Shown here: positions 1-61,830 of the stretch, piece by piece | How positions within the stretch are numbered: the first letter of the stretch is position 1 | Layout: every line of letters begins with the position of its first letter | Assembly (NCBI GenBank): GCA_025055115.1 | Contig: JANWYJ010000063.1 | Coordinates: 1-61,830 of the forward strand | DNA: 61,830 bases | Direction of reading: 5' to 3' | From: Gemmata sp. | GTDB lineage: Bacteria; Planctomycetota; Planctomycetia; Gemmatales; Gemmataceae | Notes under the pieces: generated by a model | Told to the model about the DNA's origin: nothing | Database searches by the model: none | The model's input: the letters and a program-made list of their open reading frames with translations, nothing else | Position numbers and translations under genes: made by a program

Positions 1-25
1 ACAAGAAATGGGGGGGCCAGGGGTT

Positions 26-59
26 CGTCACGGTCTCCCGTGGATGGGAGACCGTGACG
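26..59. terminator. Perfect 14-bp inverted repeat, possible terminator
   Basis: Arms 26-39 and 46-59 are exactly complementary around a 6-base loop (40-45). The element lies 69 bases beyond the stop of the minus-strand oxidoreductase that ends at 128. Neither strand has a T-run after the stem, so it is not a canonical intrinsic terminator. It could act as an RNA-stabilising hairpin or as a terminator for a gene outside the window. Confidence 0.4.
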
Positions 60-127
60 GAGCTAGCGGGGACAAAAGCCGTTGGGTCGCGGCCAAGGCG
101 ATGCGACCGCGACCGCCCGTGTGGGCC

Positions 128-1537
128 TCAGCTGATCTTCCATCCGCCGCGGCGTTCGCGGGCTAGCATCTTATTGGCGGCGGCATCGGTGAAGGTGTAC
201 TTCTTCGGGTCCCACGTCAGGGGTTTGGTGGCATCCAAGCGCAGTGCGATGGTGCCCAAATGGCAGACGATGACCGAACCAGCCCCGACATCGACCCCGC
301 AGATCGGAGTTTCTCGACTTTTGACACAATCCAGGAAGTTACCCATGTGATTGGTCGGCACCGAGGGATACAGTTTGGGCTTGTCTTTCAATTCGGCGAA
401 GATCGCGGGGTCGCTGGCCAACAACAGTCCGCGGCTGACAAACAGCGTCCCTTTGTCACCGATGACCAGAACGCCGTTTTCTCCTCCACTGAGGTCGCCT
501 TTGCGGGGATTGCCGTTGGCATCGACTAAGCCTTTCACCGTGGTCCCGTCGCCGTGGCTGACTTCCATCTTCACGCCGTTGGCGTAGGTGAACAACACTT
601 TGAAGGTGGGGTGCGTGTCGTAACCATCGCCTTTGTCGTAAGGTTTTGTGGCACTGAGGACTTGTACCGAGCTTGGGCCGTTGCCGTCCATGTCGAGCAT
701 CCATTGGGCGATGTCGATATGGTGCGCGCCCCAGTCGGTCATTTTGCCACCGCTGTAGTCGTACCACCAGCGGAATTCGTAGTGGCAGTTGGTCTTATTG
801 CCTTCAAGCCGGAAGGGCACTTTCGGCGCTGGCCCAAGCCACATGTCCCAGTCGAGTTCCTTTGGCGGGTCCACGGCCTTGATTGGTCCGCTGGTCGGGT
901 TGGCCCCGATGCGGCATTCGATCTTTTCGATTTTGCCCAGCCGGCCGGCCCGGACTAACTCGGTCGCCAAGCGGAACTTGCCGCCCATTTCGGTTCGTTG
1001 CTGGCTTCCGGTTTGCAAGACGCGCTTGGTTTCGGCTGTGACGGTTTTCATCGCCAAAGCTTCTTCGACGGTCAGCGTCAGGGGCTTTTCGCAATACACA
1101 TCCTTCCCCGCACGCATCGCGGCGATGGCAATGATCGCATGCCAATGGTCCGGGGTGGAGACGATCACAACGTCAACATCCTTGCTGGTCACCAAATCCC
1201 GGAAATCCTTGTAACCTTTGACGTCGTAGCCATCTTTCTTGTACTGAGCCACAGCATACTCGAGGTGGCGGCCATCGACATCGCACACCGCGGTGAAGTG
1301 GACTTTGTCTTTGTAACGCCGGGCTTCGTTATAAAGCGCATTTGAGCGACGCGGATTCGGCCCCACGCCGATCACACCGATCTGGATTTTGCCATTGGCC
1401 CCTGGTTTGGTGTCTTGGGCCTGAACGGCCGCACCGAAATACTCGCGGGCATGCCAAGCGGGCAAGCCGGCGGCGGTCAACGCGGCCACCGAGCGGGTCA
1501 TAAATCCGCGGCGGGAGAGATTACCACGATCGAACAT
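128..1537 (-). CDS. Gfo/Idh/MocA family oxidoreductase with Tat signal
   Basis: A 469-aa putative NAD(P)-dependent sugar or polyol oxidoreductase of the expanded planctomycete Gfo/Idh/MocA family. The N-terminus has a twin-arginine signal (SRRGFM at residues 8-13 followed by an Ala-rich stretch), so export by Tat is expected. After it come a Rossmann nucleotide-binding half (IGVIGVGPN) and the family motif EKPL, then a WGAHHIDIAQW segment where the family carries catalytic and substrate residues. The ATG at 1537 is preceded by an AAAGGTGAGGT ribosome-binding stretch. The substrate is not predictable. A second family member lies at 31553-32899. The family call is firm; export is inferred from the signal. 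Confidence 0.9.
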   Translation of the reverse strand: MFDRGNLSRRGFMTRSVAALTAAGLPAWHAREYFGAAVQAQDTKPGANGKIQIGVIGVGPNPRRSNALYNEARRYKDKVHFTAVCDVDGRHLEYAVAQYKKDGYDVKGYKDFRDLVTSKDVDVVIVSTPDHWHAIIAIAAMRAGKDVYCEKPLTLTVEEALAMKTVTAETKRVLQTGSQQRTEMGGKFRLATELVRAGRLGKIEKIECRIGANPTSGPIKAVDPPKELDWDMWLGPAPKVPFRLEGNKTNCHYEFRWWYDYSGGKMTDWGAHHIDIAQWMLDMDGNGPSSVQVLSATKPYDKGDGYDTHPTFKVLFTYANGVKMEVSHGDGTTVKGLVDANGNPRKGDLSGGENGVLVIGDKGTLFVSRGLLLASDPAIFAELKDKPKLYPSVPTNHMGNFLDCVKSRETPICGVDVGAGSVIVCHLGTIALRLDATKPLTWDPKKYTFTDAAANKMLARERRGGWKIS

Positions 1538-1664
1538 ACCTCACCTTTCCAAGCAAAAGGGACGAGAGGGCAGGACGAGTTGAAGAAGTATGATAAGCGA
1601 GAATCGGCGGATGGAAACGACAATTCCCCGTGTTCTTGTGTTACCACCCGGAGCCGGCGGGCGA

Positions 1665-1747
1665 GATGGCCCCTCTCGTGGGCGAAATGGCCCCTCTCGT
1701 GGGCGACCTCTCGTGGGCGAAATGACCCCTCTCGTGGGCGAAATGGG
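1665..1747. repeat. Short tandem repeat, about four copies
   Basis: A core of CTCTCGTGGGCGA occurs four times in succession, mostly as a 20-21 bp unit that includes GAAATG, with the third unit shortened. It lies in the 487-bp gap (1538-2024) between two minus-strand genes. I see no gene in that gap. The spacing is far too short for a CRISPR array. Confidence 0.8.
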
Positions 1748-1913
1748 CCAACGTCGATCAATCAATGGCCGGGCCTGACCCGGCTGAGCCGCTGGCCGGG
1801 GGCTTTCGGAGGCCATGGCTAGCCAGCCCGCCGGCCCTAAGAGCCTGCCGAGGCTTGGAGCTTCGGATGTGCCGATGCGGAACAGCCGAAGCCCCGACTC
1901 GCCGACCTCGAGG

Positions 1914-2023
1914 GCTACAACCGCCCAAAGTTGTTCAGAATGTGGTCAGTACCTTGCGGACTACTTCCGTACTACTTAGGAGCATCTGCTACAACCGCCC
2001 AAAGTTGTTCAGAATGTGGTCAG
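1914..2023. repeat. 36-bp direct repeat pair
   Basis: The same 36 bases occur at 1914-1949 and 1988-2023, separated by 38 bases. The second copy ends one base before the stop codon of the minus-strand gene that begins its 3' end at 2025. It is one of many duplications that abut gene ends in this window. Confidence 0.85.
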
Positions 2024-2024
2024 G

Positions 2025-2777
2025 TCAGGGTTTGGCGAAAGTCGCATCGTCGATCTTTTCCGCGAGGTGAATTTCGCTCGCTTCGCCTTCCAAGAACAGT
2101 TTGCCGTCCCGCTTGACGACGAACTTGACGGCCTGTTTGGTCCCCTGAACGTCCTTATACTGGCTGGGGAAGTTTTCTTCGATCACTTCTTTGCCCGACA
2201 TGTCGTCCTTCACGATCGTTTCGATTTTCACGAGCAAGAAGGTCTCTTTGTCGAAGTACAAATCGACGTCGCGGTGCCCTTTACTGGAAACTTTGACACC
2301 GACCGCCTTACGGTTGTTGATTTCGACGTCCCCAATTTTGGCGAATTGGAATTGCTTGCCGCTCAGCGGGGCCAGGGTGGCAACCCAGGCCGCATAGGCT
2401 TGTTCGCGGGCTTCCGCGACTTCGTCGGCATCCATGTCTTTCACTTCTTTGTCGAATTTCGTCCAACCCTTGTTGCCAGCCAACACCACGACCACGGCGA
2501 ATTTTTGGCCAGCGACTTCGATTTCGAGGTCCACCTTTTGTTTATCGCGACCCGAGACGGTTACGGTTCCACTCATGGGCAGGCCTTCGCCCATCCCATA
2601 GAAGGTTCCTTTGAACGTGACGCTGCCACCGGTGAATTTGGCGAGATTGTCGAGCCCGCCGTGGGCTTTGATCGCCTTCTCGATGATGGCTTTGGCGTCA
2701 GCATCGTCGGCTGAAACCGGCCACGCGGCAGCGAGAATCACCGTGATTGCGACACTGGCGAAGCGGACGTGTGCCAT
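2025..2777 (-). CDS. Secreted LolA-like hypothetical protein
   Basis: A 250-aa protein with a clear Sec signal peptide ending in PVSAD near residue 24. The remainder alternates short beta-type segments and contains a phrase like those of LolA/outer-membrane lipoprotein-sorting-fold proteins (DLYFDKETFLLVKI). The opening KAIIEKAIKAHGG motif is common in planctomycete secreted proteins of this fold. It has no obvious catalytic residues. It probably acts in the periplasm, perhaps binding a hydrophobic ligand. The function is inferred from fold resemblance only. It stands alone, with 155 bases separating it from lysC. Confidence 0.7.
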   Translation of the reverse strand: MAHVRFASVAITVILAAAWPVSADDADAKAIIEKAIKAHGGLDNLAKFTGGSVTFKGTFYGMGEGLPMSGTVTVSGRDKQKVDLEIEVAGQKFAVVVVLAGNKGWTKFDKEVKDMDADEVAEAREQAYAAWVATLAPLSGKQFQFAKIGDVEINNRKAVGVKVSSKGHRDVDLYFDKETFLLVKIETIVKDDMSGKEVIEENFPSQYKDVQGTKQAVKFVVKRDGKLFLEGEASEIHLAEKIDDATFAKP

Positions 2778-2932
2778 ACTGAACTCCTGTGGTGAGGTGA
2801 AAGGGCCGGATCGCGCCTGTTACGACCCGGTGCGTTGGGTGATTCGTTCCCCAGGCGCGATTCTTTCTTCAGCCCCGGGCATTTTACCAATCCTTCATAC
2901 CCACGCGGCGGTTGTTGTTTGAGTTTGAGTTG

Positions 2933-4837
2933 TTATTTGAGTTTGAAGGCTTCCTGTAAGCAGGCCAAGGCTTCTTCACCCCGCGACCGTTCCACAACAA
3001 CACCGATGCAGACCTCGCTGGTGTTGATCATGGCGATGTTGATGCCCCGGCGGGCCAAAGCGCCGAACATCGTGCGGGCCACACCCGTGTGCGTCCGCAT
3101 GCCCACCCCCAGCACAAACAGTACGGCAATATCGCCATCGCCCACCACGCGGCAGTTCGGATCGATCTCACGAACTACGTCTTGGGTGCGTTTGAGGGCG
3201 CGGGTCAGATCGGCGCGAGCGACGGTGAAGGATAGTTCTGCTGTGCCAGGACCGCTTTGGTTCTGAACAATCATATCCACCAGAATGCCGCCGGTGGCCA
3301 CGGCGTTGAACACCCGGGAGCAATTGCCGGGGACATCGGGCAGGTTGCGGATGGTAATACGGCTTTGTTCGGTATTCAGATGAACACTACTGACCAGGAC
3401 ATCTTCCATCCCGGTCAGGCGGGCGATGGCGGCGTCGCGATCTTTGTCGTTGGGTGTCAGCAGGGGGTTGGGGCGGGGGCGAAATTCGCCGTTGGCCCCG
3501 GTTTTCTCGCCGGCGCCTTTGCGGGGGTTGGCCAGGCCGAAAGCGGTGTGTACGGCGCGCAAGGCCCGGCGGCCCCGGATGGCTTTGCGGCTTTCGAGGT
3601 GAGCACGTTTGATCGGTTCGCTGGGGACGGGGTCGGCCGAGTGCCAACCACTGCCATCGTCCGTGCCATCTTCTTCCACCAAGACACTGATTTTGATGTC
3701 GCCGGTGGTGATCATTTTCATGTTGATGCCTTCTTGGGCGAGGGCTTGGAACATCCGCTCGGCCACACCGGCGATAACGCGCATGCCCACACCCACCACC
3801 GAAACTTTGCTGACTTTGCTTGTGTCGTTGATGGTGGCGCCCCAATCGGCCATCAGGGGCGCGAGCGTTTTTTTCGTTTTGTCGAGTTCGGTATTCAGGA
3901 CGGTGAAGCCGATGGTGGCTTTGCCACCTTCACCGACGCTCTGGGCGATCATATCGACAGCGATGTTGGCATCGGCCAGGGCGGCGAAAATCTGGTGGCT
4001 GACCCCGGGGCGGTCGGGGACACCTTCCAAGACCAAACGCGATTCGTCGGCGGCCAACGCCACGCCACAGACGGGGAATTCACTCATCCACGGTTCTTCC
4101 GGGATGATCCAAGTTCCGATGGTATCCGATTGCGAATTCCGTACCATCAGGGGGACGTCGAACTTTTTGGCAAACTCGATGGAGCGCGAGTGCATTACGC
4201 CTGCGCCCATACTAGCCATTTCCAGCATTTCGTCGTAACTGATGGCATCCATTTTCCGGGCATCGGGCACAATCCGCGGATCGGTGGTATAAACTCCATC
4301 GACATCGGTATAGATTTCGCACTGTACGTCGTGGCCGGCGAGCTTGAGGGCTGCGGCGACGGCGACGGCGGTGGTATCGGAGCCGCCGCGGCCGAGGGTG
4401 GAAATATCGCCCAGTTCATCGACGCCCTGAAAACCGGCGATCACCACGATGTTGCCGGCCTCCAGCGCCTCGATCAAGCGTTGGGTATCGATCTTCTTGA
4501 TGCGCGCTTTGCGGTGGGTGCTATCTGTCACGATGCCGATTTGAGGGCCGGTGAAGCTGACCGCTTGTTCGCCCAATTCCTGGATGGCCATGGCGGTGAG
4601 GGCGATCGACACCTGCTCGCCGGTGGCCAAAAGCATGTCCATTTCGCGTGGCGACGGCGTGGCGGTAATCTCCGCGGCTTTGGCGATGAGGTCATCGGTG
4701 GTACTACCTTGGGCTGAAACGACGACAATCACCTGGTGGCCGGCGTGTTTAGCGCGAATCGCCTTCCGGGCCGCCTCCATAATCCGCGGGGCATCTTTGA
4801 CACTGGAGCCACCAAACTTCTGAACAACCACACCCAC
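2933..4837 (-). CDS. lysC: Aspartate kinase with four ACT domains
   Basis: A 634-aa aspartokinase that phosphorylates L-aspartate at the start of lysine, threonine and methionine synthesis. The kinase domain (about 1-240) shows KFGGSSV at 7-13, GRGGSDTTA and GVYTTDPR. It is followed by two ACT pairs (about 265-400 and 485-634) rather than the usual single pair, giving four ACT domains. This explains a length well above the common 400-450 residues. A basic, low-complexity linker of about 80 residues separates the pairs. Four-ACT aspartokinases are known in cyanobacteria. End-product inhibition by lysine and/or threonine is expected but which ligand binds where cannot be read. Monocistronic. 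Confidence 0.95.
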   Translation of the reverse strand: MGVVVQKFGGSSVKDAPRIMEAARKAIRAKHAGHQVIVVVSAQGSTTDDLIAKAAEITATPSPREMDMLLATGEQVSIALTAMAIQELGEQAVSFTGPQIGIVTDSTHRKARIKKIDTQRLIEALEAGNIVVIAGFQGVDELGDISTLGRGGSDTTAVAVAAALKLAGHDVQCEIYTDVDGVYTTDPRIVPDARKMDAISYDEMLEMASMGAGVMHSRSIEFAKKFDVPLMVRNSQSDTIGTWIIPEEPWMSEFPVCGVALAADESRLVLEGVPDRPGVSHQIFAALADANIAVDMIAQSVGEGGKATIGFTVLNTELDKTKKTLAPLMADWGATINDTSKVSKVSVVGVGMRVIAGVAERMFQALAQEGINMKMITTGDIKISVLVEEDGTDDGSGWHSADPVPSEPIKRAHLESRKAIRGRRALRAVHTAFGLANPRKGAGEKTGANGEFRPRPNPLLTPNDKDRDAAIARLTGMEDVLVSSVHLNTEQSRITIRNLPDVPGNCSRVFNAVATGGILVDMIVQNQSGPGTAELSFTVARADLTRALKRTQDVVREIDPNCRVVGDGDIAVLFVLGVGMRTHTGVARTMFGALARRGINIAMINTSEVCIGVVVERSRGEEALACLQEAFKLK

Positions 4838-4961
4838 AACAGCACCTCCGATCTCATTCAGCTAACCCAAGATTATCGCTATCGTATTGATCCGGCGCCG
4901 GCGAGCCGGTACCTTCAGCAGATACCAGCCTTTAACCTCCTACCGAAGGAACTATTCTGTG

Positions 4962-6212
4962 ATGCGACTGTTCATTGCTGCCGCGGGCTTTGTGACGATT
5001 TTCACAACTACAGCGTGGGCGGAGAACTGGCCCCAATGGCGGGGACCGAAAAACGATGGCCATTCGAACGAAAAAGGCCTGCCGACGGAGTGGAGTAGCG
5101 ACAAGAACATCCTCTGGAAGCTGAAGATGCCAGGGCAGGGTTCCTCGACGCCGGCGGTCTGGGGGAAACGCATTTTCCTCACCTCGGCGGATGGCGACGA
5201 TATTGTCCTGCTGTGCGTCAGTACCGATGGCCAAGAGCAGTGGAAGCAGAAACTCTCGAACACCGGGCGGGTCAAATACAAAGGCGGCGAGGGCAATGAT
5301 GCTTCGGCCTCGTGTAGTACCGATGGCCGGTATGTTTGGACGTTTGTGGGCAATGGCCAGCTCGTCTGCTATACCGTTGATGGTAAACTGGTCTGGAATA
5401 AGGACTTACAAAGCTACGGCCGCTTCAATATCCAATTCGGCTGCCACTGGACACCGGTTCTCTACAAGGGGAACCTCTATGTTCAGGTGATGCACCGCGG
5501 CGCGCAGAAACTGGTGGCTTTTGAAGCCACCACGGGCCGCGAATTGTGGCAGGTTGATCGTCCCGGCTATGGTCGGGGGGAAAGCCCAGACACCTACGCT
5601 TCTCCCTTCATTTGGGAAGGAGAAGGCGGGCCGCTGTTGGTCGCCCACGGCAACGATTACTGTACCGGTCACAAATTGGACAACGGCGAGGAAGTTTGGC
5701 GGGTTTACGGCTTGAACCCCACCAACAACAGTGCCTGGCGGTTTGTGTCGTGCCCCCTGGTGACGGCGGATTTGATTGTCGTTCCCTCGTGCAAAAACGG
5801 GCCAACGGTGGCTTTTCACCCGGTCGGGGCGAAGGGCCGGATCGATCCGGACAATAAGAACGAATTATGGCGGATCAAATCAACGCCCGATGTGGTAGCA
5901 CCCATTCGCGTGGAGGATGTGGTTTACTTCACCGACAACGGGCCATTCACTGCCGTCGATGCGAAAACCGGCACACAACTGTATCGCGAACAGCTCACCA
6001 AGGCCCTGCACCGCGCGCAGATGGTCGCCGCCGATGGCAAAATCTACATCACAGCCGTGAACGGTGCCACCGACGTCGTTCAAGCCGGGCGAACCTTCCA
6101 ACGGATCAGCACCAACAAACTCCCCGATACGTTCTACGCTTCCCCCGCGATCGCCGATGGCCGCATTTACCTCCGTGGCTGGGATTACCTGTGGGCCATT
6201 GGCACGAAGTGA
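4962..6212 (+). CDS. PQQ-like beta-propeller repeat protein, secreted
   Basis: A 416-aa outer-membrane/periplasmic beta-propeller of the PQQ-binding-like family. The ATG at 4962 was preferred to one 25 codons upstream because it opens a good signal peptide (MRLFIAAAGF... ending TTAWA) and follows a GAAGGA ribosome-binding site. The mature protein begins with NWPQWRGPKNDG, the phrase that typically opens these planctomycete proteins, and carries repeats such as GKRIFLTSADGDD and TTGRELWQV. Quinoprotein catalysis is unproven; many members are structural or BamB-like. A paralogue lies at 50236-51540. Confidence 0.85.
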   Translation: MRLFIAAAGFVTIFTTTAWAENWPQWRGPKNDGHSNEKGLPTEWSSDKNILWKLKMPGQGSSTPAVWGKRIFLTSADGDDIVLLCVSTDGQEQWKQKLSNTGRVKYKGGEGNDASASCSTDGRYVWTFVGNGQLVCYTVDGKLVWNKDLQSYGRFNIQFGCHWTPVLYKGNLYVQVMHRGAQKLVAFEATTGRELWQVDRPGYGRGESPDTYASPFIWEGEGGPLLVAHGNDYCTGHKLDNGEEVWRVYGLNPTNNSAWRFVSCPLVTADLIVVPSCKNGPTVAFHPVGAKGRIDPDNKNELWRIKSTPDVVAPIRVEDVVYFTDNGPFTAVDAKTGTQLYREQLTKALHRAQMVAADGKIYITAVNGATDVVQAGRTFQRISTNKLPDTFYASPAIADGRIYLRGWDYLWAIGTK

Positions 6213-6988
6213 CCTCCTCCGTTTCTCGGAAGGATGTTTCTCAGCGGTCATCACGATGATCTGGCCTGAGCCGAGAGCTGCCGACTGTGTCCCTTTTCTC
6301 GGCATGATGTTGTGTGCTAGGAACGTCGGTCGGTGTTGCGGCAGACGGTGGCTGCCGACTGTATCCCTTTTCTCGGCATGATGCTCTGCGCAGCAAGTGT
6401 GCGCGTGAGGGCTGTGCGCGTAAGGACGAAGCGTTGGCCGGCATATGTTCACGGTGTTGGCCGGCAGATGTTCACGGCACGAGCCAACGCCGCGTTTCGC
6501 CGGGGGAGCATGCTTCCAACGCCGCGCTTGATCAGAAGGGGCAGCATCTTCCGCCGTGGTTGACCAGCAAGGGCAGTATCTTCCAACGCCGTGGTTGACC
6601 TAGCCCCCTGTCGCTCAATCTGAGGAGCCTCAGCGGCTCGTTCTGCCGGGGGAATATCCTTCCAACGCGGTGATTGACCCAACAACGTCGCTTGGAGTGG
6701 GTGGAAACAGCATCAGGGCGACCGGTGAGAACCAGGGCGACCGGTGAGAATATATTTCTATACGAATGAATATAGTGATCTTTTGATCATATCCGGTCGT
6801 CTCGATGCCTCGGGGTTGTGGCGTGCTCGCATGTCATCGGGAAAGCTCGCGGCACGATCCACCGGCAGGGCTGGTTGAGGTGGCCCCAGCGATATTGCAG
6901 CACGCGGTTCATGGGAAGGTTCGTAGTACGATCACCGGCAGGGCTGGTTGAGGTGGCCCCAGCGAAGCGACATTGAGGCACGCGGTTT
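6213..6988. repeat. 776-bp gene-free region with several direct repeats
   Basis: No credible gene. It contains a 32-bp near-identical pair (6278-6309 and 6351-6382), a 33-bp perfect pair (6860-6892 and 6933-6965), a short GTTGGCCGGCA duplication near 6434-6470, CTTCCAACGCCG motifs between 6507 and 6670, and GGGCGACCGGTGAGAA twice between 6717 and 6750. The last resembles, in inverted orientation, the 3' end of the neighbouring nuoD. It is the densest patch of the duplication pattern seen across the window. Confidence 0.7.
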
Positions 6989-8278
6989 TCACCGGTCGAT
7001 TTCGCCCATGACGATGTCAATACTGCCCACAATCGCCGGAATGTCGGCCACGAGGCAGCCGCGACATAACTCCGGAATCACACTCAAGTTCGCAAAACAG
7101 CTCGAGCGTGCCCGCACGCGCAGCGGAACCGCCTCCTTCGACGGACGACCAACCACGTAAAAGCCCATCTGCCCCCGCGGGCATTCCGTTTCGACATAAC
7201 ACTCGCCCGGGTTGAGTTGTCGCGGCGGTTCGACGCGGTGCGCGTACTTGGTTTTCATCCATTCTGCGAGTTGGGCATCGGCTTTTTTGGCTTCGTCGGG
7301 GGTTAAATGGGGCTTGCGAGCGGCGAATTCTGCCTTGACCTTTTCCCCTTCGGCATGGATGGCGTCGTAGTTGTCGACTGCTTGCCGGCAAATACGAATC
7401 GACTGAACAACCTCCAGCATCCGCACATAGAAACGGTGCCAACAGTCGCCAATGACGGCCTCGGGTGGAGTACGATCGAAGGGCGGAATAGGCACATCGA
7501 ATTGGTAGTGTTCGTAGCCACTGTAGGGTTCGATTTTGCGCAAGTCCCACTCTGGGTCACCTCGCCTGCGATCGAGCGATGCCCGCAGGACCGGCCCGGT
7601 GCAGCCATAGGAGAGGGCTTTCTCCTTCGACAGAACGCCGATGCCCGCCGTCCGCTTCACGAAGATGTGATTGTCGGTGAGAAGGGCGTGGTATTCTGGG
7701 ATGCGCGGTTGGAAATAGTCGAGGAATTGGCGAACACGGGTGGTAAAACCTTCCGGTAGATCGTCGTGGGCCCCGCCGATGGTCAGGTAGCTGTACGTCA
7801 GTCGCGCCCCACAGACTTCCTCGAAGAGGTCGAGAATGTGTTCCCGTTCGCGGAAGGCATACAGAAACGGTGAAAAACTTCCCAAATCAAGACCGTAAGC
7901 CCCCATACCCACCAGGTGCGATGCGATCCGGTTCAACTCACAAATCAGCACGCGAATAATTTGCGCCTTCTGGGGAATCACCATGCCGCAGAGCTTCTCA
8001 ATAGCCAGCGAAAAGCCAAGGTTCATGTTCATTCCCGCGAGGTAATCCATGCGATCCGTATACGGGATGAACTGAATCGGCGTCACATTCTCGCCAATTT
8101 TTTCAGCGCAGCGGTGCAAATAGCCCAAATGTGGCTGCACATCTGAGACAACCTCGCCATCCGTGCGCAACACCAGGCGGAGCACGCCGTGGGTACTGGG
8201 GTGCTGTGGCCCCATGTTGACGAGCATTTCGTCGGTGCGAACGTCAAACTCGATCACCGTGGGATCATCGGGTGGCAT
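6989..8278 (-). CDS. nuoD: NADH-quinone oxidoreductase subunit D (stand-alone)
   Basis: A 429-aa homologue of the 49-kDa subunit of complex I, which with NuoB forms the quinone-reducing site at the foot of the peripheral arm. The family signature MGPQHPSTHGVLRL lies near residues 16-29, followed by HLGYLHRCAEK, PYTDRMDYL and ELNRIASHL. The C-terminus ends with the expected SIDIVMGEIDR. An extra charged stretch of about 40 residues (around 305-345, rich in Lys/Glu) interrupts the usual sequence. A ribosome-binding AAGGAC precedes the ATG at 8278. No other nuo gene is adjacent, which is unusual because nuo genes normally form one operon. Confidence 0.95.
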   Translation of the reverse strand: MPPDDPTVIEFDVRTDEMLVNMGPQHPSTHGVLRLVLRTDGEVVSDVQPHLGYLHRCAEKIGENVTPIQFIPYTDRMDYLAGMNMNLGFSLAIEKLCGMVIPQKAQIIRVLICELNRIASHLVGMGAYGLDLGSFSPFLYAFREREHILDLFEEVCGARLTYSYLTIGGAHDDLPEGFTTRVRQFLDYFQPRIPEYHALLTDNHIFVKRTAGIGVLSKEKALSYGCTGPVLRASLDRRRGDPEWDLRKIEPYSGYEHYQFDVPIPPFDRTPPEAVIGDCWHRFYVRMLEVVQSIRICRQAVDNYDAIHAEGEKVKAEFAARKPHLTPDEAKKADAQLAEWMKTKYAHRVEPPRQLNPGECYVETECPRGQMGFYVVGRPSKEAVPLRVRARSSCFANLSVIPELCRGCLVADIPAIVGSIDIVMGEIDR

Positions 8279-8310
8279 GGCGAGAAGTCCTTGTGGGCGG
8301 AACCGGGATT

Positions 8311-9150
8311 CTACCTCAACAACTGCTGATCAACGTAAATTTTGTTCGCAAAGGTCATTCCGTGCAGTTCGTATCCCTTCTCGGCCAATAATCGTGGCGT
8401 GTCGGCGTTATGATGGAACGTATTGTAAATGACCGTTTCTACGCAGATGATCTTGGGACGGTAACGGGTAAAATCGAGCGTCTTGAGAACCGCGAAATCC
8501 CAGCCTTCGATGTCGATCGACAGAATGTCAGGAGCCTGATGCCCGAAATACTCGGCGATCACCCGATTGATCGTCAGCAACGGCATCTTCACGACTTGCA
8601 CCACCCGGTGCGGGCTGGTTTTCTCCACATGTTCTGCCTGCTGCCGATCGAATGTATTCAGATTGGGAGCCGACATGACGAAATAATCCGCGTGTTGCTG
8701 CTCATCGACACCAACACCGGCGACGAGCAATTGATCACCGGGGCGAATCCGGCGAATCTTCTCGGAGAGCGCGACATTCGGCTCGACGAGCACGCCGCGG
8801 CTACCCAGCGTGTAGAACAGATAGGTGTTATTGGCGGCGATCGGTTCGGCCGAGCCGATGTCCAGATAGGTGGGTTTTTCGAGTTTCAAGGGCGGGAACC
8901 ACCCTTTCATGATCAGGTCTTCGCCAAACTGGGCGTAGGACATAGCCCCGTGGAGCGTTTGCTCGGCGGCGATTTCTTCCTCTTCAGGCGAACGAAACGC
9001 CCCCCGGCGCTGCCGCCATTCGCTGGCCGCCCAACCACTGGCGCCACCCGCAGCCAGCCCGATCACACTGCCCAGGACGCCCCCCTGCAGAAAAGTACGA
9101 CGGGACGCAGCCGGCCTGGACGATATGTCAGTATATTCATTTGTATTCAT
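8311..9150 (-). CDS. FkbM family methyltransferase with Tat-like leader
   Basis: A 279-aa SAM-dependent methyltransferase of the FkbM family. The core includes YLDIGSAEP (SAM-binding motif I), GVLVEPN and a late IDIEGWDFAVLK with ICVETVIYN, all typical of FkbM proteins. Unexpectedly, the N-terminus has a twin-arginine leader (SRRTFLQGG, followed by a Gly/Ala-rich hydrophobic stretch to about residue 45). SAM is cytoplasmic, so either the segment is a membrane anchor or the fold has been re-used outside the cytoplasm. It lies 32 bases upstream of nuoD on the same strand, so the two could be co-transcribed. Confidence 0.8.
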   Translation of the reverse strand: MNTNEYTDISSRPAASRRTFLQGGVLGSVIGLAAGGASGWAASEWRQRRGAFRSPEEEEIAAEQTLHGAMSYAQFGEDLIMKGWFPPLKLEKPTYLDIGSAEPIAANNTYLFYTLGSRGVLVEPNVALSEKIRRIRPGDQLLVAGVGVDEQQHADYFVMSAPNLNTFDRQQAEHVEKTSPHRVVQVVKMPLLTINRVIAEYFGHQAPDILSIDIEGWDFAVLKTLDFTRYRPKIICVETVIYNTFHHNADTPRLLAEKGYELHGMTFANKIYVDQQLLR

Positions 9151-9177
9151 AAGATTCGACTTCGGCAGATGGACCCA

Positions 9178-9215
9178 ATTCTGCTAGCGTTGGGATATTC
9201 TGCTAGCGTTGGGAT
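9178..9215. repeat. 19-bp tandem duplication
   Basis: ATTCTGCTAGCGTTGGGAT is repeated twice head to tail in the divergent intergenic region between the FkbM gene and the GDSL hydrolase gene. Confidence 0.9.
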
Positions 9216-9301
9216 AGCGAGGTCATTTTACTGGAAGCGCAGGGGAAGATGTGGTGCTAGCCAATATCCGCAGGAGTTTTTTGGACCTGGAGGACTCCGT
9301 G

Positions 9302-10003
9302 ATGCGTCGGTATCGATTTGTCGCCGTAATCGCGGTGGGACTGCTTTGGCCTCGCGTGGCTCAAGCCCTTGAACCGGTGCCGGTTGCGCCGATGCCGCGC
9401 GTGGCTCACAACTTCGCCCGCTGGGAAAAGAGCATCGCCGCTCACGAGCAAAGACTCCGAGAGAACCCGCCCAAGCCCCAGAGTGTGTTCTTTGTGGGCA
9501 GTTCGAGTATTGTCCGCTGGGATGTGGAGAAAGCTTTTCCCGGCAAAGGCTATGTGAATGTGGGGTTTGGGGGTTCGATCATTGCCGATAGCACTCACTT
9601 TGCGCCGCGGATCATCACCCCCTATCGTCCTGGAACGATCATCTTCTATGCTGGGGATAACGATATTGCCCGTGGCCATTCCGCCGAGCAAGTTCTCAAC
9701 GACTTCCAAAAATTCGTGGCCGTGGTGCGCCAAGACAATCCCGAGTGCCGCATTCTGTTCATCGCCATCAAGCCCAGTATCGCGCGGTGGAAACTCTACG
9801 AGGTGCAGAAGAAAGCCAATGCCCTGGTGAAAGACTTCTGCCAAAATGAGAAGGGCTTGGTGTTTGTGGATATTGTGCCGCGGATGCTCAACGCCGAGGG
9901 TCAGCCCATCGCCGAGTTGTTTGTCAAAGATGGACTGCATCTGTCCGACCAAGGCTACGAGTTATGGAATGCGGAAATCCGCAAGCTATTGCCCCAACGG
10001 TGA
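9302..10003 (+). CDS. Secreted SGNH/GDSL-type hydrolase
   Basis: A 233-aa GDSL-family esterase/lipase-like protein. The ATG at 9302 was chosen because GGAGGA precedes it and it opens a signal peptide (MRRYRFVAVIAVG, ending VAQA). Block I is VFFVGSSSIVRW, with the nucleophile Ser in the GSSS context. Block III is YAGDNDI (Asn). The C-terminal DGLHLSDQGY supplies the Asp-x-x-His pair. All catalytic positions are present, so it should be active in the periplasm or at the surface, but the acyl substrate is unknown. A relative is at 49381-50112. Confidence 0.9.
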   Translation: MRRYRFVAVIAVGLLWPRVAQALEPVPVAPMPRVAHNFARWEKSIAAHEQRLRENPPKPQSVFFVGSSSIVRWDVEKAFPGKGYVNVGFGGSIIADSTHFAPRIITPYRPGTIIFYAGDNDIARGHSAEQVLNDFQKFVAVVRQDNPECRILFIAIKPSIARWKLYEVQKKANALVKDFCQNEKGLVFVDIVPRMLNAEGQPIAELFVKDGLHLSDQGYELWNAEIRKLLPQR

Positions 10004-10193
10004 CAACCACCCACGATCGCGGAATTACACCTGATATACGAACCGCACAGACGCACCGCACGTTGATACTAACCCTGACAACCACCCATGATGGCGGAAT
10101 CATACGGCCACGGATGTGTTTTTTGAGACACGGATGTGTTTTTGGAGAGATGGACCTTGTCCCCACAGTGACAACCACTCAGGATGGACGAAT
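10001..10193. repeat. Three dispersed copies of a 25-bp element between convergent genes
   Basis: A 25-bp element beginning TGACAACCAC occurs at 10001-10025, 10076-10100 and 10169-10193. The first copy starts exactly on the TGA stop of the GDSL gene. The third ends at the terminal base of the convergent gene at 10193. Between copies two and three is an internal near-repeat (CACGGATGTGTTTTT, twice, 10109-10146). Confidence 0.85.
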
Positions 10194-11635
10194 CACACCC
10201 ACAGTTGCAACACGCGCAGTGCAGTTTCTTGCCACACCTCGAAGGCTTCGTCGCCGTCGAGTTCAGCCACCATGCCATCACCGGCACCAATGGCTGGGCG
10301 TGGACCACTCACGATAACCTCGGTCACACCGACATGTTCGATAGCCATCTCGAACGGTTCGGTGGCGATAGCAAGCGTATGCACTTGAGCCGTTCGAGCT
10401 AACTTCTTCAGATGGGCGATAGCGGCGGCCTTATCTGGTACTTCACACACTGCGCCATCGCCGCGCTCGATCGTTTCACGGAGCAGTATGCGCAACAGCT
10501 TGGCTTCTTCCGCCAACGGATTTTTCTCGCCTTCTTGCACAAACAGAACATCGAAGCGGATCGCGTCGTTACTGAGCCATTCGGTTAACTTCTCGATGAG
10601 GGCCACGATCAGTGATTGAACCAAAACGATCCGTTGGTAGGGGAGTTCGAGGTCTTTGCCGAGGCGAGTGGTGTAAAGATCGGGGAAGAGGACGAACACA
10701 AACGCGCGGCGACGGCGGAGGAACTGGTTTTCGTCGCGCGAATAGTAGAAGAGTTCGTCGCGAACGAATTTGATGTCGAACAAATCGGGGCTTTCGCGTT
10801 CCATGTACGCCAATTGGGAGTGCAACAGGCTTTCGATGGAACCGCGTGTGGCAATGGAGGTATAGCCGCCGACCGGATACTGATCGTCGTCGTGAATGCG
10901 GGTGGGCACTTCCTGGCGGCCAACGAGGGGTTTGACGGGTCGATTCGGCAGCCAGGCCAAGAATTTGGCAGTTGCCTGAAGAATTTGCCGGTGGGCGACA
11001 TATTGGCCCATGTCCGCCAGCGCGGTGCCTTGTTCGAGGGCGAGGATGTCGGCTTTGTCAAGCAACTCGACGATCCGTCGGCCCGCCGCGTTGATCGCGG
11101 TATACATCTCGATGAGAAGCGGCAGGGGGCCCTCGCGTTCGAGCAGGTCCCAGCCGGCGCGGAGAACTTCCTCGGGTAGACTATTCAGCTGCGCGCGGAT
11201 CACCGCGGGCGATAGCAGTACCCCAGGCAGAGCGGCTCGTTCGCGGATTTGATTGATGATATAGGCCAAGCCCCGGATGCGGTCGGTACCGCTATAGCGT
11301 CGCAGGGCGTTGCTGGCCCGTTCAAAGGTCCAGTCGGCGTAGAGTTTTCCCAAAATCTGGTCTTCATAACCGCGGCTGAGGGCCGGCGGCCAGCCAACAA
11401 CCGGTACAACTTCGTGCGGCCGCTGTTCAAAATCCAATCCCAACGCGACATGGCCCATATCCGCCACCACGCCAAGAGGAGGCAGGGGATGGCCGGCGGA
11501 AGCAATGGCCATAGCCCATTCTAAAGCTGGTTTTACCGTTGGGGCGGTCGGTTTGGTCGCCCGTTGCAGCCACAATCCTTGGAGGATGTACTGTGTCGCC
11601 GCGTCACGATCACGGAGTTCTCTCACAAGCTCCAT
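10193..11635 (-). CDS. Uncharacterised 480-aa protein
   Basis: I do not recognise this protein with confidence. It is soluble-looking, with no signal peptide or membrane span, and mostly helical in its first half (about 1-250). A central block looks conserved: DDDQYPVGGYTSI, RGSIESLLHSQLAYME and FDIKFVRDELFYYSRDEN (about 258-310). The last third has alternating strand and helix (FVFVLFPDL, IRFDVLFVQEG) like a Rossmann or vWA-type domain. A remote link to helper proteins of AAA+/vWA ternary systems crossed my mind, but I cannot support it. The ATG at 11635 follows an AGAAGG site. It is convergent with the GDSL gene and divergent from the barrel-protein gene. Confidence 0.75.
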   Translation of the reverse strand: MELVRELRDRDAATQYILQGLWLQRATKPTAPTVKPALEWAMAIASAGHPLPPLGVVADMGHVALGLDFEQRPHEVVPVVGWPPALSRGYEDQILGKLYADWTFERASNALRRYSGTDRIRGLAYIINQIRERAALPGVLLSPAVIRAQLNSLPEEVLRAGWDLLEREGPLPLLIEMYTAINAAGRRIVELLDKADILALEQGTALADMGQYVAHRQILQATAKFLAWLPNRPVKPLVGRQEVPTRIHDDDQYPVGGYTSIATRGSIESLLHSQLAYMERESPDLFDIKFVRDELFYYSRDENQFLRRRRAFVFVLFPDLYTTRLGKDLELPYQRIVLVQSLIVALIEKLTEWLSNDAIRFDVLFVQEGEKNPLAEEAKLLRILLRETIERGDGAVCEVPDKAAAIAHLKKLARTAQVHTLAIATEPFEMAIEHVGVTEVIVSGPRPAIGAGDGMVAELDGDEAFEVWQETALRVLQLWV

Positions 11636-11924
11636 TCGGCCTTCTCTGCCCTCCCGAGGGTTCCTGCCGCAGTTACCTCATCCACTTATATCGCCGCTGC
11701 AGCCTTTCACCAAACTCCGTTGTCAAGAAATCCCCAACCGTGGGGGAAAAATGCCTGACCGTCGGGGGGTATAACTTTATTTGACAAGTGAATTGTGCCA
11801 CAGCTTGCTTTCAGCAAAGTCGTTAAAGTTTACTGGGCTTCGTGACGATTTTAAGCCCGACGTGTGGTTGAAGCGAACGGTAATCGGCTGTCGCGGGGTG
11901 TCGCGGTGGCTGGGCGAGGGGCGC

Positions 11925-12959
11925 ATGAAGTTCACGCGATTCCTTCTTCCCGGATGGATGCTCGCAGCATTCGCTGCCGCGGCGGCAGCGCAAGAGCGTC
12001 TGTCGCCTCCGGCGGATGTGATTCCCTCCGTACTACCGATGAACGCGGAGCAAGCTGCCAGCGCCATCCGGAACCGCTTGGCGGCCGAACGAACGGCTCC
12101 GCCACCGGCCGGCCCGCTGCGGATGGCCAGCTTGGAACAAATGGCCACATCAGCAGGGCCTTCTGCCGAAACCACCAACCCAATGGGCACGTTGATGGGT
12201 TTCTCAGGTCCAACTGGGGAATGGCCGGGCCTGCCTCCGGGGAGTTATCCCAGCCCTTACTATGTCGATGGCCCCGGTTGTTGCGGTCCGTTGGGCCGCA
12301 ACGGCCGGATTGGCTACGAATTCTATACCTATACTGGTGTTAATCTCCCCTTTGGCGACGGCCTCCCGGAGTACATGAACGCGGGCTGGACCGTCGGGGG
12401 GGGACTACGCACCTTGCTCTTCAATGCGTCGCATACCGCGGCCTGGACGATCGACTTTGGCGTCAGCTACACACATAACTGGGCGGCGGGCACCGATGAC
12501 CCAGTCAACTTGTTCCTGCGTTCACCGCCGTTGGTCAATCCCTTCACTGGTGTCGCCACGCCGCAGCCCGACCGCCTCACCTTCACCGCGATCCGCGAGG
12601 TGCATCGCACCAGTTTCAACTACAACCTGGGCCGCGATGTGTGGTTGTGGGGTAGCGGAGATACCGGCCGCATGACGAGCACCAATTGGCGGGTGGGGGC
12701 ATGGGTTGGCGGACGCTACGGAACTTCCCACGTCGATCAAATCCCGCTCGATGAGATTGATGGCTACTCCCGGCGGCAGAATGTCTTTTTGGGAGTGGCA
12801 GTGGGCGTTCACTCGACATGGGATATCCCGATGGGCGGATGGATTCTCTTCGGTGGTGTGCGGACTGAATACGTACACGACTGGACGAATCTCACCCCAC
12901 CCTTGGAAGGGAATATCCACAATGTGAATCTGCAAGTGACTTTCGGTATTCGGTACTAA
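11925..12959 (+). CDS. Outer-membrane beta-barrel-like protein (BBP7-like)
   Basis: A 344-aa secreted protein. The ATG at 11925 opens a signal peptide (MKFTRFLLPGW followed by an Ala-rich core to about residue 23) and follows GCGAGGGG. A Pro-rich linker (about 45-105) precedes a Gly- and aromatic-rich domain with alternating strands such as TVGGGLRTLLF, WTIDFGVSYTHNW and GWILFGGVRTEYVHDW. It ends with an aromatic-terminated strand (VTFGIRY), the hallmark of outer-membrane barrels. It resembles planctomycete BBP7-type barrel proteins. The role is unknown. An intrinsic terminator follows at 13004-13039. Confidence 0.75.
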   Translation: MKFTRFLLPGWMLAAFAAAAAAQERLSPPADVIPSVLPMNAEQAASAIRNRLAAERTAPPPAGPLRMASLEQMATSAGPSAETTNPMGTLMGFSGPTGEWPGLPPGSYPSPYYVDGPGCCGPLGRNGRIGYEFYTYTGVNLPFGDGLPEYMNAGWTVGGGLRTLLFNASHTAAWTIDFGVSYTHNWAAGTDDPVNLFLRSPPLVNPFTGVATPQPDRLTFTAIREVHRTSFNYNLGRDVWLWGSGDTGRMTSTNWRVGAWVGGRYGTSHVDQIPLDEIDGYSRRQNVFLGVAVGVHSTWDIPMGGWILFGGVRTEYVHDWTNLTPPLEGNIHNVNLQVTFGIRY

Positions 12960-13003
12960 CCGACAACGGTTCACGAGCCGGTGGGGAGGGGGACCACACC
13001 GGT

Positions 13004-13039
13004 ACGGCCCCGCGGTCGAACAGACCGTGGGGCCGTTTT
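13004..13039 (+). terminator. Rho-independent terminator
   Basis: Arms 13004-13016 and 13024-13036 form a 13-bp GC-rich stem (one G-T pair) with a 7-base loop, followed by TTTT. It is placed 45 bases after the stop of the barrel-protein gene. Confidence 0.8.
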
Positions 13040-13043
13040 CCTG

Positions 13044-13116
13044 ACACGATGCCGCAGGATCAACCTTAATACGATGCCGTCGGATCAACCTTAACACGAT
13101 GCCGTCGGATCAACCC
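13044..13116. repeat. 25-bp tandem repeat, three copies
   Basis: The unit ACACGATGCCGTCGGATCAA plus CCTTA occurs at 13044-13068, 13069-13093 and (shortened) 13094-13116, with one or two differences. It lies between the terminator and the TPP riboswitch. Confidence 0.9.
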
Positions 13117-13200
13117 GTTGGCAGTCCCCCAACACCGACAGCCTTCGCCCGCTCGTTTTCGTTTGGACGCGGCCACTGCCCTGGGCATACAAAAACTCTA

Positions 13201-14692
<1,492 letters not shown>

Positions 14693-14790
14693 AGCGGCTT
14701 GGCGTCCCCCTGCGCCGGGGGGCAACCTGCGGTGAAAAACGACGGAAAATCAAGGCTGATAAAGCCTTCGGTCTGGCAGCCACCGTTGGC

Positions 14791-17700
14791 TCAGACCTCC
14801 GGCGGTGCCTGCCAGGCCACATCGATCCGGGCATGCGGTGGGTGGTCGGCATCGAGATTCTGATAGGCGTCGCGGGCGTGGGGGCCGAGCTGTGGCAGAT
14901 CGGTGAGCGGCACCTGCGGAAACTCGCGATAAAAGAGGATGTCGTCGGCTAAGGGAGCGGTGACCAATTCATGATGAGGAAAGGTTTGCCGCGTCAGGTC
15001 AATAAGGCGTTGCCCTTCCTCGCTTGGTGGGGCTTGCAGCACGATCAGTTCGGAGGGGCGCGAACCCGGAACGGTGAGAGTGGGAGCTGATTCATCGAAG
15101 GCTTCCGCCAGAATCTTCACCGCGCTGCCATCTTCGGTCCGCAAGCGGAAAAAGACCGTGGCCGGGTCGGAATGATCGAGGAGGCTATCCAACAATTCGC
15201 GTGATCGTCGCAGCAGAAGGTCCCGGAAAGCTGGTCCTTTCTCGGCCGGTTTCAAACAGACATGGCCTAGCCCGCGGAACTTGCGTTTTACGTCGTTTTG
15301 CAGAGATTCTTCCCAAGTCCGTAGCTGTTCGGCGGGTAATTGGGCCAAAAAGGCCTCGACCGCCGCACCAATATTGTGACAGCCGTCGGGCAGAATCAAC
15401 TTTCCCAGACCGATCGGAGAAACCGCCGCCTGCATAGTTTTGGCGATGGCCGCATTCATTTCGACTATGGCGGCGCGGCAGCCGTTGAGTTCCCGCAGAT
15501 ATTCGGGCACGTTCTCAAGAAGCTTGCGGTACAGCGACAAGCCCATATCGAGAAAGTGCAATTGCAGCCGTTTGCGGGGATAGACGCGGAGCAATTCCAC
15601 AGCTTCTGCGGCATTGGCCTTCCGGTGGACGGTGGCCGCAATCCCGGTAGCGTCCAAGGCGGCAATGGCGTGGATCAGCCGGCTGTAGGTGGTGCGCAGT
15701 TCTCGGTCGAGTTCGTCGCGGATCGGCTCGAGGACCTCAATCTGCCGTTTGAGCCGTTGCCCGAGTTGCCGCGTGGCTTCTTCGGCAGCTGCCAAGCGAT
15801 ATTCCGGCACTTCGAGGAAGGTGGCCGCCATCACCGCCACCTGACTTTCCCATTCTTTCGTGTGGTTTTCAAACTCGTGATCCAAAGCGGTGATCAGCGA
15901 GCCGCTGGTCGTGGTATCCCCTTCAGGTTTGCCCACCAGGCCAATGACCTGTTCAAAAACGATGCAGACACTCGCGGTATCGAGCCGTCCGCCGGAGGGT
16001 GTACGGGTCCGCAGTGGATCGACGAGGGCATCAAAAACCCGCTCCGGTTCATCTTTGAGGATGGTCCGGGCTGTATTCTCCAGAGTTTCAATGAGGGATT
16101 CAAAATTCAGTCGCCGTTGCAGCCATTGCTGTTGGACCCATTCCCCCACGGCGTCTTTGACGGCCGTGGCGTCCTTGCTAGTCCATTGTTGCAACAGTTT
16201 TTGGGCCAGACGAACGGTGGCGGTGGCCAGCAGTTCGTTCCGCGGCCAACTGAGGCGGAAAAGGCCGTAGGTTTGGCAACAGGGAACCGCAACGGGGTTG
16301 TTCTGGAGGAACTTATCGCGGTCGGTATCAACGATGCGGCCCGCGGGGGTGAGCAGTTCTTGGTAAAGGGTGCGGGCGGCGGTACCTAATACGGGGTCGG
16401 TCGCTCCGGCCTCGGCGTTGGGAGGTAATTGTAACACGGCGACACGAGCAAATGGGGCGTCGCCATCTGTGAGGGGGGCTTCCATCTTGTCGAAAGCGGC
16501 CTGATAGCGGCTAGCTTTCGACTGGAAATGGTACAATTCCGCCAACGCGGCGTACGTATTGCCCAACGCGGGTGTGCGCGGGACGCGGACGCCGGCCGGA
16601 GGGACGAAGAACACTCCGCACACTTCCGGTTTGAGATAACCAACTTGCCGCAATTCATGGCGAATCAGATAGGCGACATCCAAGAACATCCCGCTGCCGG
16701 TTCCGCCCGCTAGATTGGCCACGACATACGCCCGCGGTCGATTGCTACGCAAGCCCAATTGGGTGATATGATCGGCTTGAAGCAGAGCATCATCGGTGAG
16801 GAAAGTCTCGATTTCTTGGCGAATGCGTTGGGCAATCACGCGGTAGTGATCAATGAGGGCAAGCCGACCGAAGGCACGCACGCCGCGGGTCGGGCCGGGG
16901 TGGCGTGGCAACTTGTAAAGCACGCCGTGCGGCATCCATTGTTCGACCGATGGCAGCGAATCCCGCTGCAGATAGTGGGTGGAGCGATTCAAGCGGGCGG
17001 CGATGATTTCCCGGGGCGAGAAGGCCGCTGGGTCGTCGCTCGAAACGGTAATGTCCGGGTCCGTATCGATATACAGGGTGCGAATGTGTGGGGTTCGAGC
17101 GGGGGAGCCGTAGCGGGCCGCGATGAGTCGCTTGAATTGTTCCACAACCCGTCGCCCGGTTTGCCCAAGTGCGACGATCAATGCTGGGAGAAGGACGCCC
17201 TCGCCGGTTTTTTCGGGGGGGGCCAAACCCAGGCTGCCCATCCGAGCGGTTTGAAAAATCAGCGGGCGCGACAGGGTTTGCGCAGGGTTATTCCCAGCCG
17301 TTGCGGGGGTGACTAACCGGGGGGTGGACGTCGGGGTGACGATGGCCAGTCCGGGGGTTGAACCACCCGGTTTGATCAAGGGGGGTAGGGTGGCGGGAGC
17401 CGGCGTGCGGTCGCGAACAGCTGGGGTCGTTCGTACTGGAGCGGTCCCGGCTCCCATGCCGGCCATGCGTGTGGCTTGCGAGGAATCGGGGGCTATCACC
17501 GCCTCCGGGGCTGCGGGCACGGCAGGGGCGGCACTGCCTTGGAGCATTGTTGGCACGCTCGAGTCGCCCGGCGAACGCGCGGCTACCGCCGAGGCCACCG
17601 GAACAGTCGCTCCCATCGAGCGTACCTCCGGCAGGTCGCCCGATTTCAGCGCCCGGACCAAATCGGTGCACGTGGGCCAACGTTGTTCAGGGATTTTCGC

Positions 17701-18477
17701 CAACGCCCGGCTGATGATCGGTCGATCCGCGGGAGGAAGCGCGGTCAAATCCGGGGTGCCGTTCAAATGCTGCATCAACAATTGCCGCGTGTTCGTCCCG
17801 GTGAACGGTCGGCAGCCGGTCAGCAGTTCCTGGAACACAATCGCCAGGCTGTATTGGTCGGAGTAACGCGAGACCCAACCTTCGAATGTTTCCGGCGCAG
17901 CATAGACGGGTGTCACCCCCCCGGTCACGGTCGCCTTGACCCCTTCCAGAACCTTCGCCAAACCAAAATCCGCGACTTTGATGTGGTTGAAGACCAAAAA
18001 CAGGTTCTGTGGCTTAATGTCGAGGTGCTGAATCTGATAGTGGTTGTTCATCAGGTCCAGCGCTTCGGCGGTTTCCTCCATGTAGCGGAGCAGTTCGTCG
18101 CGGGGAATGCCCGGCAAGCCTTGTCCGCGGCATTCGCGAAAGCGGTCCCACAGGTTGCGGTCGGCCAGCTCCATCACAATAATCAGCTGACCATCAATGA
18201 CGCGAACTTGTTCCAGCGACAAGATATACGGGTGACGAATCCCTTTGACCCGTTCCAAGGCTTTGGCTTCTTGCTCCGCGGGCCGGCTTTCTTCATCCAA
18301 TTCGTCCAAATTGCCAAAGACAAACTTCGCTGCCTTCAACAACCCGCCAGGCGCCTCCACTTTCCAAACTTCGCCAAAACCGCCTCGCCCCAAGCGCTCG
18401 ATGAGCCGGTAGCCCTTCAACGGACCGGGTAACTCTTCTTGACTCACCAGACGAACCGGCATGTTGAATTTCAGCAA
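14791..18477 (-). CDS. Serine/threonine kinase fused to a tubulin-like GTPase domain
   Basis: A 1228-aa protein. Residues about 23-277 form a Hanks-type kinase: LGRGGFGEVW at 29-38, Lys51, HLDIKPQN at 151-158 and DFG at 170-172. The catalytic loop reads HLD instead of HRD. A Pro/Ala/Thr-rich linker covers about 281-425. From about 427 the sequence resembles bacterial tubulin-like proteins: an ALGQTGRRV nucleotide loop at 436-444, YIDTDP at 469-474 and the tubulin signature GGTGSG at 591-596. The rest (about 700-1228) is long and mostly helical. No membrane span is evident. The kinase might regulate, or be controlled by, a GTP-dependent polymer. The fusion is seen directly; the role is inference. 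Confidence 0.85.
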   Translation of the reverse strand: MLKFNMPVRLVSQEELPGPLKGYRLIERLGRGGFGEVWKVEAPGGLLKAAKFVFGNLDELDEESRPAEQEAKALERVKGIRHPYILSLEQVRVIDGQLIIVMELADRNLWDRFRECRGQGLPGIPRDELLRYMEETAEALDLMNNHYQIQHLDIKPQNLFLVFNHIKVADFGLAKVLEGVKATVTGGVTPVYAAPETFEGWVSRYSDQYSLAIVFQELLTGCRPFTGTNTRQLLMQHLNGTPDLTALPPADRPIISRALAKIPEQRWPTCTDLVRALKSGDLPEVRSMGATVPVASAVAARSPGDSSVPTMLQGSAAPAVPAAPEAVIAPDSSQATRMAGMGAGTAPVRTTPAVRDRTPAPATLPPLIKPGGSTPGLAIVTPTSTPRLVTPATAGNNPAQTLSRPLIFQTARMGSLGLAPPEKTGEGVLLPALIVALGQTGRRVVEQFKRLIAARYGSPARTPHIRTLYIDTDPDITVSSDDPAAFSPREIIAARLNRSTHYLQRDSLPSVEQWMPHGVLYKLPRHPGPTRGVRAFGRLALIDHYRVIAQRIRQEIETFLTDDALLQADHITQLGLRSNRPRAYVVANLAGGTGSGMFLDVAYLIRHELRQVGYLKPEVCGVFFVPPAGVRVPRTPALGNTYAALAELYHFQSKASRYQAAFDKMEAPLTDGDAPFARVAVLQLPPNAEAGATDPVLGTAARTLYQELLTPAGRIVDTDRDKFLQNNPVAVPCCQTYGLFRLSWPRNELLATATVRLAQKLLQQWTSKDATAVKDAVGEWVQQQWLQRRLNFESLIETLENTARTILKDEPERVFDALVDPLRTRTPSGGRLDTASVCIVFEQVIGLVGKPEGDTTTSGSLITALDHEFENHTKEWESQVAVMAATFLEVPEYRLAAAEEATRQLGQRLKRQIEVLEPIRDELDRELRTTYSRLIHAIAALDATGIAATVHRKANAAEAVELLRVYPRKRLQLHFLDMGLSLYRKLLENVPEYLRELNGCRAAIVEMNAAIAKTMQAAVSPIGLGKLILPDGCHNIGAAVEAFLAQLPAEQLRTWEESLQNDVKRKFRGLGHVCLKPAEKGPAFRDLLLRRSRELLDSLLDHSDPATVFFRLRTEDGSAVKILAEAFDESAPTLTVPGSRPSELIVLQAPPSEEGQRLIDLTRQTFPHHELVTAPLADDILFYREFPQVPLTDLPQLGPHARDAYQNLDADHPPHARIDVAWQAPPEV

Positions 18478-19010
18478 GGGATGAAGACGTACTGTCAGCG
18501 GCGTTACCGGCGGTGGGCGAAATACCGGCTACTAGTCTGTAGCTCAGATCGCCCCAAGAAGCAAAAAAGGATGTTGAGCGACACGAAAGTTTTTCCGGCC
18601 CCAATGGGAATTTTCTCCCTTGGGCGCGAATTTCTCGATGTTTCGCCCTCAGTAGCTATGGGCAATCCGACAGGTCAGCGGTAGGACAACAAAAGAACGC
18701 CGAAACGCGTCGATCTGCGCCGCAGTGTCGGAGATTCGCACAACCCAACGGAGGGAAGCTTCTCACCAACCCTTGGCTCGACCTGTTGGCGGTTCGGCTG
18801 GGGACAATCATTCGATATTGCGAGGGGATGAACTGTGAACCGTCCCGGATTCCCAAAACCCGCCCCGGCCTCCGCCAACCGCCGCCATGACGCCGAGGTG
18901 CTTTCTTCGCAGAGGTTTGCCGAATTCGTGTTCCCAAACCCCCCGCCGATGGCTTATCATGCGGACCTTGAACGTACGTTCTTCATCCCGGTGAAAGGAA
19001 TCACCTGTTT
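18478..19010. other. 533-bp divergent intergenic region, nothing recognised
   Basis: It separates the minus-strand kinase-tubulin gene from mfnB. I see no coding frame with convincing content, no repeat family and no RNA gene. Promoters for both flanking genes are expected here. The only clear signal is an AAAGGA ribosome-binding stretch just before the mfnB ATG. Confidence 0.5.
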
Positions 19011-19721
19011 ATGACGACCACACCCGGATTATTAGTCAGTGTCCGTTCGGCCGAGGAAGTCGCTGCGGCCTTGGCAGGTGGAGCGGATATTATCGACGTG
19101 AAGGAACCTTCCAAAGGTCCACTGGCCCCGGCGGAAGCCGAAGTGGTTGCCGCGGTGATCGATGCCGTCAACGGCCGGGTGCCGGTGAGTGCAGCGTTGG
19201 GCGAATGGTCGCCGCATGCCATCACGGAGGCCCACTGGCATCTGGAATTACCACTGCAGTATGTGAAATGGGGCCTGGCGGGCTATGCCCACACACCCGG
19301 TTGGGGTGAAGACCTCCTGGAAACTCGACGTGAACTGCCCATATCCACGGAAATGGTACTGGTGGCTTATGCCGATTGGGAACGGGCCAAGTCGATTCCT
19401 CCGGCGGAAGTGGCGAAATTCGCACGGCGGTTCCGCTTCAAAGCGTTTCTGCTCGACACCTTCGGCAAAGATGGCCGAACACTGCTCGATTTCCTGAAGC
19501 CTGCTGACCTTGCGGAGATTGTTGACGGGCTGAAACGGGCCGATATCACCGTCGCTCTCGGTGGGGCCTTACGGCCGGAGCATCTCAAACAGCTCAAAGG
19601 AATGACACCACACTATTATGCCGTGCGAACCTCGGTGTGTGCGGCGAACAAACGCGACGGTGTCATCGACGCCACCCGCGTTCGGAAGTGGAAGGAACTG
19701 CTGGCGGCCGTCAAAGTGTAA
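19011..19721 (+). CDS. mfnB: (5-formylfuran-3-yl)methyl phosphate synthase
   Basis: A 236-aa MfnB-family enzyme that condenses two glyceraldehyde-3-phosphates into the furan precursor of methanofuran-type cofactors. It opens with LLVSVRSAEEV and DIIDVKEPSKG, the family start. Lys31, Lys86 (in YVKWGLAGY) and Lys153 (in DTFGKDG) sit where the methanogen enzyme has its catalytic lysines (27, 85 and 155 in the archaeal protein, from memory). Planctomycetes are known to carry tetrahydromethanopterin/methanofuran-linked C1 genes, and this fits. No other C1 gene is adjacent. The ATG follows AAAGGA. Confidence 0.9.
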   Translation: MTTTPGLLVSVRSAEEVAAALAGGADIIDVKEPSKGPLAPAEAEVVAAVIDAVNGRVPVSAALGEWSPHAITEAHWHLELPLQYVKWGLAGYAHTPGWGEDLLETRRELPISTEMVLVAYADWERAKSIPPAEVAKFARRFRFKAFLLDTFGKDGRTLLDFLKPADLAEIVDGLKRADITVALGGALRPEHLKQLKGMTPHYYAVRTSVCAANKRDGVIDATRVRKWKELLAAVKV

Positions 19722-20113
19722 CATTCGCGCAAGCCCTAAGGGAGGGCGACAAGGCCTTCCCCCGTAGGGAGGGACGTGACCCTGAGGCGCGCGTCAGTTC
19801 TGGCGGTGGTGGCGGGCGATAGGGGCCTTCCCCCGTGGGGTGGGGGCGTGACCCCGCGGCCACACGCAGCGCAGACCGCACCCGTTTGGCAAATACGGCC
19901 CGTTCCCAAACTGTCGATTTGAGAATTCTGACTGATTGTTGATGAACTGAGACCGAACCTTTTGTTGATGAATTGAGACGAACCTTGGCCGATATGAGCT
20001 ATTCCCGAACTGTTGGCGGGACTGACCATAGAGTTCAGCGCACCCGACTGATCATGGCGCGTCATAGCCCCCAAATCCCGAACTGTTGGCGGGACTGACC
20101 ACAGGGTTCAGCG
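19722..20113. repeat. 392-bp gap with paired imperfect repeats
   Basis: No gene seen. Three duplicated phrases are visible: GGCCTTCCCCCGT followed by GGG and CGTGACCC (around 19750-19780 and 19822-19855), a GA-rich phrase with GAATTGAGACGAACCTT-like copies near 19945-19986, and a roughly 37-bp near-identical pair beginning CCCGAACTGTTGGCGGGACT (around 20005-20041 and 20076-20112). The last copy ends at the start codon of the next gene. Confidence 0.65.
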
Positions 20114-20650
20114 ATGACGGACCCATTCCTGCAATTGGTAATCGACATACTGAACTTAACGCACCCGCGGTTTGCCTCGGCTTATGGTCTTACCTACACC
20201 CCCGAGGAAGCCGACGAACCGCCTGCGGCACGGAAAGTTCGCGAGCGGGCCTTCGTCATGGAGTTCTACCACGAATTCCGCCGTCTGTGGGATCAAGCCG
20301 AGCCAATCCGCCGTGGCTTGGGGCATCTGGTCCTTCAATCGGAACCCCAGGCTGGCTGGCGGACGCCGGATTTGCTCGTCTGGCGATTGGGCGAGCGCGG
20401 GGCCTCGGATAGCCGCTTAGCCGCCTTGAGCTTTGCGTTTCTGAGTAACCCCAAGGCGATTGCCGCCGATCACGCCCTGCTGGCGAAGTTCCGCAATCCG
20501 TTTCCCGATGGTCCTGGCTACTCGCGCGCCATCAGTGTGATTGTGGGGTGTCGCCGCGAAATCCCAGCCACTGGGTTGCCAACGACCGACGGTGTCGTCG
20601 TTCTCTTCTTCGACACCGCAACTTGGCAAGCCCTGGATGGTGGCCGATGA
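20114..20650 (+). CDS. Hypothetical 178-aa protein
   Basis: Not recognised. It is soluble-looking and starts MTDPFLQLVIDI with no signal peptide. A central EFYHEFRRLWD helix, then HLVLQSEP and TPDLLVWRLG, faintly recall PD-(D/E)xK-type nuclease folds, but the expected following Glu-x-Lys is missing. The C-terminus VVVLFFDTATW looks like a buried strand. The final eight or so codons, including the stop, are part of a 35-bp tandem duplication (20624-20693), so the original C-terminus may have been altered. No strong ribosome-binding site. It sits 107 bases before the DUF885 gene on the same strand. Confidence 0.65.
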   Translation: MTDPFLQLVIDILNLTHPRFASAYGLTYTPEEADEPPAARKVRERAFVMEFYHEFRRLWDQAEPIRRGLGHLVLQSEPQAGWRTPDLLVWRLGERGASDSRLAALSFAFLSNPKAIAADHALLAKFRNPFPDGPGYSRAISVIVGCRREIPATGLPTTDGVVVLFFDTATWQALDGGR

Positions 20651-20693
20651 GGAGGCACTGGCAAGTCCTGGATGGTGGCCGATGAGGAGGCAC
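20624..20693. repeat. 35-bp tandem duplication across a stop codon
   Basis: Units 20624-20658 and 20659-20693 differ by one base. The first contains the TGA stop (20648-20650) of the 178-aa gene, and the second is a non-coding copy of the same gene end. Confidence 0.9.
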
Positions 20694-20757
20694 CGATCAA
20701 ACCCTTGCGTTCTTAGTTTACGCCCCAAGTCCTTGAGGAACTGATCCGAGGCGAATC

Positions 20758-22518
20758 ATGCGTGGCTCTCTGTGTGTTCTGGTGATTCTCGGAGTGGTGA
20801 TGATGTCGGTGGCCGTAACTTCAACCAGCGCCTCCCCGGCGGCGAACGCGGAAGACGTTCGGTTGGCGAATCTGTTTCAAACCTACTTGGATGAAGAATT
20901 CCGTTTCCACCCACTGTTTGCGACTCAGCAGGGAAATCATGACTTTGATGATCAACTCGATGATCTATCCCCCGAGGCTCAGCAACGCGACCGGAAACGC
21001 ATCGCAGCCTGGCTGGAACGCATCCCTCAACAGATCGACTTCCAGAAGCTCTCGCGCAACGGTCAGATCGACTTCGAGATTTGGACGCACGCCCTCCGCT
21101 ATGCCTTGTGGCTGGCCGACAACGACAATCGCTTCGTCTACGATCCACGCATTTACGGCGAATACATCTCCGATAGCGTGTTCTTGCTCTTGACGCAATC
21201 GACTCTGCCACGCGAACGGAATGTCGAAAACGCCGCCAAGCGCATCCGCTTCATTCCTCGCATTGTTGCGGCGGCGAAGGCCAATCTGAAAAATCCGCCG
21301 CGAATTCTCACCGAAGTGGCCATCCGCCGCAACCGCGGAGCCATTGCTTTTTACGAAAAGGATATTTACGAATTCGCCCAAGAAACCCCCGGGAGCGAAC
21401 CGCTGGCAACACCATGCCAAGCCGCGGTCAAAGCCCTCCAAGACTACCAACAGTGGCTCGAAGAGAAACTTTTGCCCCAATCGCAGGGGCAATGGCGCCT
21501 CGGAAAAGAGAAATTCAGCCACAAGCTCGATTGGGAACTTCAAGCTGGCCTCACCGCCGATGAAGTGCTGCAACTGGCCGAAACGGAAGCGACACGCGTG
21601 GAAGGCGAGATGTACGCCTTTGCCAAACAGCTCTGGAGCCGACATTTCCCCGGTCAAGTCCTTCCCCCAGACGATGAGCCAGGCCGCCGGACAACCATTC
21701 AACGGGTCATGGATGAACTGAGCCAAGACCATGGCACCGCCGAAACGCTCATCGCCGATGCCAAGAAAACCGTCGCGAAGATCAAGGAATTCATCCGCGA
21801 CAAGAAAATTCTCACCTTACCAGAACCAGATACCTGCCAAATTGTGCCCATGCCGGCGTTCCAACGCGGCTTCAGCGTGGCCTATCTGAATCCGGCTCCA
21901 CCTCTGGATCCGAAGGCGGTCAGTTTGTATGCGGTGGCCCCGCCGCCGCAGGATTGGCCCGCGGCCCGGCAAGAAACCTTCTTTCGCGAATACAACTCCG
22001 CGATGCTGCAAATTCTGACGATTCACGAAGCCTATCCGGGCCATTATGTGCAGTTGGCCTACTCAAATCGTTGCCCGTCGCTGGTGCGGAAAATTCTCTC
22101 CTCAGGGACCTTTGCCGAGGGTTGGGCGGTCTACACCGAGCAGATGATGCTGGATCAAGGCTATGGCAACGGCGATCTCGGTTTACGTTTGCATCAGTTG
22201 AAGTTCTACCTCCGCGCTGTATTGAACGCGATTCTCGATAACAAAATGCACACCGCGAACATGACCGACGAAGAGGCCATGAAGCTTCTGGTCGGCCGGG
22301 GCTTCCAGACCGAAGCCGAAGCACTGGGGAAGATCGCTCGGGCCAAGCAAAGCAGTACACAGCTTTCGACTTATTTCGTCGGGCGCATGGCCTTTTACCG
22401 TCTGCGGCAACAGGTGCAGCGGAAACACGGCGACTCGTTCGAGTTGGGGAAATTCCATGAGGCGGTACTCAGCCATGGCACACTTCCCGTGAAGTATCTG
22501 CCGGAACTGGTGAAGTGA
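20758..22518 (+). CDS. DUF885 family metallopeptidase-like protein, secreted
   Basis: A 586-aa DUF885 protein. An N-terminal hydrophobic segment (about 5-30) is a signal peptide or anchor. The helical body opens with LDEEFRFHPLFAT, the family phrase for proteins acting on small peptides or unknown substrates. The metal site His-Glu-x-x-Pro-Gly-His is at 423-429 (HEAYPGH), with a downstream GTFAEGWAVYTEQ segment supplying the third ligand candidate. These features support a zinc-dependent hydrolase, probably periplasmic. The substrate is unknown. It ends just before a 25-bp tandem duplication. Confidence 0.88.
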   Translation: MRGSLCVLVILGVVMMSVAVTSTSASPAANAEDVRLANLFQTYLDEEFRFHPLFATQQGNHDFDDQLDDLSPEAQQRDRKRIAAWLERIPQQIDFQKLSRNGQIDFEIWTHALRYALWLADNDNRFVYDPRIYGEYISDSVFLLLTQSTLPRERNVENAAKRIRFIPRIVAAAKANLKNPPRILTEVAIRRNRGAIAFYEKDIYEFAQETPGSEPLATPCQAAVKALQDYQQWLEEKLLPQSQGQWRLGKEKFSHKLDWELQAGLTADEVLQLAETEATRVEGEMYAFAKQLWSRHFPGQVLPPDDEPGRRTTIQRVMDELSQDHGTAETLIADAKKTVAKIKEFIRDKKILTLPEPDTCQIVPMPAFQRGFSVAYLNPAPPLDPKAVSLYAVAPPPQDWPAARQETFFREYNSAMLQILTIHEAYPGHYVQLAYSNRCPSLVRKILSSGTFAEGWAVYTEQMMLDQGYGNGDLGLRLHQLKFYLRAVLNAILDNKMHTANMTDEEAMKLLVGRGFQTEAEALGKIARAKQSSTQLSTYFVGRMAFYRLRQQVQRKHGDSFELGKFHEAVLSHGTLPVKYLPELVK

Positions 22519-22533
22519 CCGGGAGAGAAGGCG

Positions 22534-22583
22534 ACAATCCCAGTGAGAGTCCCTGAAGACAATCCCAGTGAGAGTCCCTGAAG
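22534..22583. repeat. 25-bp tandem duplication
   Basis: Two perfect copies (22534-22558 and 22559-22583), beginning ACAATCCCAGTGAGAGTCCC, lie 15 bases after the DUF885 stop codon in the convergent gap before the kinase gene that ends at 22779. Confidence 0.9.
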
Positions 22584-22778
22584 AACTCGCAGCAGATGAG
22601 ACGAGTTTCCGAAGCCCTCTCGGCACGTGCCATGCAGGGTAGAAACGACGAAGGGGCCTGCATGCGATGATCCCGGCCCCTCGGGACGTAGCTTACGCAC
22701 GGGCCACAAGCCGTGGAAACGATGGCCGGGGGATAGCAGCTCGCCACCGCGTACGCCGGCATCGGCCTTGTCACGGCT

Positions 22779-24941
22779 TTACCGGCGGTCGAGCACGTGC
22801 CACAGCGCTTGAACGAACAGATCGGCGTGAGCCGCTCCCGCGACGGTGATCACGGGGGGGCCGGTGGTGTCGTCGATCACCATGGGCCGTTTCTGCCACC
22901 GGATCGAGGGATCGTGGAAGTATCGTTGGAATTGAGAGTGGTCAAAAACTCGGGTGGGAATCGCCGCGGCGCGGTTTTTGAGGACCCCGTGGGCGGCGAG
23001 AACCGCTTGCCCGGCACAGATCGCGGCAATGGGTTTGCGCGCCTGGTGCATTTCCCGAAGGACATGATCCGCCACTCGCCGCCCCCGGCCCGTGGGAGCA
23101 ACGTATTCATCGATCGCAAAGCCACTGAAGATCACGGCGGCGTATCGATCGAGTTTCATCCCCTCGGTCAGATGCACGTCGATGGCCAGGCTATCGTTGC
23201 TCCCGAACGCCAACGCCCGGGTTGCGGTGGTCGCGGCGATCTCGATGCGAATCGGTTTTTTCCCTGCGCGAGGGCGTGTCAGGCGTTGCCGGACTTCGAC
23301 CACGTCGGCGATGGTAACTCCTGAACGGGGAACGACATAGAGAACAACAAGTTCGTCTTTGGGGGGTGGGGCGATGACAATAGGCGGAGCCGGTCGGGGT
23401 CGCCCGGGGGGGTGTTGGGGTTGAACCGTGGGGTCCGCAGGCCGCGAGGCCGGGGGCGGCGGCTCGGCTTTGGCGATATCTGGGGAAGTCGGTTTCTCGA
23501 CAGGTCTCGGGCTACTACTGGGGACCATCGCCACGCCAACGAGCAGTAAGACAGCGGGTAGGCCGCCCACCAGCCAGCCGCGCGGTCGTTTCCACCACGA
23601 CGGCCCTTTCCGGGGTGGCGTTGCTGTGTGGCGGGGCGGGGGATAATTGCGCCGGGTCGCTGGTTGCCGCGTGTTGTTGCTATCGGGAGTGTCTGTGGCT
23701 ACTGGGACTGCGGCCGGGGGCGAAGAAAGAGACTGTGTCGGGCGATGGACCGCCACGGCCTCAGTGAGCGCGAAGGCTGCGGGCTGGCCGGCATCCGATC
23801 GGGTGAACGGCCACAGGGCGGCGGCCACCTCCGCTGCTTGGGCGTAGCGATCGACGGGGTTTTTCGCCATCATCGTGGCGAGGACGTGGTCCAAGCCAGG
23901 GGGCAGGTCGGGCCGTAGTTGGCGTATGGAGATCGGTTCGCAGTGCGTGTGGGCATGGAGTTTGTCGAGAAGAGTGGTAGCCTGGTGAAACGGGGGGTGC
24001 CCCGTCAGAAGAAAGTAGAACGTGCAACCGAGAGAGTAAATATCACTTCGTGGATCAACTTCATGAGGATTCCTGGCTTGCTCTGGGGCAAGATAGTCAG
24101 GCGTACCCAGCAGGAGGTGGGGGTTAGTGACGGTAGCTGCGGTCTGGGTGGTGGCGGCGTCTAACGACCGCGGCGCGGTGGAGAGCGGTTCATCGTCCAG
24201 ACTGGCGAAACGGGCCAAGCCAAAGTCGAGAATTTTGAGTTGGCCTTTCCGGGTCACCAGGAGGTTGTGCGGTTTGATGTCGCGGTGGACGATGCCCTGT
24301 TCAGCGGCGTGTTGAAGTCCGAAAGCTGCTTGACGAATCAGCAGACACGCCCACGCCACTGGCAGAGGGCCTTTTGTGGCGACGAGTTGATCGAGACTGA
24401 CTCCTTCGGCGAATTCCATGACCAAAAACTGGCGCCCGCCCACTTCGCCGGTGTCGTAAGCGCGGATGATGTTGTGATGGGCGAGGCGAGCGGCGGCTTG
24501 AACTTCGCGGCGAAACCGGGCGGCGGCGCTAGCTTTCGTCGTCCAATGGGCGGCCACCACCTTGATGGCAACAACACGTCCCATCCACAAATCTTCTGCT
24601 TGGTAGACAGTCCCCATGCCTCCCGTCCCCAGTTGGCCCACAATGCGATAGCGGGGGTGATTGAGAAATCCGGGTGGAATCGCCCGGGAGGCGGATTCGG
24701 CAGACGGTGCCGACGACGCAGTGGCCGCGGCGGAGACGGCGGGCGACGGCACCCGTGGTGCCGCCGCAGCAGCGGCACGGGCCAGTTGGGCCAGGGAATC
24801 GGGCGGAATACGTTGCAGAGCTTGGCAACACGCTTCACAACCCGCGACGTGGTCCGCAACGGTAGCGAGCCTGGGTGCGGGAAGTTCACCATGGGCAAAA
24901 GCGGCTAGGGTCTCCCAGTTTGGACAACTTTCGACAGTCAT
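22779..24941 (-). CDS. Membrane serine/threonine kinase with C-terminal DJ-1/PfpI domain
   Basis: A 720-aa protein from the ATG at 24941; an upstream ATG at 24989 would add 16 residues. The N-terminal His-x3-Cys-x2-Cys (residues 31-38) resembles the zinc finger of anti-sigma factors. A complete Hanks kinase follows (GTGGMGTVY, AIKVV, HRDIKP at 219-224, DFGLAR). Then come a Pro-rich linker, one transmembrane segment (LVGGLPAVLLLVGV) and a second Pro-rich stretch. The last 130 or so residues resemble DJ-1/PfpI: YAAVIFSGF, ARKPIAAICAGQAVLAAHG with Cys642 at the nucleophile elbow, and VITVAGAAHADLF. The kinase would face the cytoplasm and the PfpI-like domain the periplasm. The ECF sigma gene is just upstream, suggesting partnership. 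Confidence 0.85.
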   Translation of the reverse strand: MTVESCPNWETLAAFAHGELPAPRLATVADHVAGCEACCQALQRIPPDSLAQLARAAAAAAPRVPSPAVSAAATASSAPSAESASRAIPPGFLNHPRYRIVGQLGTGGMGTVYQAEDLWMGRVVAIKVVAAHWTTKASAAARFRREVQAAARLAHHNIIRAYDTGEVGGRQFLVMEFAEGVSLDQLVATKGPLPVAWACLLIRQAAFGLQHAAEQGIVHRDIKPHNLLVTRKGQLKILDFGLARFASLDDEPLSTAPRSLDAATTQTAATVTNPHLLLGTPDYLAPEQARNPHEVDPRSDIYSLGCTFYFLLTGHPPFHQATTLLDKLHAHTHCEPISIRQLRPDLPPGLDHVLATMMAKNPVDRYAQAAEVAAALWPFTRSDAGQPAAFALTEAVAVHRPTQSLSSPPAAVPVATDTPDSNNTRQPATRRNYPPPRHTATPPRKGPSWWKRPRGWLVGGLPAVLLLVGVAMVPSSSPRPVEKPTSPDIAKAEPPPPASRPADPTVQPQHPPGRPRPAPPIVIAPPPKDELVVLYVVPRSGVTIADVVEVRQRLTRPRAGKKPIRIEIAATTATRALAFGSNDSLAIDVHLTEGMKLDRYAAVIFSGFAIDEYVAPTGRGRRVADHVLREMHQARKPIAAICAGQAVLAAHGVLKNRAAAIPTRVFDHSQFQRYFHDPSIRWQKRPMVIDDTTGPPVITVAGAAHADLFVQALWHVLDRR

Positions 24942-25128
24942 CGAGCACCATTTGTGACGGGCACTGGTCCGTTCCATTGATGATCGCACGAAAAACGCGC
25001 CACAGTCGGAGTGGCACTATTTCCGTGACCGCAGTTGGAATCCATTTTCCCGTTGCCAAACGATCGCGGCAGCGTCGGTGTGTGGTGGATGCCCCGAGGG
25101 TGCTAAGCCTCGTCCCCAGGCAATCCAG

Positions 25129-25713
25129 TTAGCCGACCAGTCCGCCGGCTTCTTCTCGAAGGCGTGCCAAGACGCGGGATTTGGCGATGTAGACGGCATT
25201 GGGCGAAGTCCCCAGTTCGCTTGCCACTTCCTCGGCTGTCAGGCCATCGAGGACGAAACGGGCGAACATGTGCCAGGTGCGTTCTTCAAAATCGGGCCGG
25301 ATGCGATCAAGTAACATACGGGTGACGTGCTGATCGTGTTCGCGGTCCCAAGCGCGGGCGTAGTCGTCGTTGGGGTCTTCCAAACGGGCAAGGTAGTTGC
25401 CGAAGTCGGTTCCCCCAGGGGCGGTGACGTGCATTTGGCGGGATCGCCATAGAGTTCGGCTACAATTGGCGACAATTGCCCGCAGCCAGCCGCGAAAGGC
25501 TCCGGGTTGCCGCGGGTGGACAAACTCCGGAAACCGACGAATCACCACGGTCATCACGTCTTGTACCAGGTCGTCGGCATCGGCGCCACGAATATTGAAG
25601 CGTTCGGCCCAACGGCGAAGCAGCGGTGTATATAATTCCATCAAGCGGTTCCACGCGTCCCCATCGCGGGCATCTTTCAAACGCTCCAGGAGTGTGACCG
25701 AAGTGACCGGCAT
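25129..25713 (-). CDS. ECF-type RNA polymerase sigma factor
   Basis: A 194-aa sigma-70-family factor of ECF type. Region 2 includes DADDLVQDVMTVVIRRFPEF (about 45-65) and FRGWLRAIVANC. Region 4 is the helix-turn-helix GLTAEEVASELGTSPNAVYIAKSR near the C-terminus. The opening LLERLKDARDGDAW is typical of planctomycete ECF factors that are encoded next to protein kinases. Here the zinc-finger kinase gene follows 187 bases downstream on the same strand, so the kinase may control this factor. Target promoters are unknown. Confidence 0.92.
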   Translation of the reverse strand: MPVTSVTLLERLKDARDGDAWNRLMELYTPLLRRWAERFNIRGADADDLVQDVMTVVIRRFPEFVHPRQPGAFRGWLRAIVANCSRTLWRSRQMHVTAPGGTDFGNYLARLEDPNDDYARAWDREHDQHVTRMLLDRIRPDFEERTWHMFARFVLDGLTAEEVASELGTSPNAVYIAKSRVLARLREEAGGLVG

Positions 25714-25814
25714 AATTCCTCCCCAACCATCACTTTACCGCGTTGGCGTCGCTTGTGGGAGAGGAACGAAGTAGGCTATAATTGGGCTTTATGAGTTAGT
25801 AGGGGGAGGTGACG

Positions 25815-27569
25815 TTGGCCGACCGTCCGCGTCTTTTGCTGATTGGTCCTTCCATCGGCTCGTTCGATAGCGTATTGGCGGCGGCGGCCGATGTTGAAGC
25901 GGTATCGAATGATGCCGCGGAAGTGGCACGCCGGCTTCGAGAAGGCGGTTACACCGCGGTGGTCGTGGCCCCGGATGTGGTGTCGGGCCTGTTGGACCGT
26001 TTTCGCCGCGACGAATTGATTATCGGTCATATCGACAAAGGGTTGGCGGTTCTCGATCCGCAGGGCGTCGTCTTGTGGGCCAATCCGGTCTTTCGCGATC
26101 TGGCCTCGGGTGAGCCTGTGGGCAAGCCGCTGTTGGCGGCTTTGGATGCGACCTTGGCCGCCGTCGAAGTGGTGCCCGACCCGAAGGCCGAGGCTTCCGC
26201 CAATACCCATCGGGAATGGATAGCGCCCACCGTATCGCGCTTAGCCGACCCGCTCGGCCCGGCCCGACAAGGGCGGGCGTCGTTATTGCGCGTGCACCGC
26301 TTGCATACCACCCACCAGCCGTATCTGGAAATCGACGTTCGCCCGGTATTGACCCCCGAAGGCGAGGTATCAGGACTCATTGCCCTGGTCCGCAACATCA
26401 CCCCCGAAGTGGTTCAGCAACAGAAACTCGATGCCCTGCACGCCGCTGGGCGCGAACTGGCAGGGCTGGATGCCGAACAACTCACCGACATGAAGGTAGA
26501 AGATCGTGTCGAATTGCTCAAAGCCAATCTGCGGCGCACCATTCGCGATCTGCTTCACTACGACACGATCGAAGTCCGGCTGCTCGACCGCAAAACCAAC
26601 GAATTGAAGCCTCTGCTGGCCGATGGCATGCTGCCCGAAGCCGCCGGGCGGAAACTGTACGCCCTGCCGACTGGCAACGGCGTGACCGGGCTGGTCGCTG
26701 CCACCGGCCAAAGCTACCTGTGCCCCGATACCGCCAACGACCCCTATTACATCGCAGGAGCGGCCGGAGCCCGCAGCTCCATGACCGTTCCCCTGAAGTT
26801 CCAAGACGAAGTGATTGGGACGCTCAATGTCGAAAGTCCGCGGGTCAACGGCTTTGGACCCGACGATCTCCAATTCACCGAACTATTTTCCAAAGAAATC
26901 GCCGCGGCCCTGCACACACTCGATTTGCTCAGCGCGCAACAGGTTTGCACCGCGGGGCAGTCGATCGAAGCCGTGAATAAGGAAGTCGCCCTGCCCTTGG
27001 ACGAAGTGATCGCCGGAGCCAGTGTATTATTGTCTCAAGGCGATAATCTGCCGACCGCCACGACCGATCGTTTGCAACGGATGCTCGACGCCGCCCGGCA
27101 GGTGAAAGACAGTATTGCTCAAGTCGGTCGGGAGATGACCAGTTCTCCGGGCAAAAATCCGCAACCCCTTCTGGGCAAACGAGTTCTGGTCGTCGAATCC
27201 GACGAACGCTTCCGCCGCGCCGCTCATTTACTCCTCGGACGCCTCGGTGCTACCGCCGAAACCGCCAGTACCGGAGCCGATGGTATCGCGATGGCTGGCC
27301 GCGGCCACTACGACGCCATCTTTCAGGAAGTCAAACCCCCGGACATGGGCGGCTACGAGTGTTACCGCCGTCTCCGCGCAGCCTGCCCCACCGCCACCGT
27401 GGCGCTGACCACCGGCTTCGGTTACGACGAAGCCCATTCCATCGTCAAAGCTCGGGCCGATGGGATGAAATACGTTCTCTACAAACCCTTCCGGCAAGAG
27501 CAAATCCTGCGCGCGGTTCTCGGCAGCGAACTACCCACCCCCACGCCGGAGGGCAGCAAAACCAACTGA
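25815..27569 (+). CDS. PAS-GAF-receiver signalling protein
   Basis: A 584-aa cytoplasmic signal protein. The N-terminal 60 residues look like a degenerate receiver (RLLLIGPSIGSFDSVL). A PAS domain (about 70-200, LAVLDPQGVVLWANPVF) and a GAF domain (about 235-385, GVTGLVAATGQSYLCPD) follow. A short helical bridge resembles a dimerisation helix. A C-terminal receiver (about 450-575) begins KRVLVVESDERFRRA and ends with a conserved Lys in VLYKPF; its usual phosphoacceptor Asp reads as Gln in AIFQEVKPPDMGG, so it may be a pseudo-receiver. No HATPase is present. A GTG at 25809 lies within the GGAGGTGA ribosome-binding site, so I prefer TTG at 25815. Confidence 0.8.
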   Translation: MADRPRLLLIGPSIGSFDSVLAAAADVEAVSNDAAEVARRLREGGYTAVVVAPDVVSGLLDRFRRDELIIGHIDKGLAVLDPQGVVLWANPVFRDLASGEPVGKPLLAALDATLAAVEVVPDPKAEASANTHREWIAPTVSRLADPLGPARQGRASLLRVHRLHTTHQPYLEIDVRPVLTPEGEVSGLIALVRNITPEVVQQQKLDALHAAGRELAGLDAEQLTDMKVEDRVELLKANLRRTIRDLLHYDTIEVRLLDRKTNELKPLLADGMLPEAAGRKLYALPTGNGVTGLVAATGQSYLCPDTANDPYYIAGAAGARSSMTVPLKFQDEVIGTLNVESPRVNGFGPDDLQFTELFSKEIAAALHTLDLLSAQQVCTAGQSIEAVNKEVALPLDEVIAGASVLLSQGDNLPTATTDRLQRMLDAARQVKDSIAQVGREMTSSPGKNPQPLLGKRVLVVESDERFRRAAHLLLGRLGATAETASTGADGIAMAGRGHYDAIFQEVKPPDMGGYECYRRLRAACPTATVALTTGFGYDEAHSIVKARADGMKYVLYKPFRQEQILRAVLGSELPTPTPEGSKTN

Positions 27570-27649
27570 CGTTCGCACCGGCGCTTCCACTGGCACAGCC
27601 GCATCGAAGGACGCGTGAAACATCTGTTCAATTTTTGCCCACACGGCCC

Positions 27650-28318
27650 ATGCTTCCCCGCATTCTCGAAGACGAAGTGATGGACTCGGAGGCGGACGCC
27701 CGCGACTACGACGCTATGGACTTCACCGCGGTCAACCAGCAATTTGTGAGCGATTTTCTTGCTTGGGGGCACCCCAGCGGCGAAGTGATTGATGTCGGCA
27801 CCGGACCCGGACGCATCCCTGTGGAGTTATGTCGCCGTTGTCCGCAACTGAACATTGTCGCCGTGGACCTGGCCGAACACATGTTGGCCTTAGCGCAGCA
27901 GCACATCGCCGCAGCCGGTTGGACGGACCGGATCCGTTTGGTGAAAGCCGATGCCAAACAACTTCCCTTCGGTGACCAAGCGTTTGCCGCGGCGATCTGT
28001 AACGGCAGCGTTCATCACATTCCCGATCCGCGCGCGTGTTTGCGCGAACTGCACCGGGTGTGCGGCATCGGTGGCACGATCTTCGTTCGCGATCTGATCC
28101 GCCCCCGTAGCGAAAGGGAACTTGATCATCTTGTCAAGCACTACGCTGCCGAAGCGAATGACCATCAGCGAGCATTGTTCGCGGCGTCGCTACGGGCCGC
28201 GCTGACCGTGGAGGAAGTCCGCGCGGCGGTGGAAAGCCTGGGCTACGGTCCCGAAACGGTGCAACAGACCTCCGACCGCCATTGGACGTGGGCGGCCACT
28301 CGGCGGCCCTTGTGGTGA
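27650..28318 (+). CDS. Class I SAM-dependent methyltransferase
   Basis: A 222-aa methyltransferase of the UbiE/Methyltransf_11 type. Motif I is VIDVGTGPGRIPVEL, the acidic end of strand 2 is IVAVDLAEHML, motif II is RLVKADAKQLPF, and the post-motif is AICNGSVHHIPDP. The ATG at 27650 was chosen because the open frame further upstream overlaps the preceding signalling gene. The acceptor substrate is unknown. It is 80 bases downstream of the PAS-GAF-receiver gene and 59 bases upstream of the permease gene, all on the plus strand. Confidence 0.9.
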   Translation: MLPRILEDEVMDSEADARDYDAMDFTAVNQQFVSDFLAWGHPSGEVIDVGTGPGRIPVELCRRCPQLNIVAVDLAEHMLALAQQHIAAAGWTDRIRLVKADAKQLPFGDQAFAAAICNGSVHHIPDPRACLRELHRVCGIGGTIFVRDLIRPRSERELDHLVKHYAAEANDHQRALFAASLRAALTVEEVRAAVESLGYGPETVQQTSDRHWTWAATRRPLW

Positions 28319-28377
28319 GGAGCTGGTATTGTTCATCGGCGCAAGTGTCTTTGTCGTCTAGGTTTAGGTAGCGTCTT

Positions 28378-29154
28378 ATGATGGTGTCGGAACTGGGGGC
28401 CTTGTTCGAGTGGTTCGGACGATGGACGGCGTTTGCCGCCTTGGCGGTACCGGCGATGCTGCGTGCCCTGCCACGCTGGCGCGATTGGCTTCGCCCGCTG
28501 TATGCGGTTCTTATCGGCGGCTTGCCGCTGGCGGTCGTCACTGGGATCGCCTTGGGGGTGGTCATTTGGCTTCATACCCGTGATGTTTTGGCACGCAGTG
28601 GAACGGGGGCCGTCGAATACTTACCGACGCTGTTAGCGGCAGCGGTGCTTCTGGAATTGGCTCCGGTGGGGGCGGGGTTGATTGTCGCGGCGCGGACCGG
28701 GGCGAGTCTGGGGGCGGAATTGGCGGCCATGCGCATCAGTGAGCAGATCGACGCCCTGGAATTGCTGGGGGTGTCCCCCTGGCGTCAGTTGGTCGGTCCG
28801 CGGGTCGTGGCCTGTGTTCTGGCGGTGCCATTGTTGCACATTCTCATTGCGGCCACAGCCCTTGGAAGTGGATATGTTGCCGAGACCCTCACCGGTTCCA
28901 CCACTTATTTGAAGTACGACACCGCGGCTGTGCGGGAACTGGTGTTGGAAGATGTTATTCCGGCGGGGTTGAAAACGCTGGTTTTTGGGGCGGTGGTGGG
29001 AATCACAGGTTGTTTCATTGGCCTTCATCCGCGGCCCGGATCGGAAGGTGTGGGCCGAGCCGCGACCGATGCCGTGGTGGCATGTGTCTTGTTCGTCTTG
29101 GTGGCCGATGTTTTTCTGGTACTTCTCATCAAAGCCGGGCAGCAACTGTTGTGA
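28378..29154 (+). CDS. MlaE-like ABC transporter permease
   Basis: A 258-aa integral membrane protein of the MlaE family, permeases that move phospholipids between inner and outer membranes with an ATPase (MlaF) and an MCE protein (MlaD). Visible features are a first amphipathic helix, about five membrane spans, the family phrase ELAPVGAGLIVAARTGAS and ELAAMRISEQIDALELLGVSP. No ATPase or MCE gene is next to it here. Its partners must be encoded elsewhere, or it is a diverged orphan. Two ATGs at 28378 and 28381 are equally possible starts. Confidence 0.9.
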   Translation: MMVSELGALFEWFGRWTAFAALAVPAMLRALPRWRDWLRPLYAVLIGGLPLAVVTGIALGVVIWLHTRDVLARSGTGAVEYLPTLLAAAVLLELAPVGAGLIVAARTGASLGAELAAMRISEQIDALELLGVSPWRQLVGPRVVACVLAVPLLHILIAATALGSGYVAETLTGSTTYLKYDTAAVRELVLEDVIPAGLKTLVFGAVVGITGCFIGLHPRPGSEGVGRAATDAVVACVLFVLVADVFLVLLIKAGQQLL

Positions 29155-29457
29155 ATGTGTGCAACTCCAAAGGGGCGATTCCCGACCTGTTGAACCGATC
29201 TTAGCACTCCATTATCTTAGCACTCCATTATTGTCCGACGTTCTCTGGTCGAAAGCTGTTTCTCTGGTCGAAAGCTGTAGTCGGCGATTCCCGACCTGTT
29301 GAACCGATCTTGGCACTCCAGCTGTGCGGATCACCATGTGTGGGACGCTCCAGGTGAGACGAAATACCCCCTAGTGACCTCGGTAAGAAGTAGCGGAAGG
29401 GCGGACTGCCAAGCGTGGGGCGCTCCAGGTGAGACAGAGAACAAATACCCGAATTTC
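29155..29457. repeat. 303-bp gap composed largely of nested duplications
   Basis: A 38-bp near-perfect pair (29174-29211 and 29283-29320) encloses a 16-bp tandem (TCTTAGCACTCCATTA, 29199-29230) and a 19-bp tandem (TTCTCTGGTCGAAAGCTGT, 29241-29259 and 29260-29278). A further phrase GCTCCAGGTGAGAC occurs near 29347 and 29423. No gene is seen. Confidence 0.85.
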
Positions 29458-30867
29458 TTAAACCGTCACCGTGTCGCCGCGGTTAGGGGCCTCCACATCC
29501 GTAAATCCCATCGCCTTCAGACCTTCGGTCAACTTCTCCGCGCGAAACGGTTCACCGTGGACCAATCGGATCCGGGTGGTACGTTCCAACGGCGCGATCA
29601 TTCGCAACAGGTCCGGATGATCGGCATGGGCCGATAGACCGTTGAGGACAACAATTTCCGCTTTCACGGGGATCAGCCGTCCTAACACGCGGACTTCGGG
29701 GCGTTTTTCGACGAGCTTGCGGCCCAAAGTCTCGGCCGCCTGGTAGCCCGCGATGAGAACCGTGTTGGCCGGGTTGCTCAGCCCGTGTCGCAAGTGATGC
29801 AGAATCCGACCGGCCTCGCACATCCCGCTGGAGGCGATCACGATACAGGGTCCTGTACGGTGGTTGAGCTGGACGCTTTCGGTGATGGTTTCGACATAGC
29901 GAACGTGCTTTTCGCCAAATAAGTCGGGGTGGGTGGCGAGCAAGGCGAGGGTTTCATCGTCGTAACACTCAGGATGAGCACGAAAGACTTCGGTCGCCCG
30001 GACGGCCATGGGGCTATCCACAAAAATGGGAATATCCGGCAGTTGACCGGCGGAGATGAGTTGATGGAGAAAGTAGACGATGGTTTGTGTGCGGCCAACG
30101 GCGAACGCCGGTATGATCACACGGCCGCCCCGTTGGGCGGTGCGTCGGACCACTTCGCCCAGATACGCCGCAGTTTCATCAACGGGTTCGTGGGTGTGGC
30201 CGCCGTAGGTGCATTCGGTGATGAGAACATCCGCGGGGGGAATGGGGTCGGGATGACGAAGAATCGGCAGACCGGGCCGGCCGACATCCCCGGTGAAGGT
30301 CACTCGTCGCTGCTGATCGCCCGACGTGATACGCAGTTGTACCATGGCGGAACCGAGTAAGTGTCCGGCTTCTACGAAGGTGGCTTCGATGCCCTTGACC
30401 ACCCGGAACGGCTGGCCGCACGGGACCGCTTGCAATTTGGTCAGTGTCCGGAAGACATCGCGGCTGTCGTAGAGCGGTTGAATTTTCGGTTCGTTTTGGC
30501 CCCGTTTGCGGTTGAGGTAGCGGGCATCTTCTTCCTGAATTTTGGCGGCATCACCGAGCATGACCGCAGCCAAGGCCCGGGTAGCCGGTGTGCAGTAGAT
30601 GGGGCCGGAGAAGCCGCGGCGGACCAGATTGGGTAAATTGCCGCAATGGTCGATGTGGGCGTGGGTCAGCAGAACTGCGTCGATGTCCTTGGCGCGGAAG
30701 GGGAATTCGCGATTGCGGCGATAACTTTCCGCACGCGAGCCTTGGAATAAGCCACACTCCAGCAGAACTGCCTGGCCACGGGCTTCAAGGTGGTGCATCG
30801 ACCCGGTGACCGTGCCGGCCGCCCCCCAGAAAGTCACCTGGGGATGGGACGTGAACGACGAGGGCAT
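29458..30867 (-). CDS. MBL-fold hydrolase with beta-CASP and RNA-specificity domains
   Basis: A 469-aa metallo-beta-lactamase-fold protein of the CPSF/YsiR-like group. The zinc motif HAHIDH lies at 69-74, after VTFWGAAGTVTGS. A beta-CASP insert follows (PAFAVGRTQTIVYFLH, IFVDSPMAV), then the C-terminal SGMCEAGRILHHL and LSAHADHPDLL motifs of the RNA-metabolising domain. These are known RNA endo/exonuclease features, so RNA processing in the cytoplasm is likely, but the bacterial subgroup is poorly characterised. It ends beside the repeat-rich gap and is 13 bases downstream of the zinc-ribbon gene, suggesting a two-gene operon. Confidence 0.92.
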   Translation of the reverse strand: MPSSFTSHPQVTFWGAAGTVTGSMHHLEARGQAVLLECGLFQGSRAESYRRNREFPFRAKDIDAVLLTHAHIDHCGNLPNLVRRGFSGPIYCTPATRALAAVMLGDAAKIQEEDARYLNRKRGQNEPKIQPLYDSRDVFRTLTKLQAVPCGQPFRVVKGIEATFVEAGHLLGSAMVQLRITSGDQQRRVTFTGDVGRPGLPILRHPDPIPPADVLITECTYGGHTHEPVDETAAYLGEVVRRTAQRGGRVIIPAFAVGRTQTIVYFLHQLISAGQLPDIPIFVDSPMAVRATEVFRAHPECYDDETLALLATHPDLFGEKHVRYVETITESVQLNHRTGPCIVIASSGMCEAGRILHHLRHGLSNPANTVLIAGYQAAETLGRKLVEKRPEVRVLGRLIPVKAEIVVLNGLSAHADHPDLLRMIAPLERTTRIRLVHGEPFRAEKLTEGLKAMGFTDVEAPNRGDTVTV

Positions 30868-30880
30868 GATGATTCCCGGC

Positions 30881-31462
30881 TCACTTCGTTTTCAGCAACA
30901 ACACCATCAGCCCCGGAATCATCAGTAACAGTAGCATCGCCCCCAACCCAACGCCGATCCATGAGTACATACGGATTCGCCCCTGACGCAAGCTGCCCAC
31001 AATCGACAGCGGCAAGCCGATGAGTACCATTGGGATACTCAATACCGCCATCACCCAGCCATACGCTTCCAAGCGGTGGCCAAACAGCAGGCCCGACATC
31101 ACCAACAAAAACGCCGTACCATTGATAGCGACCCCCGCTATCCCCACCGGATTGCTAATCCGATCTTCGCGCACGTATTGTTGCTGTTGGCGGCGGTATT
31201 GGCGACGTTCGCGGAGGTCTTCGACCTTCTCTTCGATGTACTCACGAGGTTCCACGGAGAGTGGGAAAGGAACAATCGCAGGCGGCGCATACACAGGCCG
31301 CTGCATCACCGGGGGCGGTGGTATTTGGGGCATTTCCAAAGCCGTCGTGGGGGCCGTGGTGATGAGGCGCAAGGGAGCCGAGCAACGCGGGCAACGCGGC
31401 ACGGTATTACCACTGGGTTCGGCTTCCCAATAATCAGCGCAGCGGGGACACTGATAACGCAT
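30881..31462 (-). CDS. Zinc-ribbon membrane protein of unknown function
   Basis: A 193-aa protein. Two Cys-x2-Cys pairs (residues 5/8 and 24/27) form a rubredoxin-like zinc ribbon at the N-terminus. A Pro-rich linker and a charged, Gln/Arg-rich helix (about 75-100) lead to three hydrophobic segments (about 104-127, 135-158 and 167-190). It is therefore probably a small inner-membrane protein with a cytoplasmic zinc domain. I recognise no family. The close spacing to the MBL-fold gene suggests co-expression. Confidence 0.75.
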   Translation of the reverse strand: MRYQCPRCADYWEAEPSGNTVPRCPRCSAPLRLITTAPTTALEMPQIPPPPVMQRPVYAPPAIVPFPLSVEPREYIEEKVEDLRERRQYRRQQQQYVREDRISNPVGIAGVAINGTAFLLVMSGLLFGHRLEAYGWVMAVLSIPMVLIGLPLSIVGSLRQGRIRMYSWIGVGLGAMLLLLMIPGLMVLLLKTK

Positions 31463-31552
31463 GACAGTTCATCCGCACGATAGGTCCATCATCTCCTGGA
31501 GCAGCTGGCCACACCTCCGACAGGACCAACATTCCAACGATTCTCGCCGGAA

Positions 31553-32899
31553 CTAACTCGGCATGATGTAAGGCTTCCGATAGGTATAGCTTAACCATTC
31601 ATTTGCGCGTGGATGATTGGTGAACCGTTCGGTTTTCGCGTCCCACTCCAAGTAGGCTTTCATCCGGTGGGCGATATTGCCGATCAACGCGGCACTGGTA
31701 CAGCGGTGACCGAATTCCACATCGCAACTGGGTGTTTGGCGGCTTTTCAGACAATCGAGAAAGTTGCGGGCATGGTCGGTGTCGAGAATGCGACCTTCGA
31801 CCTTCTTGGCTTCGATTTCGGCCTTGGCCCCGTTGCGCCAGCTTTTCTCGAGGCTCCGATCGAGGGGGGTTCGCGCCGCAAATTCATTCGGCGTAATGAG
31901 TTCGGGCACAATTTCATAGCCGTTGGTCCGGAAATAGAGCGTTCCTTTCGTGCCGCGGAATTCGATTTCACATGGTTTGGCCGCCGGAAGTGCCCCCGTG
32001 GCATTGAATTGGGAAAATATGACGAGTGTATCGTTCGGGTAATGCCACAGCACTTCCAAGGTATCCGGAACTTCACGATTATCGAAGTTCGCGAATTTGC
32101 CACCCATGGCTACGACGGCCAGCGGAGCGTCAACTCCTAGTGAAGCATGGATTTGCGCCAAATAATGCACCCCGAAGTTGGTCAGTTGCCCGCCGGAGTA
32201 GTCGTAGAACCACCGAAAGCGGTAAAACGTGCGGTTCTTGTTGTATTTCCGCATCGGCGCTGGACCGACCCAAGCGTCCCAATCGAATCCGTCTGGCATC
32301 GCTTCACCGTCGGGTGGCTGGCCGATGCCCTTGGGCCACTCGTTTTGGACGTGGAAAGCCCGAACAACGGTCACTTTCCCGATCGCGCCGTTGCGGATCA
32401 ACGACGCCGCTTCTTGGCACATGGGGCTGGACATTCGCTGAATACCACACTGCACAATCCGCTTGTGCTGGCGTGCCGCGTTGACCATGGCTCGGCCCTC
32501 CGCCACGCACAACGACAGCGGCTTTTCCACGTACACATCCTTACCCGCCGCGCAGGCCTCCACGGTCATCAGGGCATGCCAATGATCGGGGGTGACGATC
32601 ACGACCGCGTCCAGGTCGCGTTGCTCGAGCATTTTGCGGTAATCCTTGAAGTGTAAAGGGTTACCGCCAATTCTTTTGGCCGCAAAATCCAGATAGGGGC
32701 GATAAATGTCGCAAATCGCAACGACCTCACAATCCTTCTGGGCCAAAAATGCACTCAGCACTTGATCACCCCGATTGCCCAAACCAATAAACCCGACGCG
32801 AACCCGGTCGTTGGCTCCCCACACTCGCCCCGCGCTCAGTGCCGTCGCCGCAGCGATACCGGTGGTTTGGGCGAATTGACGACGATTCATCCTGGCCAT
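31553..32899 (-). CDS. Gfo/Idh/MocA family oxidoreductase with Tat signal
   Basis: A 448-aa relative of the protein at 128-1537. The ATG at 32899 is preferred over the longer open frame because it is followed at once by a twin-arginine leader ([11 protein letters not shown] with an Ala-rich core, ending near VWGA). The Rossmann motif is [10 protein letters not shown], the EKPL motif is present and [11 protein letters not shown] replaces the His-rich active-site segment. Probably exported and NAD(P)-linked. The substrate is unknown. An upstream GAGAGG could be the ribosome-binding site. Confidence 0.9.
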
Positions 32900-33118
32900 G
32901 ACTGTCTGACCTCTCGGACGTTCTTCCCAAGGGGGCACAACGGTGATTGTTCGGAAGGATACTCGGTGCACTGGGCATGTCCAAGCCGAAAGTGGATTTC
33001 TTATTCGGATTGTCATTCCGAGGGTTCTGCGATTTATCTCAGCAACAGTAGGTAGAGAATGCCTAACGGCGAGGCAGATCATGTCGCTGCTGTCGTGAAC
33101 GGGGTGTTGACTTCAGGC

Positions 33119-33166
33119 TTCCTTCGATGGAGCAAGGTGAAGTTCCTTCGATGGAGCAAGGTGAAG
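33119..33166. repeat. 24-bp tandem duplication next to hypE
   Basis: TTCCTTCGATGGAGCAAGGT plus GAAG is perfectly duplicated at 33119-33142 and 33143-33166. The second copy ends 23 bases before the hypE stop at 33190, in the gap after the hydrogenase operon. Confidence 0.9.
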
Positions 33167-33189
33167 TCCCACCTCTGCAGCAGGGAACG

Positions 33190-34245
33190 CTAGCAGATGC
33201 GCGGTAATTGTTCACCTATCGGAAGAAGAATCACACGCGAAGCACCAATCGCCGTTCGGGCTACCACCATCGTAGGATGCTGCTGCGTGACCTGACCGAT
33301 GATGGCGGCCTGTTGACCCAGGGGGTGTTGCCGCATCGCCTCCACCAATCGTTCCGCCGCGGCCGCGGGGGCGATCGCCACGACTTTGCCCTCGTTGGCG
33401 ATCAGCAGTGGGTCCAGCCCCAACAAGTCGCAGGCCGCCCGCACCGATTCATCGACCGGAATTTGGTTTTCGTGAATTTCGATTCCCCAGCCGGCGCGGC
33501 TGGCAAATTCGTTCAATGTCGCAGCCAGGCCACCGCGCGTTGGATCGCGCAGGACGCGAATATCCGGGCAAACCTCGAACATCCGGGCGATTAGCCCATT
33601 CAGGGCCGCGGTGTCGCTGTGAGTGACCGTTTCAAACTCCAAGCCTTCCCGGACGCTGAGAATCGCAATCCCGTGGTTGCCCATCGACCCCGAAAGGATC
33701 ACGGCATCGCCGGGGCGAATGTGTTCCGGACCCAACGACCGCCCAGGCGGAACCCAACCCACGCCCGCGGTGGTGATGAAACAACCGTCGCCATGACCAC
33801 GTTCGACAACTTTAGTATCCCCGGTGACAATCTGCACTCCCGCTGTGGCCGCGGCGTGCGCCATCCGGTCGACAATTCGTTGCAAATCGGCCAGGGAAAA
33901 CCCTTCTTCGAGAATGAAACTCGCCGACAGGTACAATGGTTCGGCCCCGCTGACGGCCAGATCATTCACGGTACCATTGACAGCCAGATCACCAATACAG
34001 CCACCCGGAAAAAATAACGGCCGAACGACGTAGGCATCGGTCGTCAGGGCTAAGCGTCCCGCAACCGGCGGCACGATCGCGGCATCGCCCAAGGCTTCCA
34101 GGGCGGCATTGCGAAACGCAGGAACAAACAAATGTTCGACCAACTCGGCGGACAGTTTGCCGCCGCCGCCATGACCCAACACCACCTGAGGGTAGTCTCG
34201 CCGTGGCACTGGGCAGGTAGCATTCTCGAAATTCACGCGCGACAC
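33190..34245 (-). CDS. hypE: Hydrogenase maturation factor HypE
   Basis: A 351-aa PurM/AIR-synthase-like ATPase that dehydrates a carbamoyl group on its C-terminal Cys to make the thiocyanate used for the CN ligands of the NiFe site. The C-terminus reads PRIC, with the acceptor Cys as the last residue (351). [11 protein letters not shown] near residue 22 and [13 protein letters not shown] are the ATP-binding signatures. The GTG at 34245 overlaps hypD by 13 bases. An alternative GTG at 34236 forms a GTGA overlap with the hypD stop. Last gene of the hydrogenase operon. It needs HypF, which is not in this window. Confidence 0.96.
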
Positions 34246-35354
34246 GCGGTTCGCTCCGTTCCTAAGTCTAAGAGTCGTCCGTAGTTATAGTACGCTGCAC
34301 AGGCACCTTCGCTGGAAACCATGGTGGCCCCCAGAGGCGTTCGGGGGGTGCAGGCGGTGCCGAAGGCTTCGCATTGGTGGGGTTTGAGCGTTCCTTGTAA
34401 CACTTCTCCGCTGCGGCACCGCGGCGATTCTTGGGACCGAATCCCACTGAGGGGGAAGCGCGTTTCCGCGTCGAAGTCGCGGTATTTGTCGCGGAGTTTC
34501 CAGCCGCTGTGGGGAATGACACCAATGCCGCGCCAGGTCCGGTCGGTTTCCTCAAAGACTTCAGCGAGCATGGCTTGGGCCGCGCGATTACCCTCTCGTG
34601 TGACGACGCGCGAATAAGCGTTCTCAACGGTGTACGTGCCCGATTCGAGTTGGAGAATCGCCCGCCGGATGCCGTCTAACAGGTCGAGCGGCTCGAACCC
34701 GGTGACCACAATCGGTACCCGGTGGCGTTCCGCAAGCGGCACATATTGGTGATAACCCATCACACTGCAGACATGCCCTGCTGCCAGGAAAGCCTGCACC
34801 CGGTTGGTTGGCGACCGCATGATGGCCTCAATCGCCGGCGGGACCAAGACATGCGACACCAGGACCGAAAAGTTCGTCAGCCCTAGCCGCCGGGCTTGGT
34901 GGATGGCCAACGCATTGGCTGGGGCCGTTGTCTCGAAGCCGATACCGAAAAAGACCACCGAGCGTGTGGGGTTAGCCTTGGCCAATTGGATGGCATCCAG
35001 CGGTGAGTACACCACTCGAACATCCCCGCCGCGGCTTTTCACGCTGAACAAATCGCCGCTGGTTCCCGGTACCCGCAGCATATCACCAAAGCTGCAGAAG
35101 ATGACGTCGGGCATCGCAGCGATCGCCAGAGCTTTGTCGATCAACTCCACCGGGGTGACACACACAGGGCAACCGGGACCGTGGATCAATTCCACTTCGG
35201 GAGGCAGCAGTTGGTCGATGCCATGCCGGAGGATGGAATGCGTTTGCCCCCCACAAACCTCCATAATCGCCCACGGCCGCGTGACCGTAGCCCGGATGTC
35301 CGCGGCCAGTTTGCGAGCCACTTCGCCGTTGCGGAATTCGCTGAGGTATTTCAT
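34233..35354 (-). CDS. hypD: Hydrogenase maturation factor HypD
   Basis: A 373-aa iron-sulfur scaffold that, with HypC, carries the Fe(CN)2CO unit before insertion into the large subunit. Characteristic motifs are [14 protein letters not shown] (about 33-46), the [10 protein letters not shown] stretch (about 60-69) and [13 protein letters not shown]-terminal cysteines ([10 protein letters not shown], then [11 protein letters not shown]) would bind the [4Fe-4S] cluster. It starts within an ATGA overlap with the hypC stop, so translation is coupled. Confidence 0.97.
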
Positions 35355-35605
35355 GGTGTCTGCTCCTGCCCTTCATCGTCGAGTAAACCCAGCGATTCGA
35401 ATGTACGCAGGGTTTCCAGAGCCGTCGTTTCGTCGATTTTGCTGATGGCGAAACCCACATGAACAATCGTGTAATCACCCACCGTGAGTTCGGGCAGGTA
35501 CGCCAGACACACCTCTTTCACGACACCGCCGAAGTTCACTTTCCCCATGCGAGTGCCGTCGGCCTCATAGACCGATTCGACTCGCCCTGGTACGGCCAAA
35601 CACAT
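35351..35605 (-). CDS. hypC: Hydrogenase maturation chaperone HypC
   Basis: An 84-aa HypC/HupF chaperone that shuttles the iron-ligand unit between HypD and the hydrogenase large subunit. It begins MCLAVPGRV with the essential Cys2 and has the family phrase [17 protein letters not shown]. It ends with the usual acidic tail. Three bases separate it from the NHL gene upstream and it overlaps hypD by four bases. Confidence 0.97.
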
Positions 35606-35608
35606 CGT

Positions 35609-36682
35609 TCAACCCTCCTGCTGCCAGATCATCACGCGGTTATTACCTGAGTCGGCAATGGCCAGCCGCGGCCCGCAACGACACACCCCATAAGGCCAGC
35701 AGAGTGAATCGGCCGTGACGGCCTGCCAGCGGTTTTCACCTGCGCTGGCGAAGGTCTCTTGACCGAAGACAGCGTTGGCGGGATGACCCGCCCCAGTGGT
35801 CGGGACTGTGTTCCAATGCACAACGCGGTTGTTCGCCGTATCGGCCACACTCAGTTCATTCTTCCACGTCGTCACGCCATAAGGGAAGCGGAGGGTGGAC
35901 GGTCCAGGGGGAGCATACGGCGATTCATGGTTGGTGTCGAAAGCTGGTTGACCCAGCACCACGTCGGCGGGGCGATCGCTGACCGGGAACAGCCACCCCA
36001 AAACACGGTGGTTGCCAGCATCGGCGACGAACAACAGTTCCTCCGTGGCAGCCACTGCATGGGGCCAGCGGAAGGAATCGCCCGCGACCGGTCCGCCGCG
36101 ATTCTCGGCCCCGTGGGTGGCATCCGGTTGGCCCAGGATGATGTCCGCCGCTTGGCCATCCGAGGGAATTCCCTGCCACCCCAACACGCGCCGATTGCCC
36201 GTGTCGGCCACCCACAGCCAGCCCTTCGCCCAACCGATGCCATACGGCCAGTAGAAACCACACCCCGAAATTGCTCCGCCGCGATTGGGTTCGGTCGCCT
36301 CCTGGTGCGGTTGACCGAGCACCGCCGCCGGGGGGGTGTTGGGGCTGGTCGGGATTCGGTCCCAGATCAGCACGCGATGATGCCATGCATCGCAGACCAA
36401 TAATTGGTCATCGACAACCAGAACCCCCGTGGGGAGGTGAAGCCCCTTTGGTCCTTCGGTCGTGAAGTCGGGCTGGCCCAGCACAACATCGGCGGGTTGA
36501 TGATCTTGTGTGGGCCCTGTGTGCCAAATGAGCACACGGTGATTGCCACTATCGGCGACAATGAGTCGCTGGGCATCGAGCCAGACACCGCGCGGGGCGT
36601 ACAACTGCGAAGCTGTGGGACCCGCCGCGGGAAGGGCCAGCCGCCCCGGCGCTGGCGCTCCCAACCACAGGGCCGGTTTCAT
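35609..36682 (-). CDS. NHL-repeat propeller protein of the hydrogenase operon
   Basis: A 357-aa propeller built from about six NHL-type repeats, each with a phrase like VADSGNHRVLIW alternating with DVVLGQPDF. No signal peptide is apparent, so it is probably cytoplasmic, with the hydrogenase. An NHL-repeat gene beside hyp and Fe-S genes is, as I recall it, a recurring part of group 1h and Huc-type loci, but its role is unknown; assembly or interaction scaffolding are possible. The ATG at 36682 lies inside the first half of a 62-bp tandem duplication. The second half carries the same ATG overlapping the upstream gene's stop, which was probably the ancestral start. Confidence 0.88.
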   Translation of the reverse strand: MKPALWLGAPAPGRLALPAAGPTASQLYAPRGVWLDAQRLIVADSGNHRVLIWHTGPTQDHQPADVVLGQPDFTTEGPKGLHLPTGVLVVDDQLLVCDAWHHRVLIWDRIPTSPNTPPAAVLGQPHQEATEPNRGGAISGCGFYWPYGIGWAKGWLWVADTGNRRVLGWQGIPSDGQAADIILGQPDATHGAENRGGPVAGDSFRWPHAVAATEELLFVADAGNHRVLGWLFPVSDRPADVVLGQPAFDTNHESPYAPPGPSTLRFPYGVTTWKNELSVADTANNRVVHWNTVPTTGAGHPANAVFGQETFASAGENRWQAVTADSLCWPYGVCRCGPRLAIADSGNNRVMIWQQEG

Positions 36683-36796
36683 GATGACCACACCCACACC
36701 ACACCGTTGTCGATTCGTACGGGGAACTGCTCCACCGGTTTCATGATGGCCGCACCCACACCACACCGTTGTCGATTCGTACGGGGAACTGCTCCA
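36673..36796. repeat. 62-bp tandem duplication at an operon junction
   Basis: Units 36673-36734 and 36735-36796 differ at two or three bases. The right-hand unit encodes the last 17 or so codons and stop of the NifU-Rieske protein, with an ATGA overlap. The left-hand unit now supplies the ATG (36682) of the NHL gene. The duplication therefore separated a formerly overlapping stop/start pair. Confidence 0.92.
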
Positions 36797-37625
36797 ACTG
36801 TACCGCTGGGGCGGTCAAACACTCTCCCGTGTCGCAATCGAAGCGGAAACCATGCCACGGGCAGGCGAGGGTGTTAGCCTCGGGGTCGATCTTCCCCCCT
36901 TCCAGCGGTAACCCCTGATGGGGGCACTGGTTGCGATACGCCCGCACACCGCCAGCAGCCTGAATGACAAGCACCGACCCAGCCGGTGTATCAACAGCTG
37001 TGCCGCGGTCGGTCGCCAGTGCCGCGAGGGTTGGACCGGCGATCCAACCGTGCGTATCCCGTTTGCCTGCAGTAACGGGCAACCCCAAGGGCACGAAAGT
37101 GACGGCCTCCGCGGGTTCTGCCGGCACCTGCCGGACCTCCGTGATTTCCGGGCATTGCTCCTTGAGAGCCTCTTCGACCGTGGTCCGCAGAGTTACAGCC
37201 GCCATGGAGCAGCCCGTACAGGAACCGGACAATCGGACGTGGGCGATGCCATCCTGCACGTCGAGCAGTGTCACATCGCCGCCGTGCGACTGAATATGGG
37301 GCCGGATCATTTCGATGACCCGTTCGGCGCGGGTACGCAGGTCGGCCCGAATCAAACCATGCATGGCAAACAGCATCCGCACCACCGGATCATCCACCAA
37401 CTCCCAGAGGATTTCCTTGCCGCGAGGGTCGGCTTTCAAGGCCCGCACGATTTTCGTGAAGCCGAGCTTGTGAATCTCTTCGACCGCGGCTTGTAGTGCC
37501 CAGGCGCGCCGCCGGGCTTCCTCCGGCAGTCCGCGAACCGCTGCCGCCGCTTGATCGACCTTGGCGGCCAGAGCGTCCAAGTCGTCAGCCGCGGGTGTTG
37601 CGAGAGTAGACGAAATTTCAGTCAT
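36741..37625 (-). CDS. hhyE: NifU-Rieske iron-sulfur protein (HhyE/HucE-like)
   Basis: A 294-aa protein joining two iron-sulfur modules. After a helical N-terminus, a NifU C-terminal-type domain has Cys-x2-Cys in GSCTGCSMAA (about 134-143). A Rieske domain follows with CPHQGLPL and CPWHGFRFD, supplying two Cys and two His for a [2Fe-2S] cluster. In Mycobacterium smegmatis, HucE and HhyE have this architecture and are needed for uptake-hydrogenase activity, probably in electron transfer to the respiratory chain. The ATG at 37625 sits 2 bases after the upstream stop. Gene name by analogy. Confidence 0.9.
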   Translation of the reverse strand: MTEISSTLATPAADDLDALAAKVDQAAAAVRGLPEEARRRAWALQAAVEEIHKLGFTKIVRALKADPRGKEILWELVDDPVVRMLFAMHGLIRADLRTRAERVIEMIRPHIQSHGGDVTLLDVQDGIAHVRLSGSCTGCSMAAVTLRTTVEEALKEQCPEITEVRQVPAEPAEAVTFVPLGLPVTAGKRDTHGWIAGPTLAALATDRGTAVDTPAGSVLVIQAAGGVRAYRNQCPHQGLPLEGGKIDPEANTLACPWHGFRFDCDTGECLTAPAVQLEQFPVRIDNGVVWVRPS

Positions 37626-37627
37626 GA

Positions 37628-37999
37628 TCAAAACCCTTCCGCGGAGTACGTGGCATGCTGTTCCAGCCGCTCCAAGGCTTTTTGCTTCAACAAGTCCGCG
37701 AAAACGGCCGTCGCCATCGCCTGGACGATCTCGGCCACAGTTCCCACAGCCGGAGGTTCAACGCGCCGCCGTGGGACGGCACGCAACACAAAGCAGGCCC
37801 CATCGGGATTATCGAGCAAGAAATCCGCCATCACTGCGGTTACGAATTCGGTGAGTCGAACCGTGTCACTGTCCGGGTTTTCGCGGAGGCGGGCCAAGGC
37901 GTTGGCGGCACCTTGATTGCGTTGCTCGAGCCGTTCCACGAACCGTTCGACGGCCGTAGTGAGCAGGAAATCGAACTGTTGCCGTTCGTGGAGTTCCAC
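37628..37999 (-). CDS. Small helical accessory protein of the hydrogenase operon
   Basis: A 123-aa, probably all-helical protein without recognisable motifs or signal peptide. I chose the GTG at 37999 because it is preceded by a good AAAGGAGAAGG site; a GTG at 38038 would add 13 residues of repeat-derived sequence. The first 12 codons are a copy of a 36-bp segment repeated upstream at 38056-38091, right behind the stop of the TPR-like gene. Location between the TPR-like and NifU-Rieske genes suggests a conserved assembly or adaptor role, unproven. Confidence 0.7.
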   Translation of the reverse strand: MELHERQQFDFLLTTAVERFVERLEQRNQGAANALARLRENPDSDTVRLTEFVTAVMADFLLDNPDGACFVLRAVPRRRVEPPAVGTVAEIVQAMATAVFADLLKQKALERLEQHATYSAEGF

Positions 38000-38091
38000 C
38001 TCTTGACCTTCTCCTTTCTCTTCCTGTCCTACTCCCACTCTTCCTGTCCTACTCCCAGGAAATCGAACTGTTGCCGTTCGTGGAGTTCCAC
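37964..38091. repeat. 36-bp direct repeat plus 20-bp tandem at an operon junction
   Basis: The same 36 bases occur at 37964-37999 (coding start of the accessory gene) and 38056-38091 (2 bases after the TPR-like stop). Between them a roughly 20-bp unit is doubled (38021-38040 and 38041-38060, TTCCTGTCCTACTCCCA core). The upstream copy retains a GTG start but runs into a stop after 20 codons. It looks like the former start, displaced by duplication. Confidence 0.9.
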
Positions 38092-38093
38092 GA

Positions 38094-39320
38094 TCAACTC
38101 TCGACGGCCGCAGGGTTGGCCGCGCGAGCGGCCGTGATGCTCTCGACTAACTCCATAACGCCCGCAGCGGCTTCCGCGTCCTCGTACCACTGGAACAGTT
38201 TGTAGGCTTCGTTCAACTTTTCCAAGGCAGCGGCAAACTGACCCAGGTGAGCCAGCGCATTAGCCTGATTGGCCAGCACGCGTGCGTAACCGACCGGATC
38301 GTCGGCCCGCGTGCGTACGCGCAGCACGGCATCGTAAAGTTCCACGGCTTGCCAGAGGTTGTCGGCCGGATGCCCCGAGGGCAAATATTGCAGAGCATTT
38401 GCGAAATTCAGCGTGGTGCTGGCCCAACGGGCCGGATCAGAGTCGCGGGTGAAGACCTTGAGGGCTTCGCGAAACGATTGAATCGCCACAGCCATGCGCA
38501 GCGGATCGCTGGCAGCGGTCGCCGGGATTGACAAGTAGGCTAATCCGAGGTTGTTGTGAACTTCTGCGTACAGTTCTGGGTGACAATCCACCGCCAGGCC
38601 GCAAGCGATGGCTTGTTGATAAGCATTGATCGCTTCCAGCCAATACGTTCGGTGGCCCTGCGCATGTTCGTGGTAGGTCGTGCCCAGGGCGAACCACAGT
38701 CCAGCGCGCAAGCGGATCAGGGGCGTATCCGCGGCCAGCTGAAGAGCGTGCCGGTAGTGGGTGCAGGCTTCCAGCCAGCGTTCGCGATCGGTTTTGAGAA
38801 AAGCCGCGAGTTGGCCCAACAACTGGGCCGCCAGAAGGGGCGAGGGAGTACGCGCCGCGGCAATTGCGGTCTGGAGATGCCTTTCAGCGGCTGAGGCATC
38901 GTGTCGTGCCCAGGCGGCGGCGGCATGGACCGCAAGAACGTGGGCCAACAGTTCACCATCGAGTTCATCGATCGGTGGGGGTTGGTCGATCCACCCCAGG
39001 GAGAAACCAATCACCTCCGCCAAGGGGCGCAGCGGTGAGGCGGAGGCCTGCTGGAAGACCGCGATCGAAGGGGATAGTACGAGGCGGTTGTAAACTCCCA
39101 AGGGGCCGTCGGGGAGCTGTTCCAGAGCCGCCGCGTGATTGCCCGCCAAGGCTGCGGCGAAGAATTGCCATTCCTTTGGCCAGAGGATGGGCACGTCGCC
39201 CCGCAACAATTGCGCAGCAGCTTGGCGATCGGAGGTGGGCGGAAGCAATAAGTAGCCCGCTGGCAGGGGGAAAAGGCCTACCGGTTGTGGCCGTTCTAGC
39301 AGATCAGTCAGCGGTTTCAC
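38094..39320 (-). CDS. TPR-like repeat protein of the hydrogenase operon
   Basis: A 408-aa helical-repeat protein. The first 120 residues are a Pro- and Leu-rich domain (LPAGYLLLPP). The rest are paired helices such as HYRHALQLAADTP, AINAYQQAIACGL and ALAHLGQFAAALEKLNEAYK, typical of tetratricopeptide repeats. The GTG at 39320 was preferred because it overlaps the preceding gene's stop by 17 bases and starts VKPLTDLL; the longer open frame further upstream lies over that gene. TPR proteins are reported in mycobacterial Huc-type loci. It probably acts as an interaction scaffold. Confidence 0.8.
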   Translation of the reverse strand: MKPLTDLLERPQPVGLFPLPAGYLLLPPTSDRQAAAQLLRGDVPILWPKEWQFFAAALAGNHAAALEQLPDGPLGVYNRLVLSPSIAVFQQASASPLRPLAEVIGFSLGWIDQPPPIDELDGELLAHVLAVHAAAAWARHDASAAERHLQTAIAAARTPSPLLAAQLLGQLAAFLKTDRERWLEACTHYRHALQLAADTPLIRLRAGLWFALGTTYHEHAQGHRTYWLEAINAYQQAIACGLAVDCHPELYAEVHNNLGLAYLSIPATAASDPLRMAVAIQSFREALKVFTRDSDPARWASTTLNFANALQYLPSGHPADNLWQAVELYDAVLRVRTRADDPVGYARVLANQANALAHLGQFAAALEKLNEAYKLFQWYEDAEAAAGVMELVESITAARAANPAAVES

Positions 39321-39564
39321 GATGGAATTCCCCGGGCCATGTGGGTGAGCGTAGCAGAACGCGATCAGCGCCGCGTTGATAGTAGCGCGCAGCGACCATC
39401 GCCGCTTCGATTGTGGGAAAATCCGCAATCCGGTGCCAAATGGTTTCGACCGGGTGGCCCTCGGCTGCTGTCGTCCACCAATCGATCCCCAGATAAACCA
39501 CCCAGCGACCGTTATCCGCCACGAGCTTGGTGATAACACCCAAGGCTTGCTCGGCTTGGCTCAC
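39304..39564 (-). CDS. Small accessory protein (86 aa) of the hydrogenase operon
   Basis: An 86-aa mixed alpha/beta protein, unrecognised. It starts MSQAEQALGVITKLV and contains RWVVYLGIDWW and PTIEAAMVAARYY. No signal or membrane segment. It is followed by an overlapping TPR-like gene and preceded by a 60-base gap after the 102-aa gene. Membership of the operon is clear from spacing and strand; function is unknown. A good AGGAGG-like site (GGAGGTTCCC) precedes the ATG. Confidence 0.75.
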   Translation of the reverse strand: MSQAEQALGVITKLVADNGRWVVYLGIDWWTTAAEGHPVETIWHRIADFPTIEAAMVAARYYQRGADRVLLRSPTWPGEFHRETAD

Positions 39565-39624
39565 GTGGGAACCTCCTGGAAAATCTGGGGCGAATTCCGA
39601 TTCCGAAGAGCTGTGCGAGCTGGC

Positions 39625-39933
39625 CTATTCGGGCGCATCGAGAGCAATCCGTAACGCCCCCTGTTGCTCATCCCAGCGGGCGGGGCGCGGCCCTGGAGCG
39701 ACATTCGCGCCCATCACCTCGCGCACCAAGACACTCCGTTCACCCGCGGCATTGCGTTGTTTGAGGAATAGCCCCCCGACCGCCGGACCCCGGGTTGGCA
39801 GCAGCCACAATTCCCCTGCGGTGCAGAGCGCTACCAAGACACCCTGAGGAAAGTACCGCTCGGCCACTTCCGGGGGCATCCGCACATAACCATCGGCTGT
39901 GAATTCGACGATCACGTTGTTAAGGACGATCAC
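39625..39933 (-). CDS. Small accessory protein (102 aa) of the hydrogenase operon
   Basis: A 102-aa protein starting at a GTG (39933) that overlaps the protease stop as GTGA. The phrase VEFTADGYVRMPPEVAERYF resembles the SpoVT/AbrB swapped-hairpin fold, but the rest does not clearly fit and I would not name it. The C-terminus is Pro/Ala-rich. An 18-bp tandem duplication covers the start, adding six codons and an alternative GTG at 39915. The position beside the protease suggests a role in large-subunit processing. Confidence 0.72.
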   Translation of the reverse strand: MIVLNNVIVEFTADGYVRMPPEVAERYFPQGVLVALCTAGELWLLPTRGPAVGGLFLKQRNAAGERSVLVREVMGANVAPGPRPARWDEQQGALRIALDAPE

Positions 39934-39942
39934 GTTGTTAAG
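39907..39942. repeat. 18-bp tandem duplication over a stop/start junction
   Basis: GACGATCACGTTGTTAAG is perfectly doubled (39907-39924 and 39925-39942). The right-hand copy carries the protease TGA overlapped by the GTG start of the next gene. The left-hand copy adds six in-frame codons with a second GTG. Confidence 0.95.
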
Positions 39943-40421
39943 GCTCTTGGTGTGTATCGTTCGAGTAATAAGTCGACCACATGGTTGACAGCCGCATCGA
40001 CCGCCGGAGATAACCCTTCCCCCCATCTGGTTTGCTCGACTTCGATCAAGACGACGCGAACTTCGCGGGGGTATTCGTCTTTGAGCAACCAACGGGCGAA
40101 GGCCAATGCGTGATCCCAGCGGAAAGCGTGGAGATTGATGCCGGAAGGCGGCGGCCGTTGCTCAACTTCCGACCCGGGAAGCTCAAAGATCGACCCGGGG
40201 GGGGAACCGCTCGAACAGGCATCGATCAACACCACCGTGGGCACCCCCCGCATCTGAAAAGCGACATCCATGCCGCCGGTACCACCATCGGCACAGCGCA
40301 CGCCAGGCGGCAGGCCGGCTTCCCACAAACGGCGAATCGCGACCGGTCCGGCGGCATCATCGCCGCGGAGCAAGTTCCCGCAGCCAATAATCAGTACACG
40401 GGGCGTGTTCTCCGCAGTCAC
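39930..40421 (-). CDS. Hydrogenase maturation protease
   Basis: A 163-aa member of the HyaD/HycI/HoxM endopeptidase family, which clips the C-terminal extension of the large subunit after nickel insertion. It opens VLIIGCGNLLRGDDAAG with the metal-binding Asp, followed by ADGGTGGMDV, LIDACSSGSPPG and NLHAFRWDHAL with the expected His. The GTG at 40421 overlaps the large-subunit stop as GTGA. Its substrate should be the gene immediately upstream, whose 20-residue tail after the last ligand is unusually kept. Confidence 0.92.
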   Translation of the reverse strand: MTAENTPRVLIIGCGNLLRGDDAAGPVAIRRLWEAGLPPGVRCADGGTGGMDVAFQMRGVPTVVLIDACSSGSPPGSIFELPGSEVEQRPPPSGINLHAFRWDHALAFARWLLKDEYPREVRVVLIEVEQTRWGEGLSPAVDAAVNHVVDLLLERYTPRALTT

Positions 40422-42043
40422 CGCGAACCCTCGCCGATTCGGAAACGGGCCAGTTCTTGGCCGGTTTTGGCATCGTAGGTATGAACCGTGCAGACCAAAC
40501 AGGAGTCGAACGACCGGGCGACATGCCCCATTTCCACAGGATCGGTCGGATCGGCAATGCGGGCACCGATGAACGCTTGCTCCATGGGGCCGTGGACGTT
40601 GTTCTGATCGAGCGGGCCGATGTTCCATGCTGTGGGCGTGACCACTTGGTAGTTCTCGATTTTCCCATTTTTGATGATGATCCAGTCGGAGAGGCTGCCG
40701 CGGGCGGCCTCGGTGCTGCCAAAGCCTTTCCCCTCAGCATGTTCGGTGGGTTTGCTGTAGAATTTATCGTGTAAGTCTAATTCTCCCAACCACTTACGAG
40801 CGAGTTTATAGTATTTGGCCGCTTCATGCATCCGGGCCATGACCCGTACCAGTACACTGGGGCCGACGGTGCGAATCGCGTCGAGAAAAAGCGGGTCGTA
40901 GTCCTGATGCGGAGCAGCTCCCGGGCGACCGGCGATGACCTGCCGGGCCAGAGGGCCGGCTTCCAGGGGGATTGGCCCTTTCCCCGGCACCCAATACCGC
41001 GGCGACTTCGCCCAACTGTACTTGCCTTGCTTGTGTCCTTCGGCGGGATCGATCGGTTCGGTCACACCCTCCCAGGGGTGTAGCAGCGAATGGCCTTTGT
41101 AGAAGCTGTGTGTCACATCCTCACGCACATTCGCTTGGTCAAAGTCGTGGAAATCGCGACCATCGTAGATACCACTGCGGTTGATGAGAGCGGCATTGCG
41201 TCCTTCGATCGTGGGCCGTTCGTACAGTTCGGGTTGGAAGTAGGTTCCGGTGGCCAGATAGGCCCCGCAGCCGCCACCGTATTGGTGCAAGCCAATGTCC
41301 ATGCCCATGCGTAGGAAGAACCCACAATCGCTGTTGCGTTGGGCATCGTTTTCGTCGGCCCAATTGAGAACATCGTTCCAGGTTTTGTTCGCCAGCCAAC
41401 GATCGACCGAACAACCCAGCCACCGTTTTTCGAGCCATTCGGTTTTCCAATATTCCAGAATGGCGATGGCCCGCGTGACATCAGCCAGTGTCGGGGCGCA
41501 CATGACGCCGCCGGGAATCATGAAGCTGCTGTGCGGCCATTGCCCCCCAAAGATGGCGTAAACTTCCACGGGTTTGCCAGAGAGTGTGACGCCCGGTTCA
41601 TAGCTGGTGCCCACGAAGGGGGCAAACCGTTTGACCGCCTCGGGGTAAAACGGTGATTTCGCGTAGTTCTTATTCGTCAGGTCGATGGCAAACAGGGCGT
41701 AAAACCATCGCGGAATGGACTGCAGTGTTTCGCACGCTTGCGCGATGTTGCGCACCAGGGTGGCGCTGGGTGGTACATGTGTGCGCCAGGCGGTATCGAG
41801 AGCATACGCGGCTTTGTAGAGGTGGCTGCCGCCGCAGATGCCACAGATGCGCGGAGTGACAATTAACCCGGCTTGGGGGTCTTTGCCTTTGAGGATAATC
41901 TCAAAGCCGCGGAACATGCTGGCTTCAGTCCAGGCATTGGTCACGATGCCTTGATCAACCTGGATGTTGAGGTCAAGGTCGCCTTCGACGCGGCCCAGGG
42001 GGCTGATACGTTGAGTATTGGGAGGTAGGAGCGTAGTAACCAT
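40418..42043 (-). CDS. hhyL: [NiFe]-hydrogenase large subunit, group 1h type
   Basis: A 541-aa catalytic subunit that oxidises H2 at a NiFe(CN)2CO centre. The N-terminal ligand motif is RICGICGGSH (Cys67, Cys70). The C-terminal motif is SFDSCLVCTVH (Cys515, Cys518, His521), not the DPCxxC form of most hydrogenases. With long conserved phrases such as GGSHLYKAAYALDTAW and HVARSFDSCLVC, this matches actinobacterial group 1h (high-affinity) enzymes as I know them. A 20-residue tail follows His521, the predicted protease site. The ATG at 42043 follows CGGAG and lies 56 bases from hhyS. Enzymes of this group consume atmospheric H2 in persisting aerobes. Confidence 0.95.
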   Translation of the reverse strand: MVTTLLPPNTQRISPLGRVEGDLDLNIQVDQGIVTNAWTEASMFRGFEIILKGKDPQAGLIVTPRICGICGGSHLYKAAYALDTAWRTHVPPSATLVRNIAQACETLQSIPRWFYALFAIDLTNKNYAKSPFYPEAVKRFAPFVGTSYEPGVTLSGKPVEVYAIFGGQWPHSSFMIPGGVMCAPTLADVTRAIAILEYWKTEWLEKRWLGCSVDRWLANKTWNDVLNWADENDAQRNSDCGFFLRMGMDIGLHQYGGGCGAYLATGTYFQPELYERPTIEGRNAALINRSGIYDGRDFHDFDQANVREDVTHSFYKGHSLLHPWEGVTEPIDPAEGHKQGKYSWAKSPRYWVPGKGPIPLEAGPLARQVIAGRPGAAPHQDYDPLFLDAIRTVGPSVLVRVMARMHEAAKYYKLARKWLGELDLHDKFYSKPTEHAEGKGFGSTEAARGSLSDWIIIKNGKIENYQVVTPTAWNIGPLDQNNVHGPMEQAFIGARIADPTDPVEMGHVARSFDSCLVCTVHTYDAKTGQELARFRIGEGSR

Positions 42044-42099
42044 TGTGAACTCCGGGAGAGTTGGAAGGGTAAGTGGCGATAAGTACGTGGAGGGAACGA

Positions 42100-43071
42100 T
42101 CAGACGACAAACATGTCTTCTTTCGACCATTTGGGGGCGGCGATCTTGGCGGCCGCGGCGTGGGCCATGTAGGTGACGTGATCGACACCTGCAGGTACGT
42201 CTTTGGGAATGACACCGCTGATTTTCTGGGTTTTGAAGACCGTTCCAGGCATCAGATCGTAGAAGGGGAATTCGGGTTCGGTACAGCCGGTGCAGGGCAT
42301 GCCAGCCCGGGTTTTGCTCGATTGTCGATTCCACAAAATCCGGTTACAGGGAGAATGGGTCATGGGGCCGCGGCAGCCAAACTCGTAGAACAGGCAGCCG
42401 GTGCGGGTTCCTTGGCCAAATTCTTTGGGTGATTGCTTGTACTCGAAGAACTGAACGCGCGTGCAACCTGTCTGGGTGAAGGTCTTGAAGAAGGTGACCG
42501 GGCGTTGCAAGTCGTCCAACGCGATGTCCTTGGCACGCCCGGTGGCGATGGCGACAAGTATTTGCGTGACCCAATCTGGGTGCGCCGGGCAACCGGGGAT
42601 GTTGATGACCGGTAACCCCCAGCGGCTGCGGAAATCGGCTCCCAGATAACCCCCGTGAGCGCGTTTGACATACTGTAGCCCCACGTTATCGACCGGGTTG
42701 GGAGCTGTGGCTGGGATGCCCCCCCAACAGGCACAGTCACCGATAGCAACCACCGCATTGGCCACCTGGCTCAGTTCGCGAACCCAATCTTTCATAGGTC
42801 GATCGGCAAACATGTTGAACCGGCCGCTGCCGTGGGGACCGAGAATGACGGTGCCTTCGAAAACGAAAATGTCCAAGGGCCGCCGACCGCTCGTCAGGTC
42901 GTGCAGCAACGCTTTCACTTGGTCACCCAATTCCAAACCCAACGACGGATGCCAGATCACTTCAATCCCAAAATCGGTGACCAAATCGCAGGCACTCGGC
43001 TCTTCGGCATTGAGAAACGACATGGTATTGCCGCTGCACGCCCCCCCTTGGAGCCAAAGAAGCGTCGCCAT
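42100..43071 (-). CDS. hhyS: [NiFe]-hydrogenase small subunit, group 1h type
   Basis: A 323-aa iron-sulfur subunit carrying electrons from the NiFe site. It lacks the Tat leader of periplasmic uptake enzymes and starts MATLLWLQGGACSG, so it is cytoplasmic-facing. The usual proximal-cluster Cys-x2-Cys reads CSGN (Cys12, Asn15), consistent with the non-standard proximal cluster of group 1h. Later cysteines occur in GDCACWGG, PGCPAHPDW, GTRTGCLFYEFGCRGP and MPCTGCTEPEFP. The end SKEDMFVV is group-typical. The ATG at 43071 follows GGGAGG; a TTG two codons earlier is unlikely. Confidence 0.95.
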   Translation of the reverse strand: MATLLWLQGGACSGNTMSFLNAEEPSACDLVTDFGIEVIWHPSLGLELGDQVKALLHDLTSGRRPLDIFVFEGTVILGPHGSGRFNMFADRPMKDWVRELSQVANAVVAIGDCACWGGIPATAPNPVDNVGLQYVKRAHGGYLGADFRSRWGLPVINIPGCPAHPDWVTQILVAIATGRAKDIALDDLQRPVTFFKTFTQTGCTRVQFFEYKQSPKEFGQGTRTGCLFYEFGCRGPMTHSPCNRILWNRQSSKTRAGMPCTGCTEPEFPFYDLMPGTVFKTQKISGVIPKDVPAGVDHVTYMAHAAAAKIAAPKWSKEDMFVV

Positions 43072-43106
43072 AATCAACCTCCCATCGACGAGGAACAGCT
43101 GTGGGG

Positions 43107-43751
43107 TTAGTCGGTTCGTTGCGGCAGAATGATCAGGCCGCGGGCGGCCGCGGCCCGGAGCAATTCTGCAGGATTATGAACATTCAGCTTCCGCATGAGA
43201 TTGGCCCGGTGGCGGGTCGCGGTGTGCGGGCTGATGAACAGTCGCTCGGCCACTTCGGCGGTGGTCAGGCCGTCGGCGATCAGTTGCAACACTTCGCGCT
43301 CGCGCTCGGTGATGTCACTATCGCTCAGTTCCATCCCCTGCATGCGTTTGCGTTCGATGAGCGGGCAGAGGTAGATCTGCCCCGCGAGAACCGCATCCAA
43401 GGCGCGGAAGAGGTCATCTTCCAAGGCTTGTTTGAGGATGTAGCCGTCGGCCCCTTCTCGGAGAGCCCGGGCGACAAAGGCGGCATCATCGTACATCGAC
43501 ACAATCAACAGCCGAAGCCGATCGGGGCGATCAGCCAGGCGGCTGACCACCTCCAGGCCATTGAGCCGCGGCATAGCCAAATCCAACAGCATGACATCGG
43601 CGGGAACCGTGCGGGCCAGCTCCAACGCCTCCTCGCCGTTGGTACCTTCGGCGACGACTTTGAACCGCTTGCTTTGGTTCAAAAGTGCGGCCAGTCCGCG
43701 TCGGACCAACGCATGGTCATCGATCAGAATGATGCTCGGTCGGTTGGCCAT
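43107..43751 (-). CDS. NarL/FixJ-type response regulator
   Basis: A 214-aa transcription factor. The receiver (1-120) has Asp11/Asp12, phosphoacceptor Asp57 in VMLLDLAMPRLNG, and a conserved Lys in YILKQALED. The C-terminal LuxR-type helix-turn-helix is ITEREREVLQLIADG with TTAEVAERLFISPHTATRH. The ATG at 43751 lies within the end of the kinase gene (35-base overlap), so the pair is translationally coupled. Placement between hypB and hhyS suggests it controls hydrogenase expression. DosR-type regulators of the same family control a hydrogenase in mycobacteria. Confidence 0.93.
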   Translation of the reverse strand: MANRPSIILIDDHALVRRGLAALLNQSKRFKVVAEGTNGEEALELARTVPADVMLLDLAMPRLNGLEVVSRLADRPDRLRLLIVSMYDDAAFVARALREGADGYILKQALEDDLFRALDAVLAGQIYLCPLIERKRMQGMELSDSDITEREREVLQLIADGLTTAEVAERLFISPHTATRHRANLMRKLNVHNPAELLRAAAARGLIILPQRTD

Positions 43752-45402
43752 GAGAGATTGCCAGGCGTACGTTGATGGTGGTGCCACAGGGTCCGGATTG
43801 CACCTGAAATTCTCCGCCAAGCATGTCGACCCGTTCGCGCATGCCCAGCAATCCCAGACCACCGGTCACAGCCGTGGGGTCGAAGCCACAACCATCGTCG
43901 GTGATGATGAGCTGCAGATGGCGGGCGGAATGCGACAACGTCAGCCGCACGTTCTGGGCCGCGGCATGCTTAGCCGTGTTCGTGAGGGCTTCTTGAGCGA
44001 TGCGGTAGACGGCAGTTTCCACCGGCGGGGGAAAGCGACGCGTGGGTTCATCGGCGAACAGTTGCACCCGAATACCGGTGCGGCGGCCGAAGTCGTCCGC
44101 AAGTTGTTGCAATGCCGCCGATAGCCCGCAGTGATCGAGTGTGGGTGGCCGCAGTTGCCGCGACAACTCGCGAATCCGCACCGCGGCATCATTCACTTGT
44201 TGCCGGAGCAGGTCCAATTCAGCGCGCAGGTCGCTGAGTTCTGCAGGAACGAGGCCGGCCACGGCTTGCAAGCTGAGTTTGATGGCGATGAGGGCTTGCC
44301 CGGTTTCGTCGTGCAGTTCCCGGGCAATGTGGCGTCGTTCGTCTTCGAGCCGTTGGGCGTTGGCGGCCGACATGGCTTGCAGCTGCCGGTTCGATTCCTC
44401 CAAACTGCGCCACAAGCGAGCGTTTTCGACGGCAACGGCGGCCATGTTGGCGAGCGTTTCCAGAAACGCGGCATCGTGCCAGCTGAACAGCCCCCCCTGG
44501 TAGCGATGCAGTTCAAAAAAGCCCAGCACCTGATGGCGATCGTTCTTGATCGGCACGCACATGGCACGTAACACGCCGTGGCGGTGGGGATCCGCCAGCG
44601 GATCGGCCGGATAGTTGTTGGAGAAGTAGGGGAATTCCGTGGCCAGGACGAATCCTGGGGTTCCTTCGCCACAGCGCCAGCGGCGGCGTTCGTCGTGCCA
44701 GCGGCCGGCCGACCAGTAGCCATCGCTTTCCATCACCCAACCCCCGACACCATCCGCAACGGCCAGCCCGGCAAAACCGGCCTCGGCTTCCAGCAGCCGC
44801 GCGGCTTGTTCGACCAAACGCCGCAGTAACAGTGGTGGAGCCAGATGTTGGTTGATGGTGGCATTGAAGGCCAAAAGCATTTCCATCGACCGGTTCCAAT
44901 CGACCAGTCGTTCGAAAAGCCGACCGCGATCGAGGGCGATGGTGGCCGCATGGGCCGCGGTGGCGACCAGAGCGACGTCGGTACGGCGAAAACCATTTGT
45001 TTTGACGGCCATCACCACCGCTGTGACACGATTGTGATGGTCCAACGCGGGAACGGCGATACGATCGCCCTCGACGCAAGGCTGCTGGGTGCGACAGGCC
45101 CGCGCGACCACGGCCAGTTCCTCGGGGTGGCATTCAGCACCTTCCAATCTGCGGCCATTCTCCACGACCGCCTGGAGTTGAAAGGCCTCCTCGTCGACCC
45201 AACCGCAGGCCACGCGGTCGGCACGAGTCATGCGCGCGACAGAGAGGGCCACCACGTCGGCCACGCCGGCCGGGTGGGTTTGCCGGCCTATCAACTCCAC
45301 CGCGGAACGTAGAATTTCCGTCGCCTGGTGGAGCTGGGCCAGTTCGCGGGCGGTCGCCGAACTGGCGCTGAGGCCGCGGTTAGCGACGAGCGAGCGATTC
45401 AC
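43717..45402 (-). CDS. GAF-GAF sensor histidine kinase
   Basis: A 561-aa cytoplasmic sensor kinase with no membrane span. Two GAF domains (about 30-160 and 185-330) precede a HisKA_3 dimerisation helix, with the phosphorylated His364 in RRHIARELHDETGQ. A HATPase domain contains IAQEALTNTAKHA, DDGCGF and GLGLLGMRER. GAF-GAF-HisKA_3-HATPase is the architecture of mycobacterial DosS/DosT, which sense O2, CO, NO or redox state through heme; whether heme binds here is unknown. It overlaps hypB by 23 bases and the response-regulator gene by 35. Confidence 0.93.
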   Translation of the reverse strand: MNRSLVANRGLSASSATARELAQLHQATEILRSAVELIGRQTHPAGVADVVALSVARMTRADRVACGWVDEEAFQLQAVVENGRRLEGAECHPEELAVVARACRTQQPCVEGDRIAVPALDHHNRVTAVVMAVKTNGFRRTDVALVATAAHAATIALDRGRLFERLVDWNRSMEMLLAFNATINQHLAPPLLLRRLVEQAARLLEAEAGFAGLAVADGVGGWVMESDGYWSAGRWHDERRRWRCGEGTPGFVLATEFPYFSNNYPADPLADPHRHGVLRAMCVPIKNDRHQVLGFFELHRYQGGLFSWHDAAFLETLANMAAVAVENARLWRSLEESNRQLQAMSAANAQRLEDERRHIARELHDETGQALIAIKLSLQAVAGLVPAELSDLRAELDLLRQQVNDAAVRIRELSRQLRPPTLDHCGLSAALQQLADDFGRRTGIRVQLFADEPTRRFPPPVETAVYRIAQEALTNTAKHAAAQNVRLTLSHSARHLQLIITDDGCGFDPTAVTGGLGLLGMRERVDMLGGEFQVQSGPCGTTINVRLAISHGQPTEHHSDR

Positions 45403-46090
45403 GGCGGTTCTCCAGCATGGCGGTATTGGACTGTTGACGACGATCCACGAGGAAATCGAGCCAGCTAGTCATTCCCTGGCCCGTTTTGGCCGACACGATC
45501 AGAAGGGGCAGCCCGGGACGCACCGCGTGGAGGTTCCGTTCCGCGAGGGCAGGATCGAATTCACACGCCGCGGCCAAATCAGCCTTGGTGATGATGCCAA
45601 CATCCGCGGTGTTAAACAGCGTCGGATACTTCAGTGGTTTATCTTCACCCTCGGTCACCGACAGAAGGACAACCCGGAGTTGTTCGCCTAAATCGTAGCT
45701 GGAAGTGCACACGAGATTGCCGACATTTTCGATGAAAAGGAAGTCGAAGTCGGCCAGGTTCCAGCCCACCAGATGGCGTTCGACCATCTCCGCTTCCAGA
45801 TGGCAGATGCCGTGGGTATTGATCTGCCGCGCAGGTGCGCCGCTGCGGGCAAGACGAAGGGCGTCGTGATCGGTTTCCAGATCGCCGACCAGTGCTGCGG
45901 GGCGGTAGCCCCGGTCGCGAAGAGCCGCCAAGGTGCGCTCGAGAAACAACGTCTTCCCCGTGCCCGGGCTAGACACCAGATTGACGACAAACGTACCCGC
46001 GGTCTTATATTGAGCGCGCAGTGTGGCCGCGATCATGTCGTTTTTCTTGAGCAAGCCCTGACGAACTTCGAGAATGCGCGGGGTCGTCAC
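45380..46090 (-). CDS. hypB: Hydrogenase nickel-insertion GTPase HypB
   Basis: A 236-aa GTPase that, with HypA, loads nickel into the large subunit. It has a Walker A loop SSPGTGKT (about 41-48), GDLETDHD switch, ENVGNLVCTSSYDLGE and TKADLAAA guanine-specificity motif. The N-terminal His-rich nickel store of some HypB proteins is absent. The C-terminus (TGQGMTSWLDFL) is standard. The gene sits 10 bases after hypA. Confidence 0.96.
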   Translation of the reverse strand: MTTPRILEVRQGLLKKNDMIAATLRAQYKTAGTFVVNLVSSPGTGKTLFLERTLAALRDRGYRPAALVGDLETDHDALRLARSGAPARQINTHGICHLEAEMVERHLVGWNLADFDFLFIENVGNLVCTSSYDLGEQLRVVLLSVTEGEDKPLKYPTLFNTADVGIITKADLAAACEFDPALAERNLHAVRPGLPLLIVSAKTGQGMTSWLDFLVDRRQQSNTAMLENRRESLARR

Positions 46091-46100
46091 GATCCGCCTC

Positions 46101-46445
46101 CTACTCCACCTCTAAGGATTCGATCTCCAATTCCCGGCCGGCGCGAACATCGCCACTGGGTGTGTTGCACACCGGGCAGCGGAAACTCTGCACACTCGGC
46201 AGTTCCACCTCCCGTTGACAGAACTGGCAAAACACGCGCACCCCCACCCGGCGTAGTTCCAGTCGCGATCCTTCCAACCGTGTTCCGGCCGTGGCCACAT
46301 CGTAGGCGAAGCGCAAAGCGTCGATAGCGACCCCCGACAGATCGCCCACCCGCAGCGTCACGGCGATAACCCGCTGCGCCCCCGCTTCGATCGCGGTCGC
46401 CTCCGCCATCTGCACTAAGCGATTGGCCAGGGACAGTTCATGCAC
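46101..46445 (-). CDS. hypA: Hydrogenase nickel chaperone HypA
   Basis: A 114-aa nickel metallochaperone. The GTG at 46445 gives the conserved start Met-His-Glu-Leu-Ser (nickel ligand His2); a GGAGGG site lies upstream. A zinc-binding domain has two Cys-x2-Cys pairs (CQFC and CPVC) in the C-terminal half. Length matches the family's usual 113 or so residues. It precedes hypB by 10 bases and follows the DUF1641 gene by 19. Confidence 0.95.
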   Translation of the reverse strand: MHELSLANRLVQMAEATAIEAGAQRVIAVTLRVGDLSGVAIDALRFAYDVATAGTRLEGSRLELRRVGVRVFCQFCQREVELPSVQSFRCPVCNTPSGDVRAGRELEIESLEVE

Positions 46446-46464
46446 GGCTTGAGGCCCTCCGTGA

Positions 46465-47265
46465 TTATCCCGGCGGTGGGCTGACCTCCGAGCGGTTGAA
46501 GGTTTGGCCATAGCGCTTGACGATATAAAGCCCCACACCCAGTGCCCGCTGCACATCAGGATCACGCAGCGCTTTGAATAAACCCCAGGGGCCGACGGGC
46601 TGATCGGGCCGATGCTTCGCCTCGCGGTACGGGCCAGCCAATTGCCGCCCCACTTCCACCAAGACCGCGACCACTTCCGGATCAAACAGCCCGGCGTTGA
46701 TGAGAGCGGTGACGGCATCGATCACCTTCGGTACGCTACTGAGTACCTGTTGCAACTTCTTCGCTTCGAGTGGCCATTGGAAGACGCGGACTTCTTGGAG
46801 ACTTTCGGCCACATTCTCTGTCAATTCCTCACCACGGCGGAGGAAACCGTCGATACTGGCGGCGCCGAACGCCAGCAGCGGCAGTTGATCGAGCAGTTGA
46901 TGCAACGCGGCTAGCGTCGTCGGTGCCGCCAAGCGTTCGAGCAATCCGGCCTCGATGAGACGGGTGAGCGCGGGTGAAGTCAGGACGGGGGCCAGTTTCG
47001 TCACGGCGGTGACAAGTTGCGGAATCTGCTCGGCCCAGGAATCCGTGGCGGCCAGGGGCTGCGTCACCTCACTGAGCGCATCGTGGATGTTGTCGGTGAG
47101 TTGTTCGCCGCGGCGGAGGAAGCCATCGGTGGCTTCAACGACAAACGCCAGCCAGTCGAGCCGGTCGAGCAGACGTTCCAAGGCTGCCGCAGTCTGGGGG
47201 TCATCCAACCGCTGCAACAGTCGTTGCGACGGGGAGAGGGTCGCTGTGTGACCATTCGTTTCCAT
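46465..47265 (-). CDS. DUF1641 protein, first gene of the hydrogenase operon
   Basis: A 266-aa helical protein with two internally similar halves: each carries a GFLRRGEQLTDNI / GFLRRGEELTENV phrase (about 46-60 and 140-154). The C-terminal segment PVGPWGLFKALRDPDVQRALG with VKRYGQ is the DUF1641 signature. DUF1641 proteins occur beside formate dehydrogenase and hydrogenase genes, with no established function. It opens the run of 17 co-directional genes ending with hypE, and the operon promoter should lie upstream of 47265. Confidence 0.85.
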   Translation of the reverse strand: METNGHTATLSPSQRLLQRLDDPQTAAALERLLDRLDWLAFVVEATDGFLRRGEQLTDNIHDALSEVTQPLAATDSWAEQIPQLVTAVTKLAPVLTSPALTRLIEAGLLERLAAPTTLAALHQLLDQLPLLAFGAASIDGFLRRGEELTENVAESLQEVRVFQWPLEAKKLQQVLSSVPKVIDAVTALINAGLFDPEVVAVLVEVGRQLAGPYREAKHRPDQPVGPWGLFKALRDPDVQRALGVGLYIVKRYGQTFNRSEVSPPPG

Positions 47266-47285
47266 GACCGGCCTCCATCATGGAG

Positions 47286-47331
47286 AGGTTGCAACTGAGT
47301 GAGCCGGTACCACTTCTCTGAATTGCAACCT
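47286..47331 (-). promoter_or_regulatory. Inverted repeat in the hydrogenase operon leader
   Basis: AGGTTGCAA (47286-47294) and TTGCAACCT (47323-47331) are perfect inverted copies with 28 bases between. Each centre is itself nearly palindromic (GTTGCAAC and ATTGCAAC). They lie 21-66 bases upstream of the first operon gene. This may be an operator, possibly for the operon's own response regulator, or a long-loop RNA stem. Confidence 0.4.
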
Positions 47332-47353
47332 AACACTCTCGTCAAACCGCAAC

Positions 47354-47373
47354 AATAGCGTGTTTTTGCTATT
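47354..47373. other. Small inverted repeat upstream of the hydrogenase operon
   Basis: AATAGC and GCTATT are separated by eight bases. It is short, and may be chance or part of a promoter or protein site. Confidence 0.25.
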
Positions 47374-47427
47374 CTGTCGTCCAACCCCGACCATCGCATC
47401 GACCCTTCCCCGCCTGGAGAAAGCGTA

Positions 47428-47456
47428 TTGACAATGGGCGGATTGTGTACTAATTT
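47428..47456 (+). promoter_or_regulatory. Sigma-70-like promoter on the plus strand
   Basis: TTGACA (47428-47433), a 17-base spacer and TAATTT (47451-47456). It points away from the hydrogenase operon towards a gene-free stretch and the 3' end of the DUF1501 gene on the opposite strand. Planctomycete housekeeping promoters are poorly defined, so this is a sequence match only. Confidence 0.3.
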
Positions 47457-47782
47457 GCACATATCGCGGGCTGTGTGGTTCTGCGAGACGAGTCCTGCGA
47501 CGACGATGGACAAGAACCGCCACAGTGATGCGCCACGCATCGAGGGTGCTCGAGGATTTTCGGAAAGATTGTCGCGAAATCAGAAGCCGCCAAGGTTCAC
47601 GCTCGCGCTCGCTGCTACCATCGATACCCTACCCATTGGCGGCGACGCTTCAGAGGTGTCAGCACTACTCTGGAACACAGGGATGGGGGGCGACCCGTGA
47701 CGCGGATCGACCCGCTGCCCATTGGTGGCAACGCTTCAGGGATTTCCGATTGTGGCAACGCTTCAGAGGTTTCCGAAATGCT
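47457..47782. repeat. Gene-free region with degenerate copies of the DUF1501 gene end
   Basis: A 21-bp segment at 47668-47688 matches 47781-47801, the last codons of DUF1501 including its TAG, at 20 of 21 bases; the copy has lost the stop. The phrase GGCAACGCTTCAGAGGT or close variants occurs three times (around 47641, 47726 and 47754). No convincing gene is seen. Confidence 0.7.
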
Positions 47783-49204
47783 CTAGAACACAGGGATGGG
47801 GTCGGCGTGGTACAGCTGATGCGGGCGATTTTCCGCATCGTACCAGGCGATCGTTTTCGGCAATCCGAGAGCCGTGTAGATGGTTGCGGCGAAGTTTTCG
47901 GGCGTTTGGGGTTCGGTAGCGGGGTAGGCCCCGTGTTTATCAGAAGAACCGATGACTGTGCCGCCGCGGACCCCGCCGCCGGCCAGCCAGAGGCTTTGCA
48001 CGGCCCCCCAGTGGTCGCGCCCGGGTCCTTTGTAGTGGGCGGGCAGGGTACTGATTTTCGGAGTGCGACCAAACTCACTGGCCATGACAATCAGTGTGCT
48101 GGCGAGCAGGCCGCGTTGGTCCAAATCCGCGACCAGGGCCGATACGCTCTGGTCCATGGGCGGCAATAACTTCTCCTTCAAGTGGGGGAAAGCGTTGCCG
48201 TGAGTATCCCAGGTTTCGTTATTCCCCAGGTTCACTTGCACCAGACTGACGCCCGCTTCGACGAGCCGAGCAGCCATCAGCAGCGACCAGCCGAAGGCAT
48301 GGCGGCCATAGCGGTCGAGGTCTTTGGCACTGGCACGGCTCAGGTCAAATGCAGCCCGCACGCGGGGATCGGTCAATAGATCAATCGCGTCGGCCTGACG
48401 ACGGTGGAAAATCCCCGCGCTGGCGAGTTGATTGAGGTTTTGCCGCTGGGCATCAATGTGCTGAAGGATGGTGAGGCGGTCGTGGAAGCGTTCGGCCCCG
48501 ACATCGTGCGGTAAACTGAGATCAGGAAGGGTGAAATGGTGCCGCCGCGGGGTGTAGGGACGTTGTTGATGGTCGAACTCGAACGCGGGGAACGCGCCGT
48601 AGGCTTTCGGTTCGAAGGGGCTGGCTTCGATGAACCACGGGTCGCGGTGGCGGCCCATCACGCCCGCGAACTGCCCCGGAATGACTCGGCCGGTGTTATG
48701 AACCAGCTTCTCGGGCAACACAATGGCCGGGGGCAGATTGTTACGGCGGAGTGCCAGCGCACCGATCAGCGCTGCGATACTCGGGTGATCGGTGGCCTGC
48801 GGTTTGTTCGGCTGGAAGCCGGGGGGTGCATCACTGCGCCCCGTCAGCATGATATGATGGCTGAGCGAGTGGTCGTTTGAGGAGTGTGTCAGCGATCGGA
48901 CCAACGCCCACTTCTTCGAACAAGCCGCTAATCGGGGAAGATGTTCTGTGATGCGCAAACCCGGGGTTTGCGTGGCGATGGTGCCGAATTCTCCGCGGAT
49001 CGTTTCAGGTGCATCGGGCTTCGGGTCGAAACTTTCGTGTTGAGCCAATCCCCCCGACAAAAAGATGAAGATGACACTTTGGGCGCTAGCCATGCGCTCG
49101 GCCCGCAGTTGTTGCCACTCACTGAGACCTAAACCCAGTAAACTGATTGCCCCGGCTTGGAGGGCATCCCGACGCGATAGCTGAGGGTGGCGGAATTCAC
49201 GCAT
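47783..49204 (-). CDS. DUF1501 domain protein, probable Tat substrate
   Basis: A 473-aa protein of the DUF1501 (sulfatase-like) family, very abundant in planctomycetes and typically paired with DUF1549/DUF1553 cytochrome-containing proteins. The ATG at 49204 opens a twin-arginine leader (LSRRDALQAGAISLLG). Family motifs follow: FIFLSGGLAQHESFDPK, HHIMLTGR, NETWDTHG and IVMASEFGRTPK. Likely periplasmic; the enzymatic role is undetermined. No DUF1549/1553 partner is adjacent here. Its 3' end has partial copies downstream. Confidence 0.92.
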   Translation of the reverse strand: MREFRHPQLSRRDALQAGAISLLGLGLSEWQQLRAERMASAQSVIFIFLSGGLAQHESFDPKPDAPETIRGEFGTIATQTPGLRITEHLPRLAACSKKWALVRSLTHSSNDHSLSHHIMLTGRSDAPPGFQPNKPQATDHPSIAALIGALALRRNNLPPAIVLPEKLVHNTGRVIPGQFAGVMGRHRDPWFIEASPFEPKAYGAFPAFEFDHQQRPYTPRRHHFTLPDLSLPHDVGAERFHDRLTILQHIDAQRQNLNQLASAGIFHRRQADAIDLLTDPRVRAAFDLSRASAKDLDRYGRHAFGWSLLMAARLVEAGVSLVQVNLGNNETWDTHGNAFPHLKEKLLPPMDQSVSALVADLDQRGLLASTLIVMASEFGRTPKISTLPAHYKGPGRDHWGAVQSLWLAGGGVRGGTVIGSSDKHGAYPATEPQTPENFAATIYTALGLPKTIAWYDAENRPHQLYHADPIPVF

Positions 49205-49380
49205 ACCGACCTCATCCTGGCTGTTGGATTGATATCTTCTGCAAAAGACTCTTAGAAGCAACGAAAATTTCGCCGCTAGCCGTTAGGTGCTGCGGGAGCG
49301 ATACTACTTTCCGGCGGCTCGATCACTCTCCCACACTGATTCCCACCAGAAACCCGATCGACGCCCTTCTGGAGAACACC

Positions 49381-50112
49381 ATGCTCACACGGTACTTGCT
49401 CCCGCTGGGGGGCCTCCTCGCCTGCACACTGGTCGTTGCGGCTCAAGACCCGCAAGACAACCCCGCAGCTAAACCGCTCAATCGCGATGTGCCTCGCCAC
49501 AAACAGTTTCTCGAAATTGTCAAAAAAGGCGAAGGTGATGTCATCTTCATCGGCGATTCCATCACGCAAGGTTGGGAAGGCAACGGCAAAAAAGCCTGGG
49601 CCGAGCATTTCGCAAAATTCAATCCGATCAACCTGGGTATCGGCGGCGATCAAACCGGGCACGTGCTGTGGCGGATCACCGAAGGGAAAGAGATTGAACC
49701 GCTCAAGCCGAAACTGGCCGTTCTGATGATCGGTACCAACAACACGGGCGCGCACACCCCCGAACAGATCGCCGGCGGTATCAAAGCCATCATCGACGAA
49801 CTGCAAAAGCAAAAGCCGGACATGAAGATTCTGCTGCTGGGTGTCTTTCCGCGCAGTGGGGGCGGGGTCAGCAAAGAAGATACCGTTTGCCCTGCGGACA
49901 AGCTCAACAAGAAGATTCCCGCGATCAACGCGATTATCAGCAAATATGCTGATAATAAGAAGGTTTTCTACAAAGACATCGGCAATCGGTTCTTGAACAA
50001 AGACGGTGGCCTGGAACGCCGGATCATGTACGATTTCTTGCACCTCAGCCCGGAAGGCTACGCGATTTGGGCTGAAGCCATTAAAGACGACATCGCCCAA
50101 TTGCTCAAGTAA
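49381..50112 (+). CDS. Secreted SGNH/GDSL-type hydrolase (PAF-acetylhydrolase-like)
   Basis: A 243-aa esterase-like protein. The ATG at 49381 opens a signal peptide (MLTRYLLPLGGLLACTLVV, then AAQ). Block I is IFIGDSITQGWEG with the nucleophile Ser, block II NLGIGGDQTG, block III MIGTNNTG and the C-terminal DFLHLSPEGY has the Asp-x-x-His pair. It is the classic planctomycete GDSL type related to PAF-acetylhydrolases and acetylxylan esterases. The substrate is unknown. It is divergent from the DUF1501 gene. Confidence 0.92.
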   Translation: MLTRYLLPLGGLLACTLVVAAQDPQDNPAAKPLNRDVPRHKQFLEIVKKGEGDVIFIGDSITQGWEGNGKKAWAEHFAKFNPINLGIGGDQTGHVLWRITEGKEIEPLKPKLAVLMIGTNNTGAHTPEQIAGGIKAIIDELQKQKPDMKILLLGVFPRSGGGVSKEDTVCPADKLNKKIPAINAIISKYADNKKVFYKDIGNRFLNKDGGLERRIMYDFLHLSPEGYAIWAEAIKDDIAQLLK

Positions 50113-50235
50113 TGATTCTCTCAGCACCGCCGTGGGACACATACTGGCGATGGATTGCGCCCACGGCGGACTGGTACGGCCGGCCGGTTGCACTTCGTCC
50201 CATTGCGCACCTGGGATATTGGAAGGCGGATAGTT

Positions 50236-51540
50236 TCACTTCTTCCCGATGCTGTACAGGTGCGTTTTGGTGCGGAGAAACAGCTCCGCGTCGGCGATGG
50301 CGGGTGAGGCCATGAAGCCTTCAGCCAGGCGATTTTCGGATACAACGTTGAACTTGGGGCTTGCGCTCACAACGGTGATGCGTCCGGTTTGCCCGCAGAA
50401 GTAGACATGCCCACCCGCCGACACCGGTGAAGCGGTGAATTCGCCATCAAGCCGCTCGTTCCAATACACTTCACCCGTTTTCGCGTTCAGACAACTGGCG
50501 ATGCCGGTATCCGAAACCATGAATAACAATTCGCCCTCGATCAGCATCGACGAGCGCGTACACACGTCTTTACTCGTTTGCCAGGCAATCGCTTCTTTCG
50601 GAACGTTTCCTTTTAACAATTCGGGTTTGAGGGCGAACAACTTCTTCGTGTGCCCGCTGTTGATGTACAGCAAGCCGTTGGCCAGCACGGGTCGACACGA
50701 GCCGTTCATCCCGCCGTGGGTGAAACGCCACAATTCTTCCCCCGTTTGCGGGTGGTAGGCGATGGTACATTCAGCCGACGGGCACACGAGCATCTCCCGC
50801 CCCTGCACGGTGATGAGGGTGGGAGTGGCATAGGCTTTCTTGTAGTCGCCATTGTCGGTGCTGTACTGGATGTTGCGGTTCATCTTCCACCGGGTTTTGC
50901 CTGTTGTCTTGTCGAGCGCGATCACATATTGCACATCGAAGCCATCGAAGATCAGGTAGAGCAGATCACCGTAGACCACGGGGGATGAACCAGGGCCGCG
51001 GAAGTGGTCACATTCCAGGTCGAGCCGTTCCCACAGTATCTTGCCAGAGTGGGTGTCGATACAGAAGGTGCCGTGACTGCCGAAGTGGGCATAAAGTCGG
51101 CCTTCTTCCAGGAACGGTGTGGGTGAGGCGTAACTGTTGAAGGGATGGCAGTAAGCGGGGTTCTTCTGAGTCCGCAGGCGAATGTCGTGCACGATAGCTC
51201 CGGTGGTGCGATGCACGCATACGGCGAAGAAACTCACCTCCTTCACGGGGTTGGGGGGCGCTCCGCCTTTCTTGGGCGGTTCTTTCTCGCCCGGAACTTC
51301 ATCGGCGGTGGTGACCCACACTTGCTCGCCCCGCACCACCGGTGACGACCACCCTTTCCCATGAATCGCTGTCTTCCAGCGGATGTTCTCCGATTCGCTC
51401 CACTGGGTCGGTACATTCTGACTACCGGCACGCCCGTCGCCGTTGGGACCCCGAAAACCCGGCCACGCGTCCGCGGCCAGGGCTGCCCCCCCCAACCCCA
51501 CGCAAATCCCCACAGTACATATCCTAATAACATTCCGCAT
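50236..51540 (-). CDS. PQQ-like beta-propeller repeat protein, secreted
   Basis: A 434-aa paralogue of 4962-6212. The ATG at 51540 opens the signal peptide (MRNVIRICTVGICVGLGG, ending ALAAD) after an AAGGA site. The mature start AWPGFRGPNGDG is the usual opening phrase. Repeats such as GKILWERLDLE and DKTTGKTRWKM are typical of PQQ-type propeller blades. Location: periplasm or outer-membrane face. No partner gene suggests a pathway. Confidence 0.88.
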   Translation of the reverse strand: MRNVIRICTVGICVGLGGAALAADAWPGFRGPNGDGRAGSQNVPTQWSESENIRWKTAIHGKGWSSPVVRGEQVWVTTADEVPGEKEPPKKGGAPPNPVKEVSFFAVCVHRTTGAIVHDIRLRTQKNPAYCHPFNSYASPTPFLEEGRLYAHFGSHGTFCIDTHSGKILWERLDLECDHFRGPGSSPVVYGDLLYLIFDGFDVQYVIALDKTTGKTRWKMNRNIQYSTDNGDYKKAYATPTLITVQGREMLVCPSAECTIAYHPQTGEELWRFTHGGMNGSCRPVLANGLLYINSGHTKKLFALKPELLKGNVPKEAIAWQTSKDVCTRSSMLIEGELLFMVSDTGIASCLNAKTGEVYWNERLDGEFTASPVSAGGHVYFCGQTGRITVVSASPKFNVVSENRLAEGFMASPAIADAELFLRTKTHLYSIGKK

Positions 51541-51742
51541 TGGTGAGTCCTTCGATGAGTTCCAATAGAACCGGACGAACGAATTCAAACTACCGACAGC
51601 AGTCGCGAATTACAACGGACAACGGCTAGGGCATGAACTAAACTTCTCAGGGTACATTTCCTCCTGCTGTGGGCAGGGAAGGAATCGGGGTGTGCTGGCA
51701 TCGACCCCCGCACCCTGCGCTTTTGCGACGGATAAAGTCGTC

Positions 51743-54571
51743 ATGTCCAATCCTGAACTCGATCGGCTGCATGATCTGGCAGAACTGCCGTCGTGGCGGT
51801 GTTGGGGACCCTATTTGGCTGAACGCCAATGGGGCACCGTGCGCGAAGATTATTCCGCGACGGGTAACCCGTGGACCTACTTCCCCTTCTGGCATGCACA
51901 CCGCCGCGCCTACCGCTGGGGAGAAGATGGTCTGGCCGGCATCAGTGACGACAAACAACACCTCTGCCTAGCCGTGGCCCTGTGGAACGGCCAAGACCCA
52001 ATCCTCAAAGAACGGCTCTTCGGTTTGGCGAACACCGAAGGCAATCACGGGGAAGACGTCAAAGAACTCTATTACTACCTCGACGCCACACCCACACACT
52101 CGTACTTGAAGATGCTCTACAAGTACCCGCAGCGGGCGTTCCCCTATCAGCAGTTAGTCGAGGAAAACAAACGCCGCAGTCGGCTCGAACCGGAATACGA
52201 ACTGCTCGATACCGGCATCTTCGACGACAACCGCTACTTCGACATCGTTGTCGAGTATGCCAAAGCTGGTCCGCGTGATATTCTCCTTCGGATCACGGCC
52301 TACAACCGCGGCCCTGAAGCTGCAGAACTCCATATCCTGCCGCAATTATGGTTCCGCAACACCTGGCGTTGGCGCACCGACAAACCGCGGCCGGTAATCA
52401 CGCACTCATCCCACGGCGGGTTGAAACTCTTCCACCCCGAGTGGGACGCTTACCGCTTCTGGGCCGGCGGCGCTACACGCGTGGGGGAAACCTTCCACGT
52501 CGGCATACCCTCCATGACGCGCTGGGGCTACTTGTTTACGGATAACGACACTAACACGCCGGCTCTTTACGGCAGCAACGAGACTGGCTTTTTCAAAGAC
52601 GCGTTCCACGAATACGTCATTCATAAGAACCACGCCGCGGTGAACAGTGCCGAAGGCGTCGGCACCAAAGTGGCAGCCTACTACCGCTTTACGATTCCCT
52701 CCGGCGATGGCGTTATTGTCCGCTGCCGCCTGCGCCACGCTTCCGACGGCCCCGATGATCCCTTTGTGGCCTTCGACGAAACCTTCGCCGACCGCATCCT
52801 CGAAGCCGACAAGTATTACGCCGAAGTGCAAAAAGAAATCCCCGATGCCGAAGCCCGCCGCATTCAACGCCAAGCCATCGCCGGGTTGATCTGGACCAAA
52901 CAGTTCTACCAATACGATGTCTACCGTTGGCTCAAAGGCGACTACGCCACAATCCCGCCGCCCGAGCAGCGCTGGTGCGGCCGCAATCACGATTGGCAAC
53001 ACTTCAAAGCCGCCGATATCCTCTCCATGCCCGATAAGTGGGAATACCCCTACTTCTGCGCGTGGGATACAGCGTTTCATGCAGTGGCCTTCGCACCTTT
53101 TGATCCCGAGTTTGCCAAGGACCAACTCCTGCTATTGTGCCGCGAATGGTACATGCATCCCAACGGTCAACTGCCCGCCTACGAATGGAACTTCTCCGAT
53201 GCCAACCCACCGGTTCATGCATGGGCCACATGGCGGGTCTTCCAGATCGACCGCAAACACCGGCATATGAAACGCACAGGAGGGCATGTTCAACACGGCC
53301 ATCACGAGGAAGACGCTCAGGACGCCGATTGGAACTTCCTTGAGCGTGTCTTTCACAAGTTGTTGCTCAACTTCACCTGGTGGGTCAACCGGAAAGACGC
53401 CCAAGGTCGTAATGTCTTCCAGGGCGGTTTCCTGGGGCTGGATAATATCGGTGTTTTCGATCGCAGCCATCCGCTACCCACCGGCGGTTTCATCAACCAG
53501 GCCGATGGAACTGCATGGATGGCGATGTACGCACTTAATCTCATGCGGATTGCCTTGGAACTGGCGACCCGCAACCCTGTGTATGAAGACATCGCCATCA
53601 AGTTCTTTGAACACTTCCTGGGTATTGCCAAGGCCATGACCGATATGGCCGGCAAAGGGGTCGGCCTGTGGGACGAAGCCGATGGCTTCTACTACGACGA
53701 ACTCATTCTTCCCAGTGGGCAGGTGATCCCGCTGAAGGTTCGCTCGATGGTGGGATTGATCCCGCTGTTTGCTGTCGAAGTTCTGGAACCCGAGTTGCTC
53801 GTCAAGATGCCCAACTTCGCCAACCGCTTGCGTTGGGTTCTTGAAAACCGGGCCGATTTGGCCAGCCTGGTTTCGCGTTGGTTCGAACCCGGACGCGGCG
53901 AACGTCGCTTGCTATCTCTGCTACGCGGACACCGCATCAAGAAACTGCTTGCGCGAATTCTCGATGAAAACGAATTCCTCAGTCCGTATGGTGTCCGTGG
54001 CCTGTCGCGCGCCCACCGCGACGAACCCTATACCTTCCGCCTCAATGGCCACACGCTGACGGTTCGCTATGTGCCAGGCGATTCCGATTCGGAAATGTTC
54101 GGCGGCAACTCGAATTGGCGTGGCCCAGTGTGGTTCCCCGTCAATTTCCTCATCATCGAGAGTTTGCAGAAATTCCATCACTACTACGGGCCGGACTTTC
54201 AGATTGAATATCCGGTTGGTAGTGGTCAGCGCATTACGATTCTCGATGCGGCCGTCGAAATCACCCGCCGTCTGACGCGGCTTTTCTTGAAAGACGCCAA
54301 CGGCCGTCGCCCATGCTTTGGCCAGTCCGAAAAACTGCAAACCGATCCGCATTTCAAGGATTATTTGCTCTTCCATGAGTTTTTCCACGGGGATAATGGC
54401 ACCGGTTTGGGCGCCAGCCACCAGACCGGTTGGACCGCCCTGATCGCCAAACTGCTCAACCCCCGCCGGGGCGAAAAACTCTACGACGATGTCGCTTCTG
54501 AAGCGCAACCTATCCTCCCCTCGGAAGACGGGGTTTCCGTGGGCACGCCAGTACGTGCTACAACGGATTAG
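51743..54571 (+). CDS. GH63-like glucosidase (MGH1-like)
   Basis: A 942-aa cytoplasmic protein resembling bacterial GH63 mannosyl-oligosaccharide glucosidase-like enzymes. Recognised phrases are ERQWGTVREDYSATGNPW near the start, FPFWHAHRRAYRWGEDG, PYFCAWDTAFHAVAFAPFDP, PTGGFINQADGTAWMA and the acid-rich WRGPVWFPVN near the end. The alpha/alpha-toroid probably covers about 350-900. No signal peptide: the ATG at 51743 is preferred to a GTG at 51692. Substrate unknown; related bacterial proteins act on alpha-glucosides such as glucosylglycerate or mannosylglycerate. Confidence 0.88.
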   Translation: MSNPELDRLHDLAELPSWRCWGPYLAERQWGTVREDYSATGNPWTYFPFWHAHRRAYRWGEDGLAGISDDKQHLCLAVALWNGQDPILKERLFGLANTEGNHGEDVKELYYYLDATPTHSYLKMLYKYPQRAFPYQQLVEENKRRSRLEPEYELLDTGIFDDNRYFDIVVEYAKAGPRDILLRITAYNRGPEAAELHILPQLWFRNTWRWRTDKPRPVITHSSHGGLKLFHPEWDAYRFWAGGATRVGETFHVGIPSMTRWGYLFTDNDTNTPALYGSNETGFFKDAFHEYVIHKNHAAVNSAEGVGTKVAAYYRFTIPSGDGVIVRCRLRHASDGPDDPFVAFDETFADRILEADKYYAEVQKEIPDAEARRIQRQAIAGLIWTKQFYQYDVYRWLKGDYATIPPPEQRWCGRNHDWQHFKAADILSMPDKWEYPYFCAWDTAFHAVAFAPFDPEFAKDQLLLLCREWYMHPNGQLPAYEWNFSDANPPVHAWATWRVFQIDRKHRHMKRTGGHVQHGHHEEDAQDADWNFLERVFHKLLLNFTWWVNRKDAQGRNVFQGGFLGLDNIGVFDRSHPLPTGGFINQADGTAWMAMYALNLMRIALELATRNPVYEDIAIKFFEHFLGIAKAMTDMAGKGVGLWDEADGFYYDELILPSGQVIPLKVRSMVGLIPLFAVEVLEPELLVKMPNFANRLRWVLENRADLASLVSRWFEPGRGERRLLSLLRGHRIKKLLARILDENEFLSPYGVRGLSRAHRDEPYTFRLNGHTLTVRYVPGDSDSEMFGGNSNWRGPVWFPVNFLIIESLQKFHHYYGPDFQIEYPVGSGQRITILDAAVEITRRLTRLFLKDANGRRPCFGQSEKLQTDPHFKDYLLFHEFFHGDNGTGLGASHQTGWTALIAKLLNPRRGEKLYDDVASEAQPILPSEDGVSVGTPVRATTD

Positions 54572-54671
54572 CGATCGGCTACCGCAATAGGTTGCCTTAG
54601 CCATGCCACTGCTTGGCCTTGCGGTGTGTACCGGCTAGCCACACCACGAGCCGTCAGCGAATGCGCGTCGT

Positions 54672-55538
54672 TCACCAGGCACCACGCAGTGTGGCACTCT
54701 GCAGCCAGGCGTTGTACCACAAATCGAGCGTGAATTGAGCGCCCGCACGGACACGGGCCAGGATGAAGGCGCGGCTTTCCGCGGTCGGCTTGTCGAAAGC
54801 GCCAGCAGCATCGAATTCGTAACATTTGGCCACGTGCGTGTGCGATTCGGCAATGAATTTGTTCACGTAGGCCCACACGTCGTCGATTTTTTTGGCTTCC
54901 AAGCCACGGCACACTTCCTCCGCGGTGATTTTGTTCTTCTCGGGGAATCCATCGATCTTCGCATGAATCCCCTTTTGGCGGAAGCTGCCATCGGCTTGAC
55001 GACGACCATCGTAATCGCGCGTTGTGTGCAGTGGCATCGCGGCATCGCCGGTGTAGTGACACAATACACCACCATGCACCAAACATTTCATCGGGATGGA
55101 GCTGTTTGTGGGGTTTTTGCGATAATCGGCAAAGGCCACGACGAGTTTCTCGTAGTTTTCCATGATGGCGTAAGGCAACAACCCGACCTTGTTCGGGTCC
55201 TTTTTCAATTCGGTGTAGATCATTTTCATGGCATCGAAGCGATGCGTGGCCGGTAAGGGGCGGCCCTCCAGGTCTTCCATATCGAGATAGTGGTTGCCCT
55301 CCTCTTCTGCGCGGAGAAATGGGGTGTCGCGGTTTTTCCATCGGTCTGGATCGACGGCGAAATGGGCCAGATGTTTACCACCGTTGCGGAAAAAAGCGGG
55401 CACGTCGTCGGGCAGGCGCGCCGCGGCCGCCTCGGCGATCGTTTCATGCCCGCCCGACCACCAGCCAATGGCCCAACTTCCTAATAATCCACTGCTGATA
55501 AGCGCAGTCGCAAGCCAAACCCCGACTCGACGTTTCAT
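54672..55538 (-). CDS. Zinc-dependent phospholipase C/S1-P1 nuclease-like protein, secreted
   Basis: A 288-aa exported protein. The ATG at 55538 follows GGAGA and opens a signal-anchor (MKRRVGVWLATALISSG). The mature part begins WWSGGHETIAEAAA with His and Glu in the metal-ligand positions of the PLC/P1-nuclease fold. HLAHFAVDPDRW, GNHYLDMEDL, HGGVLCHYTGDAAMPLH and SHTHVAKCYEF provide the further metal residues. Phosphoester hydrolysis in the periplasm is likely, but phospholipid and nucleic acid substrates cannot be told apart. A single-gene unit. Confidence 0.85.
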   Translation of the reverse strand: MKRRVGVWLATALISSGLLGSWAIGWWSGGHETIAEAAAARLPDDVPAFFRNGGKHLAHFAVDPDRWKNRDTPFLRAEEEGNHYLDMEDLEGRPLPATHRFDAMKMIYTELKKDPNKVGLLPYAIMENYEKLVVAFADYRKNPTNSSIPMKCLVHGGVLCHYTGDAAMPLHTTRDYDGRRQADGSFRQKGIHAKIDGFPEKNKITAEEVCRGLEAKKIDDVWAYVNKFIAESHTHVAKCYEFDAAGAFDKPTAESRAFILARVRAGAQFTLDLWYNAWLQSATLRGAW

Positions 55539-55834
55539 GGGAAAATCTCCTCGGGCGAATATTTCCTTATGCGTCATGATGTTGTCCGGTTATACGGCCT
55601 AGGGGCCACGGGTGGCTGTGATTTCTTGGTGAAGTCTTCACGGGACTCGGCCCCATCCGCCGATGGAAAAGATACCCGGTAGGATGTCGGGCCGAGTGAA
55701 CGCGGCAAGATAACAGAAATGGGCGATTCGGGTTGTGCGCGTGGGTGAACCGCCTTCGCCATACGAAAACCCTCCGCAGCATCCGCCTCTGACTTAATCT
55801 TGCCGATCGTCAGCCCTCGGTAGGGAGGCCGGTT

Positions 55835-57235
55835 ATGCCCCGTGTGGGTGGATGGTGGACTTTTGTTGCGTGGATGGTGGCCGGAGCCTTCGCTCCCGCC
55901 ATGGCGCAACCTCTAGGTCCCATCAGCCCCTTGGAACCGATCAGTCCCGTGGAACAAGGGGAAGGACCGCCACCGCCTGCGGCAACCACCGATCGGTCAC
56001 CACGGCCGCCGATCCTTGGCGCTCCGGTCGGTATTCCCGATGCCAACCCTCCAGCGCCACGAATTTCACGCCAAACATCAACGGCCCAACAGCCCTCCGA
56101 AGGCCCGCAACCAGCTACACGCGCAGCAACCGCTACACGCGCCGCAACCTTGGGTGCGCCGCGTGCCACCGATGCCACCGGCGCCGTGACAATCCGCAGC
56201 ACGCCAGTGTCGTCAGCGATTGTGGATGCGGCGATTGCCCAAACGGCATATCAACCGCCGGCCCGCGACCCCGTCGCCGAGTTCTTGAACCAACGATCCG
56301 ATTCCAGTCACCCCCGAGCGCCCCAGCACGATTCCACGAACGCATCGGCAAAATGGGGCGATTGGGGCCAGAACATGGAGACGATCTTTGGCCAACGTGG
56401 CGGCGGTTGGTTCCGCAGTGATCACATGTTCGATGGCTTTATCTCGCCGGTCACCAATCCGTTTTTGTTTGAAGACCCGCGCTCGCTCACAGAAGCCCGC
56501 CCGATTTTCATTTACCAAAGAATCCCCTCCAGCCAGCCGGATTTCCTCGGCGGCAGTATTTCTTACTTCGGCGTACAAGGTCGACTGGCACTTTCAGACC
56601 GTTGGTCGTTCGTGTTCCACAAACTGGGTGGAATTTGGATCAACCCGGGTTCCACGTCACGCTTCGACGATACATCGAGTTTTGCGGAACTGTGGTTGGG
56701 CCCTAAATGGACCTTCTACCGCGGTGAGGAAAACGGCATCCTGGCTGCCGCTGGGCTACAGTTTCAGTTACCAGTAGGTTCGCGCAGCGCTTTCCAAAAT
56801 AACGGGAATCTCTCAATCGCCCCGTATCTCAGTTACGCGCAGAACTTTTTACGCGATTTTCAGTTCGGCAGCCTGAACCTGATGGCCAACACCGGCTTTG
56901 CATTTGCCACCAACAATGAACGGAGTAGTTACTATTGGCTCTCCGCTCACCTCGACTTCGACGTGATGAACGCCCACCGCTTTTATCCGCTGGTGGAGTT
57001 AAACTGGTTTGTCGTCACCAATAGTGGTCGAGGCACACCGATCGGGGCCGAAGGGCGGGATTTAATCAATTTCGGCGGCCAAGCAGGAGGTACGGGATTG
57101 TTGACGGGCGCATTCGGTGGGCGTGTGAAGATTACCGAAAGTGCCCAACTGGGGGCCGCGTTTGAAATTCCCTTTGCCGGGCGGCGCGATCTTTTCCGCA
57201 ACCGCTTCACGGTTGACTTTATTTTGCGCTATTAA
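55835..57235 (+). CDS. Outer-membrane barrel-like protein with Pro/Ala-rich linker
   Basis: A 466-aa protein. After a signal peptide (MPRVGGWWTFVAWMVAGAF, ending AMAQ) a Pro/Ala/Thr-rich, repetitive linker runs to about 180 (ATRAATATRAAT is a small internal repeat). From about 190 the sequence is Gly- and aromatic-rich with alternating strands (SYFGVQGRLALSDRWSFVF, GILAAAGLQFQLPV), and it ends in the aromatic-terminated strand VDFILRY, as in outer-membrane barrels. Probably a porin-like or surface protein. Related in style to 11925-12959 but not obviously homologous. Confidence 0.75.
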   Translation: MPRVGGWWTFVAWMVAGAFAPAMAQPLGPISPLEPISPVEQGEGPPPPAATTDRSPRPPILGAPVGIPDANPPAPRISRQTSTAQQPSEGPQPATRAATATRAATLGAPRATDATGAVTIRSTPVSSAIVDAAIAQTAYQPPARDPVAEFLNQRSDSSHPRAPQHDSTNASAKWGDWGQNMETIFGQRGGGWFRSDHMFDGFISPVTNPFLFEDPRSLTEARPIFIYQRIPSSQPDFLGGSISYFGVQGRLALSDRWSFVFHKLGGIWINPGSTSRFDDTSSFAELWLGPKWTFYRGEENGILAAAGLQFQLPVGSRSAFQNNGNLSIAPYLSYAQNFLRDFQFGSLNLMANTGFAFATNNERSSYYWLSAHLDFDVMNAHRFYPLVELNWFVVTNSGRGTPIGAEGRDLINFGGQAGGTGLLTGAFGGRVKITESAQLGAAFEIPFAGRRDLFRNRFTVDFILRY

Positions 57236-57361
57236 TCGCCAATTGCAAATTTGTTCACTAATTTCTCATTTTTGACGCGCAAAACTGGTCTTTTCTCACA
57301 CGCTTCCCCTTGCTATGTGCCAGTCTCAATAGTCTGCATGAGCTGCTGGGGGGAGCAAACC

Positions 57362-58162
57362 ATGCCAACGAAACGCTGGGTAGTTTGGGCTTGCGCAGGA
57401 TGGATCGCTGGCGCTGCCGCGGTGATGGCTCAGCCACACTCAGGACAAGCGACGACCGCGGCCAAAACCACCGACAGTCCGGCCGACGGGGAGAAAAACG
57501 CCCGGGAGTCGTTTGTTAGTGTTGTGAGTGAATCGCGAACAGCGCTCGCAAAAGTGCGCGATTACACGTGTACCTTTACGCGGCAAGAACTCATCAACGG
57601 GAAAATTTCCGCCGAACAAGTTGCCGAAATGAAAGTGCGGACCAATCCCATCGGGGTCTATGTTCGTTTCGCTCGCCCGGAGTCGGTGGCTGGGATGGAA
57701 GTGGCCTACAGTGCCACCCGCAAGGCGGACCGGATGCGTTACCGCCCAGCGGGTGTTGCAGGAGCGAAAGGCTTCCAAACCCTCGAGCTGAATGATCCCA
57801 AGTTCCTTACTGCCAACCGTCATCCGGTCACGCAATGGACGATGGCGGCGATTCTGGATCGCGTCGCGGCGGCGGTGGCCCGTGAAAAAACTCTCAACAA
57901 CCCAATCGAGGTGTATCGGAGCGATTACCAATTCGCGGGCCGTAACGTCGTTCGTTACGAGGTACTTCTACGGCGTCCGCATGCATTTCGTACCGCTTAT
58001 CAAATGCTGGTCTACATCGACAAAGAGACCAAGCTGCCGTTACGTTACGAAGCCTATGATCAGCCCAAGCCCGGAACCCACAGTGGCGACTTAATCGAAT
58101 CGTACAGTTTTAGCGATGTGAAACTCAATGTGGGGTTAGGAGAAAATACCTTCGATTATTAA
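57362..58162 (+). CDS. DUF1571 domain protein, secreted
   Basis: A 266-aa DUF1571 protein, a LolA-like-fold family found mainly in planctomycetes. The ATG at 57362 follows GGGGGGAG and opens a signal peptide (MPTKRWVVWACAGWIAGAA, ending VMAQ). Family phrases are VRDYTCTFTRQELING, NPIGVYVRFARPE, VYRSDYQFAGRNVVRYEV and DKETKLPLRYEAYD. Probably periplasmic. Function unknown. It follows the barrel-protein gene by 126 bases on the same strand. Confidence 0.92.
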   Translation: MPTKRWVVWACAGWIAGAAAVMAQPHSGQATTAAKTTDSPADGEKNARESFVSVVSESRTALAKVRDYTCTFTRQELINGKISAEQVAEMKVRTNPIGVYVRFARPESVAGMEVAYSATRKADRMRYRPAGVAGAKGFQTLELNDPKFLTANRHPVTQWTMAAILDRVAAAVAREKTLNNPIEVYRSDYQFAGRNVVRYEVLLRRPHAFRTAYQMLVYIDKETKLPLRYEAYDQPKPGTHSGDLIESYSFSDVKLNVGLGENTFDY

Positions 58163-58317
58163 GAATGATCATGAGGATCATCAAGAATGTGATAGTGAAG
58201 AAAATAGAGATTCTTCACTGTGCAGAAACAAGGAACAGACCCAATGAATCTCTAATAACTTCACGATGTCTAATAACTTCCCGGCTGGAACTTGAATCGG
58301 GTATGAAGACCATGATT

Positions 58318-58424
58318 TAACCAGCCTTCCGAGTCGGAGTCAGCGTATCCGGTTCATTGGCGATGGTGCGGCGTGGCGGGTAGTTGAGTTAACCCGCCTT
58401 CCGGGTAGGAATCAGTGTATCCGG
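58318..58424. repeat. Diverged copy of a gene 3' end
   Basis: 58318-58352 matches 58390-58424, the last 11 or so codons and stop of the pseudokinase gene, with roughly six differences. The copy still reads as ...PDTLTPTRKAG followed by a stop on the minus strand. The 226-bp gap also holds short repeats (GATCAT-rich near 58165-58185; TCTAATAACTTC twice near 58250-58280). Confidence 0.85.
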
Positions 58425-61418
58425 GGTATGATCGGCAACATATTTGAGTAATCGCTCCCACGCATCGTCGCTGAAAGGCGTTTCTCGGGCAATGCGCTGG
58501 AGGTCGGCCAGCAAATCAGCCGCGGACGCATACGGTTGGGCTGCAACAACGGTATCGGCCATCGGCGGTTCGGCATCGGCTTCCAACCGCCGGATGACGT
58601 TCCACAGGCTTTCGGGAAAAGCCTTCGACCGGGCGTGGCGTTTCTTGCCGATCAATTGCGCCCAACCGAACAAGACTTGCCCGAAAGCCCGCAGATCGCT
58701 AGCGAATGAGACCTCGGATGGGACCGGACCAACGGTGAGCCACAATGGTTCACCAAATCCGAGAATTTTCAGCACGCCCTGGGCTGTCAGCAAGAAGGAA
58801 TCGGAGGTGAGTCGGCCGTGAACCAACCCCATGCGGTGCGCTGCGTCGATGGCTCCGGCCGCCATGGTCGCTAGGCGTACCCAACAGCCCGGATGGGCCG
58901 CAAAAGGTGGCCAATCGGCACTCAGAAGACCGTTCAACCATTCCATGAGCACCGCCGGCCGGCCGTGAATGTCCAGAACTTCCACCACCGTGGCCAGATG
59001 CGGGTGCGCTACATCGCGGACGGCAGAGAACTGCTGCCGGAATTCCTCCACGTGGGTAGTGTGAGGCATTTCCTCTTCGGCCAAATGGCGTAGAAGGAAA
59101 ACACCGTTATGACCGCTGGCGGCCCGCTGGGGATCAAAAACGCGGTAGACGACTTCTTTGGTGGACGCGCGCACGCGGTCGATGACTCGGAAGCGGCCGA
59201 GAACGAGGGCATCGAGATTGCCCGCTTCAATCAGAGCCAGTTGATAGAGTGTGATAGCTCCGCTGGCAAGTAACACATGCCGCAGCGTTCGCCGCTGCCG
59301 ATGCGCTTCGGCCCACAGGGCCGTCAGTGTCTCGGTATCAACCAATCCGGCGGACTGTAAGAGTTCGCCCAATTGGCGGTCGCCCGGTTCGAGTTCCTCG
59401 ACCGCCAGTGTCGGTGCCGATGGGGTCGCGGTGGATGAACCCTCTGATGCTGATGGGGGGTCAGGAGTATGAATTTTCAATTCGCTGCTGCGCTGTGTGG
59501 CGGCATTTGTGCGAGCCAGTTCGCGGAGTTTTTTGCGGTACCATTCGCGCATATCGGCCAGATGCCGTTCCATTTCCGTTCGGCGGGCCGTCAGTTCTTC
59601 GCGTTCCCGGCGTAAGCGTTCGGTTTCTTCGGCCAATTGGCGGGTCGCATCGGCCGCCGCGGTGGCCGCCTCCGTGGCGGCCTGCGCTTTGGCTTCCAAG
59701 CGTGTTTCGCTGGCGGCGAGTTGTCGCCGGATTTCCGCGATAATTCCTTGCCATTCGATGATTTGTTGCCGGAACGAACTGACGGCGAGTCGATGTTCGT
59801 CTTTGGCCCGTTCGAGTAGTTCATACTGTTGGCGGATGCGTTCGGCTTCGGCATGAAGTTGGGTCCGAGCCGTTTCCAGGTCGGCGCGGCTGAGTCGGGC
59901 GAATTCATGGAGTTCGTTCAGGTGGCCGCGGAGCATGTCGCGGGCGTTGGCGAGCCGTTCGAGGGCCAGTCGGGTGTGTTCGTCCAGTTCGGGGGCTTGG
60001 GTCTGGAGTGTTTCCAGTTCGGCCACGACTTTCTGGCGGAATTCCTCCAATTGGGCACGTTCGGTGGCGCAGGCGGTGCGTGCGTCGGCGAGACTTTTGC
60101 GTTCCGCCGCCACCGCCGCGCCGACATCTTTGAGCCGCGCAATCTGTCGCTTGAGGGCTTCTTCTTTGTGGGTGTTAGCGGCCGCTTGTTGCTCTAATAG
60201 TTGGTTTTCGCGCTCCAGTTGTTGGCGGCGGACTGCGAGTTCTTCCTCAGCGGCTTGGCGAGTCGCGGCTAGTTCGGCTTGGGCTTCGGCCAATGCAGCG
60301 CGTTCAGCGGCCAATTGTCGGGCCGTGGCGTCGAGTTCTTGGCTGCGCAGGGCCAATTCTTCGGCACGGCGGCGTAATTGCTCTTGGAAGGCCAGCCGGG
60401 CTTCTTCGGATTGCGCCAGGGCCGCTTCGCGTTCGCGGATGGCGACACGATCGGCTTCCAAACGGGACTGCAAGTCGAGGGCTTGCGTGAGTCGGCCTTT
60501 GAGCATACCGGCTTGTTCGGCGACTTCCGCAGTGCGGAGGTCCAGCTCGGCTTCTCGTTCTTGCAGACGTTGGGCTTCCGCGGCGAGGGCGGCACGTTGG
60601 GCTTCAATTTCGGCTAGAGCCGTGGTCAAGAGGGAATCGCGTTCGTCGAGGCGGCGGCGTTCCTGTTCCGTATCGGCCTGAACCGCGTTGAGCGCTGCCC
60701 GGAGTTCTTCGGCTTCTTGGATACGTCGGCGGAGTTCGGCTTGAGCCTCTTCTTCGCGTAGGCGAGCCGCGGCCAGTTGCCAGGCTTGGCGTTCGATGTC
60801 GTGGCGGGTGCGTTCCAGTTTGGCACGCATTACGGCCACAACTGCTTGCTGTGCTTCGATTTCCGCTGCCCGTTGCGCCAAGAGGGCCGATTGACCATCG
60901 AGTTCCGCCTTCTGCCGGTCGAGGCGTTCGGCCTCCGCGCGAAGTCGTTCTTGTTCGGCGGTGGCCAGCCGAACCGTTTCTTCCCATTCGCGGGCTTCCC
61001 GTTGCAGTTGTTCAAGTCGGGTATCAAGTTCTTGCGTTCGGGCAGCGATGGTTCGCTCGGCCTGTTCCACCGCGGCCAATCGGCGTTCCAACACGACGAC
61101 ATCATCATGAAAGCGAACGCGCTTTTGCTCGAATTCCTCCTGGGCGCTGCGGAGCAACTCCTCGCGACGGCTCAATTCGGCCTGGCGGGTTGCAAGCTCC
61201 GCTTCCCAGTCCTTGAGTCGTTCCTGCGTCGCTTGTGTTTGGGCCGCAAACGACGCCTGCATTTTTTCGAAGATATCGCGATCGGCCGCGAAGGTTTCTC
61301 GTTGGCGGGCAAGTTCCTGGGCCTGGGCGGCGAGACGGATTTGTTCTTCGCGAAGCTCGTGGCGCTGGGGTTCGAAAGCTTCGCGTTCGGAGAGAAATTG
61401 CTCCCGTTCCCGTTGCAA
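58389..61418 (-). CDS. Long coiled-coil protein with C-terminal pseudokinase
   Basis: At least 1009 aa. Residues about 1-640 are an almost uninterrupted coiled coil (Glu/Gln/Arg/Ala-rich heptads). A short Ser/Pro-rich break follows. The C-terminus (about 680-1000) has a small helical domain (LGELLQSAGLVD, like the T2SS-N type) and a kinase-like domain in which the catalytic loop reads HGRLTSDSF in place of HRDLKPxN and LGFGEP replaces DFG, so it is a pseudokinase. No membrane span. The frame is open and coding-like up to a stop at 61785-61787, but contains no ATG, GTG or TTG above the TTG at 61418, so the true start is unresolved. Confidence 0.75.
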   Translation of the reverse strand: MQREREQFLSEREAFEPQRHELREEQIRLAAQAQELARQRETFAADRDIFEKMQASFAAQTQATQERLKDWEAELATRQAELSRREELLRSAQEEFEQKRVRFHDDVVVLERRLAAVEQAERTIAARTQELDTRLEQLQREAREWEETVRLATAEQERLRAEAERLDRQKAELDGQSALLAQRAAEIEAQQAVVAVMRAKLERTRHDIERQAWQLAAARLREEEAQAELRRRIQEAEELRAALNAVQADTEQERRRLDERDSLLTTALAEIEAQRAALAAEAQRLQEREAELDLRTAEVAEQAGMLKGRLTQALDLQSRLEADRVAIREREAALAQSEEARLAFQEQLRRRAEELALRSQELDATARQLAAERAALAEAQAELAATRQAAEEELAVRRQQLERENQLLEQQAAANTHKEEALKRQIARLKDVGAAVAAERKSLADARTACATERAQLEEFRQKVVAELETLQTQAPELDEHTRLALERLANARDMLRGHLNELHEFARLSRADLETARTQLHAEAERIRQQYELLERAKDEHRLAVSSFRQQIIEWQGIIAEIRRQLAASETRLEAKAQAATEAATAAADATRQLAEETERLRREREELTARRTEMERHLADMREWYRKKLRELARTNAATQRSSELKIHTPDPPSASEGSSTATPSAPTLAVEELEPGDRQLGELLQSAGLVDTETLTALWAEAHRQRRTLRHVLLASGAITLYQLALIEAGNLDALVLGRFRVIDRVRASTKEVVYRVFDPQRAASGHNGVFLLRHLAEEEMPHTTHVEEFRQQFSAVRDVAHPHLATVVEVLDIHGRPAVLMEWLNGLLSADWPPFAAHPGCWVRLATMAAGAIDAAHRMGLVHGRLTSDSFLLTAQGVLKILGFGEPLWLTVGPVPSEVSFASDLRAFGQVLFGWAQLIGKKRHARSKAFPESLWNVIRRLEADAEPPMADTVVAAQPYASAADLLADLQRIARETPFSDDAWERLLKYVADHTPDTLIPTRKAG

Positions 61419-61830
61419 TTCCGCCCGCTGCCGTTGGCATTCGGTGGCCCAGGTCTGTCGCAGCTCTTCCAGTTCGCGTCGGAGCCGTTCGGCGGCGGCG
61501 GCACGTTCTTGGGCGAGTTCTTGCTCGATAGTTGCGCGCCGTTGGTGCCATTGGGCTTTATCGGCTTGAAGTTCTTCCGTGAGCCGGTCGAGTTCACGTT
61601 GGCGACGGACGAGTTCGGCGTTCTGCGCTTCCCAGGCGGCGCGGCGATCGGCTTCCTCGGCCTCCAGTTTCTGCCGGCGTTGTTCGAGCCGCCGATATTC
61701 TTCGGCCCAATCGGGGGGCGGGGCGGGGGGGGGCTGCCGAACCGGTTCGGCCAGTGGCGTCTCGTCGGGGGGGATGAAGTGTGGTTACAGGTAGGGGCCC
61801 GCGGCACAGGTGGGGACATTTACCGTGAAG
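61419..61830 (-). other. Unresolved 5' region of the coiled-coil gene, with poly-G tract
   Basis: The minus-strand frame of the coiled-coil gene continues to 61784 with plausible coding sequence (DWAEEYRRLEQRR after a Pro-rich run), then meets a stop. A nine-G homopolymer lies at 61725-61733. One extra base there would join the frame to an ATG at 61819. Either the assembly has a homopolymer error, the gene is broken, or the start is a rare codon. The rest of the edge holds nothing else recognised. Confidence 0.5.

Follow-up and report, generated by a model that had tools for sequence, protein, structure and literature searches.

Enzymes of the Huc kind let bacteria draw energy from the traces of hydrogen present in air, and a hydrogenase locus found in a planctomycete raises the question of which group of [NiFe]-hydrogenases it encodes and how such an enzyme would be assembled, connected to respiration and switched on. 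The locus lies in a window of 61,830 nucleotides from a Gemmata sp. (contig JANWYJ010000063.1), where 17 open frames, all co-directional on the minus strand, span 33190-47265; a promoter-like element carries the boundary of the system out to 47372. The initial annotation had described a compact and nearly complete operon for an uptake hydrogenase, equipped with a two-component system of its own, and its gene count, orientation and content are borne out: Pfam identifies HypA, a HypB-type GTPase, a GAF/HisKA_3 kinase, a NarL-type regulator, the NiFe small and large subunits, a HycI protease, TPR, NifU-Rieske and NHL proteins, HypC, HypD and HypE.

The first gene of the operon is hucM (46465..47265, 266 aa, DUF1641; PF07849; PDB 7uus_Q, E 1.5e-13). 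It is followed by hypA (46101..46445, GTG start; PF01155, 105.8 bits) and hypB (45380..46090; PF02492, 57.5 bits), which has 40-71% identity with the hypB genes of related loci and 87% with that of L059, a locus from a related Gemmata MAG. Two regulatory genes come next, a GAF-domain histidine kinase with HisKA_3 and HATPase_c domains (43717..45402), kept in related loci, and a NarL-type response regulator with receiver and GerE domains (43107..43862; PF00072, PF00196), whose start is probably at 43751. The structural genes hucS (42100..43077) and hucL (40418..42046), the latter with a C-terminal extension past the L2 motif, precede hucD, for the maturation protease (39930..40421; TIGR00072, 129.6 bits), whose likely start falls inside a longest frame running from 40628. 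Three small conserved Huc-operon proteins are also encoded: one of 100 aa (39625..39927), with same-place homologues in many related loci (31-62%) and no match in family searches (Pfam etc.), one of 86 aa (39304..39564), present in part of the related loci, and one of 136 aa (37628..38038), with a place conserved in part of the loci and an NCBIfam match only below cut-off. A TPR protein, also conserved in place (38094..39539; PF13424), has its true start probably downstream. The operon is completed by hucE for the NifU-Rieske protein (36741..37631; PF01106, PF00355), an NHL-repeat protein (35609..36766; PF01436, 3 stretches), hypC (35351..35605; PF01455), hypD (34233..35354; PF01924, 509 bits), which is the sole HypD found in the genome, and hypE (33190..34245; PF02769, PF00586).

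Judged from its sequence, the hydrogenase is of group 2a (Huc-type), and the label of group 1h initially given to the subunits has to be abandoned. HucS matches solved Huc (7uur_D) with 590.8 bits over nearly its full length, and HucL scores 915.6 bits against solved Huc (7uus_A) and 121.6 bits against HofG of C. necator (5AA5), which we take to be a group 1h enzyme. In a HucL tree of 95 rows the window joins, with SH-aLRT 100, 86 rows called 2a, most of them fetched by similarity to the window and labelled from the solved Huc and the genera named in PMC7784904, and it stands apart from the references for 1h (four), 1d, 2b and 3d; such a phylogeny had been suggested as a check, with group 2a listed among the placements speaking against 1h. 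Within this tree the window is nearer to mycobacterial Huc than to the 2a rows from Pseudomonadota or Bacteroidota, and its HucL is 73.5% identical to a Huc-type enzyme on a Mycobacterium intracellulare plasmid. The same plasmid has a HofG-like 1h enzyme too. Gene set and order, whose comparison had likewise been suggested, are common to the named Huc loci. The 2a operon partners listed in PMC7784904, namely Rieske-type hucE, the NHL protein and the maturation genes, are present, together with the NiFe ligands, processed-type C-terminus and protease gene expected of group 2a. As to how widely this has been described for Planctomycetes, about which the initial annotation was unsure, one Planctomycetota genome was already part of the 2020 survey of group 2a (PMC7784904), and group 1h is separately reported for Planctomycetes (PMC8027828).

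The RICGIC and SFDSCLVC motifs, correctly noticed at the outset, are both found in the large subunit, and their four L1/L2 cysteines are kept in 87 of the 87 large subunits aligned after rows that were short or had stops were dropped, window included; the D-His166 site is kept in the same 87. In HucS, the quinone-site residues K212, Y229 and Y301 (numbering of PMC10017518) are retained in 83, 81 and 83 of 83 aligned sequences. From these retained quinone-site and ligand residues we infer a respiratory uptake hydrogenase that reduces menaquinone, for which trace-level affinity for H2 is plausible. The genome encodes two haem-copper oxidases, and HypF is found outside the operon (C43); a genome search for RuBisCO gave no match. 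A 3b-like hydrogenase is also encoded.

The locus is thus very probably a group 2a [NiFe]-hydrogenase system with its own regulation. HucSL would oxidise H2, probably to trace levels, and electrons would pass from HucS straight to menaquinone arriving via the scaffold and tube formed by HucM; menaquinol would then feed aerobic respiration and sustain mixotrophy or persistence, with no CO2 fixation by RuBisCO. Maturation would depend on HypABCDE from the operon, on a HypF from outside it and on the dedicated protease, and HucE, the TPR and NHL proteins and the small proteins may be accessories specific to Huc. Acting on a repeat just upstream of a -10 element, the GAF histidine kinase and the NarL-type regulator would turn the operon on; redox and starvation are guesses for the signal.

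A group 1h (Hhy) enzyme, which would have a high-affinity respiratory uptake role and hence a similar place in the lifestyle of the cell, retains hardly any probability, even though two of the four reference loci for 1h also have a NifU-like protein. The references form a clade of their own, their tail is LPCGVHM in 4/4 cases versus CLVCTVH in the window, and DUF5947 and DUF6084, annotated in all four 1h loci, have no match among the 17 operon proteins at E up to 0.1; moreover, the Rieske-type hucE is a marker of 2a (PMC6883350). Group 1h is rejected on the bit scores of both subunits, the tail motif and the tree, a result that holds unless the 1h and 2a references are mislabelled; besides HofG, the three other 1h references owe their label to 79-83% identity to it. 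Unlikely, too, is a 2a enzyme of ordinary affinity, recovering H2 released by nitrogenase, by fermenting neighbours or by the 3b-like enzyme of the cell itself. Group 2a was first tied to H2 recycling (PMC7784904), and the 3b-like hydrogenase would fit such a role; however, three distinct 2a bacteria (PMC7784904) and the Huc of M. smegmatis (PMC10017518) oxidise sub-atmospheric H2, and the closeness of the window to mycobacterial Huc argues in the same direction. A Huc-type enzyme able to use trace H2 remains the preferred reading.

HucM carries two docking units (aa 15-67 and 107-159; 82.6 and 80.3 bits with the unit HMM), the segment equal to residues 20-79 of solved HucM being found twice, plus a DUF1641 tail; the C-terminus is the tube/membrane-foot region. 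As HucM lengths were read from the longest open frames and their starts are doubtful, conclusions are drawn only from the number of units, their spacing and the tails. Among the 72 HucM of the fetched loci (the best 80 of 446 relatives, plus others), one unit is present in 33, from Actinomycetota, Thermus and Sulfobacillus, two in 37 and three in 2, a single Bryobacter pair; the Planctomycetota sub-branch with L042, L046, L050 and L055 shows no HucM. A two-unit HucM is unlike the solved scaffold and was counted against the preferred explanation. The doubled docking segment seems undescribed in the literature searched, and we propose that the units may stack as tiers of HucS2L2.

The built-in regulation is present as initially claimed, and it is not particular to this genome: the histidine kinase/NarL-type regulator pair recurs in Acidobacteriota, Gemmatimonadota and Planctomycetota, as well as in some Chloroflexota. 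The idea of the operon as a planctomycete peculiarity was likewise rejected, as it is common to Acidobacteriota and Gemmatimonadota. The GerE regulator adjoins the HisKA_3 kinase and a conserved inverted repeat precedes hucM, a layout of NarL/FixJ type, and the regulator is a candidate direct regulator of huc. The repeat, of 18 bp (ATAGCAAAAACACGCTAT, 47355..47372, minus strand), is predicted to be the operator on which the operon's own response regulator acts; 22 nt downstream lies a -10-like hexamer, TAGGTT (47327..47332, minus strand), weak as a single match. Upstream of hucM, the repeat is found in 19/20 loci with the pair (block beside hypB or hucM, L059 counted), belonging to Acidobacteriota, Gemmatimonadota and Planctomycetota, and in 0/33 others; a -10-like hexamer follows it by 20-23 nt in 16/19 loci, versus at most 8 in 500 shuffles. 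Four of the 33 operator-free loci (L067, L074, L075, L096) have a pair nearby but further from hucS, L099 has one just below the score cut, and L043 has no repeat in the tested stretch. The window repeat is among the most degenerate, with 13/16 matches to ATRGCATGNNCATGCYAT, and its held-out PWM p of 0.005 is the least allowed by 200 shuffles; held-out tests of the operator gave 7/8 and 12/12. A second window site (21173-21190), of equal score and in an unrelated coding frame, is taken as a chance match, and in generic sigma-70 and terminator scans of the operon the counts were close to those of shuffles or lower. The kinase has no near-invariant Cys, and ahead of the catalytic His no His reaches 90% conservation; haem or cysteine sensing was discarded on these grounds.

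It is rather doubtful that the inverted repeat serves a global regulator instead of the operon's own. Repeat and pair share ancestry and are confined to one clade, and therefore common descent alone could account for part of the link; however, the 14 genomes together contain 9 sites with no more than one mismatch, all of them at huc, the 8-2-8 symmetry resembles that of binding sites of NarL-type regulators, and L050 lacks both pair and repeat in its 21.6 kb. Six of the 14 genomes, that of the window included, have no such site, since their huc repeats carry 2 or 3 mismatches; the single two-mismatch place in G000 is not at huc. That the window operon is a relic is very improbable. The matching L059 locus is broken in its kinase, regulator and enzyme genes, with hucM and hyp genes open, and this joint breakage was also counted in favour of the preferred explanation. 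Its broken stretches have stops of all three kinds, some of them close to breaks in the frame, and no stops are found in the flank genes. In the window, however, all 17 frames are open, and hucL has a dN/dS of 0.041 between the two copies, with dS near saturation, pointing to purifying selection. A selenocysteine reading of the two TGA codons in L059 hucL was rejected, as these are Trp positions well before L2, and recoded TGA in L059 is unlikely. An 11-gene tree sets the window beside 11 other Planctomycetota as its sister branch (support 87, not above 95), leaving a recent transfer into the lineage unsupported; in the HucL tree alone the window is unplaced among the 2a rows.

Tentatively, HucM might be a modular ruler: every docking unit, together with its amphipathic linker, would contribute one more tier of four HucS2L2 lobes round a single menaquinone tube. 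A two-tier M4(SL)16 of about 1.6 MDa could then be formed by planctomycete, acidobacterial, gemmatimonad and chloroflexal enzymes (three tiers in the Bryobacter pair), versus the mycobacterial M4(SL)8 clover, and one dedicated kinase/regulator pair may turn on huc via the repeat in three of these phyla. Countable units (one, two, three) offer a natural series for asking what determines the size of a giant quinone-extracting enzyme. The pair with its conserved inverted repeat seems undescribed in the literature searched, and this candidate regulator and operator lie outside mycobacteria, whose direct huc transcription factors are called unidentified in a 2026 paper (PMC13098282) and its commentary (PMC13289019); the layout of regulator, operator and promoter is testable at once in these other phyla. 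The corrected group also matters to surveys that read physiology off hydrogenase class.

Compared with known systems, group 1h (Hhy, HofG) has the same NiFe core but other operon partners, and its reference stretches contain no annotated DUF1641 gene, whereas the window has HucM. Huc of Mycobacterium smegmatis (2a; PDB 7UTD, 7UUS) has homologues of HucS, HucL and HucM in the window and shares its catalytic and quinone-site residues, and mycobacterial Huc loci have the same hucE, TPR and NHL genes; however, HucM of M. smegmatis has one docking unit and that of the window two. The window also differs from Actinomycetota Huc loci in having both the kinase/regulator pair, absent above the score cut from the 29 with enough flank, and the operator, for which 31 were searched and none found. 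The Acidobacteriota and Gemmatimonadota loci, related to the mixed 2a clade described in PMC7784904, resemble the window in gene order, in the pair between hypB and hucS, in the two-unit HucM and in the operator, and in 8/12 a second site resembling the repeat precedes hucS. Finally, the other Planctomycetota Huc loci contain the same genes as the window, and in 5/6 of those with the pair the hucM-hypAB-kinase-regulator block is divergently transcribed.

The operon at 33190-47265 consists of 17 open frames, all on the minus strand and many of them overlapping, which agrees with the initial description of 17 co-directional, mostly overlapping genes. Pfam and NCBIfam assignments give the following order of transcription: a DUF1641 protein (HucM), HypA, HypB, a GAF histidine kinase, a NarL-type regulator, the NiFe small subunit (HucS), the large subunit (HucL), a protease, two small proteins, a TPR protein, a third small protein, a NifU-Rieske protein, an NHL protein, HypC, HypD and HypE; the three small proteins are the sole products among the 17 with no Pfam or NCBIfam family above cut-off. 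The genome (4.93 Mb, 98% complete) contains one copy of HypD, and HypF is found on a contig other than the operon's. The most similar named HucL (92% identity) belongs to an uncultured Gemmata MAG, whose huc locus (L059) has flanks about 80% identical in DNA to those of the window; from HucL identity and these matching flanks we infer that the source is a planctomycete near Gemmata.

The initial annotation had assigned the enzyme to group 1h. Judged by its sequence, the hydrogenase is instead a member of group 2a (Huc), because of the scores of both subunits, the tree placement, the missing 1h marker domains and the shared gene set, and the 1h label was rejected. The best solved relatives, both aligned over nearly the full length, are Huc 7uus_A for the large subunit (915.6 bits) and Huc 7uur_D for the small one (590.8 bits), versus 121.6 bits for the large subunit against HofG (5aa5_C), which we take to be group 1h. 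A tree was built from 95 large subunits, L059 being excluded for the stops in its HucL; here the window joins 86 rows called 2a with support 100, the outcome named in advance as refuting 1h; four plasmid-borne 1h references, three of them labelled through 79-83% identity to HofG, form a separate clade, also with support 100. The 1d, 2b and 3d reference rows carry presumed group labels; the distant references lie on very long branches, therefore only the 2a/1h split was taken from this tree. The four 1h reference loci contain DUF5947 and DUF6084, for which a profile search found no match among the operon's proteins, and the gene set agrees with the Huc loci of Mycobacterium intracellulare, Thermus and Sulfobacillus. 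Thus, as an enzyme it is an ordinary group 2a member; its novelty is in the make-up of the scaffold and in the conserved control region.

Related loci were the best 80 of 446 from a scan of named genomes, six plasmid loci and the planctomycete G344, giving 87 relatives, or 88 loci with the window; this set is biased towards close kin and lacks the cyanobacterial 2a enzymes as well as most of those from proteobacteria. Huc is scarce in the phylum sample: a match above 1000 bits was found in 2 of 392 genomes (the window's and G344), the other 26 genomes with a match reaching at most 422 bits. Huc loci also occur in MAGs named Kuenenia (L042) and Gracilibacteria (L063); the latter falls among Chloroflexota in trees, therefore its binning or naming may be off. 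One M. intracellulare plasmid (L035, L134) carries both Huc and HofG-like 1h loci next to Calvin-cycle genes (RuBisCO small subunit, phosphoribulokinase and cbbX).

After removal of short or stop-containing rows, alignment revealed complete conservation, in 87/87 large subunits including the window's, of the cysteines of L1 and L2, the position corresponding to D-His166 and the final His ahead of the cleaved tail. Residue numbers in HucS follow an offset worked out from the alignment with the solved Huc small subunit; K212 and Y301 are present in 83/83 HucS proteins and Y229 in 81/83, the three residues that hold menaquinone in the Huc structure (PMC10017518). The genome encodes two haem-copper oxidases, and no match to RuBisCO was found in it. 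Contig C65 carries a second NiFe hydrogenase gene set (L125:8465-12538) of the sulfhydrogenase type, called 3b-like by likeness, with NCBIfam scores under the curated cut-offs; the operon's hyp genes probably serve both enzymes. Use of trace-level H2 by the window's Huc is likely by analogy, because three growing bacteria consume H2 at sub-atmospheric levels through group 2a enzymes (PMC7784904), and expression of a Huc-type operon in Parageobacillus rises more than 900-fold at near-zero growth (PMC12976888).

The histidine kinase and response regulator (HK-RR), called by tblastn score cuts, adjoin huc in 9/10 Acidobacteriota, 6/6 Gemmatimonadota, 6/12 other Planctomycetota (four contigs being too short, L050 having none and L059 a broken pair) and 4/17 Chloroflexota (three too short). 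No pair above the cut was found in 35 Actinomycetota (six too short, many with a pair of about 30% identity below the cut) or in seven loci of other groups (one too short); in L099 the pair scores narrowly below it. Weakly similar pairs (about 30%) lie 2-8 kb upstream of huc in mycobacteria (L095, L098, L102-L105, L107, L108, L110-L112, L116-L118), where direct huc regulators have been called unidentified (PMC13098282, PMC13289019). In the literature excerpts retrieved for group 2a with histidine kinase, and for atmospheric hydrogen with response regulator, this pair was not found described.

Octamers enriched upstream of hucM (8/19 loci versus at most 6 in 60 shuffles) resolve into the inverted repeat ATRGCATGNNCATGCYAT. 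Of the 20 loci, L059 counted, that carry the HK-RR next to hypB or hucM, 19 have a match of at least 13/16 in the roughly 310 bp preceding the first HucM unit. None of 33 other loci has one, the best of them reaching 11; four of these 33 are Chloroflexota with the HK-RR placed elsewhere. The one miss, L043, has a 13-match site farther away, in the divergent spacer. Among loci without hucM in reach, L047 and L056 have sites of 14 and 12 matches before hucS; L076, L046 and L050 have no site of at least 12 matches, and L055 has one, away from hucS. Since the consensus was derived from the same loci, groups were held out: after training on Acidobacteriota and Gemmatimonadota, 7/8 Planctomycetota loci, window included, pass at p<0.01, and after training on Planctomycetota all 12 Acidobacteriota/Gemmatimonadota loci do. 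Under the two trainings, 1/16 and 0/16 loci of Chloroflexota and similar groups pass, and 0/33 in both cases for Actinomycetota, Thermus and Sulfobacillus. Across 14 whole genomes, 45 places lie within two mismatches of the repeat versus 13 for the reversed control pattern; within one mismatch there are nine places in eight genomes, every one at huc when coordinates were compared by hand, and none in the other six genomes, the window's among them, one genome having no place even at two. A -10-like hexamer follows the repeat by 20-23 nt in 16/19 loci, some of them close kin, versus at most 8 in 500 shuffles, a spacing result independent of how the repeat was found. The centre of the repeat would be near -42, an activator position. 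A second repeat-like site, absent in the window, lies 70-135 bp before hucS in 8/12 Acidobacteriota/Gemmatimonadota loci and in L049; copies before hucS are at L049:8780, L053:8886, L060:8908 and L047:315, among others.

In L059, a MAG locus in which assembly faults are possible, enzyme and regulator genes are broken or deleted (L059:5976-15648): the kinase is mostly deleted and a stop interrupts the likely coding part of the regulator; frameshifts split hucS, two TGA codons lie in hucL, the protease is missing its final quarter, and the 100-aa, 86-aa and TPR genes are absent; hucE carries an internal deletion, the beginning of NHL is lost, and the 136-aa gene is damaged at its ends only. No stop was found in the aligned parts of hucM, hypA, hypB, hypC, hypD, hypE and three flank genes. 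Because that genome keeps a second, stop-free NiFe large-subunit match, probably the 3b-like enzyme, its hyp genes were probably retained for this. The kinase pair probably decays together with Huc, as expected of a Huc-dedicated system. The inverted repeat still matches at 14/16, and hucM, though open, has the highest dN/dS (0.168) of seven genes compared between window and L059, with dS about 1 throughout and some codons double-counted in the hucS value.

Over the docking segment, HucM residues 20-79, the window's DUF1641 protein aligns with 7uus_Q, the membrane-associated subunit of Huc (E 1.5e-13); cryo-EM resolved this segment as the scaffold of the HucS2L2 lobes (PMC10017518); menaquinone-linked formate dehydrogenases also use DUF1641 subunits (PMC8808070). 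A 53-residue model of this docking unit matches twice in the window HucM (82.6 and 80.3 bits); matches below 25 bits were excluded, and the model was trained within this set, so that bit scores tend to be high, the one-or-two split being independent of that. HucM was found in 72/88 loci: 33 have one unit (31 Actinomycetota, Thermus and Sulfobacillus), 37 have two (Chloroflexota 15, Planctomycetota 8, Acidobacteriota 7, Gemmatimonadota 5, others 2), and two, a near-identical Bryobacter pair counting as one case, have three; in L063 the first unit is partial. As for the 16 loci without a HucM call, ten are on contigs ending before the hucM place (L097 retaining part of the tail), L050, L046 and L055 have that place and no HucM, and L038, L121 and L122 show none in the available flanks. 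Among planctomycete Huc loci lacking HucM (L050:7687-9899, L046:2069-4053 and L055 included), the available sequence of 4/4 genomes (L042, L046, L050, L055) gave no HucM match, and the genome of L047 has one. L038, L121 and L122 are 2a loci of Pseudomonadota and Bacteroidota with neither unit nor tail in the available flanks; a sigma-54 regulator gene lies upstream of the two from Pseudomonadota.

Successive units begin 92-97 residues apart in 37/41 spacings, and the length of the tail that follows the final unit is maintained (medians 117, 121 and 117). The inter-unit linker shares homology with the beginning of the tail (E 7e-6) and is amphipathic (mean z 2.0 over 39). On an 11-gene tree of 44 labelled rows, with just 5 Actinomycetota, unit number takes two changes, the minimum for three states; on the larger HucL tree it takes three. 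The portions available of PMC10017518, PMC11018855, PMC13098282 and PMC10792529 contain no mention of docking-unit number. The M. smegmatis Huc is an M4S8L8 assembly (PMC10792529). Docking units in tandem, joined by a linker resembling a tube, point to a possible arrangement of Huc in stacked tiers.
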